From Thermoleophilaceae bacterium (GTDB lineage Bacteria > Actinomycetota > Thermoleophilia > Solirubrobacterales > Thermoleophilaceae), in NCBI GenBank assembly GCA_030447875.1, contig JAUJOA010000005.1:12667-76666 (forward strand): 64,000 bases of DNA, given 5' to 3'. Position 1 is the stretch's first letter, and each line of letters opens with the position of its first letter. The translations under genes and the position numbers were made by a program. The notes beneath the pieces are model-generated. The model saw nothing but the letters and a program-made list of their open reading frames with translations, made no database searches and was not told where the DNA came from. Shown in pieces: positions 1 to 64,000 of this stretch.

Positions 1-473
1 GCGTGGTAGCGGCGGCGCGGGACGCGGACGGGCTGGCGCGCGCATGCGAGCTCGGCGCGGACGCGATCGTGGACCTGACCGCTCACGACGGACCTGAAGC
101 GCTCGGCGAGGCGTTCCGTGAAGCCGCCGGAGGCGACGTCGACGTTACGGTCGACCCCCTGTGGGGCGAGCCGGCGATGGCCGCGGCTCACGCGACCGCT
201 CGCTGGGGGCGCCTGGTGCAGATCGGCCAGTCCGCAAGCCCCGAGGCGACGCTGCCCTCCGCGGCGATACGGGGCAAGCTCCTGTCGATCCTGGGCCACA
301 ACAACCTGGCGACGCCCCAGGAGGTGCGGGCGAACGCCTACGAGCGGATGGTCGAGCACGCCGCCGCCGGCCGGCTGACGGTCGACCACGACGTCGTGCC
401 GCTCGAGCGCATCGACGAGGCGTGGGAGCGCCAGGCTGCGTTTCCCCGGCGCAAGCTCGTGCTGCGCCCCTAG
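1..473 (+). CDS. Medium-chain dehydrogenase/reductase, C-terminal part (5' truncated by window)
   Basis: About 156 residues from the C-terminal end of a zinc-type alcohol dehydrogenase/quinone reductase superfamily protein are present; the N-terminal catalytic domain lies beyond the left edge. The second half of the Rossmann fold is visible (ELGADAIVDL, then GRLVQIGQS), followed by the returning C-terminal segment ending in KLVLRP, the usual end of this family. The substrate cannot be told from this part. The gene runs in the same direction as the thiolase about 110 bases downstream, but the thiolase has its own strong ribosome binding site, so co-transcription is only possible, not shown. 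Confidence 0.75.
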   Translation, partial: VVAAARDADGLARACELGADAIVDLTAHDGPEALGEAFREAAGGDVDVTVDPLWGEPAMAAAHATARWGRLVQIGQSASPEATLPSAAIRGKLLSILGHNNLATPQEVRANAYERMVEHAAAGRLTVDHDVVPLERIDEAWERQAAFPRRKLVLRP

Positions 474-585
474 CCCGTGGCAGCGACGCGCGGGGGTTCG
501 GCTCCCTAGGATTCGCCTCACACGAGATCGGCCGACCGCATCAGCCGGAGCGGCCCGACCCGACCCTCCAAGGAGGCACCCGCCA

Positions 586-1746
586 ATGCCCGAAGCCGTC
601 ATCGTCGACTCCGTCCGCTCCCCGATCGGACGTGCCTTCAAGGGATCGCTGACGCAGATCCGACCCGACGACCTCGGCGCCTACGTGGTGGACGCGCTCC
701 TCGACCGAAACCCGGAACTGGATCCTGAGAGCGTCGACGACCTCGTCTGCGGCTGTGGCCTTCCCCAGGGCGAGACGGGCCACAACATCGGGCGGATCCT
801 CGTGCTGCTCTCGCGCCTCCCCGACACGGTGACCGGCGCCACCGTGCACCGCTACTGCGCGTCGAGCCTCCAGGCCATCCGGATGGGGTTCCACGCGATC
901 AAGGCCGGCGAGGGCGACACGTACATCGCGGCCGGCGTGGAGCACGTCAGCCGCGTGGGCCCGAAGAGCGAGCAGGTGATGCCCGAGACCCAGAACGAGA
1001 AGCTGCAGGGGAAGGACGGGACTCACAACGCGTACATCGCGATGGGCGAGACGGCCGAGAACGTGGCCGACCAGTGGGACGTGAGCCGAGAGGACATGGA
1101 CAAGTACGCGCAGCGCTCGCAGGAGCGGGCCGTCGAGTCCCAGGAGTCCGGATTCTTCAGGCGCGAGATCGTGCCCGTGGAGCTGCCCGACGGCAACACC
1201 GTGGACAAGGACGACGGACCCCGAGCCGGCAGCACGGTGGAGAAGCTGGGGGAGCTCAAGCCCGTCTTCCGCGAGGACGGGCGCGTCACCGCCGGCAACT
1301 CATGCCCGTTGAACGACGGCGCGGCGGCCACGCTGATCATGTCCGAGGACCGCGCGAGGGAGCTGGGCCTGAAGCCGCGGGCCCGGATCATCGCGTCGGC
1401 CACGAGCGGCCTCGAGCCGGAGATCATGGGCGTCGCCCCTATCGGGGCGATCAAGAACGTGCTCGACCGTGCGGGCATGACGATCGACGACGTGGACATC
1501 GTCGAGCTCAACGAGGCGTTCGCGGCGCAGGTACTACCGATCGCCGACGAGTGTGGGATCGACATGGAGAAGCTGAACCCGCACGGGGGCGCGATCGCGC
1601 TCGGACATCCATTCGGGATGACAGGGGCGCGCATCATGACCACGCTTCTGAACGACCTCGAGACCGATGACAAGCAGATCGGCGTGGAGACGATGTGTGT
1701 GGCCGGGGGTCAGGGGATGGCGATGGTGGTTGAGCGGTTGAACTGA
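586..1746 (+). CDS. Thiolase (acetyl-CoA C-acyltransferase)
   Basis: A 386-residue thiolase of normal length. It interconverts acyl-CoA plus acetyl-CoA with 3-ketoacyl-CoA in the cytoplasm, in beta-oxidation or acetoacetyl-CoA formation. The nucleophile Cys91 sits in HRYCASSLQ, the NEAFAAQ motif is present, His341 lies in ALGHPFGMTGAR and the second catalytic Cys371 in CVAGGQGMA, so all catalytic residues are intact. The ATG start is preceded by AAGGAGG (570-576), nine bases upstream. The direction of the reaction and chain-length preference cannot be read from sequence. The gene ends in a palindromic repeat with a strong hairpin that separates it from the convergent oxidoreductase gene. Confidence 0.93.
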   Translation: MPEAVIVDSVRSPIGRAFKGSLTQIRPDDLGAYVVDALLDRNPELDPESVDDLVCGCGLPQGETGHNIGRILVLLSRLPDTVTGATVHRYCASSLQAIRMGFHAIKAGEGDTYIAAGVEHVSRVGPKSEQVMPETQNEKLQGKDGTHNAYIAMGETAENVADQWDVSREDMDKYAQRSQERAVESQESGFFRREIVPVELPDGNTVDKDDGPRAGSTVEKLGELKPVFREDGRVTAGNSCPLNDGAAATLIMSEDRARELGLKPRARIIASATSGLEPEIMGVAPIGAIKNVLDRAGMTIDDVDIVELNEAFAAQVLPIADECGIDMEKLNPHGGAIALGHPFGMTGARIMTTLLNDLETDDKQIGVETMCVAGGQGMAMVVERLN

Positions 1747-1842
1747 GTTGACAGTTCGCAGTTGACAGTTCAACGAGGGCCCTCGCGCCGCGAGGGCCCA
1801 AACCGGCGGCGGAGCTACAACTGTCCGCTGTCAACTGTCAAC
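1746..1842. repeat. Palindromic intergenic repeat built of GTTGACAGTT units
   Basis: Between two convergent genes there are two 11-bp direct copies of AGTTGACAGTT (1746-1756 and 1760-1770). A perfect hairpin follows (1777-1799), and inverted copies of the same word (CTGTCAACTGTCAAC, 1828-1842) close the element. The arrangement resembles a REP-type or MITE-like palindrome. No transposase gene is nearby. Confidence 0.7.
1777..1799. terminator. Hairpin, probable bidirectional terminator
   Basis: A perfect 10-bp GC-only-plus-one-AT stem (GGGCCCTCGC / GCGAGGGCCC) with a GCC loop lies between the 3' ends of the thiolase and quinone oxidoreductase genes. There is no T tract, as is common in high-GC actinobacteria. 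It forms the centre of the palindromic repeat. Confidence 0.6.
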
Positions 1843-1873
1843 CGAAGCACCATCAGCGCCCGAGCCCAACGCG

Positions 1874-2815
1874 TCAATCCAGCAGCAGCACGATCTTCCC
1901 GAGCTTCCCCCCCTCCTCGAACCGCGCGTAGGCGTCTCCCACGCGGTCGAGGGTGAAGGTCTCCGCGACCGGTACCCGAACGGCGCCCGACTCGATCAGG
2001 GGGAGGACGTGCCGCTCGACGCCGCGCATGGCCTCGGCCTTCTGCTCGAGGGGACGGGCTCGCAGCGTCGAGCCATGAATGCGGCCGCGCTTGCCCATGA
2101 GCGCCAGCAGGTTGAGCTCGGCCTTCGGTCCCGCACCCACGCCGATCACCACGATCCGCCCGCCGGAGCCGAGCGTCTGCAGGTTGCCGGGCAGGTTCGG
2201 CGCGCCGACGAGCTCGAGGATCACGTCGAACGGCCCCTGCTCCTCGAACCCCTCGGGCGCGATCGCGGTCGCGCCGAGCTCCTCGACCGCCCCTCGCAGC
2301 CGGTCGTTGCGCACGGTCGCGGTCACTCGAGCGCCTGCCGCGCGCGCGACCTGCACCGCGGCTGTGCCCACCCCACCGGCGCCGCCGTGCACCAGCAGGC
2401 ACTCGCCCGGCCGGAGGCCGGCCTGGGTGAAGAGGGCGTCGTGCGCCGTCGTGAAGACCTCCGCCGTCCCGCCCGCCTCGGGCCAGCCGAGAACGTCCGG
2501 GACCGGCATGGCGGCGCGCTCGTGGATCACCGCGAGCTCCGCCTGCCCCCCGCCCCCCGTGATCGCCATTACCCGATCGCCGTCGGCGAAGCGAGTTGCG
2601 CCGGCCCCCCGCGCCACCACCTCGCCGGCGAGCTCGAGCCCCGGGATGTCGGCGGGCGCTCCCGGCGGGGCCGGATATCGCCCCCTGCGCTGAAGCATGT
2701 CGGCGCCGTTCAGCCCGGCGGCCCTGACCCGTACGAGTATCTCCCCCGCTCCAGGCGTGGGATCCGCGTGCTCCTCGACCGTGAGCTCACCGTGGTGGAT
2801 CGTGGCGGCGCGCAC
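1874..2815 (-). CDS. Zinc-less NADPH:quinone oxidoreductase-like MDR protein
   Basis: A 313-residue medium-chain dehydrogenase/reductase of the quinone oxidoreductase/enoyl reductase type. It has the N-terminal GroES-like half (GEILVRVRAAGLNGADMLQR, PGLELAGEV) and the nucleotide-binding motif HGGAGGVGTAAVQ near residue 145. The zinc-binding Cys/His sets of true alcohol dehydrogenases are absent, consistent with NADPH-dependent reduction of quinones or activated double bonds. The physiological substrate is unknown. It converges on the thiolase, with the palindromic repeat between them. The only upstream neighbour is a divergent lipase-like gene about 97 bases away, so both probably start from that intergenic region. 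Confidence 0.85.
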   Translation of the reverse strand: MRAATIHHGELTVEEHADPTPGAGEILVRVRAAGLNGADMLQRRGRYPAPPGAPADIPGLELAGEVVARGAGATRFADGDRVMAITGGGGQAELAVIHERAAMPVPDVLGWPEAGGTAEVFTTAHDALFTQAGLRPGECLLVHGGAGGVGTAAVQVARAAGARVTATVRNDRLRGAVEELGATAIAPEGFEEQGPFDVILELVGAPNLPGNLQTLGSGGRIVVIGVGAGPKAELNLLALMGKRGRIHGSTLRARPLEQKAEAMRGVERHVLPLIESGAVRVPVAETFTLDRVGDAYARFEEGGKLGKIVLLLD

Positions 2816-2912
2816 GGCGTCATCCTATTCCGGGGTGGCTTCCGTATATCCTCGGTTCCGCCTGGACGCAGGACTGGCGGCATCCGGGTAAGGCCACGGA
2901 CGACGACCCACG

Positions 2913-3704
2913 GTGTCAGCGCTCTCCCAACCCCCGATCTGGCGCGAAAGCCGCCTCGGACTGGAGGCAGCCGCGCTCGTGCGAGACCCCGTCTACGCGG
3001 GCGCTGGAGTCCCAGACGCCAACGGTCAGCCGGTGTTCCTCATCCCGGGCTTCCTCGCCGGTGACAACTCGCTCGGGCTCATGACCCGGTGGCTGCGGCG
3101 CACCGGCCATCACACTCGCAAAGCCGGCATCCGGCTGAACGTGAACTGCTCGGCGGTCGCCACCGAAAGGCTGACCGAGCGCGTGGAGGCGCTGGCCGAG
3201 TCGCGCGGTGAGCGGGTGGCGGTCATCGGGCAGAGCCGCGGAGGGACGTTCGCGAAGGTCCTCGCCATCCGCAGGCCCGACCTCGTGTCGGGCATCGTCA
3301 CGCTCGGCTCCCCGATCGTCGAACCGCTGGCCGTCCACCCGCTCGTCCGCGCCCAGGTCTACGCGGTGGGCCTGCTCGGCACGCTGGGCGCTCCGGGGCT
3401 CTTCCGTCACTCCTGCCTGTGGGGCGGCTGCTGCAAGTCTTTCTTCGAGGATCTGGCCGGACCGCTGCCCGCGGAGACCGGCTACTTGTCGATCTACTCG
3501 AAGAGCGACGGTGTGGTCCGGTGGCAAGCCTGCCTCGACCCGGCGGCCGACGAGCGCCTCGAGGTCAAGGCGAGTCACTGCGGCATGAGCCTCAACGCCG
3601 GCGCGTACCGTGCCATCGCCGACGCGCTCGAGCGCTATCGCTCCGCCGACCTGGCGGGCGGACGCCCGGCGAGCGCCATCGGCGCCGGCCGAGCAGCGGC
3701 CTGA
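2913..3704 (+). CDS. Alpha/beta hydrolase, lipase/esterase-like
   Basis: A 263-residue alpha/beta hydrolase with a GTG start. The nucleophile elbow is GQSRGGT (GxSxG), an upstream oxyanion-type strand reads VFLIPGFLAGDN, and a late His (ASHCGMS) could complete the triad, with an acidic residue near KSDGVV. No signal peptide is seen, so a cytoplasmic enzyme is likely. The region around HSCLWGGCCKSF is Cys-rich and hydrophobic and may form a lid or disulfide. The family is usually annotated as triacylglycerol lipase or esterase; the substrate is not known. Its 3' end faces the GST-like gene across a short inverted repeat. Confidence 0.75.
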   Translation: MSALSQPPIWRESRLGLEAAALVRDPVYAGAGVPDANGQPVFLIPGFLAGDNSLGLMTRWLRRTGHHTRKAGIRLNVNCSAVATERLTERVEALAESRGERVAVIGQSRGGTFAKVLAIRRPDLVSGIVTLGSPIVEPLAVHPLVRAQVYAVGLLGTLGAPGLFRHSCLWGGCCKSFFEDLAGPLPAETGYLSIYSKSDGVVRWQACLDPAADERLEVKASHCGMSLNAGAYRAIADALERYRSADLAGGRPASAIGAGRAAA

Positions 3705-3705
3705 C

Positions 3706-3744
3706 CCGGCTCGGAGCCTTATGAAGATTCGGCTCTCGAGCCGG
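3706..3744. terminator. Imperfect inverted repeat between convergent genes
   Basis: CCGGCTCGGAGCC (3706-3718) can pair with GGCTCTCGAGCCGG (3731-3744) with one small bulge. It lies just past the hydrolase stop and overlaps the last codons of the minus-strand gene. This is a plausible terminator for the plus-strand gene; no T tract is seen. Confidence 0.4.
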
Positions 3745-4024
3745 CGGGGTTCGCCTCCGCCCACGCCTCGATCTGCTTCGACTCGGCGATCACCTCGTCG
3801 TCGTCGGTGACGAGGACCGGCACGGTGGACCTCCCAGTGAGCTGCTTGGCCTCCCGGCGCCCACGGGTCCGGTTGAAGACGGCGTCGGGAAGCGGCGCAA
3901 GGCCGTAGGACTTGATGACCTCCGGATCATGGCCCGCGCGCCGAAGGGCGTCGTAGGCGTTGGCGCACGGGTGCCCGCCGGGGCGTGGAGTGTTGAACGT
4001 GCCGTAGCAGACGTAGAGCCTCAT
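3719..4024 (-). CDS. Glutaredoxin/GST N-terminal-like thioredoxin-fold protein
   Basis: A 101-residue protein with a thioredoxin fold of the glutathione S-transferase N-terminal/glutaredoxin type: a first strand (MRLYVCYGTF), a helix (CANAYDALRRAG), then STVPVLVTDDDEVIAESKQIEAW. That last stretch matches the cis-proline (TVPVL) and the E-S signature that binds glutathione-like thiols. The usual CxxC is not present; single cysteines occur at Cys6 and in HPCANA. Actinobacteria generally use mycothiol rather than glutathione, so the partner thiol is uncertain. The ATG start was chosen because upstream residues look like non-coding shadow. It is divergent from the large SpoIIE-type phosphatase gene. 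Confidence 0.7.
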   Translation of the reverse strand: MRLYVCYGTFNTPRPGGHPCANAYDALRRAGHDPEVIKSYGLAPLPDAVFNRTRGRREAKQLTGRSTVPVLVTDDDEVIAESKQIEAWAEANPAGSRAESS

Positions 4025-4085
4025 GGGCGCTCCTCTCGAATGGCTTGTCGCGTCAGAAGCGGGCAGCCTATGGGTCGGGCGTGGG

Positions 4086-7000
4086 ATGAACCGGGCCGCC
4101 GCGGGCCGGGCAGCGAGTAGCATCGCCGAAGAGATCGATGCGGCCGCCCCTCGCGCGGCCGAACGGCTCCCCGTGAGGCATTTGGCCACCTACACACGTC
4201 ATTCGGACCGGTGGATCCTCGTCTCGCTCGGTCTACTGGCCACAGTCACGGTCGCAGATCTGCTTGGCGAGCAGGACCTCTCGCTGATAGCGCTCCTCGT
4301 GGTGGCGCCACTGGTGGCATCGCTCACGCTGGGGCCGAGGGCAACGGCGGGGATCGCCCTGGCGGCGGCGCTCATCGCCATCGCGCTCGGAGTCCCCAAC
4401 GGTTTCTTCGGGGAATCGGAGCACCTGACGCGAGCCGTTCCCGTGGCCGTCGGCGGCCTGCTCGCCGTCGGGATGGCGCGACTTCGCGAGCAACGCGAGC
4501 GCTCGGCGACCCTCCTGTCGGTGCAGGGATCGGTGGCGAGCATCCTGAACGAGTCGTCGACCTCGGCCGAGGCGTTTCCCCGAATGCTCGCGACGATCGG
4601 GGCCGCGCTCGGATGGGAGGTCGGCGCGCTCTGGGCGGTCGACGAGTCGGCGGACGTCCTCCGACGGGCCGCTCGCTGGAGCGCGCCGGGGGTCGATCAG
4701 ACGGCGTTCGAGGAGGTAAGTGGTCAAGCGCAGTTCGAGCGCGGGGCCGGCTTTCCTGGATACGTATGGGCGACGGAACAGGCCAGGTCCGTGGCCAATG
4801 TCCAGACCGACGAGCACTTCCTGCGCACGTCGGCGGCGGCGGCGGCCGGCCTGCACGGTGGCTTTGCATTCCCGATCTCGCTCGGTGAGCGGGTGGTTGG
4901 CGTCGTGGAGTTCTTCACCCGCGAAGCGCGGGAACCGGAGCCCGCGTATCTGGACACGCTCGCCAGTCTCGGCAGCCAGATCGGTCAGTTCATGCAGAGG
5001 ATGCAAGCACAGGACGACCTGCGCTCGAGCGAGGCGCTGAAGACCGCGGTGCTCGACTCGGCGTTCGACTGCGTGGTGACGATGAACCACGAGGGATGCG
5101 TGGTCGACTTCAACCCCGCGGCCGAGCGCACCTTCGGCTACAGCCGCGAGGAGGTGGTGGGCAAGGAGATGGCCGACCTCATCATCCCGCCGCAGCTTCG
5201 CGAGCGTCACCGGAGTGGCCTCGCCCGCTACATGGAGACCGGCGAGGGCGCGGTGATCGACAATCGGATCGAGATCACCGGGTGGCGCTCGGACGGCTCG
5301 GAGTTCCCCGTCGAGCTTTCGATCACACGCATCAACGCTGACGGGCCACCGCTGTTCTCGGGCTACATCCGCGACATCACAGAGTCAAAGCGGGCCGAGG
5401 AGGAACGCGCTCGGCTGCTCGACGCCGAGCATTCCGCGCGAGTCGTCGCCGAGCAGGCGGAGCGAACGAAGGCGGAGTCACTCGCGCTGCTGGACACGCT
5501 GATCGCGAAGGCGCCGATCGGCCTCGCCTTCGTCGACCCTGACCTGAGGTTCGTGCGTGCGAACGACGCGCTTGCGGCAATGTACGGCCTGACGTCGGGA
5601 GACGAGCTGGGGCGCACCGCCGCAGACGTGATGGCCGGCGTGCCCGACTTCGCCGCGCACCTTCGCCAGGTCCTGTCCACGGACGAGGCCGTGATCGACG
5701 TCGAGACCGCCGGCGACATCCCCGGCTCTCCGGGAAGGGAGCGACACTGGCTCTCGAGCTACTACCCCGTCAGGGGCTTCAGCGAGACGCTGGGAGTCGG
5801 CGTCGTCGTCGCCGAGATCACCGACCGGAAGCTCGCCGAGCGGCGGGCGGCCTTCCTGGCGGACGCGACGGCGGCGCTGGGCGCGTCGCTCGACTACGAC
5901 CTCACCCTCGGCAGCCTGGTGCGGACGGCCGTGCCCGACTTGGCCGACTGGTGCGTCGTCGACATGCTCGACGAGGACAAGGTGCTTCGTCGGTCGGCCG
6001 TGGCGCACGTCGAGCCCGGCAAGGAGCGGCTGGCGTGGGATCTGGCGCAGCGCTACCCATTCGACGAGAGCACATCCGTCGGGCGGGATCGGATCATGCG
6101 GACCGGCCGGTCTCAGCTGGTTCGCAATATGACCCAGGAGCTGCTCGAGTCGCTCAGCCGCGACGACGAGCACTTCAGCGCCCTCCGAGAGCTCGGCTTC
6201 GAGTCCGCCATGCTCGTGCCGCTGAAGCTGCGCGGTGACACGGTTGGGGTTCTCTCCTTCGGCGCCTACAGAGCCAATCGACGCTTCGACGAAAGCGACC
6301 TCGCGCTCGCCGAGGAGCTCGCCGACCGGGCCGCCACCGCGGTCGAGAACGCCCGCCTCTACCGCGAGCGAAGCTACATCGCCCGGACCCTTCAGGAGAG
6401 TCTCCTGCCCCCGAGCCTGCCGGAGATCCCGGGGGTCGAGCTGGCCGCGCGCTACCGCGCAGCCGGCGAGGGCAATCAGGTGGGCGGCGACTTCTACGAC
6501 ATCTTCCAGACGGGCGAGGACACGTGGGCCGCGGTGATCGGCGACGTGCGCGGAAAGGGCCCCGACGCCGCGGCGCTGATCGGCCTGACACGCCACACGC
6601 TGAGGGCGGCGGCCATGCGGGAGGGCGAGCCCACGGCCATCCTCTCTACGCTGAACGAGGCGCTCTACCGCGAGGACGCGGACGACTCGTTCTGCACCGC
6701 GCTCTACGCGGCGGTGGAGATCACCGCGAGCGGCGCGCGGTTGGAGCTGACCTCCGCCGGACATCCGCTTCCGCTCCTTCTCCGCGCCGATGGTCGCGTC
6801 GAGACCGTCGGCCTGCCGGGCACGCTCGTCGGGGCGATGCCGGAGCTCGATCTCAACTCGGACGTCGCACACCTCTCGCCGGGCGACGCGGTGGTCCTCT
6901 ACACCGATGGCGTGCCCGAGGCGCGCTCGACCGAGGAGTTCTTCGGCCAGGAGCGCCTCGTCTCGGTTCTGAAGGCGTGCTCCGGAGCCAACGCCACGTC

Positions 7001-7139
7001 GCTGGCTGAGCGGATCGAGCGCGACGTCCTCGATTTCCAGGACGGCGACCCGCGCGACGACGTCGCGATCCTCGTCCTGCGCGTTCCCTCGAAGGCACGT
7101 CTGGAACGGGAGCCCGAGCCGACGCGAGCCGTGACCTGA
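4086..7139 (+). CDS. Membrane GAF-PAS-PAS-GAF-SpoIIE (PP2C) phosphatase
   Basis: A 1017-residue multi-domain sensor phosphatase. From the N terminus: four hydrophobic segments (about residues 38-112), GAF (150-290), PAS (about 300-420), a second PAS (about 445-570), a second GAF (about 590-745) and a C-terminal SpoIIE/RsbU-type PP2C domain (about 760-990). The PP2C metal-binding motifs are intact: GGDFYDIF, VIGDVRGKGPDAA, YTDGVPEAR and RDDVAILVLR. Proteins of this type dephosphorylate anti-anti-sigma factors and so release stress sigma factors. No sigma, anti-sigma or STAS gene is nearby, so the partner is unknown. An ATG at 4086 is preferred over the in-frame ATG at 4023, which overlaps the divergent gene's start. 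A diguanylate cyclase gene follows. Confidence 0.88.
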   Translation: MNRAAAGRAASSIAEEIDAAAPRAAERLPVRHLATYTRHSDRWILVSLGLLATVTVADLLGEQDLSLIALLVVAPLVASLTLGPRATAGIALAAALIAIALGVPNGFFGESEHLTRAVPVAVGGLLAVGMARLREQRERSATLLSVQGSVASILNESSTSAEAFPRMLATIGAALGWEVGALWAVDESADVLRRAARWSAPGVDQTAFEEVSGQAQFERGAGFPGYVWATEQARSVANVQTDEHFLRTSAAAAAGLHGGFAFPISLGERVVGVVEFFTREAREPEPAYLDTLASLGSQIGQFMQRMQAQDDLRSSEALKTAVLDSAFDCVVTMNHEGCVVDFNPAAERTFGYSREEVVGKEMADLIIPPQLRERHRSGLARYMETGEGAVIDNRIEITGWRSDGSEFPVELSITRINADGPPLFSGYIRDITESKRAEEERARLLDAEHSARVVAEQAERTKAESLALLDTLIAKAPIGLAFVDPDLRFVRANDALAAMYGLTSGDELGRTAADVMAGVPDFAAHLRQVLSTDEAVIDVETAGDIPGSPGRERHWLSSYYPVRGFSETLGVGVVVAEITDRKLAERRAAFLADATAALGASLDYDLTLGSLVRTAVPDLADWCVVDMLDEDKVLRRSAVAHVEPGKERLAWDLAQRYPFDESTSVGRDRIMRTGRSQLVRNMTQELLESLSRDDEHFSALRELGFESAMLVPLKLRGDTVGVLSFGAYRANRRFDESDLALAEELADRAATAVENARLYRERSYIARTLQESLLPPSLPEIPGVELAARYRAAGEGNQVGGDFYDIFQTGEDTWAAVIGDVRGKGPDAAALIGLTRHTLRAAAMREGEPTAILSTLNEALYREDADDSFCTALYAAVEITASGARLELTSAGHPLPLLLRADGRVETVGLPGTLVGAMPELDLNSDVAHLSPGDAVVLYTDGVPEARSTEEFFGQERLVSVLKACSGANATSLAERIERDVLDFQDGDPRDDVAILVLRVPSKARLEREPEPTRAVT

Positions 7140-7282
7140 CGATGGAGTCGGTTTGGCTACCCTCGACCGGTTGAGAGCTACGGCGCGCTCCGTGAGCATG
7201 TAGCGATCTTTCCGGGCAGGGTCGACGCCTGCTATCTCGACGATGAGCGGGCGAGACCGCAACCGGGCGACTATTACGGAGG

Positions 7283-8401
7283 ATGGATAACGAGCGACAT
7301 AAGGGGGCCGTTCAAGGGCGACCCGGAGACAGCCGGCCGGTAGCTCGAAGCGACGACGCCTACGCGGGAATCGACCTCTCGAACGCCCGTCGCATGACGG
7401 CGCTGATCCTGGGCGCCAGCACGATTCTGAACTTGGTCTTCCTGTCGATCGAGTCACCGGACGACGCGATCGGCGACCTCGGCTGGGCCATCGCGCTGGC
7501 GATCGTCGCCGCGAACGCGGCCGCGTTCGCGTGGTTGACGGATCCCCGCCGGGGCGTCGGCCATCGCGCCCTTCTGGCCGTGTGCTACGCCGGCCTCGGC
7601 CAGGTCGCTCTCCTCAACTGGCTTGCCGGCGGCGAGGTCACCTACAGCAGCCTGCTCGTGCTCTGGGTGTGCGCGGGCGTGGGATCGAGCCCACCGCGCT
7701 CCGGAACAGTCTTCCTGGCCGCCGTCGCGCTCGCCGCACTGGCGCCGCTCATCTACGACCGCAGCGGAACCGACTTCGGCGCGAGGATCACCCGCGACGC
7801 CCTCGTGTCGGTCGCGGCCGGCCTCCTGATCATGGCGCTCATGAGCACGATCCGCAGGCAGCGGCTCGGCCTCGTGGCCGGTCGCGAGGAGGCCTACGGG
7901 CTCGCGCGGCTCGACGCGCTCACCGGCCTCGGCAACCGTCGGGCGTTCGACGAGACGCTCGCCGCGGAGATGGCGCGGACGCGGCGGGCGGGCTCCCCGC
8001 TCAGCGTCGCATTGGTCGATCTCGACGACTTCAAGGCGGTGAACGACCACTACGGGCACATCGAGGGCGACCGCTACCTCCGGGAAGCCGCGACCGCGCT
8101 TCACGACTCCGTCCGCGCGGGGGACCGCTGCTACCGCTGGGGCGGCGACGAGTTCGCGCTGCTGCTCCCGGACACCGCGCGCGAGGAGGCCGATGGAGTC
8201 TGCTCGCGACTCGGCTCCGTCGTGAAGCAGACGTGCAGGACCTCGGACGGGCGGCCGCTCGGCGTCTCCTACGGCGTCGCGGAGCTGAGCGACGAGATGG
8301 ACGCGCCGGGCCTCGTGACCGCCGCGGATCTCGCGCTCAGGGGTCAGAAGCAGGCCCGCGCCTCGGCGGGCGGCAAGCGATTCGTGCGGCTGGACGGCTG
8401 A
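7283..8401 (+). CDS. Membrane diguanylate cyclase (GGDEF)
   Basis: A 372-residue protein with about five or six predicted transmembrane segments (residues 30-195) followed by a GGDEF domain. The domain begins with RLDALTGLGNRRAF and contains the active-site motif GGDEF (WGGDEFALLLPD), so it should synthesise cyclic di-GMP. No RxxD inhibitory site is evident just upstream of GGDEF; the residues there are DRCYRW. The ATG at 7283 has GGAGG directly upstream (ttacggaggatgg). The 142-base gap before it probably holds its promoter; no consensus element was recognised. Its sensory input is unknown. Confidence 0.88.
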   Translation: MDNERHKGAVQGRPGDSRPVARSDDAYAGIDLSNARRMTALILGASTILNLVFLSIESPDDAIGDLGWAIALAIVAANAAAFAWLTDPRRGVGHRALLAVCYAGLGQVALLNWLAGGEVTYSSLLVLWVCAGVGSSPPRSGTVFLAAVALAALAPLIYDRSGTDFGARITRDALVSVAAGLLIMALMSTIRRQRLGLVAGREEAYGLARLDALTGLGNRRAFDETLAAEMARTRRAGSPLSVALVDLDDFKAVNDHYGHIEGDRYLREAATALHDSVRAGDRCYRWGGDEFALLLPDTAREEADGVCSRLGSVVKQTCRTSDGRPLGVSYGVAELSDEMDAPGLVTAADLALRGQKQARASAGGKRFVRLDG

Positions 8402-8456
8402 GCCCCGCCCCCGCGCCGAGCCGACCCCTGCGGCGGTCAGCGCATAGGCTGACGCC

Positions 8457-9581
8457 ATGAACGTGGGGGTTCCGAAGGAGTCGCGGCCCGGCGAGCGTCG
8501 CGTCGCCCTCGTTCCCGAAGTCGTTCGCAGGGTGGCGGCCAAGGGCATCGCGGTCGCCGCCGAGCCGGGAGCCGGTCGCGAGGCGCACCTGTCGGACGCC
8601 GACTACGAGGACGCGGGTGCCACCGTCACGGCCGACGCCGTCTGGGACACGGAGATCGTCGCAAAGGTCCGGGCGCCGTCGGAGGACGAGATGGAGCGGT
8701 TGCGCCCGGGTGGCGTGCTCATCGGCTTCCTCGCGCCGCTCACGGCACCGGACACGATTCGCGCACTCGCCTCGGCCGGGGTAACGGCGTTCGCGATGGA
8801 GGCGGTGCCGCGCGTCACGCGCGCTCAGTCGATCGACGCCCTGTCGTCCCAGGCGACGGTGGCCGGCTACCGCGCGGCGCTCATCGCCGCCGAGGAGCTC
8901 GGTCGGTTCTTTCCCATGCTGACCACGGCGGCCGGCACGGTGCCGCCGGCCAAGGTGTTGATCCTCGGGGCCGGCGTGGCGGGGCTCCAGGCGATCGCCA
9001 CGACGAGGCGGCTCGGCGCGGCCGTCACCGGCTTCGACGTACGCGCCGCGGTGCGCGAGCAGGTCGAGAGCCTGGGCGCCACCTTCCTCGACCTGGAACT
9101 CGAGACCGATGCCGAGGGCGAGGGCGGCTACGCCCGCGAGCTGGACGAGGAGGCCAGGCGCCGTCAGCAGGCGGCGCTCGCGGAGGCGATGACGGGCTTC
9201 GACGCGGTCATCACCACGGCGCTCGTTCCCGGCAAGCCGGCACCGGTGCTCGTGACGGCCGAGACCGTCGGGAACATGAAGTCCGGATCGGTCATCGTCG
9301 ACCTCGCCGGCGAGGCGGGCGGCAACTGCGAGCTCAGCGAGCCCGGCCAGACGGTCGTGCGGGAGGGCGTTACTATCGCCGCTCCGCTCGACCTGCCCAG
9401 CACCATGCCCGAGCATGCCTCCCAGCTCTACGCGCGGAACGTCGCAGCCCTTCTCGACCTCTTGCTGAAGGACGGAGATCTGAAGCTGGACTTCGAGGAC
9501 GAGGTGATCGCCGGCGCCTGCGTTACCCGCGAGGGGGAGATCGTGCACGCCGGTGCACGTCAGGCGGCGGGGGTCGCCTGA
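8457..9581 (+). CDS. pntAA: NAD(P) transhydrogenase, subunit alpha part 1 (NAD-binding)
   Basis: The 374-residue domain I protein of the proton-translocating transhydrogenase. It binds NAD(H) and exchanges hydride with the NADP-binding domain at the inner face of the membrane. It resembles alanine dehydrogenase: an N-terminal MNVGVPKESRPGERRVAL, RAQSIDALSSQATVAGYRA, and the dinucleotide fold ILGAGVAGLQAIATTRRLGA. The typical DLAGEAGGNCE segment follows. It is split from the membrane part, as in many actinobacteria and Rhodospirillum. The gene is the first of a tight operon, with pntAB starting four bases downstream and pntB after that. The complex makes NADPH at the expense of the proton motive force. 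Confidence 0.93.
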   Translation: MNVGVPKESRPGERRVALVPEVVRRVAAKGIAVAAEPGAGREAHLSDADYEDAGATVTADAVWDTEIVAKVRAPSEDEMERLRPGGVLIGFLAPLTAPDTIRALASAGVTAFAMEAVPRVTRAQSIDALSSQATVAGYRAALIAAEELGRFFPMLTTAAGTVPPAKVLILGAGVAGLQAIATTRRLGAAVTGFDVRAAVREQVESLGATFLDLELETDAEGEGGYARELDEEARRRQQAALAEAMTGFDAVITTALVPGKPAPVLVTAETVGNMKSGSVIVDLAGEAGGNCELSEPGQTVVREGVTIAAPLDLPSTMPEHASQLYARNVAALLDLLLKDGDLKLDFEDEVIAGACVTREGEIVHAGARQAAGVA

Positions 9582-9585
9582 GCCA

Positions 9586-9879
9586 ATGAGCCTGCTGACC
9601 GAGCTCACGATCTTCGTGTTGGCCGTGTTCGTCGGCTTCGAGGTCATCTCGAAGGTGCCGAACACGCTGCATACACCGCTGATGTCGGGCACCAACGCGA
9701 TCCACGGGATCGTGCTGGTCGGCGCGATCCTGGCCATCGCGATCGCCACGGGGGACACGCTGGGCCGGGTCCTGGCGGTGATCGCCGTGGCCTTCGGCAC
9801 GATCAACGTGGTCGGCGGCTTCCTGGTCACCGACCGGATGCTCGAGATGTTCAAGCGCAAGCCGGACGCGAAGGAATAG
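9586..9879 (+). CDS. pntAB: NAD(P) transhydrogenase, subunit alpha part 2 (membrane)
   Basis: A 97-residue membrane protein with three hydrophobic segments. It carries the family hallmark VPNTLHTPLMSGTNAIHGIV, which forms part of the proton channel of domain II. Start at ATG 9586, just after the pntAA stop and in line with the usual N terminus; upstream in-frame codons overlap pntAA. It sits between pntAA and pntB in one operon, and together the three proteins make the complete enzyme. Confidence 0.93.
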   Translation: MSLLTELTIFVLAVFVGFEVISKVPNTLHTPLMSGTNAIHGIVLVGAILAIAIATGDTLGRVLAVIAVAFGTINVVGGFLVTDRMLEMFKRKPDAKE

Positions 9880-9881
9880 CG

Positions 9882-11303
9882 ATGCTGGTGCCGGCGGCGT
9901 TCTCGCTGCGCGACCCGCAGTTCATCCAGGCCTGCTACATCGTGGCGGCGGTCTGCTTCATCCTGGGCCTGCGCGGGCTTTCGCATCCATCCACCGCCCG
10001 CCGGGGAAACATGATCGCAGCCGTCGGCATGGCGATCGCCGTGATCGCCACGCTGCTCGATCGGGACGTGGTCGGCGTCCCGCTGATCCTGCTGGGAATT
10101 GCCATCGGGACGGCGATCGGCGTGCCGGCCGCGCGTTCGGTGCGGATGACCGCGATGCCGCAGATGGTGGCGCTGTTCAACGGTGTGGGAGGCGGCGCCG
10201 CCGCGCTCATCGCCTGGACCGAGTTCCGGGACTCGATCGACGCCGGGGGGGGCTTCGCGCTCGACACCGAGATCGCCGTCCTCTTCTCCACCGTCGTCGG
10301 CGCGGTGAGCTTCTGGGGCAGCATCGTGGCGTTCGCCAAGCTGCAGGAGCTGATCTCCGGCCAGCCGATCATGATCCGCGGCCAGCAGGTCGTGAACGGA
10401 GTGATCCTGGCGGCCGTCCTGGGCGGCTGCGTCTACCTCGCCGCCGCGGGCGACGAGCAGAGCGTGTTCGTTGCGATCCTGGCGCTGGCCTCCGTGCTGG
10501 GCGTGGCGATGGTCTTGCCGATCGGCGGCGCCGACATGCCGGTCGTGATCTCGATGCTGAATGCCTTCACCGGGCTCGCCGCCGCGGCGGCGGGCTTCGC
10601 GCTCGACAACACCGCGCTCATCGTGGCGGGCACGCTCGTGGGCGCGTCCGGCACGATCCTCACCCGGCTCATGAGCCAGGCGATGAACCGCTCGCTCGGA
10701 AACGTGCTGTTCGCCGGCTTCGGCTCGGCGCCGGAAGGAGGCGGCGCGGCCGCGGTGGCGAGTGGCGACGGCAGCTTCCGGTCCACCACGGCCGACGACG
10801 TGGCGATCCAGCTGGCCTACGCCCGCCGGGTGGTGGTCGTGCCGGGCTACGGCATGGCGGTCGCGCAGGCACAGCACGCGGTTCGCGACCTCGCCGCGGA
10901 GCTCGAAAAGCGCGGCGTGGACGTCAACTACGCGATCCACCCGGTGGCGGGTCGGATGCCCGGGCACATGAACGTGCTGCTCGCCGAGGCCGACGTGCCG
11001 TATGACTCGCTCAAGGAGATGGACGAGATCAATCCCGAGTTCCCGCAGACCGACGTGTCGCTTGTGATCGGGGCGAACGACGTGACCAACCCGGCGGCCA
11101 AGAACTCCCCGGACAGCCCCATCTACGGCATGCCGATCCTCGAGGTGGACAAGTCCTCGAGCGTCATCGTGCTCAAGAGGAGCATGAACCCCGGGTTCGC
11201 CGGCATCGACAACGAGCTCTACAGCGACGCGAAGACGGCGATGCTCTTCGGCGACGCCAAGGACTCGATCCAGAAGGTCCTCGGCGAGGTGCAGGCCCTT
11301 TGA
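9882..11303 (+). CDS. pntB: NAD(P) transhydrogenase, subunit beta
   Basis: A 473-residue beta subunit with about eight or nine transmembrane helices (residues 10-260) and the C-terminal NADP-binding domain III. The domain III motifs VVVPGYGMAVAQAQHAV, HPVAGRMPGHMNVLLAEA and GANDVTNPAA are intact, as is the lysine loop around LEVDKSSSVIVLKRSMNPG. It starts three bases after pntAB. Its 3' end overlaps the next gene by four bases (TTGA), so the PhoD-like phosphatase is probably co-transcribed. Confidence 0.94.
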   Translation: MLVPAAFSLRDPQFIQACYIVAAVCFILGLRGLSHPSTARRGNMIAAVGMAIAVIATLLDRDVVGVPLILLGIAIGTAIGVPAARSVRMTAMPQMVALFNGVGGGAAALIAWTEFRDSIDAGGGFALDTEIAVLFSTVVGAVSFWGSIVAFAKLQELISGQPIMIRGQQVVNGVILAAVLGGCVYLAAAGDEQSVFVAILALASVLGVAMVLPIGGADMPVVISMLNAFTGLAAAAAGFALDNTALIVAGTLVGASGTILTRLMSQAMNRSLGNVLFAGFGSAPEGGGAAAVASGDGSFRSTTADDVAIQLAYARRVVVVPGYGMAVAQAQHAVRDLAAELEKRGVDVNYAIHPVAGRMPGHMNVLLAEADVPYDSLKEMDEINPEFPQTDVSLVIGANDVTNPAAKNSPDSPIYGMPILEVDKSSSVIVLKRSMNPGFAGIDNELYSDAKTAMLFGDAKDSIQKVLGEVQAL

Positions 11304-12931
11304 AGCTGGTCCTCGGCCCCCTCGTGCGCTACGCCGACGAGCACGAGGCAACGGTCTGGGTTGAAACCGATGGACCGTGCGAGGTCGAGGTCCTCGGTCA
11401 CAGTGCCCGGACGTTCCACGTCGAGGGACATCATTACGCGATCGTCTGCATCGGAGGACTCGAGCCGGGCACCGCCACCGAGTACGAGGTGCGACTTGAT
11501 GGCGAGAAGCACTGGCCGCCGGAGGACCTCGAGTTTCCGCCGAGTGCCATCCGCACGCTGAAGCGGACCGATCAGGTCAAGCTCGCGTTCGGCTCGTGCC
11601 GCGTCTCCGTGCCGAACGCGCCGCCCTACGACCAGACGCGCGACCACGATGAGCGCGGCCGCGAGGTCGACGCGCTGTATGCCCTCACGCTCAGGATGAG
11701 GCGCGAGCCCAGGGAGGCCTGGCCGCACGTGCTCCTCCTGCTCGGTGACCAGGTCTACGCCGACGAGGTATCGCCCGAGACCAGGGAGTTCATCCGCTCG
11801 AGGCGCGACATCGACGAGCCGCCGGGTGAGGAGATCGCCGACTTCGAGGAGTACACGCGCCTCTATCGGGAGGCGTGGAGCGAGGCGACATTCCGCTGGC
11901 TCGCGTCCACCGTCTCGACGCCGATGATCTTCGACGACCACGACGTGCACGACGACTGGAACACGTCGCGACCTTGGGTCGACGCGATGCGCCAGAACGA
12001 GTGGTGGAACGAGCGCATCGTGGCAGGCCTGATGTCGTACTGGATCTACCAGCACCTCGGAAACCTCTCGCCGCGCGAGCTGCACGACGACGAGCTGCTC
12101 CAGCGTGTCAAGGCGGCGGACGATGCCGGTCCGCTCCTGCGCCAGTTCGCCTTCCGGGCGGATCGCGAGGCGGCCGGCACGCGCTGGAGCTTTCACCGCG
12201 ACCTGGGCAGCACGCGCCTGATCGTCATGGACTCGCGCGCCGGCCGAATGCTCGAGGACGGTCGCCGGGCCATGTTCGACGACACGGAGTGGCAATGGAT
12301 CGTCGAGCAGACGCGCGGCGACTTCGACCACCTGTTGCTGGCCACGTCGCTCCCGGTTCTGCTCGCACCGGGCATGCACTACGTCGAGGCATGGAACGAA
12401 GCAGTCTGCGAGGGCGCGTGGGGCGGCGCGGCGGCCAGGGTGAGCGAGCACGTCCGCCAGCTCGTGGACCTCGAGCACTGGAGCGCCTTCGGCGAGTCGT
12501 TCGCACGGCTGGCCGACCTCATCGAGAAGGTCGCGGCAGGCGAGCACGGAAGTGCGCCAGCCTCGATCGTGGCGCTCTCGGGCGACGTTCACCATGCCTA
12601 CCTCGCCGAGGTGGCCTTCCCGCGCCGGGCCCGAGTGAAGAGCGCGGTCTATCAGGCGGTCTGCTCGCCCTTTCGCAACCCGCTCGGCACCGCTGAGCGC
12701 ACGGTCATGCGCGCGGCCGCGTCGAAGCCGATGGAGGTCGTGGGGCGCGCCCTCGCGCGCGCCGCGGGAGTGGCCGATCCGCCGATCAGGTGGCGCTTCG
12801 CCGAGAAGCAGACCTTCGACAACCAGTTTGCGACGCTGGACATCGATGGCCGCCGGGCCGTGATGCGCATCGAGAGGACCACTCCCGGTGAGACCGATCT
12901 CGAGGAGACCTTAAACCGCCGTCTCGCCTAG
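11300..12931 (+). CDS. PhoD-like metallophosphatase
   Basis: A 543-residue protein of the alkaline phosphatase D superfamily. After an N-terminal fibronectin-like domain (residues 1-95), the metallophosphatase core shows FGSCR, LLLLGDQVYADE, IFDDHDVHDDWN and LSGDVHHAYLAEV, the expected metal-ligand motifs. No Tat or Sec signal peptide is present, unlike secreted PhoD, so it is probably cytoplasmic. It would hydrolyse phosphomonoesters or diesters; the substrate is unknown. The start is a TTG overlapping the pntB stop, which suggests translational coupling with the transhydrogenase, although a functional link is not obvious. Confidence 0.85.
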   Translation: MKLVLGPLVRYADEHEATVWVETDGPCEVEVLGHSARTFHVEGHHYAIVCIGGLEPGTATEYEVRLDGEKHWPPEDLEFPPSAIRTLKRTDQVKLAFGSCRVSVPNAPPYDQTRDHDERGREVDALYALTLRMRREPREAWPHVLLLLGDQVYADEVSPETREFIRSRRDIDEPPGEEIADFEEYTRLYREAWSEATFRWLASTVSTPMIFDDHDVHDDWNTSRPWVDAMRQNEWWNERIVAGLMSYWIYQHLGNLSPRELHDDELLQRVKAADDAGPLLRQFAFRADREAAGTRWSFHRDLGSTRLIVMDSRAGRMLEDGRRAMFDDTEWQWIVEQTRGDFDHLLLATSLPVLLAPGMHYVEAWNEAVCEGAWGGAAARVSEHVRQLVDLEHWSAFGESFARLADLIEKVAAGEHGSAPASIVALSGDVHHAYLAEVAFPRRARVKSAVYQAVCSPFRNPLGTAERTVMRAAASKPMEVVGRALARAAGVADPPIRWRFAEKQTFDNQFATLDIDGRRAVMRIERTTPGETDLEETLNRRLA

Positions 12932-13010
12932 GGACGCTTCTCAGACGTGTAGCTTCGAGTCTGGGCGCGCTGTCCTATGGGAAGGCCAGAGGCGCGTTAG
13001 CGGCCCACTT

Positions 13011-14987
13011 GTGGCGGACATGGAGCAAAGAGGCATGGACTCAGATCAGGTCGTCAAGCTCGTCGGTGAGCGGATCACGTTCGGTCGCAGCAACTCGAAC
13101 GACGTTGTCCTGGACGACCCGAACGTCTCGCGCTTCCACGCCGAGATACTTGCCCGCGGGGACGTGGTCGAGTTGCGCGACCTGGACTCGAAGTGTGGAA
13201 CGAGGGTGAACGGGCGCCCGACCACGCGAACCGCCATCGAGAACGGAGCGAAGATCGGCATCGGGCCGTTCCAGCTCGTCTTCGACGGATCGACGTTCGT
13301 TCGCCGGGATCAGCGCGGCGCCCTTCATCTCGAAGCCAGGGACGTGTCCTTCAGCGTCGATGGCAAGGAGCTCGTCAAGCGGGCGTCGCTTCGAGTCCAG
13401 CCGGGCGAGCTGGTCGGCATCATCGGCGAGAGCGGGTCGGGCAAGACGACGCTGCTGAAGGCACTCGCCGGCGTGACCCTGCCGACCGCCGGGAGCGTGA
13501 GCCTGAACGGCGAGCCGGTCACTTCCCGACTGACCGACATCGGCTACGTGCCGCAGGAGGACATCGTGCATCGGCTCCTGACCGTCCGGGAGGCGCTCGG
13601 GTACGCGGCGCGACTCAGGCTTCCTCACGACACGGAGTCCGCGGACGTGACGGCGGCCGTCGATCGAGTCCTCGCCGAGCTGTCGCTCGAAGGACAGGCG
13701 AATACCCGCATCGACTCGATCTCGGGAGGTGAACGCAAGCGCACCGGAGTCGCCTCGGAGCTGTTGAACCGCCCGAGCATCCTCTTCCTGGACGAGCCGA
13801 CGACCGGGCTCGACCCCGCGCTCGAGTCGCAGATGATGCACCTCTTTCGGAATCTCGCAGGGAAGGGGTCGCGCGCGGTCGTGGTGGTCACCCACGCCAC
13901 GAAGAACCTGGCCCTCTGCGACAAGCTGGTCGTGATCGGGCGCGGTGGCGAGCTCTGCTTCGTGGGCTCTCCGGACGAGGCGCTCGAGTTCTTCGGGGTC
14001 GACGCCTACGACGACGTCTACATCGCCCTTGCACGCAAGCCCGCCGTAGAGTGGCGGCGCGAGTTCGAGCGGCGGAGAGGCTCGGCGACCCCCGCGGGCG
14101 ACCAGGAAGCCGCCCCGTCGCAGCCCGGCCCGACCGGCTCGCCGCGCGCCAAGCAGCGGACGGGCCGTCAGCTCGCGGTGCTCACCGAGCGCTATCTCCG
14201 GCTGCTCGCGCGCGACGGGCGGAACCTCGCCATCCTTCTCGGCCAGGTACCGATCATCGCGCTTGCCACCGCCTTCCTCTTCCAGTCGGGCCTCTTCGGG
14301 CGCGCAGACGCCGGACTGACGCCAGAGCCCGGAAGTCCCGACCAAGCGGTGCAGCTGCTCTTCATCCTGGCCACTACGGCGATCTGGTTCGGGGCGATCG
14401 ACGCCGCGCGCGAGATCGTCAAGGAGAGAAGCATCGCCGCGCGCGAGGCCGCCGTGGGCGTGCGCCCGTCCGCCTACCTGGCGTCGAAGGCGATCGTGCT
14501 GTTCGGGCTCGCCGCCCTCCAGACGACGATCATGGCATTCTTCGTCTTCGCGATCCGCCCGCTCGACGAGTCGCCGGCCGCCTACGCCAGCGTCCTCGGC
14601 CTCCTGATCCTCACGAGCATCGTTGGCGTGGGGATGGGGCTCCTCATCTCCGCGGCGGCCAGCAGCCAGGACCAGGCTACGAGCTTCATCCCGCTGGCGT
14701 TGATCCCTCAACTCCTCTTCGCTGGCGCTCTCGTGCCGGTGGAGCGCATGAGCGAGCCGGTGAGCGCGCTCTCCGCGGCCTTCTTCGACCGGTGGTCGCT
14801 TTCGGGGCTCGGGAACGCGGTGGACATGAACGGACGGATCGCCGCCGATCCCCGCTTCGCCGAGGTCAGCGGCTACGGGACCGCGTTCTTCGACGTGCCG
14901 GCGAGCGCAGCTTCCCTGGTCCTCGTGGCCTTTCTCGTCGCGTTCATGGCGGGAGCCGCCCTCCTCCTCGCCAGACGGTCGGAGTGA
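13011..14987 (+). CDS. FHA-domain ABC-2 transporter (ATPase-permease fusion)
   Basis: A 658-residue ABCG-like half transporter. An N-terminal FHA domain (about residues 10-88: ITFGRSNSNDVVLDD, VSRFHAE, CGTRVNG) binds phosphothreonine peptides and implies control by a Ser/Thr kinase. The ATPase domain (105-330) has Walker A GESGSGKTT, signature SGGERKR and Walker B ILFLDEPTTGLD. The C-terminal half (about 400-655) has six membrane segments of the ABC-2 type. The substrate is unknown; FHA-ABC proteins are common in actinobacteria and cyanobacteria. Starts at GTG 13011, ATG 13020 or ATG 13035 (with AGAGG close upstream) are all possible. The next gene overlaps its stop and probably encodes a partner. 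Confidence 0.87.
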   Translation: MADMEQRGMDSDQVVKLVGERITFGRSNSNDVVLDDPNVSRFHAEILARGDVVELRDLDSKCGTRVNGRPTTRTAIENGAKIGIGPFQLVFDGSTFVRRDQRGALHLEARDVSFSVDGKELVKRASLRVQPGELVGIIGESGSGKTTLLKALAGVTLPTAGSVSLNGEPVTSRLTDIGYVPQEDIVHRLLTVREALGYAARLRLPHDTESADVTAAVDRVLAELSLEGQANTRIDSISGGERKRTGVASELLNRPSILFLDEPTTGLDPALESQMMHLFRNLAGKGSRAVVVVTHATKNLALCDKLVVIGRGGELCFVGSPDEALEFFGVDAYDDVYIALARKPAVEWRREFERRRGSATPAGDQEAAPSQPGPTGSPRAKQRTGRQLAVLTERYLRLLARDGRNLAILLGQVPIIALATAFLFQSGLFGRADAGLTPEPGSPDQAVQLLFILATTAIWFGAIDAAREIVKERSIAAREAAVGVRPSAYLASKAIVLFGLAALQTTIMAFFVFAIRPLDESPAAYASVLGLLILTSIVGVGMGLLISAAASSQDQATSFIPLALIPQLLFAGALVPVERMSEPVSALSAAFFDRWSLSGLGNAVDMNGRIAADPRFAEVSGYGTAFFDVPASAASLVLVAFLVAFMAGAALLLARRSE

Positions 14988-15586
14988 CCGCGCGACGGCC
15001 GCTCGGCCGGGTCGCGGCGGTCCTCGCGGTCGACGTGATGGTGGCGGCGTGGGTCGTCCTCTGGATCGTCGTCGGCATCGTCGTCGCCGACGCCGCCAAC
15101 GGCCTCACCCAGCTCAGCGACGCTGTCGGGGCGGCAGGAGGCGCCGTCACCGACTCTGGCGAGGCGCTCGGCTCGCTCGACCTGCCGATCGTGGGCCAGC
15201 CGCTGGCCGACGCGGCGGCCGGCATCGAGCGCGCGGGCCAGGACGTCGAGGCGACCGGGCGCTCGACCCGAGCCGACATCGAGCGCTTCAGCAGGTTGCT
15301 TGGGCTCGCCGTGGCGCTGATCCCGACGGTGCCGATGCTCGCCTACTACCTGCCGCCCCGGCTCGCGCGGGGCCGCGAGGCCGGCGCGTTCAAGCAGATG
15401 GTCCACGATGGCGACGGCGATCCGCGGCTCGAGGAGTTCCTCGCCAGGCGAGCCGTCGAGCGACTCTCCTACAGCCGGCTCAGAGCGGTCAGCCGGATGC
15501 CCTGGCGCGACCTGGACGAGGGGCGCTTCGAGCAGCTCGCCGAGGCCGAGCTCCACCGCATGGGCTTCGTGCGGCGCTCCGATTGA
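14984..15586 (+). CDS. Membrane protein coupled to FHA-ABC transporter
   Basis: A 200-residue protein with two transmembrane segments (about residues 9-33 and 105-125) flanking an extracytoplasmic helical region of about 70 residues. That region has regular Ala/Gly/Asp spacing (AVGAAGGAVTDSGEALGSLD). A cytoplasmic tail is rich in Arg and Glu and contains SYSRLRAVSRMPWRDL. I do not recognise a named family. The GTG start overlaps the transporter stop by four bases, so the two are almost certainly translated together; an accessory or assembly role for the transporter is inferred from this only. Confidence 0.65.
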   Translation: MTARRPLGRVAAVLAVDVMVAAWVVLWIVVGIVVADAANGLTQLSDAVGAAGGAVTDSGEALGSLDLPIVGQPLADAAAGIERAGQDVEATGRSTRADIERFSRLLGLAVALIPTVPMLAYYLPPRLARGREAGAFKQMVHDGDGDPRLEEFLARRAVERLSYSRLRAVSRMPWRDLDEGRFEQLAEAELHRMGFVRRSD

Positions 15587-15592
15587 GGCGGG

Positions 15593-16573
15593 TCAGGCGC
15601 TGTCGCGGAGGCGGAGCGTGCGGAGGGCAGGCCGCTCCTCGAGGGCGATGGCCGTGACCTCGATGCCGCCCGCGGCCGGCAGCGCCAGAGAGCCCGGCCG
15701 GCACGCGTCGACGACCTCGTGCCCGTGGACGCGGGTCGAGGCGGCGACCAGCACCGCGTACGCCATGCCGCTCAGGTCTCGGAGGGATTGGTGCCGGTTC
15801 TGGCGAGAACCGAGATCGGCCTGTGCCATCGCGTCGATTCCCACGAGCCTCAGGGTGTCGATCATCATCGCTATCTCGACGCCGTAGCCCACCGGAAAGG
15901 CGAGCGCCTCGAGGACCGACCTGCGCGCGGCGGTCTCACCGGCGAGCGGCTGGGTGAAGCCCGCAAGCTCCGGCACGTACAGGTTCAGGAATGGGCGTGC
16001 CACGAGCTCCGTCACCCGTCCGCCGCCGTCGGGGACGAGCACATCACCGACGCGGAAGGGACGACGGAACGACCCCTTGACGAACTGCACGTCCGGCTGG
16101 GTGAGGAGCGGCCCGAGCAAGCCGAGGACGAAGCCGGGCGTGAAGTCCTCCGTGTCCGTGTCGAGGAACAGGACGATGTCGCCGCCCGTCGCGGCCACGC
16201 CGCGCCACATCGCGTCGCCCTTGCCCTTCGCCGGCCCGTGCTCGGGCATCAGCTCCGACTCCTGGTGAACGGTTACTGCGCGGCTCGCCGCTATGTCGGC
16301 CGTACCGTCCTGCGAGGCGGCATCCACGACCAGGAGCTCGTCGAGGAGCCCGAGCTCGGCAAGCGGCAGGAGCGTGTCGAGCACCGGTCCGAGCGTGCCG
16401 GCCACGTTGCGCGTCGGCAGCACCACGCTCACCGTCTCCCGCTTCACCGCCGCGAGGTCCTCCGCGCGGAAGGCGCCGGCCGTAAAGCTTCGACGCTCGA
16501 GCCACGTGGAGAGCGAGAGCTCACGCTCCAGCTCCCGGAGGTCGCGGCTATGGATGTGAGCGGACATCGTCAC
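15593..16573 (-). CDS. gpgS: Glucosyl-3-phosphoglycerate synthase
   Basis: A 326-residue GT81/GT2-like glycosyltransferase. It transfers glucose from an NDP-glucose to 3-phosphoglycerate, the first step toward glucosylglycerate and, in mycobacteria, methylglucose lipopolysaccharides. Visible motifs are VVLPTRNVAGTLGPVLD, DAASQDGTAD, the PAKGKGDAMWRG loop, the metal-binding DTDTEDF, and PLAGETAARRSVLEALAF followed by VGYGVEIAM, which is characteristic of GpgS. No gpgP phosphatase gene lies next to it. GTG 16573 and ATG 16567 are both possible starts. The upstream 160-base gap separates it from divergent genes for small acidic proteins, which fits a stress or osmolyte region. Confidence 0.88.
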   Translation of the reverse strand: MTMSAHIHSRDLRELERELSLSTWLERRSFTAGAFRAEDLAAVKRETVSVVLPTRNVAGTLGPVLDTLLPLAELGLLDELLVVDAASQDGTADIAASRAVTVHQESELMPEHGPAKGKGDAMWRGVAATGGDIVLFLDTDTEDFTPGFVLGLLGPLLTQPDVQFVKGSFRRPFRVGDVLVPDGGGRVTELVARPFLNLYVPELAGFTQPLAGETAARRSVLEALAFPVGYGVEIAMMIDTLRLVGIDAMAQADLGSRQNRHQSLRDLSGMAYAVLVAASTRVHGHEVVDACRPGSLALPAAGGIEVTAIALEERPALRTLRLRDSA

Positions 16574-16737
16574 CTGATGGGAGCCGCCGAGCCGAGCAAC
16601 CGGTGCCCGCCCCGAGCCGCGCTCGAACCGTCGTCCTCGAGCCGGAAGCCTAATCGGATCGCCGCCGAGATGTTCTGAAGTCGCCTACCCGGCTACGCTG
16701 GAGGCCGACCGCGAATCGAGCTTTCCTGGGAGGTCCT

Positions 16738-16926
16738 ATGACCAGCGCCGCACCGACACGCCTGCATCCGTACATCGAACGGGCCGCAGGCTCGATCCAC
16801 CAGCTCTCAAGGGCGGAGCGCGACCCTGCCACGCCCGAGCCGGATACATCGGAGGAGCTCGACGTGGAAGGCCCGAACGAGAGTGCACCCGGCCATAACC
16901 CCGAGCCCGAGGACGAGGAACAGTGA
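16738..16926 (+). CDS. Small acidic hypothetical protein
   Basis: A 62-residue, very acidic and proline-rich protein with no membrane segment or recognisable domain. The start is well supported by GGGAGG about ten bases upstream of ATG. Its stop overlaps the GTG start of the DUF3072 gene, so the two form an operon. The C-terminal half is probably disordered (repeated Glu, Asp, Pro). Function unknown. Confidence 0.6.
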   Translation: MTSAAPTRLHPYIERAAGSIHQLSRAERDPATPEPDTSEELDVEGPNESAPGHNPEPEDEEQ

Positions 16927-17204
16927 CCGACGAACGTGAGCAGCCCGAGCAGCGAGAGTCCGACGAGCATCGTCCGGCCGCGGAGAGCGAGCAGTCCGCG
17001 GACGACCTCAAGGGCTCGAACGTCGACAAGAACCCCGACGACTGGGTCACGGGAGACGAGCCGATGACGGGTGCTCAGCGCTCATATCTTCAGACGCTCT
17101 CAGAGCAGGCGAACGAGCCCTTCGACGAAGGCCTCAGCAAGGCCGATGCATCGAAGCGAATCGACGAGCTGCAGTCGAAGACGGGCCGCGGCGGGTCCAG
17201 CTGA
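16923..17204 (+). CDS. DUF3072 family protein
   Basis: A 93-residue protein. The N-terminal 35 residues are acidic and disordered. The C-terminal part matches DUF3072, with DDWVTGDEPMTGAQ, SYLQTLSEQANEPFD and ASKRIDELQ. This small helical domain of unknown function is widespread in actinobacteria and proteobacteria and often found near stress genes. The GTG start overlaps the previous stop (GTGA). Confidence 0.8.
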   Translation: MTDEREQPEQRESDEHRPAAESEQSADDLKGSNVDKNPDDWVTGDEPMTGAQRSYLQTLSEQANEPFDEGLSKADASKRIDELQSKTGRGGSS

Positions 17205-17332
17205 CAGGCGCCCGCGGGTCGATTCCATCGCCCGGCCGTCTCGTACCCCGGTTTGTCGTCAACCGACGGCGCGCCGCAGAAGCGATCGACTAGTCTGCCC
17301 TGCGAGTGTCTTGTCGAACCGGGGGAGCGCAA

Positions 17333-17767
17333 GTGAGCCAGCAGGAGGAGTCGCGCGAGCAGTCCGAGGAGCAGGGCGACCAGTCGGAGGAGCAGTCGGG
17401 GAAGTCCACCGCCGAACAGGAGGCCGAGGAAGCCAAGGAGGAGGTCAGGCAGCTCGAGGACAATCCGCCCGAGAAGCTCGAGGATTGGCCGACGGGCGCC
17501 GCCAAGTACGAGACCTTCGGCGGGCCGGAGGGCACGCACTCCTACCACGAGGGGCCTGAGCAGAACCTCGGCCCCTCGTCGCTGCGTCGCCACGAAGGCG
17601 GCGATGTGGAGATCGAGGGGGAGAAGGTCGAAAACCCAGAGGACTACAAGACCGACCCGATCCCCGGTGGGCCCACGGATCCCGAGGCGCCGGAGGACCC
17701 CGGCGAGAAGACCAAGGACGAATCGGATGACTCGTCCTCGCAGGAGGATGACGGGGGGAAGAGCTAG
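17333..17767 (+). CDS. Acidic low-complexity hypothetical protein
   Basis: A 144-residue protein dominated by Glu, Gln, Ser, Asp and Pro, with a central better-ordered stretch (WPTGAAKYETFGGPEGTHSY). It has no cysteine in the mature part, no membrane segment and no known domain. The GTG at 17333 was chosen because GGGGGAG lies about eight bases upstream. It resembles hydrophilin-like stress proteins in composition only, so no function is claimed. Confidence 0.6.
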   Translation: MSQQEESREQSEEQGDQSEEQSGKSTAEQEAEEAKEEVRQLEDNPPEKLEDWPTGAAKYETFGGPEGTHSYHEGPEQNLGPSSLRRHEGGDVEIEGEKVENPEDYKTDPIPGGPTDPEAPEDPGEKTKDESDDSSSQEDDGGKS

Positions 17768-17772
17768 CGGGC

Positions 17773-18867
17773 CTAGGCGACGGTGCCACGGCCGCGCCCG
17801 CGCGCGAGCGGCGGCCACCCGGACGCGGGCCCCGGCGGGCGCCTCAGCATGTGCTCCTCGCCCGGTGGCAGGCCGTCCAGGCGGTTCCGAACCGCCGGGT
17901 CGTGAAGCTGCTCAGCCACCGTGCGCGTGGCGACCTCGATGACCGTGTGTCGCCGCCTCGTGCTCATCAGGTTGGTGCCCATGGCCTCCAGATCGTCAGC
18001 GGTCGGTTGAATCAGCACCACGTCGATGCCGGACGCCCGAAGCTTCTTCGACTCACTTCCGAGCCGGCGACCGGCGGCCGTCCGAACCCCGCGGGCGATC
18101 CGCTCGGCCGGAGACCATGCGCGCGTCGGGTGAAGCGACGAAGTGGGGTTGAGACAGACCACCAGGTCGAGTCGCTCCTGCCTCAACACGTCGAGATTCG
18201 AGTTGGAGTAGAGGCCACCGTCGACGTAGCGCCGGCCCGCGATCGGGACCGGGTGGTAGAAGCCTGGGATCGCGCACGAGGCCGCCACCGCATCGGGGAG
18301 CTCGGACCTCGGAGCGTCGGCGCGGCCGAAGGCCACGCGCCGGCCCGTCGCGTAGTCGCAGGCCATGATCCAAAGGTTCGGATGGTCTGCCCAGCCGGCG
18401 GGTACCGCCCGCCTGACCGTCTCCTTCAGCGGCTCGGTGGATATGAACCCGCGCGGCGCCCAGCCGGCCAGGAGAGCAGCCGGCGTGTGGCGATTCGGTC
18501 GTCTGAGGCTGCCTAGCGCGAGCCGCCACGACCCCGGACCGACCGGCGGAAGGCCTCGGTGGAGACGGAAGACGGCCCCGGCCGACCGATCGGCGGAGGC
18601 CGCCGGCCGCCCATCGGGTCCGGCCAGCCCCTGGAAGACCTCGCCGGCCGAGTGGGCCACCATGAACCAGGGTGGCACGCCGGACGCGAGCAGAGCCCCC
18701 ATCATCGCCCCGGCTGATGTGCCCACCACGTAGTCCGCGCTCCCCGGATCCCAGCCCGTCTCCGCGACGAGCGCCTGGAGCCCGCCCGTGAGCCAGGCTC
18801 CGCCCATCACGCCGCCGGCCCCGAGCACGAGGCCCACGCGCGGTCCACCCGCCGGTCTGGCGGTCAT
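17773..18867 (-). CDS. Patatin-like phospholipase
   Basis: A 364-residue patatin-family lipid acyl hydrolase. The oxyanion loop GAGGVMGGAW, the nucleophile motif GTSAG (about residue 50) and the catalytic Asp in VDGGLYS are all present, so a Ser-Asp dyad enzyme is expected. No signal peptide is seen. It is the last gene of a minus-strand run that also encodes an acyltransferase and an acyl-CoA synthetase, so a role in membrane or storage lipid turnover is likely. Its ATG overlaps the stop of a 58-codon gene, implying coupled translation. Confidence 0.87.
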   Translation of the reverse strand: MTARPAGGPRVGLVLGAGGVMGGAWLTGGLQALVAETGWDPGSADYVVGTSAGAMMGALLASGVPPWFMVAHSAGEVFQGLAGPDGRPAASADRSAGAVFRLHRGLPPVGPGSWRLALGSLRRPNRHTPAALLAGWAPRGFISTEPLKETVRRAVPAGWADHPNLWIMACDYATGRRVAFGRADAPRSELPDAVAASCAIPGFYHPVPIAGRRYVDGGLYSNSNLDVLRQERLDLVVCLNPTSSLHPTRAWSPAERIARGVRTAAGRRLGSESKKLRASGIDVVLIQPTADDLEAMGTNLMSTRRRHTVIEVATRTVAEQLHDPAVRNRLDGLPPGEEHMLRRPPGPASGWPPLARGRGRGTVA

Positions 18868-19040
18868 GCCCCGGAGCTCGCCTCGTCACCATCGTCGGCG
18901 TACACCGCGCGCTTCAGCTCGTCGAGCGGGACCCCGTCTCGGGAGAGCTGTCCGAGCAGCTCGGTCCTCGCCCTCCTGGCCTCCTCGCCCTCCGCTCCCT
19001 CGAGCAGCCCTTCGCGCTCGAAATCGTCGTCGCGCGTCAC
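18864..19040 (-). CDS. Stand-alone cyclase-regulatory-domain mini-protein
   Basis: A 58-codon gene with a GTG start whose TGA overlaps the ATG of the patatin gene. The product starts MTRDDDFEREGLLEGAEG and continues with LLGQLSRDGVPLDELKRAV. That pattern matches the N-terminal regulatory segment found in front of many actinobacterial adenylate cyclases (consensus: EGLL-G-EG--R-AR--LL--L---GV-L-ELR-AV). No catalytic cyclase domain follows, so this is a free-standing copy. It may bind a lipid or other small molecule by analogy with that segment; this is inference. Confidence 0.5.
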   Translation of the reverse strand: MTRDDDFEREGLLEGAEGEEARRARTELLGQLSRDGVPLDELKRAVYADDGDEASSGA

Positions 19041-19070
19041 GGCGGGGGCGTGGTCAACGTGGCGGAGGCG

Positions 19071-21149
19071 CTATGCCTCGGCCAGCTCGCGCTTCAGGAC
19101 CTTGCCGGTCGAGTTACGCGGGAGCTCCTCGATGAACTCCACCTCGCGCGGCACCTTGTAGCCCGCGAGGTTCGACTTGACGTGGGACTTCACGTCGTCT
19201 TCTGAAAGCTTTTTCTTCGGCTTCTTGACTACGAAGGCCTTGAGGCGTTGCCCGAACTTCTCGTCGTCGACGCCGATGATCGCGACCTCGGCGATATCGT
19301 CACGCTTCGCGAGCAGGTCCTCGACCTCCCGCGGGAAGACGTTCTCTCCGCCTGAGACGATCATCTCGTCGTCGCGGCCCTCCACGAAGAGGCGGCCGGC
19401 CTCGTCGAGGTGACCGACGTCGCCGGTGCTCATGAGCCCGTCGACCATGTCCTTGCTCCCGCCGCCCGTATAGCCCTCGAACAGCATCTCGTTGCCGACG
19501 AAGATGCGGCCCGTCTGCCCGGCCGGCACCTCCAGACCGTCCTCGTCGAGGATCTTGAGGACGGTTCCACGCGGCGCGCGGCCGGCGGTACCGGGCGTGG
19601 CCCGCAGATCCTCCGGCGTGGCGATCGTGGCCCATGCGACCTCCGTCGACCCGTAGAGGTTGTAGAGGATGTTCCCGAACTGGTCCATGAAGCGGATGGC
19701 CAGCTCTCCCGGGAGCGCGGAGCCGCTTGCCGGGACGGCCTTCAGCGAGGAGACGTCGTATCTCCGGAGCGTCTCCTCCGGCAGCTCGAGGATCCGCTGG
19801 ATCATCACCGGCACGACCGGCAGGTTGGTGCAGCGGTGCTGCGCAACAAGCGCGAGCGTGGCCTCGGGGTCGAACTTCCGCCGCAAGACGTAGGTCGAGG
19901 AGAGAAGTAGGCCGAGCGTGAAGTGCGCAAAGCCCCACGAGTGGAAGAGGGGCGCGGCGATCATCGTGCTCTCGCGCGCCTGGAGTGGGATCCTCGAGAG
20001 GATCGAGACCGCAGGATCGAGCGTGTCCGGCTGCTTGCGCGACGCACCCTTCGGCGTACCGGTGGTTCCCGACGTGAGGATCACGGCCTTGCCCGGCTCC
20101 GCGGGTGGCACCACGCCGGACGGGTCGCCCGCCTCGATCAAGTCGTCGAGCGTGGGATCGCCGGTGTCGCCCCCGTCGTGCCATGCGACCCACCGCTTCC
20201 TTCGGTGGCCGGCCTCCTCGAGCAGCCCGGCGAACTCCTCGTCGTAGACGATGCCGACCGGCTTCTCTCGCTTCACGACCTCGGTGAGCTGAGGCGCCGC
20301 GAAGGCGGTGTTGAGGTAGAGCGCGTTAGCGCCTATCTTCGAGAGCGCAACCGTCGTCTCGATGAAGCCGCGGTGATTGCGGCACATCACGGCCACCCCC
20401 TGCCCCTCGAGCACACCCGCGTCCGCGAGGGCGTGGGCGAGCGCGTTGGTGCGGCGCTGCACCTCGCCGAAGGTGAGGGTGCCGAGCTCATCGATGATCG
20501 CCGGCTCGTCCGGGTAGCGGGCCGCGGAGGCCTCGTAGCCGGCCGCGGGCGTCGGACCCCAGCGGCGCAGCGCGAGGCCCGTCCTCAGCAGCCGGTCGGG
20601 GCGGATCGGGCGAATCAGTCCGGCGCCTCCGAACACACGAGCGGCGTGCACCTGGTTCCCGACCGCCGACACCAGGCGTGCCGGCAGCGGCGCGCCTGGC
20701 TCCGGGGGGGCGCCGTCGCCCTCGAGTTGGCGCTTCACGTTCTCGAGCGAGCGGCGGAGGTTGTCTCTGACCATCGGAGAGGAGATGCGATCGCTGAGGG
20801 TGCCGAGCAGGCCGCCGGGGGCCTGGTAGCTGAGTCGAAATGTAACGGTCGTACGACCATCGTCGCGTTCTCGAACGCGCCAGCGACCGCGCTGGTCGAG
20901 GCCGGTGATGCTGTTCCAGGCCATGTCCCCCGGGGGGTCGAACTCGACCACCTCGATCAGGCCGCCGACCTGCGCCGAGCCGACGCGCATCCGCATCGTG
21001 TAGCGCGCACCGAGTCCTCGGTCCTTGTCGCCCTCCACCTCCCACCGCGTGATGCCGGCGATGAAGCGCCGGTAGTTGGCGGCGTCGGTGATGAACTCCC
21101 ACACCGCCTCGCGTGAGGCCTGGACGGTTGTCTGCTCCTCGACGCGCAA
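19071..21149 (-). CDS. SRPBCC-acyl-CoA synthetase fusion
   Basis: A 692-residue fusion. Residues 1-150 form an SRPBCC/START-like lipid-binding domain (VQASREAVWEFITDAANYR, WRVRERDDGRTTVTF). Residues 175-690 form an AMP-binding acyl-CoA synthetase with the P-loop LTSGTTGTPKG, YGSTEVAW, STGDVGHLD and the C-terminal catalytic Lys in RNSTGKVLKRE. It should activate a fatty acid to its CoA thioester. The TTG start at 21149 fits because the upstream acyltransferase ends at 21154; upstream in-frame codons lie inside that gene and are not protein-like. Linkage with the acyltransferase suggests that activation and esterification work together. Confidence 0.82.
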   Translation of the reverse strand: MRVEEQTTVQASREAVWEFITDAANYRRFIAGITRWEVEGDKDRGLGARYTMRMRVGSAQVGGLIEVVEFDPPGDMAWNSITGLDQRGRWRVRERDDGRTTVTFRLSYQAPGGLLGTLSDRISSPMVRDNLRRSLENVKRQLEGDGAPPEPGAPLPARLVSAVGNQVHAARVFGGAGLIRPIRPDRLLRTGLALRRWGPTPAAGYEASAARYPDEPAIIDELGTLTFGEVQRRTNALAHALADAGVLEGQGVAVMCRNHRGFIETTVALSKIGANALYLNTAFAAPQLTEVVKREKPVGIVYDEEFAGLLEEAGHRRKRWVAWHDGGDTGDPTLDDLIEAGDPSGVVPPAEPGKAVILTSGTTGTPKGASRKQPDTLDPAVSILSRIPLQARESTMIAAPLFHSWGFAHFTLGLLLSSTYVLRRKFDPEATLALVAQHRCTNLPVVPVMIQRILELPEETLRRYDVSSLKAVPASGSALPGELAIRFMDQFGNILYNLYGSTEVAWATIATPEDLRATPGTAGRAPRGTVLKILDEDGLEVPAGQTGRIFVGNEMLFEGYTGGGSKDMVDGLMSTGDVGHLDEAGRLFVEGRDDEMIVSGGENVFPREVEDLLAKRDDIAEVAIIGVDDEKFGQRLKAFVVKKPKKKLSEDDVKSHVKSNLAGYKVPREVEFIEELPRNSTGKVLKRELAEA

Positions 21150-21153
21150 ACTG

Positions 21154-22080
21154 TCAACCCAGTACCGGCAACCGCCGCTCGCCGGCGAGCGCGTCGAGCG
21201 TGTCCTGCATCGTCTGCGTGATCTCGCGGTAGACGTCGTCGACGTCGGGCTGGTCCCCGAACTCCTGACGCAGGTTGATGGGTGGGAGCACCTGCGTCGT
21301 GATCTTGGCGGGCAGCGGAATGTGCCCCGCCATGTCGCCCACGTTGAGGCCCCACGGAAGCGCAAGTGAGATCGGCAGCACCTTGAGGCGAAGGAGCTTG
21401 TCCAGGCGCAGGAGACTGGAGAGGCCCTGGCCACGGCTCAGGAACAGCGCGGTCTCCTGGCCCCCGATCGAGACCACCGGCACGATCGGCACGCCCTTGT
21501 CGAGCGCCAGGCGGACGAAGCCCTTTCGCCCGGCGAAGTCGATCCTTCCCGACTCCCAGGACGGTCGGTGCACCTCGTGGTCGCCGCCCGGGTAGACGAG
21601 CAGCGCGGCCCCCGAGTCGAGCGCCTTCTCGGCGTTCTCGGGCGAGGCCGCCACGGTTCCGTACTTGCGCAGGTAGCCGAGCCCGGGCATCGAGAGCACC
21701 AGGTTGTGGGCGAGCTGGAAGAAACGGCGCTCGACCCCGAAATAGGTGTTGAAGGCCAGCGTGAAGACGATCGTGTCGGGCGTCATGTTGCCGCCGGAGT
21801 GATTGCCTACGAGTAGGACCGGACGGTCGGCCGGGATGTTGGCGAGGCCGCGGACCTCAGCGCGGAAGTAGAAGCTCGCCAGTAGCCAGAGGCCGGGGAG
21901 GCTCTCGCGGATGTAGTCGGGGTCGCGCTCGTCCAGGTCCGCTCTGGGAATCCGCCGCTGAAGCTGTCCGGTGAGCTCCGAGGCGATCCGCGAGGCCAGA
22001 TCAGCGCGCCCCGCAGCGGTCCCCGCTCCGTTCGTCGACGCGCCCCGTGGCGTCCTCGTCCTCGATCGCTGGTCGCTCAT
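21154..22080 (-). CDS. PlsC-like lysophospholipid/diacylglycerol acyltransferase
   Basis: A 308-residue glycerolipid acyltransferase of the LPLAT superfamily. The catalytic block is GNHSGGNMTPD, a spaced version of the HxxxxD motif seen in the TMEM68/MGAT-like branch, followed by LLVYPGGDHEVHRP and GVPIVPVVSIGGQ. One hydrophobic segment (LWLLASFYF) may attach it to the membrane. It would transfer an acyl chain from acyl-CoA to a lipid alcohol. The SRPBCC-acyl-CoA synthetase gene starts five bases after its stop. Confidence 0.8.
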   Translation of the reverse strand: MSDQRSRTRTPRGASTNGAGTAAGRADLASRIASELTGQLQRRIPRADLDERDPDYIRESLPGLWLLASFYFRAEVRGLANIPADRPVLLVGNHSGGNMTPDTIVFTLAFNTYFGVERRFFQLAHNLVLSMPGLGYLRKYGTVAASPENAEKALDSGAALLVYPGGDHEVHRPSWESGRIDFAGRKGFVRLALDKGVPIVPVVSIGGQETALFLSRGQGLSSLLRLDKLLRLKVLPISLALPWGLNVGDMAGHIPLPAKITTQVLPPINLRQEFGDQPDVDDVYREITQTMQDTLDALAGERRLPVLG

Positions 22081-22110
22081 CCGCCGTCGCGGAGTATTCC
22101 AGGCTTCCGC

Positions 22111-23355
22111 TCAGCGCGCGGGAAATGGGCCGGCGCCGCGCGAGAAGCCACGACTGTGTCCCGGGCGTGCGCGGTCGGCGTAGATGGCCGAGGTCATCGC
22201 CATCACGAGGAGCTGGTTGCGGCAATAGGTCGTAGCGGAGCCGAAGGCGTCGTCGCAGACCACGCCGCGGTCCTTGGCCGCGTCGGGGTCGAAGACCTCG
22301 GCCCGCGCCCACGTGGCGCCGCGCGGCAGCCTGAGGCGATGCTCGAAGTGGCCGCCCCTCACGAGGACCGGCCTCGACGCCTGCCGCCCGCCGTCCGTGA
22401 TGATCCGCAGGAACGAGCCGGGCGCCCCCTGCACGCGCACTCGGAGGGGCGAGCGCGGGGCGATCGTGTCACCGACCATCGCGTCGTAGCGGCCGTCACG
22501 GTTCGGATCCGCCTTCAAGAAGATGCGAGCGCCGCCAAGCGCCGGTGGCTGGCTGGAGATGAACGTGCGGCCGGCGCGGAGCCCCTCGAGGACCGCGCGG
22601 CGGCTTCGGTCGCGTGCTCGGATCCAGGTGGTCGGCTGCCCGACGCCCTGGATCGCGGTGGTGGAGACGAAGTGATTGTCGCTTCCGCCCGTGGCCGCCA
22701 CCCGCTTCCCGCGATCGAGCCATCCCTCCCAGTAGCGCACGGCATCGTCGTTCGAGGACGCCGAGGGGAACGGAGGCTGGTACAGGCGCGAGATGTTCAG
22801 CGTCTCGACCGTGTCGGGCCGGACCCTGTAGCCGTACCCCCAGTCCTGGTCGTCGGGAAAGTCGGTCGAGCCCTCGGCGGGATGGTTCACCTGGAAGACG
22901 CCGCGGTCGGGGCTCGCCCGGAGCCGCGCCGCCGTCCTCCGCACCGCCTTCGGCGACCCGTCGCCGTTGCGGTAGATGCGTCGCGCCCCGAGCATCTGGG
23001 CGTGGCCCTCGAGCGAGTTCTCGTAGCCGGGAACCGGAACAACCCCGTGGGCGCCGAAGCCCGGATCGGACTGCGAGCGGATGTCGTTGTGGTCGGTGAT
23101 CGCAAGGTAGTCGAGGCCACGGGTGGCGGCGACGGCGAACTGGCTCCTGACGCTGTGCCCCAGCGCGAACGCGTCCTCGGGACCGGTGTTGTCATCGCCC
23201 GGCCCGCCGTAGGAGTCGTGCGAGAAGGTGGTGTGCACGTGAACGTCGCCGGCCAGCCAGCGACCTGCGTGGGCCGGAGTCGCCGGGAGCGCCAGCGCGA
23301 GGAGCGCGCCGAGCAGAGCTGCCCGCCTGCGCATCGCTGCACGCGGCGAAGCCAC
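22111..23355 (-). CDS. Secreted CehA/McbA-type metallohydrolase (PHP-like)
   Basis: A 414-residue protein with a Sec signal peptide (residues 8-30, ending ATPAHA) and a PHP-like metal-binding domain: GDVHVHTTFSHDSYG, then YLAITDHNDI, and later TGGSDNHF. These are the His/Asp ligands expected for a di- or tri-metal phosphoesterase of the CehA/McbA group. The C-terminal 100 residues form a beta-rich domain (SPLRVRVQGAPGSFLRI). The substrate is unknown; members cleave carbamates or phosphoesters. It is followed 30 bases later by the acyltransferase and preceded closely by a ceramidase-like gene, in a block of secreted hydrolases. Confidence 0.8.
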   Translation of the reverse strand: MASPRAAMRRRAALLGALLALALPATPAHAGRWLAGDVHVHTTFSHDSYGGPGDDNTGPEDAFALGHSVRSQFAVAATRGLDYLAITDHNDIRSQSDPGFGAHGVVPVPGYENSLEGHAQMLGARRIYRNGDGSPKAVRRTAARLRASPDRGVFQVNHPAEGSTDFPDDQDWGYGYRVRPDTVETLNISRLYQPPFPSASSNDDAVRYWEGWLDRGKRVAATGGSDNHFVSTTAIQGVGQPTTWIRARDRSRRAVLEGLRAGRTFISSQPPALGGARIFLKADPNRDGRYDAMVGDTIAPRSPLRVRVQGAPGSFLRIITDGGRQASRPVLVRGGHFEHRLRLPRGATWARAEVFDPDAAKDRGVVCDDAFGSATTYCRNQLLVMAMTSAIYADRARPGHSRGFSRGAGPFPAR

Positions 23356-23360
23356 TGACC

Positions 23361-25106
23361 TCAGCGGGCGTCGGCGCCGGCGGGCATCGCGAGATCGGTC
23401 GCGAAGGGAAGGCAGCGTGCCCCGGCCGCCTCGCGGTAGCGGAGGCCGCGCCCGAAGACCTCCCCGGCGCCGCGAAGCGACGAGCAGATGACGCGCTCGC
23501 CCATCGTCGGCGAGACGTTGAACGCAAAGTTGTCGTTGTCGACCGGTGACACCTCGTCGCCGCGCTGGTTGAAGAAGGTTCGGCGCACCGGCTCAGGGTA
23601 GGCCTCGTAGGGGGCGATCAAGTAACCAAGCTGGTCATCGGCGAGCCCGGCCGTCAGGTAGCCGCGAGCCGGGACGAGCTTTCGCACCGTGAGCGGCATC
23701 TGGGGGTAGGCCTCGCCGGGGAAGGACGACAGCAGCACGTCGCCGATGCGCGCGCTCGCGGTCACCGTGCCCACCACGTTGCCCGTCAGCCAGGGCGGGG
23801 TGAGTGACCGGTTGATGTCGACGCCGATCGGGCCCCCGGCCAGGTTGAACCCGAGGATCGGCGCGTTCACCGCCGTGTCCTTGATCAGGTAGGAGCGGGC
23901 GGCCACGATCGGCGAGCCGCCGATCCGCCGTGCGTTGTCGACGGCGCGTCCCGCACGCCTGACCACGCGCCGGGCGTAGGCCCCGATCGAGCACAGGCTC
24001 TGCACGTCCTCGTCCCCCAACTGGGCGTCGCGATCCGCACGCCGGTCGTCGTCGGGGCACCCCCGGTCGGCCGGTTGGGTTCGCCCGAGCGTCCCGACCA
24101 TCGTCACGGCCTCGCCGCCGAAGCGCTTTCGGAGCAGTGGGTTGGCGGCCTGCACCCAGTCGCCGCTCACCTTCGTGTTGCTCGACCCGAGCACCGTCGT
24201 GTGCGCGGAGAAGTTGAGCAGCGTGGCAAATGTGCGGCCCCGGGCGTCGCGTGCCTGCAGCACGCGGACGTCGGAGTCGAGAACCTTGTTCTGTCGGTCG
24301 TAGTCGAACTGGTTGGCCAGCAGCTTCTTCCCGTTCGCCGTCCCGTAGTAGAGGTTGCCGGGGCGCTCCGTCTCGAACGCCTCGACGATGGCCGCCACGG
24401 TCCGCCTGAAGATGAAGCGGCGGTACTCCCGTGGCACGCCACCCCAGACCCCGATCGTGTCCGGGCCGCTGTGGGTGTGGTCGGACTGGATCAGAACCTC
24501 TTGGGCCTTCAGCCGACCACCCGTCCGCTGCTCCACGGCCTTGCGCATGTCGACGAGCCCGAGCGGGCCGTCCTTCGTGGCCACGAAGTATCCCTGCGTC
24601 TCGATATCCGCTATCGCGAAGTGCTCCCGTCCGTCGGACACGCTGAAGGCGCGCACGTGGATGCCATCGTCGAGGATGCCGGTGGCGGGCCGAGAGCCCG
24701 TGATGGGATTGGCACCGAGGCCGTAGCCGCCGAGGAAGACCGGCTGGCCGGCGAAGGTCCCGTCCCGCTCCGGGTTGATCGACCGCGCGGCCACGCCGAC
24801 CCGGTAGCACCCGGCCGTCCGGCTGCCCGGCCGGGCAATCGGTCGCGGCCCTCGCCGCTTGCCGAGCGATCCACACGCGTCGGCCACTGCGCTCCGCCGA
24901 TGACGTGTACGGCGGGGCGCGGAACGGACCGGGCGCTGACGAGCGGCCGCCGAGGCGCTCGCGCCCGCCTTCGTCGCCGGCTGGGCGGTCGGAGCCTCGG
25001 CCGCCGGCGCGGCCGCACCGCTCCCCGACGCCACGAGGACCAGAATCCCCAGCGCGGTCAGCCGGAATGCCGTACGCGGACGCACGAGCGTTCGCCGGCG
25101 ACTCAT
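23361..25106 (-). CDS. Secreted neutral ceramidase-like protein
   Basis: A 581-residue protein with a signal-anchor/signal peptide (residues 10-35) and an Ala-rich linker. A domain resembling the N-terminal catalytic part of neutral/alkaline ceramidases follows: YRVGVAARSINPE, GGYGLGANPITG, DDGIHVRAF, and IQSDHTHSGPDT, which carries the zinc-binding His pair. The sequence NFSAHTTVLGSSN is the expected second His region. It probably acts outside the membrane on amide- or ester-linked lipids, but the exact substrate is unknown. It starts at the ATG followed by an Arg-rich signal region. The next gene upstream is a larger distant paralogue. Confidence 0.7.
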   Translation of the reverse strand: MSRRRTLVRPRTAFRLTALGILVLVASGSGAAAPAAEAPTAQPATKAGASASAAARQRPVRSAPRRTRHRRSAVADACGSLGKRRGPRPIARPGSRTAGCYRVGVAARSINPERDGTFAGQPVFLGGYGLGANPITGSRPATGILDDGIHVRAFSVSDGREHFAIADIETQGYFVATKDGPLGLVDMRKAVEQRTGGRLKAQEVLIQSDHTHSGPDTIGVWGGVPREYRRFIFRRTVAAIVEAFETERPGNLYYGTANGKKLLANQFDYDRQNKVLDSDVRVLQARDARGRTFATLLNFSAHTTVLGSSNTKVSGDWVQAANPLLRKRFGGEAVTMVGTLGRTQPADRGCPDDDRRADRDAQLGDEDVQSLCSIGAYARRVVRRAGRAVDNARRIGGSPIVAARSYLIKDTAVNAPILGFNLAGGPIGVDINRSLTPPWLTGNVVGTVTASARIGDVLLSSFPGEAYPQMPLTVRKLVPARGYLTAGLADDQLGYLIAPYEAYPEPVRRTFFNQRGDEVSPVDNDNFAFNVSPTMGERVICSSLRGAGEVFGRGLRYREAAGARCLPFATDLAMPAGADAR

Positions 25107-25137
25107 GTCAGCTCCCTCCGCGCCTTGACGGTTCGAA

Positions 25138-28100
25138 TCATCGCGGCCGGAAGAGGTTGGGTCCGCGACGGCGCGTGAAGGGGTACTTACCGCGGTCGGG
25201 CTCTCGTCCACTCCGGGCGCTCGATCCACACACGCTCCGCCGCTCGGCCAGCGCGAGAGCGCGCTTCTTGATCCGCGCGGACACGCGACCGCGGGTCACG
25301 ACGCGTGATGGCCGGCCGTTGCGCTCGCCGTTCTCATCTCGGATGCACTGTCGCGGCACCACCGCGGCGCCCCCGCGCCCGAGCGTCACCGGCAGCACAT
25401 AGCTGCTCCTGCTTCGCTTCTGTGCCCTCACACGGGCGAATTTGCCACTCGGACGAACGACGACCGCCTCCGCTCGAGCTACCTTCGAGGTGTCCGCCCA
25501 CGGCCGGAAGCTACAGGCGAAGCAGAACCACTCGAAGCGAGAGGCGTCGTTAGGGGCCTTCCGGTCGCGGACCACGAACCGCTCCTCGTCGATGAACGGC
25601 GTCGGCGAGTCGTAGGAGTCGGGATAGTCGATCGGGCCGATGAAGGCCTTGACCACTCCGGACGGCTCGCCGTCGCCGCCCCCCTGCGCGCTCGGCCGGA
25701 TGGTTGCGCCGCCCCCGTCCTCGTCGCCGGTACCGCGATCCGCGGGCGGTCGGCGTGTGGGCTCGGCCACTCGCGGCTCCTCGATGATCCTCGACGGTCC
25801 CACGTCGAAGCGGACAAGCCGTGACCGCTTGCGCTCGATCTTCGGGACCGTGATTCCGTCCCACCGGCGGACCCGGAACGGCTCGGAGACGATGTGGTAA
25901 GGCCGCGGCTCACCACCCTCGCGGCGCTGTCCGTCCACGACGAAGCGGTAGCGCCCGGTGGGCGTCGAGCGCGGCCTGTTGCCCGTGTCGAAGTTGGACG
26001 TGAACGCCTCGAAGTGGGACGTCCACACGTAGTCGAAGCTGCCGGTCAGGAAGCTGGGCGTGTCCTCACCCTGCGGGAACTCGAGTGTGGTCGGCAGCTC
26101 CCCGGACTGATCGGCGTAGGCCCTCCAGCGACGGTCGACCTTGCGCTCCACCCGCGCACGGGGATTGTCGGTGAAGTTCGAGCCGCCGGTCCAGCTGAAG
26201 TCGGCGGCCGAGAAGCGTCGGACGTCCTCCGGCTGCTTCACGCCCGTGGCGGGGCCGCCGTCGTCGGGCAGTCCGGCCTCGAAGCTCTTGATGCTCGTCT
26301 CGCCAAGGTTGCCGAGCGCCCGCGCGCGGGCGTCGTTGAACGCCAGGTCGGCCACGGCCTTGTCCTCGAACACCTCCTTGGGCGGCGCGGGGCCGCCCTT
26401 GAGCTGGCCGCCCATCTGCACGAGCCGGGTGGCCATGTAGTCGCTCGAGTGGGGACCCCAGCCGGTGAGCGCCTTGCGGTAGTGGTCGCCGCGCTGGTAC
26501 TCGCGGTAGGTGGCGATGTAGCCGTTGTAGTCGTTGGCCTGACCGATCGGCACGGTCAGGCGGTAGCCGCGCTTTCGCGGAAGCTCGGTGTGGGTGTAGT
26601 TGCCCTTGATCCTGTCCGGGTCGCGTGGCTCTGACTCCGCGAACGGCAGGTAGTCGGGCTCGTTCCATCCGGCGGCGTCGTTTCGCACCTGTGCGCGCAT
26701 GCGCTGGAACTTGCGATCGGAGATTGGCGGCAGCTTCCTGGGCTCATCGAGCCGCGTGCGGTCGGCGAGCGGGTTGGGGCACGTCCAGCTTCCATTGCGG
26801 TTGCGCTCGCAGCGCTTCGACCAGTCGAAGCCGAGGTACTGGTCGTCCTGGCGGAAGTTGGTCCGGCTCTTGATGTTGCGCGCCTGGTCCTTCCATTGCT
26901 CGCACGAGCAGATCGTGAACAGGATGTCCCCGAGCCGAAGCGCCTGGAGATGCACACTCACGTCCTCCTCAAGCGCCGTGTAGCTCGGCGGCGAGTACTG
27001 GTCCGGGATGCCGGGAAGGCCCGCCTGCTTCAGGTCGTCGCTGCTGATGCCCGGATCGACGCCCGTTTGCGGCGGCTCGGGAGCGTCCTCGATCCCGGCT
27101 TCCTCGTAGAGCTCACCGATCCCGCTGTTCACTCCCTGGCAGGTCGGCAGCGTGCCGATGCGCGGGTCGCCCTGGAACGCCGACTCGGTACGGCAGTTCT
27201 GCGCGCTCGGGTACGGGTGCGACAGCGGGCCGGGGAAGAAGCGGTCCTCCATCGCAACGGGGAACTTGGTGCGGTAGGGGACGAAGCGGTCACGGTAGGC
27301 GCGCTCGGGAGTTCCCCGCTCCACGTCGCGCCACGTGTCCACGATCGAGTCGGCCATCAGGCGCGCGCCGTACTCGGCCTGCGCGTATTCCCGGTGGGTG
27401 AACTCGAGCCGCTCGCTGATCGGATGGTAGGTGCTGCGCTCGGGCTCCGAGGTGCCGACGGAGTTCGTGGTCCAGATGGTCGTGGCCTTCGTCTCGCGGT
27501 CGACCATCCGCTGAAGCGGGCCGATGTAGTCGGCGCTTATCAGGTTGTTGCCGTTGAGGAACTCGGGGTGGACGCTGAAGTTCACAAGGTTCGCGAGCGG
27601 CTTAGGGCGACCGGGGTTCGAGATGTCGTCGAAGCGAACGACCGTCAGGTCGGGGTCCACGTCCGAGTTCGGGTAGCCGGCGGGCGTGCCGTCGTCGGCC
27701 ACCGCCCCGTTGAAGGAATGTCGAGCGGTCTTGTCGAAGCGACTGACCGAGGCCCCGACCCGGACCGGCACGAGCTCGTGGGCCGCGCGCTCTACGGCCT
27801 TGGCCATGCGCTTCGCGTAGTAGTTGAAAAAGCGCACGTCGAAGACGTCCTGGAAGGCCCAGGCCCCGGGCGAGGTCGACGAGTAGTAGGGCGAGGAGTG
27901 ATCGTGGGTGACGGCCATCGTGAGCGTCTCGCGCGTGATGCCCGAGTCGCCCTTCTCGAGGATCTGGGCGGTGCGCCGCCAGAGGAGGTCCTGGGGGATG
28001 TACAGGTCGTTCTTGACGATCGCCGTCCTCGTGCCGTCGGGCCCCTCGACGACGAGCGCGCGCAACTTGAGCCGTGACTGGATCCCGTAGGAGCCGGCCT

Positions 28101-28407
28101 TCGTGGTCGAGTGCGCGCCGGGGTCGATCGAGGGGTTCGACTCTCCGTCGGCGATCTGAGGGTCCGATGCGTACTGACCCGCCGACGCGCCGACGTGCCA
28201 GGTGGCGTCGACCGACGCCGCACCGGCGCGCACCTGGCCGGGAGCCGCCGAGGCCGCCCCGGGGGCGAGGAGCCCGACGACGCTCGTGAGCAGCGCGAGA
28301 ATCAGGCCGAGCCTGCATCCGCTACCCGTCGCCGTCGGTTCGGACCACCGGGCGCACGAGCCCGCGAGGGCAGCCGGCGTGCGGCAAGCCTGTCGGTCCG
28401 GTGTCAC
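25138..28407 (-). CDS. Very large secreted ceramidase-like protein
   Basis: A 1089-residue protein. GTG 28407 is preferred because GGAAGGGG lies upstream and the signal peptide (LGLILALLTSVVGLLAPGAASA) then falls at residues 35-60. The N-terminal third follows the same plan as the neighbouring ceramidase-like protein (AGAASVDATWHVGASAGQY, VTHDHSSPYYSS, NFSVHPEFLNG). A long middle region contains Cys-rich turns (CSCEQW, CERNRNGSWTCPNP). The C-terminal 250 residues hold a beta-sandwich-like segment and a Cys/Arg-rich basic tail. The His motif keeps the zinc-binding pattern. The substrate is unknown. Confidence 0.65.
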   Translation of the reverse strand: MTPDRQACRTPAALAGSCARWSEPTATGSGCRLGLILALLTSVVGLLAPGAASAAPGQVRAGAASVDATWHVGASAGQYASDPQIADGESNPSIDPGAHSTTKAGSYGIQSRLKLRALVVEGPDGTRTAIVKNDLYIPQDLLWRRTAQILEKGDSGITRETLTMAVTHDHSSPYYSSTSPGAWAFQDVFDVRFFNYYAKRMAKAVERAAHELVPVRVGASVSRFDKTARHSFNGAVADDGTPAGYPNSDVDPDLTVVRFDDISNPGRPKPLANLVNFSVHPEFLNGNNLISADYIGPLQRMVDRETKATTIWTTNSVGTSEPERSTYHPISERLEFTHREYAQAEYGARLMADSIVDTWRDVERGTPERAYRDRFVPYRTKFPVAMEDRFFPGPLSHPYPSAQNCRTESAFQGDPRIGTLPTCQGVNSGIGELYEEAGIEDAPEPPQTGVDPGISSDDLKQAGLPGIPDQYSPPSYTALEEDVSVHLQALRLGDILFTICSCEQWKDQARNIKSRTNFRQDDQYLGFDWSKRCERNRNGSWTCPNPLADRTRLDEPRKLPPISDRKFQRMRAQVRNDAAGWNEPDYLPFAESEPRDPDRIKGNYTHTELPRKRGYRLTVPIGQANDYNGYIATYREYQRGDHYRKALTGWGPHSSDYMATRLVQMGGQLKGGPAPPKEVFEDKAVADLAFNDARARALGNLGETSIKSFEAGLPDDGGPATGVKQPEDVRRFSAADFSWTGGSNFTDNPRARVERKVDRRWRAYADQSGELPTTLEFPQGEDTPSFLTGSFDYVWTSHFEAFTSNFDTGNRPRSTPTGRYRFVVDGQRREGGEPRPYHIVSEPFRVRRWDGITVPKIERKRSRLVRFDVGPSRIIEEPRVAEPTRRPPADRGTGDEDGGGATIRPSAQGGGDGEPSGVVKAFIGPIDYPDSYDSPTPFIDEERFVVRDRKAPNDASRFEWFCFACSFRPWADTSKVARAEAVVVRPSGKFARVRAQKRSRSSYVLPVTLGRGGAAVVPRQCIRDENGERNGRPSRVVTRGRVSARIKKRALALAERRSVCGSSARSGREPDRGKYPFTRRRGPNLFRPR

Positions 28408-28602
28408 ATCGCCCCTTCCGCGGTTGTCTCGCGCCGAGCCGCGGCGCCCCCCTCGAGACCGACATTGTGGCCCAATACGGTGGCGATGACCTCTGCGCGG
28501 GTCAGAAATCGCGGTCCCCTTTTGTGATCGACCACAAACTCCTACCGCGGAGCAAACTCCGAAACGCCGGCATCGCCGGTCGTGTTGAGACACTTAGCCA
28601 CC

Positions 28603-29748
28603 ATGTCCAAGTCAGCGAACCGAGCTGGGCAGTCGTTTCGCCGTCGTCGGCTCGCGGCGGGCGCGAGCGTGCTTGCGGTCCTCGCCGTGATCGCGGCTGC
28701 AAGCACGAGCGATGGCCGAGACTTCCGTGACAAGGTCGGCTCGGATCCCATGCGCCAAGGGTCGGGCGGCGCCGAGGACGCTGCGGCGGAGGCCCTGAGC
28801 TCCCGGGCGGCGGACGCGAGATCTTCCCCGACAATCGCGTGGTCGCCTTCTACGGCGCACCGCAGGACGACGCCTTGGGCGCCCTGGGGATCGGGACACC
28901 GGCCGACGCGGCGGGGAGGCTCGCCAAGCAGGCGCAGCCATACGAGCGCGGTGACCGGCCCGTGCTTCCGGCCTTCGAGCTGCTCGCGACGATCGCGGCG
29001 AGCAGCGGAGGATCGGATGGGCGCTACAATACCCGCCAGACGGGCGGGCGTGGTGCGGAAGTACCTCGAAGCGGCGCGGAAGGCCGACGCCCTCCTGATC
29101 CTCGACATCCAGCCCGGGCGCTCCAATTTCATGACGGAGATCAAGGCCTACGAGAAGTTCCTCCGCGAGCCGGACGTGAGCCTGGCGCTCGACCCGGAGT
29201 GGCATGTGGGTCCCGAAGAGATACCCGGCCAGACGATCGGCTCTGTCACCGCTCAGGAGGTGAACGAGGTGGCGGCGTATCTGTCCGACATCGTCCGGGA
29301 CGGCAACCTTCCGGAGAAGCTGCTGGTCGTGCACCAGTTCACGGAGGACATGATCGAGAACAGGGAGAAGCTGGAGGAGCATCCCGGCGTCGCCCTGACG
29401 CTCAACGTCGACGGGTTCGGCACGCAGGAGCAGAAGATCGCCAAGTACGACGGCTTCACGGGCGGCGACTCGTCGAAGCGGGCCGGCGCGGGCGAGACGG
29501 GCGATATTGGCGGGGCTCCGGGATCAAAGCTGACCACGCCGCCGGCGTCGAAGCGACCGCCCGGAGCGGTCGAGCCCGCTCCTGCCCCTGAGCCGCCGGC
29601 GTCCCCCCCCGCGGCGGAGGCCAAGCCCTCCCCCTCGGCACCACTCCCCCCCGGTTTCACGCTCTTCTCCGAGGAGGACACCGACCTGATGCGCCCGCGC
29701 GCCGTGCTCGGGCTTCGGCCCGAGCCCGAGCTCGTGGTGTACGAGTAG
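28603..29748 (+). pseudogene. Secreted hypothetical protein interrupted by two compensating frameshifts
   Basis: The gene begins with a signal peptide (MSKSANRAGQSFRRRR, then a hydrophobic core). It then leaves frame near 28800 and returns to the original frame near 29045. Between these points the protein-like sequence is in another frame (EIFPDNRVVAFYGAP, RPVLPAFELLATIAASS), and after 29045 it reads VVRKYLEAARKADALLILD, EIPGQTIGSVTAQEVN and LLVVHQFTEDMI. Stitched together this is a known actinobacterial family of roughly 380 residues without assigned function, with a Pro-rich C-terminal linker. The two indels cancel, so either the gene is decaying or the assembly has errors here. It is the only plus-strand gene in the 17.8-36 kb block. 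Confidence 0.6.
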
Positions 29749-29766
29749 CGCCGCCCGCCGGGCGCC

Positions 29767-31176
29767 TCAGGAGACCGGCGGCCGGCGATCCGCCCATGGC
29801 CGCTCCGCCTCGATCTGGGCGGCGAGCGAGATCAGGGTCGACTCGTCGTTCGGGCGACCCACCAGTTGCACCGCCAGCGGCAGGCCGGCGGCGGTGAAGG
29901 CGGCGGGGATGGACGCCGCGGGCTGTCCCGTCGCGTTCCAGGCGGCGGTGAAGGGGCCGCCGAAGCCGCTCGCCACGCCGGCGAGCGTGCGCAGCGCGCC
30001 GCGGCCCTCCCAACGACCGACCTCCACCGCGGGATCGGTGACGGTTGCCGTGAGCAGCACGTCGTTGTCGTCGAACAGAGCGTTCACGCGCGCTGCCTGC
30101 GCCGCCTCGACGCGGCGCACCCACCGGACCGCGGCTGGCGGTACAAGGCGGCCGAGGCGCGCGACATGGCGGGTCCGCAGCTCGAGCCGCTCGGGCCGTG
30201 CCATCCGCTCGGCGTCGTCGTGAGCTCCGCGCAGGTAGCGGCTGAACGCGCTGTTGCCGATGAATCCCCAGTCGGGATCGCGGTCACGCACGTCGTGGCC
30301 GAGTGACCGGAGAAGCTCCGCGGTCTCGTGAACCGCGCCTCGGGCCAGATCGCTCAGGCGCGCGGGCAACGGCGATCGGAGGGAGACGGCGACGCGCAGC
30401 TTGCCCGGCTGCGTTCGCGCCGCCTCGGCGTAGGGACGCGGCGGAGGTGGCGGGCGATCCGCATCACCCGATGCCGGACCGCTCACGGCGTCGAGGTAGA
30501 GCGCCGTGTCGGCCACGCCCCGGGTGAGCGTGCCCGAGACACTCAGCCCGTGCCAGTGCTCCGCTTCCGGCATCAGGGAAACCCGCCCACGCTGCGGCTT
30601 CAACCCGAAGAGACCGCATGCGGCGGCCGGTATGCGGATGGAGCCGGCGCCGTCCGAGGCAGAGGCGGCGCCGACCAGCCCCGCCGCCACCGCCGCCGCC
30701 GATCCGCCGCTCGAGCCGCCGGGGGTGCGCGCCGTGTCCCACGGGTTGCGGGTCACGCCCCAGGTCGCGGACTCGGTGAACGGCCACAGCGCAAGCTCCG
30801 GGAGGTGGGTCTTCCCGATCACCACCGCCCCCGCCGCGCGCAGCCGCTTGACGAGCTCCGCGTCCTCGTCCGCCGGAGGACCGTACGCGCCCGTTCCCAG
30901 CGTGGTTAGCTCCCCCGCCACGTCCACGCCGTCCTTGATTGCCACCGGGACGCCGAGGAGCGCGCGCTCATCCCCGGCCGCGCGGCGACCGTCGGCCTCG
31001 TCCGCGTCGGCGAGCGCCCGCTCGCCGAGCACCACGCGGAAGGCGTTCAGCGTGGGGTCGAGCCACTCGACCCGGCCGAGGTAGAGCTCGACGAGCTCGC
31101 GCGAGGAAACCTCTCCGACGCGCACGAGCTCCGCCTGCCGGGCGATGCCGGCGAAGGCGAGCTCGGCGCCGTTCAT
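29767..31176 (-). CDS. Amidase (amidase signature family)
   Basis: A 469-residue amidase-signature hydrolase. The Ser-cisSer-Lys triad is present: Lys in VPVAIKDGVDVAG, cis-Ser in PGGSSGGSAAAVAAG, and the nucleophile Ser in the SDGAGSIRIPAAACGLFG block. No signal peptide is visible, so it is probably cytoplasmic, hydrolysing an amide of unknown identity. GatB or GatC genes are absent nearby, which argues against GatA. Its start overlaps the end of the upstream glycosidase gene by four bases, so it belongs to the same minus-strand operon. Confidence 0.88.
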   Translation of the reverse strand: MNGAELAFAGIARQAELVRVGEVSSRELVELYLGRVEWLDPTLNAFRVVLGERALADADEADGRRAAGDERALLGVPVAIKDGVDVAGELTTLGTGAYGPPADEDAELVKRLRAAGAVVIGKTHLPELALWPFTESATWGVTRNPWDTARTPGGSSGGSAAAVAAGLVGAASASDGAGSIRIPAAACGLFGLKPQRGRVSLMPEAEHWHGLSVSGTLTRGVADTALYLDAVSGPASGDADRPPPPPRPYAEAARTQPGKLRVAVSLRSPLPARLSDLARGAVHETAELLRSLGHDVRDRDPDWGFIGNSAFSRYLRGAHDDAERMARPERLELRTRHVARLGRLVPPAAVRWVRRVEAAQAARVNALFDDNDVLLTATVTDPAVEVGRWEGRGALRTLAGVASGFGGPFTAAWNATGQPAASIPAAFTAAGLPLAVQLVGRPNDESTLISLAAQIEAERPWADRRPPVS

Positions 31177-32351
31177 CGACGCCGGAACCGGTGCGGCTCT
31201 CCGTCCAGTCCGCGCTCCCCGATCGAGAGCTGGTCGATCAGGCGGCGGTACTCGCCGAACGCCGCCTTCTTCGCGTAGTCGTCCTCCAGAAGACCGTAGT
31301 GCTGCTGGAAGTTCGGCGATGACGTATCCGCGTCGCGCATGTTGAACCAGCGGTAGTCCGACACGTTGTACGTGCCGCGGAAGTCGTGGAAGGTCGTGAC
31401 CATTTGGCGCAGCATGGCCTTCTGCTGCTCCTCGGAGCGCCCGGGACCGGTCGGGAAGCCGTTCTCCTGCACGTGAATCGGCACGGAGTGCGGCACGTTC
31501 GCGATCTCGGAGAGGCAGCGGAAGGTGCTGAGTGCGTTGACGAGGGCGTCCCTCGCGTCGCCGGTGGCCCCCGGAGGCGGGACGGCGGGCGGGAAGAAGG
31601 TGCCCGGGTACGCGTCGAGGCCGATCCAGTCGAGCGCGCGAACGAAGCGCCGTCCGCCGCGCTCGCGGAGATGGTCCCAGAAGGTCTGCTCGCTCGAGGG
31701 GTCCGTGCGGTAGAGCCAGTTGAAGCCGACCTCGAGCTGGTCGTAGCCGCGCCGGCGGGCCGCCGCATCTCCAGCGATGATGCCGCGCACGAGCGCGTCG
31801 CGCGCTCGATCGAACGCGCCGTCGGACGAGTCGGGCGAGAAGGTCACGTTGACCTCGTTGGTCACCTGGAAGGCCACGACTCGCGGGTTGCGTCCGAAGC
31901 GGCGCACCATCCGTCGTACGTACCTCGCGTAGCCGCGAACGTCCCCCTCCTGCTCGGCGGACGGCTTGTAGCGCAGCACGAGCTCAACGAGGTAGCCGCT
32001 CCGCGAGTAGCGGTCGATGATCTCCGCGAGGCGCCTGGTCTCCTTCCTTCCGGCGTCCGACCAGCTCGTGTACACGTGCGTGACGAATGGGCCGCGTCGC
32101 GGTCGCAACCGGTCGAGCGCGGCGAGGATCCGACGGGGACGGTCGCGCGCGAACTCCGACGGCGCCGGGCCGATCTGACCGGCGGCCCCTGACGGCGTGA
32201 CTCCGAACCTGAGCCGCGGTCCGTCGCGCATCTCGACGCCTTCGGAGGGGAACTCCCCGTTGCACTCGTAGGCGCTGTCGGCCGAAGCCGCGGTCGGGAG
32301 GATCGCCAGCGCTACGGAAGCCACCGCGACGGCGAGCACGATACGCCGCAT
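31173..32351 (-). CDS. Secreted glycoside hydrolase (TIM-barrel), copy 2
   Basis: A 392-residue protein with a clear signal peptide (LAVAVASVALAILPTAASA). A TIM-barrel glycosidase-like domain follows, with a likely acid/base Glu in FQVTNEVNVTFSP and a likely nucleophile Glu in HVQENGFPTGPG, followed by YRWFNMRDADTSS. The pattern is that of clan GH-A (GH5/GH39-like) enzymes; the sugar substrate is unknown. It is a tandem duplicate of the next upstream gene: the same motifs occur in the same order, and the two genes overlap by one base. Confidence 0.7.
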   Translation of the reverse strand: MRRIVLAVAVASVALAILPTAASADSAYECNGEFPSEGVEMRDGPRLRFGVTPSGAAGQIGPAPSEFARDRPRRILAALDRLRPRRGPFVTHVYTSWSDAGRKETRRLAEIIDRYSRSGYLVELVLRYKPSAEQEGDVRGYARYVRRMVRRFGRNPRVVAFQVTNEVNVTFSPDSSDGAFDRARDALVRGIIAGDAAARRRGYDQLEVGFNWLYRTDPSSEQTFWDHLRERGGRRFVRALDWIGLDAYPGTFFPPAVPPPGATGDARDALVNALSTFRCLSEIANVPHSVPIHVQENGFPTGPGRSEEQQKAMLRQMVTTFHDFRGTYNVSDYRWFNMRDADTSSPNFQQHYGLLEDDYAKKAAFGEYRRLIDQLSIGERGLDGEPHRFRRR

Positions 32352-33574
32352 CAGCGCGTGCGGCGGCTGAAGCCGGCGCCGTGTCGCTTCGCCGTCGCCT
32401 TGCGGTCAGCGCTCCCGATGGAACGCTTCTGTATCAGGCGTCGGTACACGTCAAACGCCGGCTTCTCGTCGTAATCGCTCTCGAGCAGGCCGTAGCGCTG
32501 CGCTAGCATCGGGGAGCTGGTGTCGGCGTCGCGAAGGTTGAACCACCGGTAGTCGGTCACGTTGTAGGTCCCGCGGAAGTCGTCCACCGCGCCGGCCGCG
32601 TTCGCCAGGAAGTCGGCCTGACGCTGATAGCTGCGACCGGGCGGGGTCGGCCAGCCGTTCTCCTCGACGTGGATCGGGACCTTCATCGGAATGCCCGGGA
32701 TCGCTGCGAAGCAGCGGAGCGAGCTCATCGCGTTCACCATGCCGTCGCGTTCCTCGCCGGGCGCCTCGACAGGGGGGAAGAACGTGTCGGGATACGCGTC
32801 GAGGCCGATCCAGTCGACCGCCCTGACGAAGGGGCGCCCGCCCTCGTCGCGTAGGTGCTCCCAGAACCCCTGCTCGTTGCGAGGATCCGTCCGGTAGAAC
32901 CAGTTGAAGCCCACCTCGAGCTGGTCATAGCCACGCCGCTCCGCCCGCCGCTTCGCCGCGATGACCCCGCGGACCAGCGCGTCGCGGCCACGCTCATAGG
33001 CGCCGTCCGAGGAGTCGGCGGAGAAGGCTAAGTTCACCTCGTTCGTAACCTGAATCGCCACGACGCGCGGATTGCGCCCGAAGCGCGTGACGACTCGGCG
33101 CACGTAGTCGGTCCAGCGCCCGATCTTGCCCTCCTGGCGTTCGTCGGGGTGGTACCGGAGCTGGAGCTCGACCAGATAGCCGCGGCGCGTATAGCGCTTG
33201 GCCAGCTTCAGGAAGCGCTCTATGCCCTCGCCCCTGTCGGACCAGAAGAACCGGTTCAGCCGCACGACGAAGGGACCTCCGCTCGGCCGGAGCCGTGAGA
33301 GCGCGTTCAGCGTCTTCGTCCTCTGCTCCGGGACCGCCTCGGCCGGCGCCGGCCCGACCTGACCGGCCTGCACTCGAGGCGTGATGCCGTACCGCAGGCG
33401 CGGGCCGGGCAGCTGCCGCACTCCCTCCGCCTCGATCTCGCCGAAGCACGGGCCCGTGCCACGCGACTGGGCGGATGCCCACGGAGACCCGAGCGTCACG
33501 AGCGCCCACATGATCACCGCAGCCAGCGCGCACCCCAGCACGGCGCTCAGCCGCTTGGCGTGCGCTCCCCTCAC
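32351..33574 (-). CDS. Secreted glycoside hydrolase (TIM-barrel), copy 1
   Basis: A roughly 407-residue protein with a signal peptide (LSAVLGCALAAVIMWALVTL). Its catalytic domain parallels the downstream gene: IQVTNEVNLAFSADSSDGAY, DWIGLDAYPDTFFPP, HVEENGWPTPPG and YRWFNLRDADTSSP. The two Glu residues in TNEVN and EENGWP are the candidate catalytic pair. GTG 33574 places the signal peptide at the N terminus; an in-frame ATG at 33616 adds 14 residues. Duplication followed by divergence is the likely origin of the pair. Confidence 0.7.
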   Translation of the reverse strand: MRGAHAKRLSAVLGCALAAVIMWALVTLGSPWASAQSRGTGPCFGEIEAEGVRQLPGPRLRYGITPRVQAGQVGPAPAEAVPEQRTKTLNALSRLRPSGGPFVVRLNRFFWSDRGEGIERFLKLAKRYTRRGYLVELQLRYHPDERQEGKIGRWTDYVRRVVTRFGRNPRVVAIQVTNEVNLAFSADSSDGAYERGRDALVRGVIAAKRRAERRGYDQLEVGFNWFYRTDPRNEQGFWEHLRDEGGRPFVRAVDWIGLDAYPDTFFPPVEAPGEERDGMVNAMSSLRCFAAIPGIPMKVPIHVEENGWPTPPGRSYQRQADFLANAAGAVDDFRGTYNVTDYRWFNLRDADTSSPMLAQRYGLLESDYDEKPAFDVYRRLIQKRSIGSADRKATAKRHGAGFSRRTR

Positions 33575-33651
33575 ACCGGGCGAGTCTACCCAAGGCCCGG
33601 CCGAGCGCCCATGCATCTGCGGCGCGCGGAGCGCACTCGGTCGAGCGGGTG

Positions 33652-36051
33652 TCAGCCGCGGCGGCGAGGGAAGCGGCGCGGGCGCGAGTCGTCGCGTTCG
33701 CCGGACCGCGACATGCCGGCGCAGGCCGATCGGTCCGCATCCACCGGGAAGGGGAGGTCAGCGGCAACCGCCGTCTCCAGGTAGTCGTTCTCGATCGGCG
33801 CGCCGGAACCGGGCGCAAGGTCGCGAGCGACGTCGCGGAGCTCAGGCCGCGGGCGGTCGGAGACGACCCACGGCACGAGCGCCAGGAACTCGCGCTTGCG
33901 ACCCGCGTACGGACGCACCCGCTGGCGCTCGCCCCCGATCGTGAAGTGCTTCGGGTCCTCGGGGAGGAACTCGCGGTTACCGACGTAGGTGCAGCGCTCA
34001 CCGCCGTCGAGGCCGCGCTGGGTGATCGCCGTCTGGCCGTCGAACGGCAGGTCGGCGAGGTTGCCGACCAGGTGCGGCGTGACGTTGTAGTCGAAGTCCA
34101 CCTCGGGATCGGCGGCGGCTCTCCAAGTCGAGGTCATCCACTCGAGCGGCTGCCACGCCTGGGCGGCATCCGCAGCCCAGCGACCGGGGTTCGCCTCGTC
34201 CTGCATCACCAAGTTCGTGCCGAGCTTGTCGAGGCAGCGCATGTAGTACTTGCTCGTGTCGGAGCAGGGGTTCGTGCCCGGCGGTGGATCGCCGTAGACG
34301 AAGGCCGGCAGGCTCGTGGCGAAGCTGATTCGCGCGCGGGTGCCGGGAAGCCGATACGGGTCGACGTTCTCGATGGCGTCCGGGCCCTTGCTCGGCCCGT
34401 TCTTCAACTGAAGCTGCTCCTCGATCTCGGTCAACGGCACCTTCTTGTTGCGCGCTACGACGTTCTTCAGCGGTCGCGGCCCGTCCGGGCGGACGAACTT
34501 CGGTCCCCACATGAACACCTCGTTGAAGACGTCGTCGTCCGTCGCGACGTAGACGGAGTCGGGCCGCGGGAGGTCCGGGTCACGGAACGTCCGGATCTCC
34601 GCGGGGTCCCGGGACTCGCGGAACAGCGGCTGGTTGTTCGAGCCCAGGATGTAGAGGTCGTAGCGGCGCGCCATGTCGGAGAACGTCTGCATCCAGCCGC
34701 GCGCGAACGTGTCCGTGGCTGCCACGAATCCCTGGCTCACGGGGCTCATGCCCGGAAAGCGCGAGCGATAGGCCGCCACCTGCGGCGAGTACCCGGCCGT
34801 CGCGGTGACGAGCGCCCCGAGGGCGCCGCACGGGGCGGGCTGGCCCTCGCAGCCCGGTGAGCCCTCACCGCCGAAGGTCTCGCGGGCGGCGCGGCCGCGC
34901 GAGCCCGTGGCGATCGTCAACAGGCCGATGTCCTCGTTGAACGCCACCACGTTCGGCCGGTCCCGCGCGAGCCGTGGCTTCACGTAGTCGAGGATCATGC
35001 ACTCGATCTTCGTGCGGAAGCTGGCGTAGCTTTCCACGTGGCGCACGTCCTGCTTGAACTGCATCGCGAAGACGCGCGGTGCGTCGGGCTCGCGATCGAG
35101 CGCCTTGACGAGTGGCATGGTGCGGCTCGCGCGCGCGCGGCGGCAGGCGGCGTCCCCGGGCGGCGGCGGCATCTTAGGCGCGGCCGGCTCGACGCTCCTC
35201 AGTGCGCGACGCGCCATCGCCGGATCGTCCGTGATGATCTCGTCGGCGCCGAGCCGGGCGGCCTTCTTCACGTCGCGCGGGGTGTCGAGCGTGTACGGCA
35301 CGATGCGTCGCCCGCGATCGTGGGCCTGGGAGACGTAGGTCTGGTCCACCGGGAAGCCCGGTGACACGTACTCGTAGCCGCGCGCCTGGGCCGTGGCAGG
35401 GCCACCGGAGTTGAAGGCGCGCAGCGTGAGCAGAGAGGTCTCGACGCCGGGGAGCCGGTCCTTCGCGACGTCTAGGTTCTGCGGGAGGAAGCTCTGGACG
35501 AGCAGCTGTGACTTCGGGAGGCGAGCGGCTATCACGGTGTCCATCACCCGGTTCGCGTAGCCCGAGGTGACGTCGAAGTCGTTATCGGTCGGCAGGTTCT
35601 TGATCTCGACGTTTACGCGCGCGCCCGTGCGCTTCGCGAACCGGAGGACGGTTGATAGCCGTGGGACGCGAACGTCCGGATCCCTGACCCTCTTCGTCGG
35701 CAGCCCGCTGTCGGGACTGCCGAGCACGTCCGCCCTGCACCCGCGGAGCTGATCGAGCGTCCGCTTCTTGACGGGCCCCGAGCAGTCGGTCGTGCGGTCG
35801 AACGTGTCGTCGTGGATCACCACCGGCACGCGGTCCTTGGTCAGCTTGACGTCCAGCTCGAGCACCGCCTGCTCCCGCTTGGCGGCATTCCGAAAGGCCG
35901 GCATCGTGTTCTCGGGGAAGCGCGGCACGCCGTCGAGCACCGAGCCGCCTCGATGGGCATGCACGACTGGGGTGGCGAGCGCGGGAGCAGCCGCGACAAA
36001 TAAGACGGCGGCGGCCACCGCGGCCGCCAGTGCGCTCCTCCCAAACGACAT
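33652..36051 (-). CDS. Secreted GDPD phosphodiesterase with C-terminal nitrilase-like domain
   Basis: A 799-residue secreted protein with a signal peptide (residues 5-27). Residues 28-290 form a glycerophosphodiester phosphodiesterase domain: VVHAHRGG, PENTMPAF, ELDVKLTKDRVPVVIHDDTFDRTT, NVEIKNLP and ADEIITDDP. The catalytic His pair and metal-binding Glu/Asp are intact. Residues 320-780 resemble a carbon-nitrogen hydrolase (nitrilase) fold (NVVAFNEDIGLL, ARNKKVPLTEIEEQL), but where a nitrilase would have its cysteine the sequence reads MQDEANPGRW with no Cys. The second domain may therefore be inactive or bind a ligand only. The assignment of that half is tentative. Confidence 0.65.
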   Translation of the reverse strand: MSFGRSALAAAVAAAVLFVAAAPALATPVVHAHRGGSVLDGVPRFPENTMPAFRNAAKREQAVLELDVKLTKDRVPVVIHDDTFDRTTDCSGPVKKRTLDQLRGCRADVLGSPDSGLPTKRVRDPDVRVPRLSTVLRFAKRTGARVNVEIKNLPTDNDFDVTSGYANRVMDTVIAARLPKSQLLVQSFLPQNLDVAKDRLPGVETSLLTLRAFNSGGPATAQARGYEYVSPGFPVDQTYVSQAHDRGRRIVPYTLDTPRDVKKAARLGADEIITDDPAMARRALRSVEPAAPKMPPPPGDAACRRARASRTMPLVKALDREPDAPRVFAMQFKQDVRHVESYASFRTKIECMILDYVKPRLARDRPNVVAFNEDIGLLTIATGSRGRAARETFGGEGSPGCEGQPAPCGALGALVTATAGYSPQVAAYRSRFPGMSPVSQGFVAATDTFARGWMQTFSDMARRYDLYILGSNNQPLFRESRDPAEIRTFRDPDLPRPDSVYVATDDDVFNEVFMWGPKFVRPDGPRPLKNVVARNKKVPLTEIEEQLQLKNGPSKGPDAIENVDPYRLPGTRARISFATSLPAFVYGDPPPGTNPCSDTSKYYMRCLDKLGTNLVMQDEANPGRWAADAAQAWQPLEWMTSTWRAAADPEVDFDYNVTPHLVGNLADLPFDGQTAITQRGLDGGERCTYVGNREFLPEDPKHFTIGGERQRVRPYAGRKREFLALVPWVVSDRPRPELRDVARDLAPGSGAPIENDYLETAVAADLPFPVDADRSACAGMSRSGERDDSRPRRFPRRRG

Positions 36052-36127
36052 GGCCAGCGCATCTTAGGCGCTCACAGCGCTTTCGGAGCAGCTCCTTCGG
36101 GCGCCTCGCCGGCGCTACCCTCGCGTC

Positions 36128-36478
36128 GTGGGCGCCTTCTCCGATCCGCCGAGCGACCTGGAGCCCGACCGGGTCGCGGAGCTCCTGCACCAGGGGGAGG
36201 TCGAGCTGATCGACGTGCGCGAACCGTACGAGCACGAGGCGGGACACATCCGCGGTGCGCGGCACATCCCGCTCGAGCGGCTCGCCTCGGAGGCCGACAC
36301 CCTCCCGCGCGACCGGCCGCTCGTCTTCCAGTGCCGCCTCGGCGCGCGCTCGGCGATGGCCACGCGGGCCTTCCGCTCCGCGGGCTATGACGCCTACAAC
36401 CTGGACGGCGGCCTGGCGGCGTGGGACGAAGCCGGGCTGCCCCTCGAGCCTGCCGACGGCTACGTGGCCGACCACTAG
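36128..36478 (+). CDS. Rhodanese-like domain protein
   Basis: A 116-residue single rhodanese domain, starting at GTG. The key strands are VELIDVREPYEHEAGHIRGA and HIPLERL. The active-site loop is FQCRLGARS with the catalytic Cys, followed by YNLDGGLAAWDEAGLPL. It should carry sulfane sulfur as a cysteine persulfide. It is convergent with the kinase gene and divergent from the GDPD gene. The partner is unknown. Confidence 0.88.
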   Translation: MGAFSDPPSDLEPDRVAELLHQGEVELIDVREPYEHEAGHIRGARHIPLERLASEADTLPRDRPLVFQCRLGARSAMATRAFRSAGYDAYNLDGGLAAWDEAGLPLEPADGYVADH

Positions 36479-36491
36479 TAGGGCTCGAGCG

Positions 36492-37304
36492 TCAGCTGCC
36501 CTTCGTACGGTCCATCGCCCCCGTCATGCATGCCGCCCCGCAACGAGCAGCGAATGCCAGTGCCTCGTCGATCTCCCTTCCTGCGCCGAGCGCGAAGGTG
36601 AGGCCGGCGGCGAAGCTGTCGCCGCATCCATAGGCGTCGCCGATCGGCCCGGGTAGCGGCGCGGACTCCCAGTTCCCTGTCCGTCCCTCCACTCCCAGCC
36701 ATGCTCCGCCGCCGGCTCCGGCGGTCGTGACCACGAAGCGCGGCGCCGGGTCGATCGCCCCGGGGCGATAGCGCTCCGCCTCGTCGTTGCCGCTTCCGAC
36801 GACGGCATCGAGCTGAACGCCTGCGTCCACGAGCGTCGGCAGCTCCCGCGTCGTGGCGACGACCACGCCGGCCCGGCGAGCGGCGCGGAGGGCGTCCACG
36901 TCGGCCGCGATGAAGTCGACCGCGTCGAACGCGCCGAGCTCGTCCCACGGAAGTGGGTCGTCACGGCGGGGACGGAGCTTCTCGCCAAGCGTGGTGATCG
37001 TCCGCTCCCCCGACGGCTCCACGAAGGTCAGCGCGCGCCGTTGCGTGCCACGGAACGTCGCATGGACGCGCACGCCCTTGGCCTCGAGCTCTTCCAGCGC
37101 GCGGTGGCCGAGGTCGTCGTCGCCGAGCGTCGTGAAGAAGGTCGACTCTCCGGCCAGCTTGGCCAGCTGGACGGCCCCTACGGCGCCTCCCCCTCCGACC
37201 TCCTCCCAGGTCCCCGTCGCATGGACGATGTCGCCCGAGCCGGGCACGCGCGGGACACGGGCGAACTCGATCCACTCGACGTGGCCGACCACGGCGACCC
37301 GCAT
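36492..37304 (-). CDS. PfkB-family sugar/nucleoside kinase
   Basis: A 270-residue ribokinase-like kinase. The second PfkB signature with the catalytic Asp is GDAYGCGDSFAAGLTFALG near residue 225, and an N-terminal GGGGAVGAVQLAKLAG is the substrate-side glycine motif. It phosphorylates a sugar or sugar-like alcohol with ATP. The substrate cannot be predicted from sequence, because the lid residues are short compared with ribokinase or adenosine kinase. No transport or metabolic gene adjacent to it gives further information. Confidence 0.82.
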   Translation of the reverse strand: MRVAVVGHVEWIEFARVPRVPGSGDIVHATGTWEEVGGGGAVGAVQLAKLAGESTFFTTLGDDDLGHRALEELEAKGVRVHATFRGTQRRALTFVEPSGERTITTLGEKLRPRRDDPLPWDELGAFDAVDFIAADVDALRAARRAGVVVATTRELPTLVDAGVQLDAVVGSGNDEAERYRPGAIDPAPRFVVTTAGAGGGAWLGVEGRTGNWESAPLPGPIGDAYGCGDSFAAGLTFALGAGREIDEALAFAARCGAACMTGAMDRTKGS

Positions 37305-37348
37305 CGCCGAGCCGTCAGCTGCCCCGGACCGCCGTCTGCCGGCCGGGG

Positions 37349-38176
37349 CTAGCGGCTCGAGCGCGCCCTCGACCCCGACGAGCGTCCGCCGCCGCTGCGC
37401 GAGCCCGACCGGCTGCTCGAGGAGCCGCCCGACGACTTGCTGGAGGCGGAACGTCCGCGCGACGAGCCGCCGCGCGAGGAGGATCCCTTCGAGGCGGAGG
37501 TACGGGAGCCCGCGCTGCGCGAGGACGACCCGCGCGACGAGGACCCGCGCGACGACGAGCTCCGCGACGACGAGCTCGACCGGCTCGACGAGCGCCGGCG
37601 ACTGGACGAGGAGCTCCTGAGCTCCGCCGGGATCTCGTCCTGAGCCACCGCCTTGGTCAGCATGGGGATCTGCTTCTCGAGGAACTTGGCCATCCGCTCC
37701 TCCTCGCGCCGAATGCCCTTCGCGAGCTGCGCCGTCTCCTTGTCGCCGACGGTGTCGGCCAGCGTCTCGATCGCCGTGTACGTCGCGATCTCCTCGGCCT
37801 CGTCCTGGTACTCGGTCTTGGCGTTCTTGAGGAGCTTCTCCTGCTCGCCGGTCCCGCGCACGGCGTGCACGGGGCCCTGGGCAAGGGCGGCGCCCTTGCG
37901 TACGACCGTCTGAGCTGCGTCGGCCACCTCCGCCACGGCACTCCCGCCGGGCAGTGGCCCCGCGTCGGCCTTGCCGCCGAGCTTCTTGATCCGGCGCTCC
38001 ACCTGACGCCCGTGCGCCTTCGTCTCCTTCAGGTGCTGCTGGAGCCGCTTCTTGTACGGCGGCCGCGTCGTCATCGAGATGTGCGCCTGGAGCGACGTCT
38101 CCAGTTGCTTCTCCTTGCCATAGGCCTCGTTGAGGTACTGGATCAGCTTCACGTCGCGCGCGTTCGGATCGGCCAT
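37349..38176 (-). CDS. DUF892/YciF ferritin-like protein with Ser/Arg-rich tail
   Basis: A 275-residue protein. The first about 185 residues match the DUF892 (YciF) ferritin-like four-helix family (MADPNARDVKLIQYLNEAYG, ETKAHGRQVERRIKKLGGKA, EDEAEEIATYTAIETLA-type helix). The last about 90 residues are almost only Ser, Arg and Gly. That tail is basic and disordered, and could bind nucleic acid or polyphosphate. The start at ATG 38176 is supported by AAGGAG upstream; longer in-frame starts give non-protein-like sequence. Members of DUF892 are associated with stress responses. The tail has strong repeat character at DNA level. Confidence 0.75.
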   Translation of the reverse strand: MADPNARDVKLIQYLNEAYGKEKQLETSLQAHISMTTRPPYKKRLQQHLKETKAHGRQVERRIKKLGGKADAGPLPGGSAVAEVADAAQTVVRKGAALAQGPVHAVRGTGEQEKLLKNAKTEYQDEAEEIATYTAIETLADTVGDKETAQLAKGIRREEERMAKFLEKQIPMLTKAVAQDEIPAELRSSSSSRRRSSSRSSSSSRSSSSRGSSSRGSSSRSAGSRTSASKGSSSRGGSSRGRSASSKSSGGSSSSRSGSRSGGGRSSGSRARSSR

Positions 38177-38292
38177 CTTGTCGAGCTCCTTGCCCTCGGG
38201 TCCCCGTGGAAAGTGCGACCTTACCCGCTCCGGGCGCGTGTCGAAACGCGGCAGGGCTGGCGCTCGCCGCAGCCCGCCTCTACGCTGCCGCC

Positions 38293-38781
38293 ATGGACGC
38301 GAGCGCCGCCACGGTCGATCAACCAGCAGGCGAGGCAACCGTGCGGCCGCACGAGGTGGCCCATGCGGCCGCTCGCGGCGCGGTCGGGGCGATGGCGATG
38401 TCGGGCGTGCGCGCGTTCACCGTCCAGGTCGGGCTACTCGAAGAGTCGCCCCCAAACGCGATCTTTCGGCAGAAGACGCGTGGCCTTCTTCGCCTCGTCC
38501 CGAGAGGGAGGCGCCGGGCCGTGATCGAGCTGTCGCACTGGGGATACGGCGCGGTGGGCGGAATCGGCTTCGCCCTGCTACCGGAGTCGGTGCGCCGTCG
38601 CCCGTGGGCCGGCCCCGTCTACGGCCTTGCGGCGTGGCTCGCGTTCGAGCTCGGAATCGCGCCCGGGCTCGGCCTCGCCCAGGCCAAGCGACCGCGGCCG
38701 GTCGAGTGGCTGGCCGTCGCGGCGGACCACCTCATCTACGGGCTCGTGTTGTCGGAGGGTCGTCGGCGGCCCCAGGAGTAA
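38293..38781 (+). CDS. Membrane protein of unknown function
   Basis: A 162-residue protein with three or four weak hydrophobic segments (GAVGAMAMSGVRAFTV, YGAVGGIGFALL, GLAAWLAFELGIAPGLGLA, LIYGLVL). This resembles DUF1440/DUF6789-type membrane proteins. A conserved-looking SHWGYGAVGG motif could line a pore or site. No function can be given. It starts at ATG 38293 and ends just before a hairpin shared with the convergent broken gene. Confidence 0.55.
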   Translation: MDASAATVDQPAGEATVRPHEVAHAAARGAVGAMAMSGVRAFTVQVGLLEESPPNAIFRQKTRGLLRLVPRGRRRAVIELSHWGYGAVGGIGFALLPESVRRRPWAGPVYGLAAWLAFELGIAPGLGLAQAKRPRPVEWLAVAADHLIYGLVLSEGRRRPQE

Positions 38782-38811
38782 CGGTCATTCGCTGCGCGGT
38801 TGCAGCGACCG
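38782..38811. terminator. Hairpin between convergent genes
   Basis: CGGT and CGCTGC pair with GCAGCG and ACCG around a GCGGTT loop, with a four-base bulge on one side. It lies between the stop of the membrane protein gene and the stop of the minus-strand broken gene, so it could terminate both. There is no T run. Confidence 0.45.
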
Positions 38812-38812
38812 G

Positions 38813-39230
38813 CTACTGACCGCCTGCCCCTTCCGGCTCGCCCGGCACCTCGAGCTCTGGCGTCGGGTCGCTGTAGGTGCCCTCCATGACGAGCTGCCCG
38901 TCCAGGTAGCGCCCGCCGCCTGCCTCGCAGCCCTTCGGCTCGAAGCAGAAGAAGTACCCGGCGATCCTCCCGGAGCCACTGAGATCCGCATATCGCTCGG
39001 TCCCTCCGACGATCGTGAAAGTGCCTGCCCAGTGGGCGGTCTCGGCGGTGGCACGTTCGGGACGAGCGCGAAAGTCGACGAGTATGCGGGGCCTCTCCGT
39101 GTCCTTGACCGGCGCGTCCTCGGGAGTTGGACCCGGCGCGAGCTGGCAGACGGTGAACTCGACGTCGGGTCGAGCGGGAGCTCCAAGACATCATCTCCGA
39201 CGCCGCCGTCGGGTCCGAACGGGATCTTCA
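38813..39230 (-). pseudogene. Broken beta-barrel (allene-oxide-cyclase/DUF3224-like) gene
   Basis: On the minus strand after the PadR stop, a protein-like reading (PPLKIPFGPDGGVGDDVLEL) is in one frame. From about 39175 it continues in a second frame as PDVEFTVCQLAPGPTPED, HWAGTFTIVGGTERYADLSG, SGRIAGYFFCFEPKGCEAG and RYLDGQLVMEGTYSD, up to a TAG at 38813. The GTFTIVGGTxRYxxLxGSG pattern is typical of allene-oxide-cyclase-like or DUF3224 eight-stranded barrels. There is no ATG/GTG/TTG start that covers the domain, and a frameshift is needed, so this is called a pseudogene; a sequencing indel is the alternative. It would be the last gene of the protease-CooC-regulator operon. Confidence 0.5.
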
Positions 39231-39644
39231 GCGGAGGCGGCTCGCCGCGTCTTCGGCTCCAGCCCTAGACGAGCTCAACGCTGCCGAGCCGGCGCCAGCG
39301 AGGGTCACGAACTCCTCGTAGCGGCCGAGGAAGCCCTGGAGCGCCTCCGTCGTCGAAGCGAGCGCCTTCGCCTGAGCGTGGAGCTCCTCCATACCCGCGC
39401 GCGTGAGCTCGTAGATGCGCCGTTGCGGGCCTGCGTCCGACGGCTCCCACGCCGAGCGCACCAGCCGGTCCTCCTCGAGCGCACGGAGCGCCCGGTATAG
39501 ACCGCCCGGGTCAGTGCTCTGCACGCCGAACGGGCGCAAACGCTCGAGCAGCTCGTAGCCGTGCGCGGACTGCTCTCTCAGAAGCAGCAACAGGCACGAG
39601 CGAAGGAAGTTCCTTGGCAGCGCCGGTACCGGTTCAGTGGACAT
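39228..39644 (-). CDS. PadR-family transcriptional regulator
   Basis: A 138-residue PadR-type winged-helix repressor. The N-terminal DNA-binding domain reads LPRNFLRSCLLLLLREQSAH, GYELLERL, TDPGGLYRALRALEEDRLV and the wing RRIYELTRAGMEEL. A C-terminal helix (LHAQAKALASTTEALQGFL) is for dimerisation. It starts at ATG 39644 inside the 3' end of the preceding winged-helix gene (11-base overlap), so the two are co-expressed. Placement in the hydrogenase locus suggests it controls hydrogenase or maturation genes; the effector is unknown. Confidence 0.82.
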   Translation of the reverse strand: MSTEPVPALPRNFLRSCLLLLLREQSAHGYELLERLRPFGVQSTDPGGLYRALRALEEDRLVRSAWEPSDAGPQRRIYELTRAGMEELHAQAKALASTTEALQGFLGRYEEFVTLAGAGSAALSSSRAGAEDAASRLR

Positions 39645-39993
39645 GGGTCGTCCGTTCCTCCAGGCAGCGTGCCGCCTCCTCCGGAGAGTCATGGCACCAG
39701 CAGTCGTCGTCGCACTCGCCGTGGGCGGCGCGGGTCACGTCCGCGAACTCGTCGGCGAAGGTGCGCTTTCCAGCCTCCATGCCGGTTTGAGTGAGCCGAT
39801 AGCCGCCCCCGGACGGTTGCAGATAGCCGTCGGCCGCAAAGCGCTCCAAGTATGGCGCGAGCGTCGTCGCGGGGACCGCCAGGAACCGCGCCAGCTCCTG
39901 CGCCGAGGGCGCGTCGGCCAGGCCCTCTGAGCGCATCCAGTACATCGCCTGGAGCACTTCGTCGCGGATCCTCAGCGCTTCGAGCTCGTCCAC
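39634..39993 (-). CDS. Winged-helix regulator with Cys/His-rich C terminus
   Basis: A 119-residue protein. Residues 1-85 form a winged helix-turn-helix of the MarR/ArsR/Rrf2 kind (VLQAMYWMRSEGLADAPSAQ, ELARFLAVPATTLAPYLERF, then a wing LQPSGGGYRLTQTG). The C-terminal tail reads HGECDDDCWCHDSPEEAARC, with four Cys and two His in 20 residues, plus a final THVH. Such a cluster is likely to bind a metal or an Fe-S centre, so a metal- or redox-responsive regulator is inferred. It lies four bases downstream of the CooC-like ATPase gene and overlaps padR. Confidence 0.65.
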   Translation of the reverse strand: MDELEALRIRDEVLQAMYWMRSEGLADAPSAQELARFLAVPATTLAPYLERFAADGYLQPSGGGYRLTQTGMEAGKRTFADEFADVTRAAHGECDDDCWCHDSPEEAARCLEERTTHVH

Positions 39994-39997
39994 GTCT

Positions 39998-40762
39998 TCA
40001 GCGCCCCCCGTCCGCTGCGATCCCCTCGCCGAGCTCCGCTATGGCGGCGACGCCCGGCGCATCGGGGGCAAAGTCGAGCGGAGCGACCTGCCTCCGCTCG
40101 GCCTCCGGCAGGCGGTCGTCGTATGGGACGACGCCGGCGATCTCGAGCTCGTGCGAGGCGGCGAAGTCCCGCACGGCGGCGAGCTCGTGCTCGTCGCGGA
40201 TCTTGTTCGCCACCAGCGCGACGTGGTCGAGGCCGAGGTCCTTGCCCAGGGCGGCCATCCGCCGTCCGGTCTCGAGCGACTTGTAGTACGGCTCCACGAC
40301 GGTGAGCATCGCGTCGGCGTACCTCGCCGTGCCGCGCGAGAGATGCTCGGGCGAGGCTTCGGTGTCGAGCAGGCAGACATCCTCGGTTGCCTCCGAGGCG
40401 ACCTCGATCACGCTACGCACCGTAGCGTGCATGCCGCACAGTCACCCGGCCCCCGCGTGCTGCGGATGCGCCATCACGAGCAGCGTGACGTTGTCGGGAC
40501 CTTGGAGGGAGTGCGACCTGCAGACCTCCTCCAGGCTCTTGGTGAGCTCCACGCCGCCGTCGGTGCGCGTGAGGAGGTCGCGCGGCAGCGTCGGCACGTC
40601 GTTCATCCGCTCGGCGGGAATGCCGAGCGTGAGCGCCAGGTTCGGGTTCGAGTCGCCGTCGATCGCCAGCACCCGCCGGCCACCGCGGCCGAGCGTGCGG
40701 GCCATGGTGCCGGAGATCGAGGTCTTGCCCGACCCTCCCTTGCCTGCGACCACGAGCTTCAC
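39998..40762 (-). CDS. CooC-type nickel ATPase with in-frame TGA (candidate selenoprotein)
   Basis: Read through one in-frame TGA (40444-40442), this is a 254-residue MinD/ParA-class ATPase of the CooC type. The deviant Walker A GKGGSGKTS has the signature Lys8. Switch-like IDGDSNPNLALTLGI and the late LLDTEASPEHLSRGTA agree with CooC. The TGA is codon 107, followed by Leu and Cys109 (AG-TGA-LCGMHATVR). CooC proteins carry a CxC metal-binding motif at this place (112 and 114 in the Carboxydothermus protein, from memory), so the TGA stands for the first Cys and selenocysteine is the likely reading. Both halves are coding-like in the same frame and no indel is needed. GTG 40762 is the start; the gene is ten bases after the maturation protease gene. 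The alternative is a nonsense mutation or base-call error. Confidence 0.72.
40409..40429 (-). promoter_or_regulatory. Candidate bacterial SECIS hairpin
   Basis: On the coding strand, 12 bases after the in-frame TGA, CACGCTACG and CGTAGCGTG form a perfect 9-bp stem around a three-base loop GTG. The loop G is the 22nd base after the TGA, inside the range known for bacterial SECIS elements, which need a G (often GU) at the loop start for SelB. The stem uses the T-ending codons GCT and CGT, which are disfavoured in this G/C-ending genome. An operator for a regulator is the main alternative. Confidence 0.65.
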
Positions 40763-40772
40763 ACAGGCAAGG

Positions 40773-41246
40773 CTATCGCTCCGGCGTGCCCTCGGACGAC
40801 GTCTCCGCCAGCCACGCGGCAACCGTCGCACGCACCTGGGCCGCCGCAGCGTCCACCGCTCCCGCCACGGCGGGCGAGAGCTCGGTGCCCATTCCCTCCG
40901 CGTCCGCCGGCTGGCAGCCCACGATCACGACTCGCTCGGGGAGACAGCGGAGCTCGCGGGCCATCGACAGCACCCGTTCCGGAGTGGCCAGGTGCATGTC
41001 CGGGACGTTGTCGTAGGGGGCGACCTCGGGCTCGACCACGAAGACCGTGCCGGGCTTGGCGCCGCGGTCGACGGCGTCGACGACGACGAGTCCGTCGGAG
41101 CCGGCCATGAGCTCCTGGAGCAGCGCGATGCCGCCGATGCCCGACTCGACCAGATCGACGCCCGCCGGAAGCCGCTCCAGGCGCGCGGCCACCGCCGGCC
41201 CGAAGCCATCGTCCCGGCGCAGCACGTTGCCGACGCAGCCGACCAC
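40773..41246 (-). CDS. Hydrogenase maturation protease (M52, HyaD/HycI-like)
   Basis: A 157-residue nickel-dependent endopeptidase that trims the C-terminal extension of the hydrogenase large subunit after nickel insertion. The family pattern is complete: VVGCVGNVLRRDDGFG with Asp13, the second metal ligand in VVVDAVDRGAKPG (Asp57), and a His in DMHLATPERV (His85). The GTG at 41246 gives the normal N terminus. The gene is first in the operon with the CooC-like ATPase and is divergent from the NifU-domain gene 51 bases away. Because nickel binding triggers cleavage, its coupling to a nickel ATPase is sensible. Confidence 0.88.
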   Translation of the reverse strand: MVGCVGNVLRRDDGFGPAVAARLERLPAGVDLVESGIGGIALLQELMAGSDGLVVVDAVDRGAKPGTVFVVEPEVAPYDNVPDMHLATPERVLSMARELRCLPERVVIVGCQPADAEGMGTELSPAVAGAVDAAAAQVRATVAAWLAETSSEGTPER

Positions 41247-41297
41247 GATCCGCGCCGGGGAGCCCGCCCGCCGCGCCTGCGGCGTACCCTTGTTCTC

Positions 41298-41825
41298 GTG
41301 GGGACTCTCGATCAGTTGCTCCAGCGGCTCGAGGAGCTCATCGAGGAGATTGAAGCGCTCGACGACCCCGTGCGCGTCCCGGTGCTCGAGCTGCTCGACG
41401 GAATCGACGGCCTCCACCGCATGGCATTGGGCCGCCTGGGGGCGCTGCTCGGCCCCGCCGACGTCGCCCGTGTCCGCGCCGCCGATCCGGCCGTTGCCTG
41501 GCTCCTGGACGCCTACGGGGTCGGCGTCGACGAGCGGAGTGTCGCCGAGGCGGCACTCGAGCCGATCCGGCCTTACATCCATTCGCATGGTGGCGCCGTC
41601 GAGGTACTGGACGTCCGCGAGGGCGTGGTGCGCCTGCGGCTCACCGGCTCCTGCGCGGGCTGCACGGCGTCGTCGATCACGTTGCGAGAGGGCATCGAGG
41701 AGGGGCTGCGCGAGAACTTTCCCGGCTTCGCGGCGATCGAGGTCGAAGAGGGCGACGCGCCGGCGCATCCACCCCCGGGCCCGACGCTGCTTCAGATCGA
41801 GGACCTGCGCGCTCCAAGCAGCTGA
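41298..41825 (+). CDS. NifU C-terminal-domain protein of the hydrogenase locus
   Basis: A 175-residue protein with an N-terminal helical region (LDQLLQRLEELIEEIEALDD) and a C-terminal NifU/Nfu domain. That domain contains LEPIRPYIHSHGGAVEVLDV and the cluster-binding motif SCAGCTASSITL (CxxC). Nfu-type domains bind a [4Fe-4S] cluster between two monomers and pass it to targets, here plausibly the small subunit HhyS. The start is GTG 41298. A TPR protein gene follows after 26 bases and a ligase-like gene after that, so this is one operon. Confidence 0.85.
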   Translation: MGTLDQLLQRLEELIEEIEALDDPVRVPVLELLDGIDGLHRMALGRLGALLGPADVARVRAADPAVAWLLDAYGVGVDERSVAEAALEPIRPYIHSHGGAVEVLDVREGVVRLRLTGSCAGCTASSITLREGIEEGLRENFPGFAAIEVEEGDAPAHPPPGPTLLQIEDLRAPSS

Positions 41826-41851
41826 CATCGCCATGCTCGGCGAGTAAGCAC

Positions 41852-43090
41852 ATGGGTGCGGCGGATCACGTCCGTGAGGCGATCGGTGAGCTCGAGGAGC
41901 GTCGGCGTCGCCATCCGGTCGAGCGCTATCCCGTGCAACACGCCACCGCGAGCTTCCACCTTGGCGTGGCGCTCACCGACGCCGGACGCCTCGAGGAAGC
42001 CGAGGCCGCCCTCGAGGAGGCCGTGCGCCTGTTCGACCCCGACAAGCTTCCCCTCGAGCGGGCGAAGGCCGCCAACGCGCTCGGCGCAGCGCGGCGTCTC
42101 GGCGGCCGCCTCGACGCGGCGGCCGAGGCCTTGGCGCACGCGGCCGCCGCCTTCGAGGCGCGAGGCGCCCGCGCCGAGCAGGGGGCAGCCGAGTTCAACC
42201 TCGGGCTGGTCAGGCGCGAGGCCGGCGACACGAACGTCGCCATGGAGCACTTCGAGCGGGCGCGCGCGCTGTTCGCGGACGCGCGTGCCACAGCGCAGGT
42301 GGCTGCCGCCCGGCGTGAGCTAGGAGGGACGGCGCTGGCGGCGGGCGATCTCGAGCGCGCGGAGCCGGCGCTGCGCGAGGCGATGGAGCTCGCCGGCCAA
42401 GCCGGCGACGCGTCCGGCCGGGGCGCCGCCGCGAACGGGCTCGCACTCGTGCGCCTCGCCGCCGGCCGAATCGAGCACGCCATCGAAGCGCTCCACGAGG
42501 CGCTCGGCGCCTATCCGCGAACGGTCCGGGCGGAGAGCTACGCGATGGTGCAGGCAAACTTGGCGCTGGCGCACGAGCAGGCTGGTCATGCGGCCCGCGC
42601 GCGCCTGGCCGCCCGCCAGGCACTGGCGATCTCGGAGGCGGCGCAGCCGGTTCGAGCGCAGGCGGATGCGGTTCTCGGACGGCTCGGTGGCGGGCCGGGC
42701 GACCTCCTTGCGGTGCTCGACGATGAACCGGCCGAGCGCTGGCCCGCTTTCGTTCGCCAGGAGCTCGCCCGTTGGGTGGACCTCGAGCCGGCGCAGAGCC
42801 GGACCGAGGCGGGAGCATGGATCGACGGACAGCTGGCCCGGCCTGACCTCGCTGCCGAGCTGGCCGAGGCGTGGGTCGGAGTCCTGCTGGAGCTGCCGCC
42901 GACCGGTCTCGAGCGCGTTGTGACCGACACGGTCCTAGCCCTTGCACGGCGCGAGAGCGACGAGCGCGAGCAGTTCCGCTCGCAGGTGGCCATGGCACTC
43001 GCGCGGTTTCACGTGCCTCAGCTGATGCGCTTGAGGGACACCTTCAATCGGGTGGCCGCCGAGCTCGGCGAGGAGCCGTCGTGGAACTAG
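41852..43090 (+). CDS. TPR-repeat protein of the hydrogenase locus
   Basis: A 412-residue protein. Residues 15-265 are at least six tetratricopeptide repeats (ATASFHLGVALTDAGRLEEA, KAANALGAARRLGGRLDAAA, AEFNLGLVRREAGDTNVAME and so on). The C-terminal 150 residues are helical (LLAVLDDEPAERWPAFVRQE). TPR proteins scaffold protein complexes, so assembly of the hydrogenase is a reasonable inference. It has no signal peptide. It is translationally coupled to the next gene, whose GTG lies inside its last codons. Confidence 0.8.
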   Translation: MGAADHVREAIGELEERRRRHPVERYPVQHATASFHLGVALTDAGRLEEAEAALEEAVRLFDPDKLPLERAKAANALGAARRLGGRLDAAAEALAHAAAAFEARGARAEQGAAEFNLGLVRREAGDTNVAMEHFERARALFADARATAQVAAARRELGGTALAAGDLERAEPALREAMELAGQAGDASGRGAAANGLALVRLAAGRIEHAIEALHEALGAYPRTVRAESYAMVQANLALAHEQAGHAARARLAARQALAISEAAQPVRAQADAVLGRLGGGPGDLLAVLDDEPAERWPAFVRQELARWVDLEPAQSRTEAGAWIDGQLARPDLAAELAEAWVGVLLELPPTGLERVVTDTVLALARRESDEREQFRSQVAMALARFHVPQLMRLRDTFNRVAAELGEEPSWN

Positions 43091-43839
43091 GGGCCGACCT
43101 CTCGGCGGAGGCGGTCGCCGAGGCGCTTCCTGGTCGGCCGATCCGCGCCTACCGGGCCGTGCTCTCGACGGAGGCCGACGCGCTGGCCTGGGCGAGGGAA
43201 GGCGCCCCGAGCGGCGCGGTGGTCGTCGCCGCGTACCAGGCGGCGCCGAGGGGACGGGCGGGACTGCCCTGGGAGGTCTCGCCCGACGGGGCGATGGCCT
43301 TTTCGATCGTCCTCCGGCCCGGTCTGGCCGACGAGCGCGAAGGGTGGCTCTACACCCTCGCCGCCACTGGCCTCGCCGACGCTCTCGGCGACGACTGCAC
43401 GATCGAGTGGCCGGATGAGGTGGATCGCGGCGGCAGCCGGCTCGGTGCGGTCGGAGTGCAGAGCGACCTCGGCCCGGGCCGCGTGAACTGGGCGGTCGTG
43501 AGCGTCCTGGTGATCGATGCGGCGCCGCCGCGAGCCGCGCTCGTAGGCCGCGTCGTCAAGGCGATCGAGGCGCGCTGCCGGGCGCCGTCGGGCGACGTGC
43601 TCGCCGACTACATGGCGAGGTGCAGGACGCTCGGGCGCTCTCTGTGCGCGCGGCTCATCCCCCTGGGTCCGGGTGGACCGGAGGTGTCGGGGCGCGCGGT
43701 CGCCGCCCTGAAGGACGGCGCTCTCGTGTTCGAGACGGCCAAGGGCAACCGCGTGGCCGTGCGGCCTCAGAACCTGGGGCTGCTCGAGGAGCCGCCGTCC
43801 GACGACACGTCGCCCGAGATGCGGTCCTCGAGCGGCTGA
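43081..43839 (+). CDS. Biotin/lipoate-ligase-like protein, catalytic Lys missing
   Basis: A 252-residue protein with the fold pattern of BirA/LplA ligases. AAPRGRAGLPWEVSPDGAM corresponds to the GRGRxGRxWxSPxG loop, IEWPDEVDRGGSRLG to KWPNDIxxxxxKLxG, and SGRAVAALKDGALVFETAKG resembles the BirA C-terminal domain. The lysines that contact the acyl-AMP in true ligases are replaced (Glu in EWPDE, Arg in SRLG), so activity as a biotin ligase is doubtful. Its constant company here is the hydrogenase TPR and NifU proteins, which suggests a role in maturation or binding of a cofactor. The gene overlaps the convergent protease-like gene by 73 bases. Confidence 0.62.
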   Translation: MELGADLSAEAVAEALPGRPIRAYRAVLSTEADALAWAREGAPSGAVVVAAYQAAPRGRAGLPWEVSPDGAMAFSIVLRPGLADEREGWLYTLAATGLADALGDDCTIEWPDEVDRGGSRLGAVGVQSDLGPGRVNWAVVSVLVIDAAPPRAALVGRVVKAIEARCRAPSGDVLADYMARCRTLGRSLCARLIPLGPGGPEVSGRAVAALKDGALVFETAKGNRVAVRPQNLGLLEEPPSDDTSPEMRSSSG

Positions 43840-44567
43840 AGTCGGTCCAGTCCCTCGATCAGCGCCCACCACAGGCTCCAGTCGAGCGCGCCCATTCCGT
43901 GCGGCTCCTTGCCCGCGGCGATCTGCTCGCGCACCCGGTCACGTAGAGCGAAGGTGTCCCCCCACGCGCCCCGGCGGTCGACCTCGTCGAGCTCGTCGAG
44001 TAATTGGCGGAGCGCTGTCACGGCGCCCGACGGCGCCAGCCGGTCGCCGGTGAGGATCTCCCGCAGCTCGTCGGCGAGCGCCAGGACCGGCGCGCGGCAT
44101 ACCTCGGCGCGGACCAGCTCGAGCGCCTGCTCGAGCGCCGCCTCGACCTCCGGCGTAAGCGCCGTGGAGGGATCGGAGCGGACCGGCTCGATCTCGACGG
44201 CGACCGTTCGCTTCGGGAGCGCGCCGAACCCCGAGGCGACGTTCACCACGAGATCGATGTTGATGTAGCCGGTGATGGCCCCCGACACGGCGGTCTGAAC
44301 CTCCTCCGGGGTGTTCCCCGGATCTTCGACGCGCCGGCGCTCGACCGCTCCCGGCGGACGTCCGCGCTCAGCCGCGCCGACGAGCACCAGGGCCCCGGGG
44401 CGGAGGTCCTCGAGCCGCTGCATCACGGCGATCGCGCCGTAGGAGAGCTCCTCCACGAGCACGCCGTGACCGAGGTCCTCCGCCGCCAGCCGCTCGGCCG
44501 CGACCCTACCCACGTCGTGATCGCCCTGGTAGAGGTGCGCGACCCCCCCCACCAGGACGCCGGTCAC
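43767..44567 (-). CDS. Degenerate hydrogenase-protease-like protein with C-terminal extension
   Basis: A 266-residue protein starting 16 bases after hhyL. The N-terminal 150 residues keep the shape of an M52 maturation protease (VLVGGVAHLYQGDHDVGRVA, LVLVGAAERGRPPGAVE, VAVEIEPV). The Asp expected at the second metal site is lost (VGAAE instead of VVDA), and no His is found at the third. A C-terminal helical extension of about 110 residues follows. It may be a chaperone for HhyL rather than an active protease, since a complete protease is encoded 3 kb away. This is inferred from residues and position only. Confidence 0.68.
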   Translation of the reverse strand: MTGVLVGGVAHLYQGDHDVGRVAAERLAAEDLGHGVLVEELSYGAIAVMQRLEDLRPGALVLVGAAERGRPPGAVERRRVEDPGNTPEEVQTAVSGAITGYINIDLVVNVASGFGALPKRTVAVEIEPVRSDPSTALTPEVEAALEQALELVRAEVCRAPVLALADELREILTGDRLAPSGAVTALRQLLDELDEVDRRGAWGDTFALRDRVREQIAAGKEPHGMGALDWSLWWALIEGLDRLQPLEDRISGDVSSDGGSSSSPRF

Positions 44568-44583
44568 GGGCGCCGCCGCGGAG

Positions 44584-46488
44584 TCAGCCGTCGGCGCCGC
44601 AGGAGCAGGTGTTCACCTCGCGGACCACCGTGCCCCGGCCCGTGGAGGCGTGCGTCGTGCAGGGCATGCAGGGATCGAAGCTGCGGATCGTCCTCAGCAT
44701 GTCGACCGACGTGAACTGCGACGGGTCGGACATCTTCTCGAGGATCGGCGTGTTCATCACCGCCTCCTCGTACGGCCCCGGCTGATCCCACGGGTCGCGT
44801 GGCGAGGCGTTGATCGTCGACGGGGTACATATCTGGTAGTTCACGATCTTTCCCTGCTCGATGACGGTGTGGTGCGTCAGCCAGCCGCGACCGGCGCCCC
44901 AGAAGCCGACGCCGCGGCCCTCGGCCCGCTGGACGTGCGTGTCGAGCTCCGAGGCGGTGAGGCGTGCGACCTTCTTCTCGCCGCGCTCCATCAACTTGTA
45001 CGCGTCGAGCAGGTTCGCCAGCCCCACGAGCTGCGAGAAGACGTAGTGGTAGGCGCGCCCGCGATTGCGCTCGAACGCGTTCCAGACGTCCGGCACGTGC
45101 CACTCGACCTCCGTCTCGGGGGTGCGACCCTTGGGGATGCGGAGCTTCAGGCTATGGCCCGTCGCCTCGATGAAGTCGCTCTCGGGGAGCTTCTGCGCCT
45201 TGGCGGTGATGAAGAGCCGCGCGTAGGCACCCGCCTCGACGACCTGGCGGTCCCAGCGCGGCGTCGCCGCCCACGTGTACTTGTCCTTCCAGCTCTTGGG
45301 CTCCGGCTTGGGCAGCGTGCGCTTGTTCCACGGGTGGTACGGGCTGAGCGGATTGTCGAGCGGGTCCGTCCCGTAGCGCCCGCCGTCCCACTCGTCGTAG
45401 TAGGAGTGCTCCACGAACTCCTCGAATCCGATGTTGAGATCGGTGAGACGGGTGGTGACGAGCTCGCCGTCGATGATCGCCCCGGGCGTGGACCAGCGCC
45501 GCTCGCCCCACTCGTTGCAGTTCTCGTATGTGGCGTCATAGGCCTCGTAGTGGTCCCAGTAGCCGGTGTCGATCATGTTGACCGGCCGCGCCCCGACCTC
45601 CTTGAACCGCTCGTCGGCCTCGTAGAAGAACTCGGGGATGTCGTCCCACACGGCCATCATGCGCTGCGCGTAGTCGAAGATGCTTCCGAGCCGCGCGTGG
45701 TACTCGTTGAGCGTCTGAAGCGTGATGGTCGACGTCACGCCCCCGGGGACGATCGCCTGCGGGTGGGGGTACTTGCCCTGGAGCAGCACGAACATCTCGC
45801 GCGAGAGCCGCGTGAACTGAAGACCCTCACGGTAGAGCTCACCGGTCAGCGGCGTCAGCGCGGTCATGATCTCGGCCATCGTCTTGAAGCCGTGGTGCTT
45901 CTCGCCGGGGCAGCGCCAGCTCTGCGCCTTCGGCCACAGCTCCGGATTCGTCGCCTTGACGACCGGCTCCGAGTAGTCCGGGCCGGCGAGGAGGTAGAGG
46001 TGAAGCGGGTTGTCGTAGCCCATCTCCGCCGTCTCGGCGAGGTTCCGCGCAACGGTCCCCATCGGCGGCGGCTCGAGCCCCAGGGCCATCTCGGTCGCGT
46101 ACGCCGAGCAATGCGCGTGGACGCCGCCGCACACGCCGCAGGCGCGGGAGGAGATGTAGGTCGCGTCGCGTGGATCGCGGCCCATGAGGATCACCTCGTA
46201 ACCGCGGAACAGCGGCGCCTGCGAGTGCGCCTGCAAGTACCGTCCGTCCTGCAGGTCCGCGGTGACGTGGAGGGCCATCGCGCCGGCGATGCGCGTGACC
46301 GGGTCCATGTTGAGGTCCTTGATGTGCCCGTTGCGCTTCACGAGCTGCTCGATCTGCGCGGTGCGCTCCGCCTCGGTCATGTTGACCTCGGGCCGTGCGG
46401 TGGTGACCGAGTAGGGATCGGGGATGCCGCCGCGAAGCCGCGCGTTGCCGGAGTCGTCGAACTCGACGGGAAGCGTCTTGAAGCACAT
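44584..46488 (-). CDS. hhyL: [NiFe]-hydrogenase large subunit, actinobacterial high-affinity (group 1h-like)
   Basis: A 634-residue large subunit that oxidises H2 at a Ni-Fe(CN)2CO centre. The N-terminal L1 motif is RACGVCGGVH (Cys117, Cys120) and the C-terminal L2 motif is DPCMPCTTH (Cys607, Cys610, His613). All four nickel ligands are Cys, so this is not a NiFeSe enzyme. A 21-residue extension after His613 (ending NTCSCGADG) is the substrate of the maturation protease. The sequence DPVTRIAGAMALH, with Ala in place of the usual Glu after RI, and the length fit the actinobacterial high-affinity group that scavenges atmospheric H2. It starts three bases after hhyS. The subgroup call is from memory of the family and not from a tree. 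Confidence 0.9.
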   Translation of the reverse strand: MCFKTLPVEFDDSGNARLRGGIPDPYSVTTARPEVNMTEAERTAQIEQLVKRNGHIKDLNMDPVTRIAGAMALHVTADLQDGRYLQAHSQAPLFRGYEVILMGRDPRDATYISSRACGVCGGVHAHCSAYATEMALGLEPPPMGTVARNLAETAEMGYDNPLHLYLLAGPDYSEPVVKATNPELWPKAQSWRCPGEKHHGFKTMAEIMTALTPLTGELYREGLQFTRLSREMFVLLQGKYPHPQAIVPGGVTSTITLQTLNEYHARLGSIFDYAQRMMAVWDDIPEFFYEADERFKEVGARPVNMIDTGYWDHYEAYDATYENCNEWGERRWSTPGAIIDGELVTTRLTDLNIGFEEFVEHSYYDEWDGGRYGTDPLDNPLSPYHPWNKRTLPKPEPKSWKDKYTWAATPRWDRQVVEAGAYARLFITAKAQKLPESDFIEATGHSLKLRIPKGRTPETEVEWHVPDVWNAFERNRGRAYHYVFSQLVGLANLLDAYKLMERGEKKVARLTASELDTHVQRAEGRGVGFWGAGRGWLTHHTVIEQGKIVNYQICTPSTINASPRDPWDQPGPYEEAVMNTPILEKMSDPSQFTSVDMLRTIRSFDPCMPCTTHASTGRGTVVREVNTCSCGADG

Positions 46489-46490
46489 GG

Positions 46491-47912
46491 CTAGCCGGGC
46501 TCCTGGGAGCTCACTTCGCGCTCCTCCGGCAGCTCGCCGCCGCGTGGAAGCTGCGGCTCCAGCTCGGGGTCGCGCGCCTGGGTCCACTCAGTGCGCTTGC
46601 CCCAGGTCTCGTTGTCCTGCCTTCCGGTGTCGGTCGTGCGCCGCAGCTTGTCGTAGAGCTTGTGGCCCGCCCCGCGTAGCGCCCCGGGCTCGGACTTCTC
46701 GCTCGCCCACCCGGAGGGCACGTCGCCGTGGATGTCCCAGCGCACCTCCCGGTTGAGGTGCTCGTTCGAGTACATCCTCAGCGGCTTGATCACGCTTCCC
46801 AGCAAGCGCGACGCCGTTGTGGACACCCTCGAGCCGGGCGGCGTCTTGTGGAAGGGCGTGAACTTGTCGGGGAAGCCCGGCATCGTGCAGCCGATGCAGG
46901 CGCCGCCCACGTTCATGCACCCCCCGACATGGTTGATGGCGCCGCGCGATGTGATGTTGCAGTTGACGACAGGGCCCCAGCACCCGATCTCGACCAGGCA
47001 CTCGGGGTCGCCGAACTCCTCGGCGTAGGCGCCCTCCTCGTAATAGGCGCCGCGCACGCAGTGGCGGTGCACCGTCTCACCGAACAGCCACGCCGGACGG
47101 CCGAGCTCGTCGAACTCCGGCAGCGGACCGAAGCCCTGAAGGAAGTAGAGAATTGCGGCGACGGTCTCGTTGAAGTTGTCGCCGATCGGCGGACAGCCAG
47201 GGACGTTGACGACAGGCACGCCGAATGTGCTCCGGTAGTCCTTGCCGAGGAAGTCCATCAGGCTCATCGCGCCGGTAGGGTTGCCCTGGGCGGACGGGAT
47301 CCCGCCCCAGGTGGCGCACGTGCCGATGGCGATCGACGCCGCGGCGCCCGGTGCGAGGCGCGCGACCCACTCGTTCGCCGTCACGGCCCGCTCCACGCCG
47401 TCCTTGCCCCACGGCTCCTCGCCGTTGCTCGCCCAGAAGCCCCCGGTCTCCATCGCCTTGTTCTCGTCGGTGATGGAGCCCTCGAGGATGATGACGTAGG
47501 GCGCGTCGAGCTCGCCCTTGATCGCGCGCTCGTGGGCCCGCAGAAAGTTCGGTCCGCCCTCGAGGTCCAGCACCGGGTGATGGAGCACGATCCGCGGCAG
47601 CCCCGGGTGGGCGCCCATCAGGAGGTCCTCCAGCGACGGCTTCTCGGCACCGGTCACCGCGACGCTGCAGCCGTCGCAGCTCATGCCGGCGAACCAGAAG
47701 GCGTGCACCTTCTCGAGCGGTCCGAGGCGACTGACCGGACCGGCCTTGGCCACGGGCTCGAGGAGCTGCTCCATGTCCACTCGGGCGGGACTGCCGAAGT
47801 CGCCGATGTGCTCGTGGTCGTGCCAGCGGTCCACCGGCCCGAGTACGTCGAGGAACTGCTCGGCCAGGGAGCGGTCCAGCTTTCCGTCGTCGCCGTTGGT
47901 CCTCGAAGCCAT
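46491..47912 (-). CDS. hhyS: [NiFe]-hydrogenase small subunit, actinobacterial high-affinity (group 1h-like)
   Basis: A 473-residue small subunit carrying three Fe-S clusters. The proximal cluster site is GMSCDGCSVAVTG (Cys79, Asp80, Cys82) with Cys in IGTCATWGG and VPGCPPIGD. An Asp next to the first Cys is typical of the oxygen-tolerant group, where Asp is reported as a ligand. Medial and distal clusters use ETVHRHC, GDPEC, EIGCWG, VNCN and CMNVGGACIGCTMPGF. No Tat signal is present at the N terminus. The C-terminal about 115 residues are basic and then acidic and Pro-rich, longer than usual. The ATG at 47912 has GGGGGAGG upstream. Confidence 0.9.
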   Translation of the reverse strand: MASRTNGDDGKLDRSLAEQFLDVLGPVDRWHDHEHIGDFGSPARVDMEQLLEPVAKAGPVSRLGPLEKVHAFWFAGMSCDGCSVAVTGAEKPSLEDLLMGAHPGLPRIVLHHPVLDLEGGPNFLRAHERAIKGELDAPYVIILEGSITDENKAMETGGFWASNGEEPWGKDGVERAVTANEWVARLAPGAAASIAIGTCATWGGIPSAQGNPTGAMSLMDFLGKDYRSTFGVPVVNVPGCPPIGDNFNETVAAILYFLQGFGPLPEFDELGRPAWLFGETVHRHCVRGAYYEEGAYAEEFGDPECLVEIGCWGPVVNCNITSRGAINHVGGCMNVGGACIGCTMPGFPDKFTPFHKTPPGSRVSTTASRLLGSVIKPLRMYSNEHLNREVRWDIHGDVPSGWASEKSEPGALRGAGHKLYDKLRRTTDTGRQDNETWGKRTEWTQARDPELEPQLPRGGELPEEREVSSQEPG

Positions 47913-47952
47913 GGGTCCTCCCCCTAGCGGATGCACCGACCGGCTGGCACTA

Positions 47953-47971
47953 GATGCATCGTACATATATC
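47953..47971. promoter_or_regulatory. Candidate operator between hhyS and the divergent hyp operon
   Basis: The 88-base divergent region contains an imperfect 19-bp palindrome in which GATnnAT and ATnnATC flank a central spacer (GATGCATCGTACATATATC). It overlaps the perfect 8-bp palindrome GATGCATC. It is AT-rich against a GC-rich background and lies 41 bases upstream of hhyS and 30 bases upstream of the DUF1059 gene. The PadR or Cys-rich winged-helix proteins of this locus are the obvious candidates to bind it; this is unproven. Confidence 0.35.
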
Positions 47972-48000
47972 CTCACGTCCACACGAGGGAAGGTGGCGCA

Positions 48001-48144
48001 ATGATCAAGAGCTTCGCGTGTCCGGACGCCGGGTTGTCGTGTGGCGCTCGGGTGACCGGCGCGAGCGACCGGGAGGTGCTCGAGAAGGCGGTCGGGCACC
48101 CCCGCGAAAAGCATGCGCCGAGGACCAGGACGGCGACTGGCTAA
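48001..48144 (+). CDS. DUF1059 small protein
   Basis: A 47-residue protein of the DUF1059 family: MIKSFACPDAGLSCGARVTG, then DREVLEKAVGHPREKH. Two Cys residues (Cys7, Cys14) and a terminal His match the family pattern. Members are small, soluble and of unknown role, sometimes near redox genes. It starts at ATG 48001, preceded by GAGGGAAGG, and is the first gene of the plus-strand operon that carries four small membrane proteins and the hyp genes. Confidence 0.75.
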   Translation: MIKSFACPDAGLSCGARVTGASDREVLEKAVGHPREKHAPRTRTATG

Positions 48145-48148
48145 GCAC

Positions 48149-48415
48149 GTGGGAGGGCTCCTGCAACAAGCCTCCGGTCGCTGGAAGACCGGCTGGACGC
48201 TCGGCGCGGCGGTGGTCGCGATCGCCGCCGGACTGCTCCTGGCGATCATCTCGCTCGGGCGGCGGATCACGAATCAGGCCAGCGAGATCGAAGCCGCGCT
48301 GGACGGCGCGCGCGAGAGCTCGACCGCTCTCTTCGACCTCACGACGACCAACGCCGCGCTCGAGCGGGCGACCGGACATCTGCGCACCCTTCGCGAGCCG
48401 GGGGCAGCGGAGTGA
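48149..48415 (+). CDS. Small single-span membrane protein 1
   Basis: An 88-residue protein with one transmembrane helix (WTLGAAVVAIAAGLLLAII, about residues 18-37). A hydrophilic helical tail follows (ASEIEAALDGARESSTALFD) that could form a coiled coil. The GTG start lies four bases after the DUF1059 stop. No known domain is present. It is the first of four tandem genes of this kind leading into hypF, so a role as a membrane anchor or electron-transfer partner for the hydrogenase is possible. Confidence 0.6.
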   Translation: MGGLLQQASGRWKTGWTLGAAVVAIAAGLLLAIISLGRRITNQASEIEAALDGARESSTALFDLTTTNAALERATGHLRTLREPGAAE

Positions 48416-48672
48416 CCCGACGATCCGCGGCGCTCCCCTGGATCGGCCTATCGACGGGCGCGGGCGTGCTCGCGCTCGTGGTGGCGCTGTTCAACCGAAC
48501 CATCAGCCCCGCCCTCGAGATCGCCCGCTACGCCGACGATGTGGCGGTCGCCGGCGAAGCAATTGCGAGCAACCTCGAGGTGGCCGACGAGCTCGCCCGC
48601 ACGGGCAAGCTGACCGAGACGTTCGGCGATCTCGCCGGCGCATACCTCGCGTCCCTCGAGGGCGAGCGATGA
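48412..48672 (+). CDS. Small single-span membrane protein 2
   Basis: An 86-residue protein. One transmembrane helix (WIGLSTGAGVLALVVALF, about residues 10-28) is followed by a helical acidic tail (ALEIARYADDVAVAGEAIAS). The GTG start overlaps the previous stop by four bases (GTGA), which shows coupled translation. Function unknown. Confidence 0.6.
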   Translation: MTRRSAALPWIGLSTGAGVLALVVALFNRTISPALEIARYADDVAVAGEAIASNLEVADELARTGKLTETFGDLAGAYLASLEGER

Positions 48673-48941
48673 GCCGGCGCGACCCTGAGGACTTCCGCGC
48701 GTGGTGGGCCAGTCTGGCTGGCGGGCTCGTGGTGCTCGTAGCGGTCTGGGTGCTGCTCGAGTGGCTCCGGCGTACTGTGGAGCATGTAGACGAACGGGTG
48801 GCCGCGGTGTGGACCATGGGGAAGCGCGTGGCTCGTAACACTCAGGCGGCGCACCTGCTCGAGACGACCAAGGAGCGCGGGGTGGAACTCGCCGCGGAGA
48901 TCGAGGCGCACGCCGAGTTGCGGGGGGCTCCGAAGCCGTGA
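48669..48941 (+). CDS. Small single-span membrane protein 3
   Basis: A 90-residue protein with an N-terminal RDPEDFRAWWASLAGG, one transmembrane helix (GLVVLVAVWVLLEWL) and a helical tail (VEHVDERVAAVWTMGKRVAR). The ATG overlaps the previous stop by four bases. It is somewhat more basic than its neighbours. Function unknown. Confidence 0.6.
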   Translation: MSRRDPEDFRAWWASLAGGLVVLVAVWVLLEWLRRTVEHVDERVAAVWTMGKRVARNTQAAHLLETTKERGVELAAEIEAHAELRGAPKP

Positions 48942-49192
48942 GAAAGCTCCTGGTAGCGCTCACGCTGGGGCAGGTGGCCGCGCTGGTAGGGGTGCTCGCC
49001 GGATACCTGATCGCGATCGCCGCGACGCTCCGGAAGGTCTCGGACACGTTGGGCCGCGTGACGTTCGGCGTGCGCGCCATCGAGCGCCAGACGGAGCCGA
49101 TCGGTCCTGCGCTGCGGCAGGTGAACGCGGTTCTCGAAGAGGCCGCGGATGGACTTGAGCGGGCGGCCGGGGCCGAGCGGCAGTCGAAGTAG
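48938..49192 (+). CDS. Small single-span membrane protein 4
   Basis: An 84-residue protein with an N-terminal transmembrane helix (LLVALTLGQVAALVGVLAGY) and a helical tail of about 55 residues (ERQTEPIGPALRQVNAVLEE). The GTG overlaps the previous stop by four bases, and the hypF start follows two bases after its own stop. It is the last of four tandem small membrane proteins. Function unknown. Confidence 0.6.
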   Translation: MRKLLVALTLGQVAALVGVLAGYLIAIAATLRKVSDTLGRVTFGVRAIERQTEPIGPALRQVNAVLEEAADGLERAAGAERQSK

Positions 49193-49194
49193 AC

Positions 49195-51375
49195 ATGGGC
49201 GCAGCGGCGCACGCGTCGACCGAGCGCCGGCGCTTCGAGGTCTCGGGAGTCGTACAGGGCGTCGGGTTCCGGCCGTTCGTGTACCGCGTGGCACAGCGTG
49301 AGCGCGTTGGCGGCTTCGTGCTGAACGACGGACAGGGCGTACTCATCGAGGCGGAGGGGCGCTCGGAGGCGCTCGAGGCATTCGGCGTTGCCCTCTCCAC
49401 GGAGGCGCCGCCGCTCGCGCGGGTCGAGTCGCTGACGGTGCGGCGCCTGACGCCGCGCGGCGAGACGGGGTTCGCGGTGGCCGGAAGCCGACCACCTGAA
49501 GCCGTCTCCGGGGCGCCGGCACTCGTACCGCCGGATACCGCCACCTGCGACGACTGCCTGCGCGAGCTGCTCGACCCCGCGGATCGCCGCTATCGCTATC
49601 CGTTCATCAACTGCACGCAATGCGGGCCGCGCTTCACGCTCGTACGAGCGGTTCCCTACGACCGCGCCAATACGACGATGGACGGGTTCTCCATGTGCCA
49701 TGACTGCCGTCGTGAGTACGAGGACCCGACGGACCGCCGCTTTCACGCCGAGCCGATTGCCTGCCCCGACTGCGGGCCCACGTTGTCGATGCCGCTGGAC
49801 GAGGCCATCGGACTGCTCGAGGAGGGCGCGATCCTGGCGGTCAAGGGGCTCGGCGGCTATCACCTGGCCAGCGATGCGGCGAACGAGAGTACGGTCGCTC
49901 GTCTGCGCGCGCGCAAGCAGCGCGAGGAGAAGCCGTTCGCCCTGATGGCACCGCAGGCGGAGCGGCTGGCCGAGCTCACGTCCTCGGAGATCGATCTGCT
50001 CGGCTCTCCCGAGCGCCCGATCGTGCTGGTGCGCAGGCGCGATGAGGCAGCCGTCGCGCCGTCGGTGTCGCCCGGCGGTCCATGGCTCGGCGTCATGCTG
50101 CCGTACACGCCGCTCCACCACCTGTTGGTCGCCGACTTCAGCGGGCCGCTCGTGATGACGAGCGGCAACCGCTCGGACGAGCCGATCGCCTTCGACGACG
50201 CCGACGCCCGCCGTCGGCTCGGCGACGTCGCCGACGCGTTCCTCGGGCACAGCCGGCCGATCCACCGGCGCTGCGAGGACTCGGTGGTGCGATCGGCGTT
50301 TCCTATCCGCCGCTCCCGGGGCTTTGCTCCGGCGGCGCTTGGGCTGCCCGTCACCGCACGCCGGCCACTGGTGGCTGCCGGGGCGGAGCTGAAGAGCACC
50401 TTCTGCGTGGTGCGCGACGGCGACGCATTCCTGTCTCCGCACCTGGGCGACCTCGACTGCGAGCCGGCGTACAGCGCGTTTCGAGCCGATCTGGGGCTCT
50501 ACCTCGACATGCTCGGCGTGGAGCCGGAGGTCATAGCCCACGACCTCCATCCCGATTACCTGGCCACGAGATGGGCGCAGGGACAGCACGTCGAGCTGAT
50601 CGGCGTGCAGCATCACCACGCGCACGCCGCGGCTTGCCTCGCCGAGCACGGCGAGGCGGGGCCGGCGCTGGCGCTGGTGTTCGACGGCACCGGCTACGGG
50701 ACCGACGGCACGCTCTGGGGCGGCGAGCTGCTGCGCTGCGACCTCGAGTCGTTCGAACGGCTCGGGCACCTCGAACCGGTCCCGCTGCCGGGCGGCCAGG
50801 CGGCGATTCGGGAGCCGTGGCGAACCGCGGCCGCCTACCTGGAGCGGGCCGGGCGGCCCGTGCCCTTCGAGGCCTGGCCGAAGGTACGTCAGAGCCTGAA
50901 GGTCAACGCGCCGCTTTCCTCCGGGATGGGGCGCCTGTTCGATGCGGTGGCGGCCGTCCTCGGCGTACGCGAGCGCGTGACCTACGAGGGCCAGGCGGCG
51001 ATCGAGCTCGAGCACTTGGCGTGTGGGGTCCAGTCCGAGCCGTACGCCTGCCGCATCACGGACGGTGTGATCGCGGGATCCGACCTGGTGCGCGCGGTCC
51101 ACGACGACTCGGCTGCCGGCCGGCCGCCTGCGGAGGTGGCGGCCGCTTTCCACGAGGGCGTGGCGCTGGTGAGCGCAGAGGCGGTGGCCGCCACGGGCGA
51201 TCCGGGAACCGTCGCGCTCTCGGGCGGAAGCTTTCAGAATCTGCGACTGCTGGAGTCGACACGGCGACGGCTCGAGCAACTCGGCTTTCGGGTCCTGACC
51301 CACCGTCGAGTGCCGCCGAACGACGGCGGGATCAGCTACGGCCAGGCCGCCATCGCGGCGAGGAGGATGATCTAG
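49195..51375 (+). CDS. hypF: Carbamoyltransferase HypF
   Basis: A 726-residue HypF. It makes the thiocarbamate on HypE that becomes the CN ligands of the Ni-Fe centre, using carbamoyl phosphate and ATP. Domain order is normal: acylphosphatase (VVQGVGFRPFVYRVA), four Cys-x2-Cys zinc motifs (CDDCLRELL, NCTQCGPRF, MCHDCRREY, ACPDCGP), YrdC-like (VKGLGGYHLASDA, KPFALM) and the Kae1-like carbamoyltransferase (HHHAHAAACLAEHG, VFDGTGYGTDGTLWGGEL). All key motifs are intact. The ATG starts two bases after the fourth small membrane protein gene. Downstream lie hypC, the SIS-HypC-SIS gene, hypD and hypE. Confidence 0.95.
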   Translation: MGAAAHASTERRRFEVSGVVQGVGFRPFVYRVAQRERVGGFVLNDGQGVLIEAEGRSEALEAFGVALSTEAPPLARVESLTVRRLTPRGETGFAVAGSRPPEAVSGAPALVPPDTATCDDCLRELLDPADRRYRYPFINCTQCGPRFTLVRAVPYDRANTTMDGFSMCHDCRREYEDPTDRRFHAEPIACPDCGPTLSMPLDEAIGLLEEGAILAVKGLGGYHLASDAANESTVARLRARKQREEKPFALMAPQAERLAELTSSEIDLLGSPERPIVLVRRRDEAAVAPSVSPGGPWLGVMLPYTPLHHLLVADFSGPLVMTSGNRSDEPIAFDDADARRRLGDVADAFLGHSRPIHRRCEDSVVRSAFPIRRSRGFAPAALGLPVTARRPLVAAGAELKSTFCVVRDGDAFLSPHLGDLDCEPAYSAFRADLGLYLDMLGVEPEVIAHDLHPDYLATRWAQGQHVELIGVQHHHAHAAACLAEHGEAGPALALVFDGTGYGTDGTLWGGELLRCDLESFERLGHLEPVPLPGGQAAIREPWRTAAAYLERAGRPVPFEAWPKVRQSLKVNAPLSSGMGRLFDAVAAVLGVRERVTYEGQAAIELEHLACGVQSEPYACRITDGVIAGSDLVRAVHDDSAAGRPPAEVAAAFHEGVALVSAEAVAATGDPGTVALSGGSFQNLRLLESTRRRLEQLGFRVLTHRRVPPNDGGISYGQAAIAARRMI

Positions 51376-51377
51376 CC

Positions 51378-51656
51378 ATGTGCCTTGGAATCCCGGGACA
51401 GGTCGTCGAGTTCGTCGATCCCGAGCACCACATCGCGAAGGCGGACGTGTCGGGCGTCAGACGCAACGTGAACGTAGGTCTGCTCAGCGAGGGGTCCGAG
51501 GCGGTCGACGTGGGCGACTGGGTGCTGATCCACGTCGGCTTTGCGATGTCGAAGATCGACGAACAGGAGGCGACCGCCACGCGCCAGTTCCTCGAGACGC
51601 TCGGCGAGCCCTACGAGGAGGAGCTCGCGGAGCTGAAGGGCAGCCAGATCGAGTGA
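51378..51656 (+). CDS. hypC: Hydrogenase assembly chaperone HypC
   Basis: A 92-residue HypC chaperone. The essential Cys2 is in MCLGIPGQVVEF, and the C-terminal half (VGDWVLIHVGFAMSKIDEQE) matches the OB-like fold. It carries the Fe(CN)2CO fragment between HypD and the apo large subunit. The ATG follows the hypF stop by two bases, and its own stop overlaps the next gene (GTGA). A second HypC-like domain is embedded in that next gene. Confidence 0.94.
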   Translation: MCLGIPGQVVEFVDPEHHIAKADVSGVRRNVNVGLLSEGSEAVDVGDWVLIHVGFAMSKIDEQEATATRQFLETLGEPYEEELAELKGSQIE

Positions 51657-53041
51657 TCCGCGGAGCCCCGCCGCTCACCGATCGCCTGCGCCCGCTGATC
51701 GCCGAGCGGAACCGCGTGCTGTCGGCGTTCCTCGAGGCGGAGCAGTACCGGATCGCGCGCGCCTCCCACGATATGGCGCGCGCCTTTGCGCGCGGCGGCG
51801 TCCTGACTGCGTTCGGATACGGCGCCGCCGCGACCGACGCAGCGCACGTCGCGGTGGAGTTCATGCATCCCGTGATCGTCGGCACGCGTGCACGGCCCGC
51901 CGTGGCGCCGACGAACGACCCGACTGGCGCCACCGAGCTGGCGCTGGTCGCGCGCGGCGACGACATCGCCCTCGGTATCTCCCACGACCATGACGACGGC
52001 AGGGTGCGGGAGTTCATCGCCCGCGGCGCGGCGCAAGGCCTCCTGACGATCGTCATGACTGGTGGGGACACACGAATCGGGGCCGACTACTCGTTCGCCG
52101 TGCCGAGCGACGACCCCGAGGTGGTCCAGGAGGTGCAGGAGACCGCCTACCACGTGCTCTGGGAGCTCGTGCACGTGTTCTTCGAGCATCCCGGGCTCCT
52201 GGCCGACGCCTGCGTCACCTGCGGCGACGTGGCCGTTGAGGCCCGGGTGCGGTCGGTCACAGACGGCGCGGCGGTGATCGAGACGGGCGACGTCCGCGAG
52301 GAGGTGGCCGTCGATCTCGTCGACGGCGTCGAGCCCGGTGACCTCGTGCTGTGCCACGCCGGCGTGGTGCTGGAGAAGCTTCCGACAGGGCCGGCGGCGG
52401 CGACCGAGGTCGAGGACTCCGGCACCGCCGACCCGACCGGCTTCCTCTACCCCTTCCTCGAGTCGGAGGAGAAGGACGTCGACGCAGTCCTCGCCGACGC
52501 GCGCAGCTCGACGCTTCGGAAGGGCGCCGACGTGATCGCGCTGCGCGAGGCGATCGACGTCGGCGCGATCGAGGATTGCGGCCGCGCGATCAGCGAGCGG
52601 CTCGAGCGCGGAGGCCGGCTGATTGCCTTCGGCAACGGCGGCTCGTCCACCGACGCGCAGGACGTGGCCGGCAACTGCCTGGCGCGCGGTTGGTCCGCGA
52701 CGGCGCTCACCAACGACGTCGCCACGGTCACCGCCGTCGGCAACGACGTGGGCTACGACAACGTGTTCGCACGCCAGCTCATCCCGCTCGCCCGCTCGGA
52801 GGACGTCGCGCTCGCCATCTCGACGAGCGGCTCCTCGCCGAACATCCTCGTGGCGCTCGAGGAGGCGCGCCGGCGCGGGATGCTCACATGCGGGATAACG
52901 GGCTACGACGGCGGTCGCCTGGCCACGCTCGACTGGCTCGACCACCTCTTCGTTGTGCGCAGCGACTACATCCCGCGCCTCCAGGAGGCGCATGCCACCA
53001 TCTACCACCTGCTGCTTGAAGCGATCGGAGAAAGGCCATGA
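51653..53041 (+). CDS. SIS-HypC-SIS fusion protein of the hyp operon
   Basis: A 462-residue fusion. Residues 1-190 form a SIS domain of the sedoheptulose-phosphate isomerase kind (RGGVLTAFGYGAAATDAAHV, LALVARGDDIALGISHDHDD). Residues 190-250 resemble HypC (DACVTCGDVAVEARVRSV, VDLVDGVEPGDLVLCHAGVV, LEKL). Residues 290-460 form a second, GmhA-like SIS domain (RLIAFGNGGSSTDAQDVAGN, DVALAISTSGSSPNILVA). Ser and Gly residues of the phosphosugar-binding loop are intact in the second SIS. Its role in maturation is not established. It sits between hypC and hypD with four-base overlaps, so it is made with the maturation machinery and probably works with HypCD. Confidence 0.8.
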   Translation: MIRGAPPLTDRLRPLIAERNRVLSAFLEAEQYRIARASHDMARAFARGGVLTAFGYGAAATDAAHVAVEFMHPVIVGTRARPAVAPTNDPTGATELALVARGDDIALGISHDHDDGRVREFIARGAAQGLLTIVMTGGDTRIGADYSFAVPSDDPEVVQEVQETAYHVLWELVHVFFEHPGLLADACVTCGDVAVEARVRSVTDGAAVIETGDVREEVAVDLVDGVEPGDLVLCHAGVVLEKLPTGPAAATEVEDSGTADPTGFLYPFLESEEKDVDAVLADARSSTLRKGADVIALREAIDVGAIEDCGRAISERLERGGRLIAFGNGGSSTDAQDVAGNCLARGWSATALTNDVATVTAVGNDVGYDNVFARQLIPLARSEDVALAISTSGSSPNILVALEEARRRGMLTCGITGYDGGRLATLDWLDHLFVVRSDYIPRLQEAHATIYHLLLEAIGERP

Positions 53042-54201
53042 GGTTCGTCGATGAGTTCCGATCCGGCGATGTCGCCCGTCAGATCGCCGAGCGGATCGCC
53101 GGCCTCGTCGAGCCCGGACGCCACTACAAGGTCATGGAGGTCTGCGGCGGTCACACGCACGCCATCTATAAGCACGGGGTAGAGGACCTGTTGCCGCCCG
53201 AGATCGAGCTGGTGCACGGGCCCGGCTGTCCCGTGTGCGTGATCCCGATGGGCCGCCAGGACGACGCGATCGCCATCGCCGAGCGACCGGAGGTCATCTT
53301 CACCACCTTCGGCGACATGGTGCGCGTGCCGGCCTCGCACGGCTCGCTGCTCGACGCGAAGGCACGCGGCGCGGATGTACGCATGGTCTACTCGCCGCTC
53401 GACGCGCTCAAGATCGCGCGTGAGAACCCGGACCGCCAGGTCGTGTTCTTCGCGATCGGCTTCGAGACCACTACGCCCTCCACCGCGCTCACGCTCCTGC
53501 GCGCCCGCGCCGAGGGCATCCGCAACTTCTCGCTGTTCGCGAACCACGTCACGATCATCCCGGCGATCCGGGCGATCCTCGACTCGCCGGACCTGCGCCT
53601 TGACGGCTTCATCGGGCCGGGCCACGTGTCGACCGTGATCGGGCTGCGCCCCTACCGCTTCATCGCACGCGACTACGACAAGCCGGTGGCCGTCTCGGGC
53701 TTCGAGCCGCTCGACGTGCTCCAGGGCGTGTACATGGTGATGCGCCAGCTCGCCTCCGGGCGCAACGAGGTGGAGAACCAGTACACGCGAGTCGTGCGGG
53801 AGGAGGGCAACCCGCGAGCGCTGCGGGCTATCGCCGAGACGATGGAGCTGCGGACGTCCTTCGAGTGGCGCGGCCTCGGGTTCATCTCCCAGAGCGCGCT
53901 GAAGCTGCGCGACGAGTTCGCCGACTGGGACGCGGAGGTGCGCTACGAGCTACCCGGGGTCCGCGTGGCCGATCCCAAGGCCTGCCAGTGCGGCGAGGTC
54001 TTGAAGGGCGTGATCAAGCCGTGGGAGTGCAAGGTCTTCGGCACCGCCTGCACGCCGGACCGGCCGATCGGCACCTGCATGGTGTCGAGCGAGGGCGCCT
54101 GCGCCGCGTACTACAACTACGGCCGCTTCGCCCGCCGGCGTGGGCGCGAGGCGGAGATCGCAGGGCTGGAGCCGGTCGTACGCGAGCCCGCGAGCGCCTG
54201 A
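53038..54201 (+). CDS. hypD: Hydrogenase maturation factor HypD
   Basis: A 387-residue HypD, the scaffold on which the Fe(CN)2CO unit is built with HypC. The motifs VMEVCGGHTHAIYKHG, HGPGCPVCVIP and AIGFETTTPSTA are present, as is the C-terminal [4Fe-4S] region (CQCGEVLKGVIKPWECKVFG, ACTPDRPIGTCMVSSEGACA). All Cys expected for the cluster and thiol relay are present. The ATG overlaps the preceding stop by four bases and its TGA shares one base with the hypE ATG. Confidence 0.95.
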   Translation: MRFVDEFRSGDVARQIAERIAGLVEPGRHYKVMEVCGGHTHAIYKHGVEDLLPPEIELVHGPGCPVCVIPMGRQDDAIAIAERPEVIFTTFGDMVRVPASHGSLLDAKARGADVRMVYSPLDALKIARENPDRQVVFFAIGFETTTPSTALTLLRARAEGIRNFSLFANHVTIIPAIRAILDSPDLRLDGFIGPGHVSTVIGLRPYRFIARDYDKPVAVSGFEPLDVLQGVYMVMRQLASGRNEVENQYTRVVREEGNPRALRAIAETMELRTSFEWRGLGFISQSALKLRDEFADWDAEVRYELPGVRVADPKACQCGEVLKGVIKPWECKVFGTACTPDRPIGTCMVSSEGACAAYYNYGRFARRRGREAEIAGLEPVVREPASA

Positions 54202-55322
54202 TGGAGCCGCGCCAGCCCGCGCCCGCCGTGGCTCCGTCCCAGCGCTCGGAGGGAGAGGTCCTTGACGCGATCGAGCGTCGCCGCCGCCGGCCGCACGTGA
54301 AGCTGATGGACAAGCAGATCACGCTGGCTCACGGGGCGGGCGGAAAGTCGTCGCACACGCTCACCCAGACCGTCTTCCTCAAGGAGCTCCGGAACCCGCT
54401 GCTCGAGCCGCTGGGCGACAGTGCGCTTCTCCAGCCGAACGGCGGAGGGGGACCGCGCCTTGCTTTCTCCACCGACTCCTTCGTGGTCAAGCCACTTTTC
54501 TTCCCCGGCGGGGACATCGGCGAGCTCGCCGTGAACGGAACGATCAACGACCTGGCCATGGCCGGGGGCCGACCGCTGGCGCTGTCGGCGGCGTTCATCC
54601 TCGAGGAGGGGCTTGCGACGGATGACCTGAGCCGCATCGCTGCCTCGATGGGAGCGGCAGCCGAGCGAGCGGGCGTGCCGGTGGCCACGGGAGACACGAA
54701 GGTCGTCGAGCGCGGCAAGGCCGACGGGCTTTACATCTCCACCGCCGGGGTGGCGTCCGTCAACCGCGGCTTCGAGCTGTCGCCTGCAGCCATCCGAGCC
54801 GGCGACCGCGTGCTTGTCTCGGGCACGATCGGCGACCACGGGATGGCGATCATGATCGCGCGCGGTGAGCTCGAGCTCGAGGTTGACCTCGAGAGCGACA
54901 CCGCGCCGCTTCACGAGCTGGTCGCGGCGCTGCTCGACGCAACCGGCGAGGTTCGCTGCCTGCGCGACCCCACGCGCGGGGGGGTGGCCACCGTGCTCAA
55001 CGAGCTGGCGCTCACGACCGAGGTCGGGATCGTGCTCGACGAGGCCGCGCTTCCAGTCCGCCCGGAGGTCAGCGGGGCGTGCGAGATCCTCGGCATCGAT
55101 CCGCTCTACGTCGCAAACGAAGGCAAGCTGGTCGCGGTCGTCGCCCCTCACGCAAGCGACGCCGCGCTTGCCGCCCTGCGCTCGCATCCGCTCGGCCGCG
55201 AAGCGGCGGTCGTGGCCGAGGTACGGCCTGATCCGCCCGGCATGGTCCTGCTCGACACGGCCTTCGGCGGCAGCCGTGTGGTCGACATGCTGGCCGGGGA
55301 CCCGCTGCCGCGCATCTGCTGA
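54201..55322 (+). CDS. hypE: Carbamoyl dehydratase HypE
   Basis: A 373-residue HypE, which dehydrates the C-terminal thiocarboxamide to thiocyanate, the donor of CN. The nucleotide-binding AIR-synthase-like domain shows LAHGAGGKSSHTLTQ, AFSTDSFVVKPLFFPGGD, GTINDLAMAGGRPLALSAAF and the ATP loop RDPTRGGVATVLNELA. The protein ends in PRIC, with the C-terminal Cys that accepts the carbamoyl group. It has an N-terminal extension of about 35 residues rich in Arg before the conserved domain. HypE is related to SelD, but the PRIC end and context make this HypE, so it does not supply selenophosphate synthetase. Confidence 0.95.
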   Translation: MEPRQPAPAVAPSQRSEGEVLDAIERRRRRPHVKLMDKQITLAHGAGGKSSHTLTQTVFLKELRNPLLEPLGDSALLQPNGGGGPRLAFSTDSFVVKPLFFPGGDIGELAVNGTINDLAMAGGRPLALSAAFILEEGLATDDLSRIAASMGAAAERAGVPVATGDTKVVERGKADGLYISTAGVASVNRGFELSPAAIRAGDRVLVSGTIGDHGMAIMIARGELELEVDLESDTAPLHELVAALLDATGEVRCLRDPTRGGVATVLNELALTTEVGIVLDEAALPVRPEVSGACEILGIDPLYVANEGKLVAVVAPHASDAALAALRSHPLGREAAVVAEVRPDPPGMVLLDTAFGGSRVVDMLAGDPLPRIC

Positions 55323-55380
55323 GCGAAGCCCACCGCTCCCGGGAGCCCACAGTTCTGCCCCGGGGATTACGCTGCGCCTG

Positions 55381-56622
55381 GTGAAAGCCGCCGTAACGGA
55401 CGAGCCCCGCGATCCTCAGGAGGCCCTCGCCACCGAGGGAAAGCTGCGCGACTGGGTCACCCGACTCGCGGCGATCGAGCGACCGTCGGCATCCGCCGGG
55501 GAACGTGAGGCGGCAGAGCTCATAGCGGCGGAGCTAGGGCGGCTCGCGGCCGATGTGAGGCTCGAGGAGGAACGCGCGCACGGAACCTACTGGTGGCCGA
55601 TCGGCCTCGCCACCGGCACCGCTGCGCTCGCCGGCCTCTCACGCGGTCGCGTGGCGCCAGCCGTCGTGGCGGGCCTCGCCGCCGCCACCGTGGCCGACGA
55701 CGTCAGGCTGCGAGCGCGCTGGCTTCGCCGACTGCTCCCACAGCGGAGCACCGCCAACGTGGTGGCGAGGGCGGGCGACGCGGCCGCCGAGCGGACCGTG
55801 GTCTTCGTGGCCCATCACGACGCCGCTCATTCCGGCCTCGTTTTCCACCCGGAGCTCGCGCGCTCCTGGGCCCGGCGCTTCCCAAAGCTCCTGGAGCGAA
55901 CCAACACCACGCCGCCGACGATGTGGGGCGCCGTCGCTGGTCCAGCGCTGGTGGCGGTTGGCGCACTGCTCGGATCGGGGCTCACTCGAAGGATCGGCAC
56001 GGGGCTCTCGGGTGGCTATGCGGCGGCGATGGCCGACATCGGAAGCCGCTCGGTGGTGCCCGGGGCCAACGACAACCTCAGCGGCGTGGCGGTGCTGCTT
56101 TCACTGGCCCGCAGCCTGCGCGACGCGCCCGTCGCGGGCATCCGCGTGATGCTTGTCTCGACGGGCTCGGAGGAGTCGTTCATGGAGGGAATGGAAGCCT
56201 TCGGGCGCCGGCACTTCTCGGAGCTGCCGCGCGACTCGACTCACTTCATGTGCGTCGACACCGTCGGCTCGCCGCACCTGGTGCTGCTCGAGGGAGAGGG
56301 GATGCTGGGGATCCGTGAGTACCCCAAGGACCTCCTCTCCCTGGTCCGCGAGTGCGCCGACCGGCTCGGGATCTATGCGTACCCGAGCCTTCGCTTTAGG
56401 AACGCGACCGATGGTCTGTTGGCCCTGAACGCCGGATATCCCACGGCGATGCTCGGCTCTGTGGACCGCTTCAAGATGCCGACGAACTACCACTGGCCTA
56501 CTGACACCGCGGAGAACGTTGACTACACGACCGTCGCCGACGCCGCGCGCCTGTGCCGCGCGCTGGTCGATCGGCTGGCGGCGCGCTCCCCCGGCGGACC
56601 GGAGGCGGGCGCCTCCACCTGA
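55381..56622 (+). CDS. M28-family zinc peptidase
   Basis: A 413-residue M28 metallopeptidase. The ligands appear in order: FVAHHDAAHSG, GANDNLSGVAVLL (Asp, zinc-bridging), TGSEESFMEGMEAF (catalytic Glu pair), MCVDTVGSPH and the last His in NYHWPTDTAENVDY. Two membrane segments (GTYWWPIGLATGTAALAGL, and MWGAVAGPALVAVGALLG) are inserted, so it is probably membrane-bound with the active site inside or at the surface. It removes amino-terminal residues from peptides; the substrate is unknown. GTG 55381 is the likely start. It follows hypE by 58 bases, so it may be outside the hyp operon. Confidence 0.8.
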   Translation: MKAAVTDEPRDPQEALATEGKLRDWVTRLAAIERPSASAGEREAAELIAAELGRLAADVRLEEERAHGTYWWPIGLATGTAALAGLSRGRVAPAVVAGLAAATVADDVRLRARWLRRLLPQRSTANVVARAGDAAAERTVVFVAHHDAAHSGLVFHPELARSWARRFPKLLERTNTTPPTMWGAVAGPALVAVGALLGSGLTRRIGTGLSGGYAAAMADIGSRSVVPGANDNLSGVAVLLSLARSLRDAPVAGIRVMLVSTGSEESFMEGMEAFGRRHFSELPRDSTHFMCVDTVGSPHLVLLEGEGMLGIREYPKDLLSLVRECADRLGIYAYPSLRFRNATDGLLALNAGYPTAMLGSVDRFKMPTNYHWPTDTAENVDYTTVADAARLCRALVDRLAARSPGGPEAGAST

Positions 56623-56625
56623 TGC

Positions 56626-57540
56626 TCAGGTCGGCGCGCCGGGACGCGCCCGCACCTCGACCTTGCCCTCGCGGACGCGGACGTCGTGGGCCGGCTGCGG
56701 AGCGCTGGCTGGACCCCTGTCCACCGACCCGTCCTCGAGGCGAAAGACGCTCCCGTGCCACGGGCAGGTCACGCACCCGTCCTCGACCGATCCCTCGTGA
56801 AGCGGACCGCCGCGGTGGGAGCAGCGGTCGGACACCGAGTAGATACGGCCCTGGTGGCGCACCACCATGACCGCGACTCCGCCGGCGTCGGCGGCGACGG
56901 GGCGGCCCTCCTCAACCTCTGCCTCGTCCACCGTGGCGGTCCAGTCGGAGGGGACGTGCTCGAAGGCCGTCTCGTTGACCCCCACGCCCTTCGCGTGGGC
57001 GAGATGACCGCCGAGGTAACCGCCCATGCCGAGCACCCCCGCCCCGGCCAGGCCGAGTAACCGACCGCTACCGCGGGCTCCGCTCACCCGGGCTGCAAGC
57101 GAGGCCGTGTACAGCCCGATCGCCGTCGCGTTCGCCAGCGCGTGCACGAGCCCCGCGCGCCGCACGGTCTCGCTCGACTGCGTGGTGTCCGCCCAGTCCG
57201 ACCACCCCGACGCGGCCGTCGGAAGCGCCGCGGCCAGACCCATTCCTATGAGCAGGTCGGCGGCCTTCTCCGAGTCCTCGCCGCCCAGCAGGTCGAGGAT
57301 CGCCGCGCTGGTCCACGTGCCGATCGGCACGTCGGTCAGCACCGGGTGCAGCGCGTGTCCGAGAAAGGTCCCGCTGAGCAGGTCTTTGAGCGCCCCAGGA
57401 CCCAGCAGCCGCCCCACGGTGTCGGCCGCGCGCTCGGCCAGCGGGTCGAGCTGCTCGAGCTTGCCGATCTTCTCCACGATTCGATGCGCTGCGGGCTCAC
57501 GCGGGTCGGCGGCTGCCCATGTCTGCGGCTGTTCGGTCAT
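56626..57540 (-). CDS. DUF2231-Rieske fusion membrane protein
   Basis: A 304-residue protein. Residues 30-190 form a DUF2231-type membrane domain with about four helices (VLTDVPIGTWTSAAILDLLG, LAGAGVLGMGGYLGGHLAH). Residues 200-304 form a Rieske [2Fe-2S] domain with both ligand pairs, CSHRGGPLHE and CPWHGSVF. It is probably a membrane-bound electron-transfer protein. Rieske proteins next to DUF2231 domains are common in actinobacteria, and the partner is usually not known. It is convergent with the M28 peptidase gene. Confidence 0.85.
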   Translation of the reverse strand: MTEQPQTWAAADPREPAAHRIVEKIGKLEQLDPLAERAADTVGRLLGPGALKDLLSGTFLGHALHPVLTDVPIGTWTSAAILDLLGGEDSEKAADLLIGMGLAAALPTAASGWSDWADTTQSSETVRRAGLVHALANATAIGLYTASLAARVSGARGSGRLLGLAGAGVLGMGGYLGGHLAHAKGVGVNETAFEHVPSDWTATVDEAEVEEGRPVAADAGGVAVMVVRHQGRIYSVSDRCSHRGGPLHEGSVEDGCVTCPWHGSVFRLEDGSVDRGPASAPQPAHDVRVREGKVEVRARPGAPT

Positions 57541-57611
57541 GGTCTGTCTCCTGGACGAGGTTTGCGCGACGGCGCCCGAAGGTTACGTCCTGCGCCCTGG
57601 CGAGAGGACGA

Positions 57612-59891
57612 TCAGCGCCGGACCGGGGTCGGCCCGGCGCGACGGCGGTCAGAGAGCAGCTCGCCGATCGGCCGCGGGTTTCCGACGTACTCGCCCTGCG
57701 CGTAGTCGACCCCGTGCTCGGTGAGGAACGTGAGCGTCTCCCTGTCGCCCACGTATTCGGCGATCGTTTGCTTCCCGAGCCCCCGCGCCACGTCGACGAT
57801 GGCCTTCACCACCACCTGGTCGGCCGGGTTGCTGGGGAGCGCCCGAATGAAGTCGCCGTCCAGCTTCAGCACGTCGAACGGCAGGTGCTTCAGGTAGTAG
57901 AAGGAGCCGAAGCCGGCCCCGAAGTCGTCCAGGGCGAAGCGGCAACCGAGCTCGACCAGGTGATCGGCGAAGCGCTTCGCCTCGTCGATGTTCACGATCG
58001 CGGCCGTCTCCGTGACCTCGAAGGTGAGCGCCCCCGGGTCGATGTGGGCGGCTCTCACATCGCGCTCGATGACTCCCGGCAGCTCGGCGTCGATCAGGGA
58101 CTTCGCCGACAGGTTCACGTGCAGGCAGAGTGGACGCGAGCCGGCGCCGTGATCTCGGATCAGTCCGATCGCCTCGTGCACGACGTGGCGGTCGATCGCC
58201 TGGATCAGCCCGAAGCGCTCGGCCACAGGCAGGAATGCGGCGGGCGGTACGAGCTCGCCGCTGTCGCTGCGCATCCGCAGGAGCAGCTCGACGCTTGACA
58301 CCTTGCCCGAGGCGACTTCGAGGATGGGCTGGCCGTAGATCACGAAGGACTCGTCCTCGAGCGCCTGGCGGATGCGGTTGACCCAGTTCGAGCGTGGCGT
58401 GACGTGACTCTCGAACTCCGCCTCGAACACGGACCAGCGGTTGCGTCCCCTCTCCTTCGCCTCGTACATGGCGATGTCCGCCTCCATCAGCAGCTCTTCG
58501 CCGCTCGCGTTTGCGTTGGCGCGTAGTACGGAGACCCCCACGCTGAGCGTCGGCCGAAGGCGCTGACCGTTGACGAAGATGAGCGCTCCGCGAAGCGCTC
58601 TCACGAGGTTCGCGGCAAGCTGCTCGGCGTGCTCCACGTCGGCGTCCGGCACCAGCACGGCGAACTCGTCGCCGCCCAGCCGCCCGAAGACGTCGGAGCG
58701 GCGCACGTTCTCGCCGAGCACGCGGGCGACCGTGGTGATGAGCGTGTCGCCGGCCGTGTGCCCGAGCGTGTCGTTCACGTACTTCAGGTTGTCGATGTCG
58801 AGCACGAGCACCGCGCATTCGCGGCCGTATCGGTGCGCGGCGATCGTCTGGAGGTCGAGCTCCTCACGGAAGCGCCGCTGGTTGAGGAGCCCCGTCATGG
58901 CGTCGTGGTCCGCGAGGTGCTGGAGCTCGCCCTCGAAGCGCTTGCGCTCCGTGATGTCGTGCATCGCCACCACGGCCCCGAGCTTCTCCCCTCGTTCGTT
59001 CAAGATCGCCCTGCCGTTCGCGAGCAGCGTGCGCTTCCTGCCCCTCCTCGGCGCGATCACGAGCTCCACGTTCTTCACCGACTCGCCCTGGAAGGCGCGG
59101 AAGAGGGGGATCTGCTCCGTCGGCATCGGCGTCTTGCCGTCCGGCAAGTACAGGTCGTAGTGCTCCGCCCAGTCGTCCGGGCGCAGCCGCTCCTCGGAGA
59201 TGCCGTGGAAGTCGCGCGTCGCCCGGTTGAACAAGGTGAGGACGCCGTCCGCATCGCAGGCCACCACGCCGTCCTCGAGGCTCTCGAGCACGGCGTCCAT
59301 GAACTCGCGCTCCTTGCGAAGGGCGTCCTCGCTGCGCCCGTGCTGTGCGATGGCCGCCTCCATGCGCGCCTTGAGGTATCCGACCAGCAGGCCTGCCACG
59401 GCGACGGTCCCAACGACGATCGCGAGCTGCTCGACGTAGCCCACAGGTCGCTCTTCGAGGACGGCGGCGGCGTAGGCGACAGCTATGAGCACGGCGTGCA
59501 GGAGCGCCTCTCGGCGCGGTAGGAACACGAACGCCACGACACTTACCCAGACGAAGAACATCGCGTAGATGCCCGAGCGCTGAAGCGTGAGCAGGATCCC
59601 CGTACAGATCAAAAGGGTTCCGATCCCCAGCGCCAGGGAGACGACCGATCGCGGCAGGCGCCCGCGAAGCACCAGGAGGATCCCGCCGAGCACGTAGGCG
59701 ATGGCGTATACGACGTAGAGGCCGCCGACCTTCGTTCCCGGCGGCTGTGGAAACGCCATCGTGGCGAGGGCGATCGTGGCGCCCACCACGTAGAGGGTGC
59801 CCACCACACTCGCCATCGCGGTCGGGCTCGCGAACGAGCTGGCGTCGGGCTCTTCCTCCCCTCGGGCCGGGCAGGCGCCGAGCAACGGCAT
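57612..59891 (-). CDS. Membrane PAS-GGDEF-EAL cyclic-di-GMP protein
   Basis: A 759-residue protein. An N-terminal membrane region of about six to eight helices (residues 25-170) is followed by a PAS domain (about 200-320), a GGDEF domain with an intact site (LGGDEFAVLVPD) and an EAL domain. In the EAL domain the signature is ELL (SSVELLLRMR) rather than EAL. The metal and water ligands LHVNLSAKS, FEVTETAAI and LDDFGAGFGS followed by DVLKLDGDF are conserved, so phosphodiesterase activity remains possible. The predicted role is making and/or breaking cyclic di-GMP. The gene is divergent from the SCP2-hydrolase gene. Confidence 0.86.
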   Translation of the reverse strand: MPLLGACPARGEEEPDASSFASPTAMASVVGTLYVVGATIALATMAFPQPPGTKVGGLYVVYAIAYVLGGILLVLRGRLPRSVVSLALGIGTLLICTGILLTLQRSGIYAMFFVWVSVVAFVFLPRREALLHAVLIAVAYAAAVLEERPVGYVEQLAIVVGTVAVAGLLVGYLKARMEAAIAQHGRSEDALRKEREFMDAVLESLEDGVVACDADGVLTLFNRATRDFHGISEERLRPDDWAEHYDLYLPDGKTPMPTEQIPLFRAFQGESVKNVELVIAPRRGRKRTLLANGRAILNERGEKLGAVVAMHDITERKRFEGELQHLADHDAMTGLLNQRRFREELDLQTIAAHRYGRECAVLVLDIDNLKYVNDTLGHTAGDTLITTVARVLGENVRRSDVFGRLGGDEFAVLVPDADVEHAEQLAANLVRALRGALIFVNGQRLRPTLSVGVSVLRANANASGEELLMEADIAMYEAKERGRNRWSVFEAEFESHVTPRSNWVNRIRQALEDESFVIYGQPILEVASGKVSSVELLLRMRSDSGELVPPAAFLPVAERFGLIQAIDRHVVHEAIGLIRDHGAGSRPLCLHVNLSAKSLIDAELPGVIERDVRAAHIDPGALTFEVTETAAIVNIDEAKRFADHLVELGCRFALDDFGAGFGSFYYLKHLPFDVLKLDGDFIRALPSNPADQVVVKAIVDVARGLGKQTIAEYVGDRETLTFLTEHGVDYAQGEYVGNPRPIGELLSDRRRAGPTPVRR

Positions 59892-60030
59892 CGCGCCACT
59901 CCCCCAACCGCCACTGCGTCATGTGTCCCTATCGGCCGGTGGGGCGACGAACGTTAAGGGGTCGAACGAGCCGCCGAGGCGCCGTGGCGGGCGAGGCGCG
60001 GGAGCGGCGCGCGTGGGAAGGTTTCGCGAG

Positions 60031-61221
60031 GTGACCGAGGCGACGATTGAGCAAGCGCCAAGCACGGCGCCCGAGGCCCTGACCACGCTGGTCGACCGGT
60101 TCGACCGCACCGCGTTCGACGCGCCGGACGGCCGCGCACGCATCCGGCTCGGCGTCTCGGACGACGGTGAATGGGACGTGCTGGTGCACGGCAAGCGCGC
60201 ATGGCTCGAGCAGTCCGCGCCCCAGCTCGCGCCGGATGCCCTCCTCACCGCGGACGGCCGCGCCTGGAGCGCGGTGGCGAGCGACGTCCGCGGCGGAATG
60301 CGCGCCTTCCGCGCGGGCCGGCTGTCCGTTCGCCGCAACCTGCACCTCGGGATCGGCTTCCTCGCCGCGACGAGCGGCGCGACCGGGGCCGGCCGGCTCG
60401 AGTTCGGCCGAGTGCGGACAGGGATTGGCTACCTGTCGCTGCTCCAGGCCGGGACAGGGCACGCGGTCATCGCCCTGCACGGCCTCGGTGGCACCAAGGC
60501 CTCGTTCCTGCCGACCGTCGCGGCGCTCGCAGCCGACTACCGCGTGGTGGCGATCGACCTACCGGGGTTCGGCGATTCGGTCAAGCCTCTCGGGGCGGCC
60601 TACGACGCGCCTTTCTTGGCGCGGTCGGTCATCGCCGCCATGGACGTCCTCGAGCTCGACCGCGCGTACCTGGTCGGCAACAGCATGGGTGGGCGCGTGG
60701 CGCTCGAGGTCGGTTTCCAGTCACCTGACCGCGTCGACCGACTGGCGCTTCTCTGTCCGTCCCTCGCTTGGCTTCGGGAGCGAAGGTGGGCGTCCTTCGT
60801 CCGGCTGCTGCGGCCGGAGCTCGGGCTCGTGCAGGTGACCCCGCGCGGGCTGATCGAGGGGCTGGTGCGTCGCGCTATTCCGGGCGCCGGCGACGGGTGG
60901 ACCGGCGCGGGGGTGGACGAGTTCCTCCGCGCCTACCTGACTCCTCGCGGGCGCGCCGCGTTTTACGCCGCGGCCCGGCAGATCTACCTGGAGGAGCCCG
61001 AGGGACCGGACGGCTTCTGGCCGCGCCTCGCCACGCTCGCCCCGGAGTCGCTGTTCGTGTGGGGAAAGCAGGACACGGTGGTCCCGATCGCCTTCGCGCG
61101 CCATGTGGAGCGGGCGCTGCCGGCCGCCCGCCATGTGGAGCTCGATTGCGGGCATGTGCCGCAGCTCGAACGGCCGGCCCAGACGCATGCAGCGATCCGC
61201 CGCTTCTTCGAGGCCGACTGA
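60031..61221 (+). CDS. Alpha/beta hydrolase with N-terminal SCP2-like domain
   Basis: A 396-residue protein with a GTG start. Residues 1-100 resemble an SCP2 sterol-carrier-like fold (ARIRLGVSDDGEWDVLVHGK, PDALLTADGRAW, FRAGRLSVRRNLHLGI). Residues 130-395 form an alpha/beta hydrolase with the oxyanion strand ALHGLGGTK, the nucleophile GNSMGGR and the late His in DCGHVPQLE. The Asp of the triad is likely in GKQDTVVP. The fusion suggests hydrolysis of a hydrophobic ester or epoxide bound by the SCP2 part. The substrate is unknown. The next gene follows after three bases, so an operon is likely. Confidence 0.8.
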   Translation: MTEATIEQAPSTAPEALTTLVDRFDRTAFDAPDGRARIRLGVSDDGEWDVLVHGKRAWLEQSAPQLAPDALLTADGRAWSAVASDVRGGMRAFRAGRLSVRRNLHLGIGFLAATSGATGAGRLEFGRVRTGIGYLSLLQAGTGHAVIALHGLGGTKASFLPTVAALAADYRVVAIDLPGFGDSVKPLGAAYDAPFLARSVIAAMDVLELDRAYLVGNSMGGRVALEVGFQSPDRVDRLALLCPSLAWLRERRWASFVRLLRPELGLVQVTPRGLIEGLVRRAIPGAGDGWTGAGVDEFLRAYLTPRGRAAFYAAARQIYLEEPEGPDGFWPRLATLAPESLFVWGKQDTVVPIAFARHVERALPAARHVELDCGHVPQLERPAQTHAAIRRFFEAD

Positions 61222-61224
61222 CCC

Positions 61225-61596
61225 GTGGGCCGCAGACAGCGCCACAGGGCAAACAGCACGGCGGGCAAGCCAGCCACGGACTACGTCGACGGCGAGGGCA
61301 ACGTGCTGAGGCTTCGCGACGGCCTCAGCGAGGGGACCGTGCGGAAGCTGCGAGAGCCCCCCGGCGGCCCCGCCGCCTCCGCCGACGATCGCTGGCAGCG
61401 CCATGAGGAGATGCTGTTCGAGCGCCTGGCAATACGCTGGACGATCGCCGGCCTGCCGCTCGAGGGCCAACGCGAGCTCCTGGGCCGCTACCGCATCGCG
61501 GATGCCGGGACGCGGCGCTGGGTGCGGGGGACCCTCGACGATCACCTCGCGAAGCTGGCGAAGGATCGCAAGCGTGGGACGCAGCCCCGCGCGTAA
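61225..61596 (+). CDS. Hypothetical basic protein
   Basis: A 123-residue protein with a basic N-terminal region (MGRRQRHRANSTAGKP) and a helical C-terminal part (HEEMLFERLAIRWTIAGLPL, LLGRYRIADAGTRRWVRGTL). It has no Cys or membrane segment. No family is recognised; the basic start may bind nucleic acid. The GTG lies three bases after the hydrolase stop, so it is probably co-transcribed. Confidence 0.5.
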   Translation: MGRRQRHRANSTAGKPATDYVDGEGNVLRLRDGLSEGTVRKLREPPGGPAASADDRWQRHEEMLFERLAIRWTIAGLPLEGQRELLGRYRIADAGTRRWVRGTLDDHLAKLAKDRKRGTQPRA

Positions 61597-61635
61597 TAGG
61601 CTCGCGCAATCTAAGCGACCGAGCGGGAGGATGTT

Positions 61636-61944
61636 ATGAGAAGAGGCGGCGGGACGGCGCTGGAGCTGGCGGCGACGGTGATCGCGACGATCTTTCGGAT
61701 CGCCGCGTTCCTCATCGTGCTGGCGATCATCTTCGTGGTGCTGGAGGCGAACGAGGAAAACGGGATCGTGTCGTTCATCCTCGACGTGGGCGATTTCCTC
61801 GTCGGGCCGTTCGACGGCCTCTTTACCCCAGAGGACATGAAGGTCGAGATCGCGATCAACTACGGCATCGCCGCGATCGTCTACCTGATCGTCGGACAGC
61901 TGATCGGCGGGCTTGTCCGCCGTGCCGGCGGCAGCCGCACTTGA
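61636..61944 (+). CDS. Small membrane protein (two helices)
   Basis: A 102-residue protein with two transmembrane helices (IFRIAAFLIVLAIIFVVLEA near residues 19-38, and INYGIAAIVYLIVGQLIGGL near 74-93). The loop between them is acidic (EANEENGIVSFILDVGDFLV). The family is not recognised, although it looks like small actinobacterial membrane proteins of unknown function. ATG 61636 has GGGAGG just upstream. Confidence 0.65.
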   Translation: MRRGGGTALELAATVIATIFRIAAFLIVLAIIFVVLEANEENGIVSFILDVGDFLVGPFDGLFTPEDMKVEIAINYGIAAIVYLIVGQLIGGLVRRAGGSRT

Positions 61945-61978
61945 GCCAGGGCCAGTTTGTGGCTGGAGGCCGGCGTGA

Positions 61979-62221
61979 CTACGGGTAGATCTCCCCTTCC
62001 TCGCCCGTGACGGAGATCGCGGTGACCGGGCAGTTCCTGGCGGCGTCCACGATGTCGTCGACCGGGGCTCCGTCCGGGTCCACCACAACGGCCTTGCCCT
62101 CGTCGTCGAGTTGGAAGACGTCAGGGGCGGAATCCACGCAGTCCCCTGATCCGATGCAGAGCTCACGGTCCACGTCAATCCGTATGCGGTTCGTCCCTGA
62201 TACCTCCGTCACGGGAGTCAC
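61979..62221 (-). CDS. Ferredoxin, [3Fe-4S] type
   Basis: An 80-residue ferredoxin of the kind that serves cytochrome P450s. The cluster ligands are CIGSGDC (Cys22 and Cys28, with a Gly-Ser in place of one of the usual Cys) and NCPVTAISV (Cys64). Three Cys point to a [3Fe-4S] cluster rather than [4Fe-4S]. No P450 or reductase gene is adjacent in the window. The start is supported by the position of the first strand (IRIDVDREL); the ATG lies before it. Confidence 0.85.
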   Translation of the reverse strand: MTPVTEVSGTNRIRIDVDRELCIGSGDCVDSAPDVFQLDDEGKAVVVDPDGAPVDDIVDAARNCPVTAISVTGEEGEIYP

Positions 62222-62239
62222 GGTATCGCGCCGGTTACG

Positions 62240-62728
62240 ATGCCCGCCATGAGCCCGGACAAGGCCGAGCGGCTCGTCGTCCTCACTATGCGGCTGCTGG
62301 CCGCATGCTTCGCGGTGACGGGGTTGCTCTTCATCGTCACGCCCGATGGAGTGATCGACACGGTCGACCGCGTCGGCGGCTGGTTCGGCAGCTTCGCCGA
62401 AGCTCCGGCGACCGAGCAGAAGCTCTGGCTCGGTCTCGCGTTCGCCTACATGGTCGTGATCACCGGCATCGCACTGATCGTGCAGTCGGACGTGCGGCGC
62501 TTCCGGCCGCTGCTCCTCGTGCTCGCGGCCGGGAAGGCAGCGTCATCGCTGGCGGGCGGCGCGTTCTTCGTGTGGGACGCCGACGTCTTCATCTATCTCC
62601 TCAACTTCCTGGTCGACGGCAGCTTGGTCGGCATCGCCATCTGGTGCTGGGCGCTCGCCGGGCAGGTCGAGTCAGCGCCCGCACCCTCGGCGCGAACGCC
62701 GAGCGCCGCGGTCACTCCGCCCGCCTGA
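62240..62728 (+). CDS. Membrane protein of unknown function (four helices)
   Basis: A 162-residue protein with about four hydrophobic segments (LLAACFAVTGLLFIVTP, LAFAYMVVITGIALIV, LLLVLAAGKAASSLAGGAFF, GSLVGIAIWCWALAG). The C-terminal tail is Pro/Ala/Ser-rich. An ATG nine bases further in (MSPDKAERL) is also a possible start. No family was recognised with certainty. It is divergent from the ferredoxin gene by 18 bases. Confidence 0.6.
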   Translation: MPAMSPDKAERLVVLTMRLLAACFAVTGLLFIVTPDGVIDTVDRVGGWFGSFAEAPATEQKLWLGLAFAYMVVITGIALIVQSDVRRFRPLLLVLAAGKAASSLAGGAFFVWDADVFIYLLNFLVDGSLVGIAIWCWALAGQVESAPAPSARTPSAAVTPPA

Positions 62729-62741
62729 GGGGCGGGAGCGC

Positions 62742-64000
62742 GTGGCGGCAACCGGGCTCGACGCACCGGGGCGCGCGACGCTGAGAGCGTTCGCCGAGGC
62801 GCTGCTGCCAGCTGGCGGAGCGCTCCCGGCGGCCGAGGCCGACGGCGGAGCGCCGGTCGTCGAGCCCGTGTCCCGACTGCTGGCCGCCGTGCCCCCTCAA
62901 ACGCAGCGGCTCGTTCGGGCGGCGCTCCGGGTCTTCGAACGCTCGACGTTCCCACGCCGCTTCTCGCGCCTCCCGCTCGACGAGCGGATCGCTCACATCG
63001 AACGCATGGAGCAGAGCTCCGTTAGCCTGCGCCGGGACCTCCTGCTCCTGCTGAAGACGGTCACCTGTTTCGCCTACGGCCGCGACCCGCGGGTGCAGTC
63101 AGCGGTGGGCACGGAGCCGCGCTGCGTCCTTGCGCCGGGGGCCGAGGAGCCCGCATGGGACGCACCGGCCCCGGCCCTCGACCGCGACTCGCTCGTGCCG
63201 CCCGATGCGGTCGAGCGCTGCGACGTGGTCATCGTCGGCTCGGGCGCCGGGGGCGCCGCGGCGGCGCGCGTGCTCGCCGAGCGGGGCCTCGACGTGATCG
63301 TCCTCGAGCAGGGCGGATACCACGACGCCGGGAGCTACTCCTCCGACCCGCTCGAGGCCGTGCGCACGCTCTACCGCGACGGCGGGCTCACGTTCTGCGA
63401 GGGGCGTCCGGCCATCCCCCTGCCGGTGGGCCGCTGCGTCGGCGGGACCACGGTCGTGAACTCGGGCACCTGCATGCGGCCACCGACCGATGTCCTCGCA
63501 CGCTGGAGCGAGGACTACGGCATCGCCTGGTCCACGTCGCTCGACGAGGAGCTCGAGGCCGTCGAGCGCGCGCTGCACGTGGCGCCGGTCGACCCGGCGA
63601 CCGCCGGGCGCAACGCGGCGCTGTGCCGCGCGGGCTCCGAAGCACTCGGCGTCTCAAACGGTCCGATAGCCCGCAACGCCGGCCGCGTTCGCTGCTGCGG
63701 CGCCTGCCCGATGGGCTGCAGGATCGACGCCAAGCAGGCCACCCATGTCTCCGAGCTGCCGCGCGCCGTGGCCGCGGGGGCCCGCGTGCGCGCGCACGCG
63801 CGCGTGGAGAGGGTGATCCTTCAGAACGGTCGAGCGGTAGGGGTCGCCGCGGCAAGGGAGGCCGGGGGCGGTCGGTATGAGGTCCGCGCTCGTGCGGTCG
63901 TGCTGGCCTGCGGATCGCTGGGGACGCCCGAGCTCCTTCTCGGCCAAGGGCTGGCAAACGGCTCCGGCATGGTGGGCCGCCATCTGCGAGTCCACCCCGC
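62742..64000 (+). CDS. GMC-family oxidoreductase (3' truncated by window)
   Basis: About 419 codons of a glucose-methanol-choline oxidoreductase are present, cut by the right edge. The first about 160 residues are a helical N-terminal region often found in such proteins from actinobacteria (TLRAFAEALLPAGG). The FAD-binding motif VVIVGSGAGGAAAARVLAER follows, then VLEQGG, then VGGTTVVNSGTCMRPPTD. A Cys-rich insert (RVRCCGACPMGCRIDAKQ) is also present, as in GMC enzymes with a Cys-binding loop. The GTG start at 62742 lies 13 bases after the previous stop. It probably oxidises an alcohol with FAD; the substrate is unknown. Confidence 0.85.
   Translation, partial: MAATGLDAPGRATLRAFAEALLPAGGALPAAEADGGAPVVEPVSRLLAAVPPQTQRLVRAALRVFERSTFPRRFSRLPLDERIAHIERMEQSSVSLRRDLLLLLKTVTCFAYGRDPRVQSAVGTEPRCVLAPGAEEPAWDAPAPALDRDSLVPPDAVERCDVVIVGSGAGGAAAARVLAERGLDVIVLEQGGYHDAGSYSSDPLEAVRTLYRDGGLTFCEGRPAIPLPVGRCVGGTTVVNSGTCMRPPTDVLARWSEDYGIAWSTSLDEELEAVERALHVAPVDPATAGRNAALCRAGSEALGVSNGPIARNAGRVRCCGACPMGCRIDAKQATHVSELPRAVAAGARVRAHARVERVILQNGRAVGVAAAREAGGGRYEVRARAVVLACGSLGTPELLLGQGLANGSGMVGRHLRVHP

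What the first reader, a model, noticed from the sequence alone, without database searches (positions are those of the whole stretch)
39998..40762. CooC-type nickel ATPase in a hydrogenase locus whose CxC motif is encoded as TGA-Leu-Cys: candidate new selenoprotein
Seen: the frame before and after TGA (40444-40442) is the same, and both sides are protein-like and CooC-like (Walker A GKGGSGKTS upstream, DTEASPEHLSRG downstream). The TGA sits at codon 107, two codons before Cys109, where CooC family proteins have a CxC motif that binds metal between two monomers. Known: CooC of Carboxydothermus uses a CxC (112/114, from memory) to bind nickel or zinc. Inference: the gene encodes a UxC protein, with selenocysteine as the nickel ligand, that helps load the [NiFe] centre. 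I do not know of a described selenocysteine-containing CooC.
Basis: partly seen in the sequence, partly recalled or inferred. Interest (0 to 1): 0.92.

Follow-up and report, generated by a model that had tools for sequence, protein, structure and literature searches.

The report
Selenium-containing nickel-loading ATPase for hydrogenase
A soil bacterium's hydrogenase gene cluster encodes a CooC-type metal-loading ATPase in which a stop-like TGA codon appears to be read as selenocysteine at the metal-binding site, a kind of selenoprotein that I did not find described and that suggests selenium can help put nickel into an enzyme.

Summary
The finding holds. The 254-codon gene at 39998-40762 (-) has one in-frame TGA, codon 107, aligned with Cys112 of the CooC1 C-x-C metal site. 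The same TGA recurs in Thermoleophilia relatives (24 distinct contexts, the window's included); others have Cys there. A 9-bp hairpin starts 12 nt after the TGA; its 7-pair core is complete in 22 of 24 TGA genes and rests on a rare codon that Cys homologues lack (GCT 23/24 against 0/17). selA, selB and selD are in the genome; tRNA-Sec was found only in relatives (genome 77% complete). Neighbours are [NiFe]-hydrogenase subunits, proteases and HypCDEF. In 9 of 12 Sec-CooC genomes there is no HypA match and no HypB match over cut-off; Ni-CODH is in 0 of 12. Best reading: a Sec-ligated nickel-inserting ATPase, often in place of HypAB (inferred). A second, paralogous family reads U-x-U-C (two TGA six bases apart) with its own hairpin and a C-x-C-less ATPase partner. 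I found neither family in the papers or models searched.

The parts
39998..40762 (-). Sec-CooC: CooC/MinD-type ATPase, 254 residues, GTG start, U-L-C in place of C-x-C
40442..40444 (-). in-frame TGA, codon 107, proposed selenocysteine; aligns with Cys112 of CooC1
40409..40429 (-). bSECIS-like hairpin: 9-bp perfect stem, 3-nt loop beginning with G, loop 21 nt after the TGA
39634..39993 (-). 119-aa protein next to CooC with conserved H-G-E-C-x3-C-W-C...C; no Pfam or NCBIfam match; possible metal-binding partner (inference)
40773..41300 (-). hydrogenase maturation protease (HycI/HyaD type; start approximate)
41403..41825 (+). NifU-domain protein (start approximate)
41852..43090 (+). TPR protein conserved in the locus
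43063..43836 (+). conserved protein of the locus (ends approximate); biotin-ligase-like label is recalled, no Pfam match
43767..44567 (-). second hydrogenase maturation protease-like protein (NCBIfam match just under its cut-off, no Pfam match)
44584..46485 (-). [NiFe]-hydrogenase large subunit (start approximate); best PDB match HofG 5aa5_C
46491..47912 (-). [NiFe]-hydrogenase small subunit
49195..51375 (+). HypF
51378..51656 (+). HypC
51602..53041 (+). HypC-like domain combined with SIS domains (start approximate)
53038..54201 (+). HypD
54261..55322 (+). HypE (start approximate)

Best explanation
The gene encodes a selenoprotein: TGA 40444-40442 is read as selenocysteine by the genome's SelA/SelB system, directed by the hairpin at 40429-40409. 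The product is a CooC/MinD-type ATPase that probably dimerises and holds a metal ion, most likely nickel, between two U-L-C loops (two Se and two S ligands), releasing it in step with nucleotide binding into the large subunit of the neighbouring group-1h-like [NiFe]-hydrogenase. It does for this hydrogenase what HypA/HypB do elsewhere; HypCDEF still make Fe(CN)2CO and the proteases finish the large subunit. Sec may be favoured because a selenolate binds soft metal tightly and recovers from oxidation in cells that I presume to be aerobic. Shown by computation: conserved TGA/Cys column, hairpin, Sec genes, CooC relationship, neighbourhood, frequent lack of hypA/hypB, lack of Ni-CODH. Inferred: Sec insertion itself, metal identity, dimer site, delivery target, the reason for Sec.
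For: TGA at one column in 24 distinct contexts (window included) with Cys homologues; pN/pS alike on both sides. Stem core complete in 22 of 24 TGA genes, 6 of 7 pairs in L050; GCT 23/24 against 0/17 in Cys homologues over 50% identical (Fisher p 1.2e-10, ignoring relatedness); CGT in 23/23 Arg codons against 2/16. selA and selB in G000; selA in 10 of 12 and selB over cut-off in 9 of 12 Sec-CooC genomes; ARAGORN calls tRNA-SeC(tca) in the 5 of these tested. Codon 107 = Cys112 of CooC1; AF2 pLDDT 91, best PDB match 3kje CooC1. Hydrogenase subunit, protease or hyp genes in the flanks of 15 of 23 named Sec-CooC loci. No hypA match and no hypB match over cut-off in 9 of 12; Ni-CODH in 0 of 12, but in both tested genomes with only a distant CooC.
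Against: No tRNA-Sec found in G000, where 150 of 250 candidates were scored and the genome is 77% complete. Two of 12 Sec-CooC genomes (G179, G237; 290 and 390 contigs) show neither selA nor selB over cut-off, and G079 no selB over cut-off. The tRNA-Sec family score separates poorly: 29 of 30 genomes had some match over its cut-off, and I discounted those of about 47-53 bits without testing them. The first hairpin shows no covariation because its stem hardly varies, and in 7 of 24 genes a stem as long arises in more than 5% of synonymous recodings. Three Sec-CooC genomes and four of five close Cys-form genomes have HypA and HypB matches, so replacement is not universal. In 8 of 23 named loci no hydrogenase subunit, protease or hyp gene was matched. 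CooC of Rhodospirillum rubrum is reported not to act in maturing its hydrogenase (PMC6006190, passage). Metal and partner are untested.
Confidence: 0.75

Rival explanations
1. A selenoprotein, but the U-x-C pair acts in redox chemistry or carries another metal or an Fe-S cluster rather than nickel, e.g. as a NifH-like ATP-driven reductase in hydrogenase assembly.
For: Foldseek also lists nitrogenase Fe proteins and chains of a methylthio-alkane reductase complex. Weak Fer4_NifH and CfbC matches. CooC1 binds zinc and nickel at the same site (PMC6006190, passage). Many selenoproteins are thought to be redox proteins (PMC13188914, section read).
Against: Best sequence and Foldseek match of the window protein is CooC1. 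The Sec sits at the C-x-C metal site, not at the separate Fe-S cysteines of NifH (the latter recalled). hypA/hypB are often missing from the genomes.
Confidence: 0.17
2. TGA is a plain stop: the gene is a pseudogene or makes a 106-residue N-terminal piece, perhaps with a separate start at the ATG after the TGA (144-aa ORF 39998-40432).
For: A 144-aa ORF from ATG exists after the TGA. tRNA-Sec was not found in this genome.
Against: The TGA recurs as the only internal stop in the best match of 12 genomes and in 24 distinct contexts; in L118/L119 the match is also split between frames. Purifying selection on both sides. Cys homologues in one piece. Hairpin codons go with the TGA.
Confidence: 0.02
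3. TGA is read as another amino acid by codon reassignment or generic readthrough.
For: None found.
Against: TGA ends this very gene and the large-subunit gene. The 7 homologues in A1 without TGA all have Cys in the column. selA/selB present.
Confidence: 0.02
4. A sequencing or assembly error for TGC/TGT in this genome.
For: The genome is a draft, and selD lies in pieces in two frames.
Against: Same TGA in many separately named assemblies, with hairpin codons that Cys homologues lack.
Confidence: 0.01

Closest known systems
CooC1, nickel-inserting ATPase of CO dehydrogenase (3kje-3kji)
   Same: MinD-type fold, GKGG deviant Walker A, C-x-C at the aligned position
   Different: first Cys is TGA/Sec; gene lies in a hydrogenase locus; no Ni-CODH found in the 17 close genomes searched
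HypA/HypB nickel insertion in [NiFe]-hydrogenase maturation
   Same: presumed task and company of HypCDEF
   Different: HypB is a G3E GTPase (PMC9164220, passages); here a MinD-type ATPase with Sec; no hypA match and no hypB over cut-off in 9 of 12 genomes
CobW-related selenoprotein (UxxC, NF041053) and other predicted metal-handling selenoproteins
   Same: a metal-handling protein with predicted Sec (listed in PMC13188914 Table 1; its P-loop class is recalled)
   Different: different subfamily and motif; no CooC/MinD type and no U-x-U-C motif in that table
[NiFeSe]-hydrogenases
   Same: Sec as nickel ligand in hydrogen metabolism (PMC13188914, section read)
   Different: there Sec is in the large subunit; here the large subunit reads DPCMPC with Cys and the Sec is in a maturation ATPase

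Membership tests
CooC-type ATPase | deviant Walker A GKGGxGKT | tested here: met
   GKGGSGKT, invariant in the 22 rows of A1
CooC-type ATPase | C-x-C metal motif at residues 112/114 | tested here: inconclusive
   position conserved, but first Cys is TGA; met only if Sec counts as Cys
CooC-type ATPase | fold of CooC1 | tested here: met
   AF2 pLDDT 91, best Foldseek match 3kje, TM 0.75, rmsd 4.8
CooC-type ATPase | serves Ni-CODH | tested here: not met
   no CO_DH_cata match in 12 Sec-CooC and 5 Cys-form genomes; so described as a CooC-like relative, not as the CooC of a CODH
CooC-type ATPase | binds nickel at the dimer interface, slow ATPase | not testable with these tools
   needs protein
Bacterial selenoprotein | in-frame TGA aligned with Cys in homologues and conserved | tested here: met
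Bacterial selenoprotein | bSECIS: small loop with G in first two positions, 16-37 nt after TGA (model from PMC13188914, passages) | tested here: met
   loop GTG 21 nt after TGA, 9-bp stem; no covariation available
Bacterial selenoprotein | selA, selB, selC, selD in the genome | tested here: inconclusive
   selA, selB, selD found; selC not found in the 77% complete genome, found in relatives
Bacterial selenoprotein | selenium in the protein | not testable with these tools
   needs 75Se or mass spectrometry
Group-1h-like (actinobacterial-type) [NiFe]-hydrogenase locus | large subunit nearest to HofG | tested here: met
   5aa5_C E 1.7e-140, next 6.7e-56; group name recalled, no HydDB classification run

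The most novel reading that the evidence does not exclude
Many Actinomycetota mature [NiFe]-hydrogenases without HypA/HypB, using a set of CooC/MinD-type ATPases whose nickel site is made with selenocysteine: a U-L-C ATPase, and a U-x-U-C (or C-x-U-C) ATPase that travels with a C-x-C-less partner and may form a heterodimer with it. Two neighbouring UGA codons in that gene are decoded under one hairpin. This would be a selenium-based metal-insertion pathway.
Probability: 0.5. Interest if true: 0.92.

Novelty: new variant of a known kind. Interest (0 to 1): 0.83.

Why it matters
Selenocysteine is known as a catalytic residue and as a nickel ligand in [NiFeSe]-hydrogenase; here it sits at the metal-carrying site of a maturation ATPase, so selenium would help load a metal rather than catalyse. 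It would link selenium supply to hydrogen oxidation in Actinomycetota, offer an answer to how [NiFe]-hydrogenases are loaded where HypA/HypB are missing, and warn that standard gene calling will cut these genes in two at the TGA. The U-x-U-C family is a natural test of how a ribosome reads two UGA codons six bases apart with one hairpin.

Tried and rejected
Rejected: pseudogene, code change, sequencing error (see rivals). Rejected: service to a Ni-CODH (no catalytic subunit found in 17 close genomes). Tried without gain: Rfam on 39000-42000 (two matches, both below their gathering scores); paper search on Gaiellasilicea or hydrogenase (4 of 8,042 listed, all on hydrogenases in general); MFE z-scores as bSECIS test (weak in most genes, window -3.2), so I rely on stem and codon evidence; covariation on the first family (no informative variation). 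L054/L116 (U-L-G, about 58% identical) lacks the common stem but can form another hairpin; L189/L190 likewise.

Not in print: this rests on searches of the held library (open-licence PMC; most subscription papers missing), seen as listings only: 20 of 34 listed; 20 of 24; 6; 15 of 43; none held the terms; 6 of 7; 14 of 16. Table 1 of PMC13188914 was read in section 7, parts 1-2 of 3, other places of it as passages. PMC9312934, PMC5424206, PMC6006190, PMC9164220, PMC12976888 and PMC12134894 were seen as passages only. NCBIfam gave only matches below their cut-offs for these ATPases. Absence elsewhere is not shown.

Full report
Observation. The gene is real and as described: 254 codons on the minus strand, a single internal in-frame TGA at codon 107 (40444-40442), Leu then Cys109 after it. 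Pfam places it in the CbiA/MinD/ParA domain family. Its best solved relative by far is CooC1 of Carboxydothermus (3kje, E 6.2e-26; the next, a MinD, 1.1e-9), whose Cys112-Tyr-Cys114 aligns with codon 107-Leu-Cys109. [quoted passage not shown] An AlphaFold2 model (mean pLDDT 91) has 3kje as its best PDB match.

Recurrence. A read-through search of 249 genomes of the class found a match at E<=1e-20 in 49. Among the 17 genomes whose best match is 64% identical or more (the window's own included), that match carries one TGA in 12 and none in 5; the other 32 are at 42% or less. In named genomes (best 80 of 122 kept, 77 loci) the TGA carriers are mostly bins named Gaiellaceae, Solirubrobacteraceae, Thermoleophilaceae, Candidatus Siliceabacter and Gaiellasilicea maunaloa or plain Actinomycetota, and one named Chloroflexi (L101). 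The TGA is at the same column in the 15 aligned TGA rows, and Cys is there in the 7 others. One locus, L054/L116, reads U-L-G. Divergence is mainly synonymous before and after the codon: in 46 half-gene comparisons of the window with 23 of the 29 other rows of A2, pN/pS lies between about 0.24 and 0.61.

Hairpin. Twelve bases after the TGA the window has a perfect 9-bp stem with a GTG loop, 21 nt from the TGA to the loop, within the 16-37 nt and G-in-loop model quoted in PMC13188914 (passages). All 7 core pairs are kept in 22 of 24 distinct TGA contexts; L050 keeps 6 of 7 and L054 does not have this stem. The core rests on GCT for Ala (23 of 24; in five window genes 12 of 329 Ala codons are GCT) and CGT for Arg (23 of 23). 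The 17 Cys homologues over 50% identical (5 of them read C-x-G) use GCT in 0 of 17 (0 of the 13 with Ala there) and CGT in 2 of the 16 with Arg. A stem as long as the observed one arose in at most 5% of synonymous recodings (window codon usage) for 17 of 24 TGA genes and for 0 of 17 Cys genes; these genes are related, so the counts are not independent. The stem hardly varies, so covariation can neither support nor oppose it.

Selenium genes. The window's genome (38 contigs, 77% complete) has selA beside selB and selD in pieces in two frames, with Cys at what I recall as its active-site position. No tRNA-Sec was found there; all 7 candidates were called as other tRNAs by ARAGORN. Of the 12 Sec-CooC genomes, selA is found in 10 and selB over cut-off in 9. 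Of the 11 others, 7 have a tRNA-Sec match of 55 bits or more, and ARAGORN calls tRNA-SeC(tca) in the 5 of these tested (11 loci given, all tRNA-SeC). The family's own cut-off (47 bits) was passed by some match in 29 of 30 genomes, so I discounted matches of about 47-53 bits; this is a judgement. G179 and G237, both fragmented, lack selA and selB matches over the thresholds; G079 lacks selB only. Of five close Cys-form genomes, G077 and G244 lack selA, selB over cut-off and a strong tRNA-Sec match, and three have them. So Cys forms occur with and without the Sec system.

Neighbourhood. Reading along the window: small subunit, large subunit, a protease-like protein, a protein that I label biotin-ligase-like from recall, TPR, NifU, protease, Sec-CooC, a small Cys/His-rich protein, and on the other side HypF, HypC, HypC-SIS, HypD, HypE. 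The large subunit is nearest to HofG of 5aa5, which I recall as the actinobacterial-type (group 1h) hydrogenase. The order recurs in several relatives; 15 of 23 named Sec-CooC loci have a hydrogenase subunit, protease or hyp gene in the available flank. Eight do not: L095 has the NifU gene, and the others have at most further CooC-like genes or the small Cys/His-rich protein; several are cut by contig ends.

Function. In 9 of 12 Sec-CooC genomes there is no HypA match at E<=0.001 and no HypB match over cut-off; five of the nine have weak HypB matches of 20-39 bits (G124 the strongest). G107, G231 and G191 have strong HypB and a HypA match (only G231's over the HypA cut-off). Of the five Cys-form genomes four have HypB over cut-off and a HypA match. 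Ni-CODH catalytic subunits were found in none of these 17, but in both tested genomes whose CooC is only about 37% identical (G004, G012). I therefore propose that this ATPase inserts nickel into the hydrogenase, often in place of HypA/HypB. This is inference from genomics; nickel itself was not tested.

Second family. Paralogous ATPases in Thermoleophilia, Acidimicrobiales and other Actinomycetota families carry U-x-U-C-G or C-x-U-C-G: 18 distinct genes (9 UPU, 2 UTU, 6 CPU, 1 CLU). All 18 hold GAGCAGTTGCTC at the same place, its loop 25 nt after the first codon of the motif and 19 nt after the second. The counting script asked for this string, but the full list shows no [U/C]-x-U-C-G row without it. 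None of 18 C-x-C-C-G homologues has it; two have GAGCAGCTGCTC. Here the stem covaries: pair 22-39 is CG in 10 and GC in 6 (2 unpaired), pair 24-37 CG in 10, UA in 5, UG in 3; 98.4% of cells pair against 90.7% in shuffles and the covariation score is 0.247 against 0.113, none of 500 as high. Two further measures (pairs with change on both sides, further pair types) do not exceed the shuffles, a slide of +1 scores 0.147, and relatedness is not removed. A phylum draw of 396 genomes gave matches at E<=1e-40 in 13, and 13 of 17 matches have at least one TGA. In all 10 larger regions read that hold such a gene, an ATPase lacking C-x-C lies within 1 kb; 9 of 10 show clear hyp or hydrogenase-locus genes, the tenth (L198) only a weak HypC match. 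Its AF2 model (pLDDT 89) is MinD-like; CooC1 is rank 12. A further U-L-C group (L189, L190) sits in hydrogenase loci with its own hairpin. A tree of 135 ATPases needs at least 9 changes of the Sec label, 3 of them forced by strongly supported branches (quick method).

Novelty. The table of 119 families/subfamilies in PMC13188914 (2026) has no CooC/MinD-type ATPase. The listings of full-text searches for CooC with selenocysteine and for metallochaperone with selenocysteine showed nothing relevant by title and abstract, and no held paper had Thermoleophilia, hydrogenase and selenocysteine together. NCBIfam has no model above cut-off for the proteins scanned. I rate it a new variant of a known kind: a CooC-like ATPase, newly a selenoprotein.

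Noticed in passing
39634-39993 (-): 119-aa protein beside Sec-CooC; H91, C94, C98, C100 in 30 of 30 and C110 in 29 of 30 aligned rows (window included, matches under 90 aa dropped), no family match. Possible metal-binding partner or HypA stand-in.
   Followed up: partly
L055:16639-18092; L195-L199, L202-L206: Second Sec-ATPase family U-x-U-C / C-x-U-C near a C-x-C-less ATPase in hydrogenase loci, two TGA six bases apart in the U-x-U form, with one covarying hairpin.
   Followed up: yes
L189:2238-1501 and L190:1501-2241: A third U-L-C ATPase group, about 44-46% identical to the window protein, with a different hairpin, in hydrogenase loci.
   Followed up: partly
L035:1303-2037 (apparently the same gene as L114): A Cys form (TGT) that keeps CGT AGC GTG, half of the Sec hairpin, in a genome where selA and selB were not found: looks like a Sec-to-Cys change.
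   Followed up: no
L014 (G000:C19:1575-2315): selD of the window's genome lies in pieces in two frames, apparently frameshifted in this draft.
   Followed up: no
L192:2193-1501: Divergent ATPase reading G-U-G-G with a related hairpin core.
   Followed up: no
51602-53041 (+): HypC-like domain joined to SIS domains inside the hyp genes, also matched in relatives; the combination looked unusual to me.
   Followed up: no
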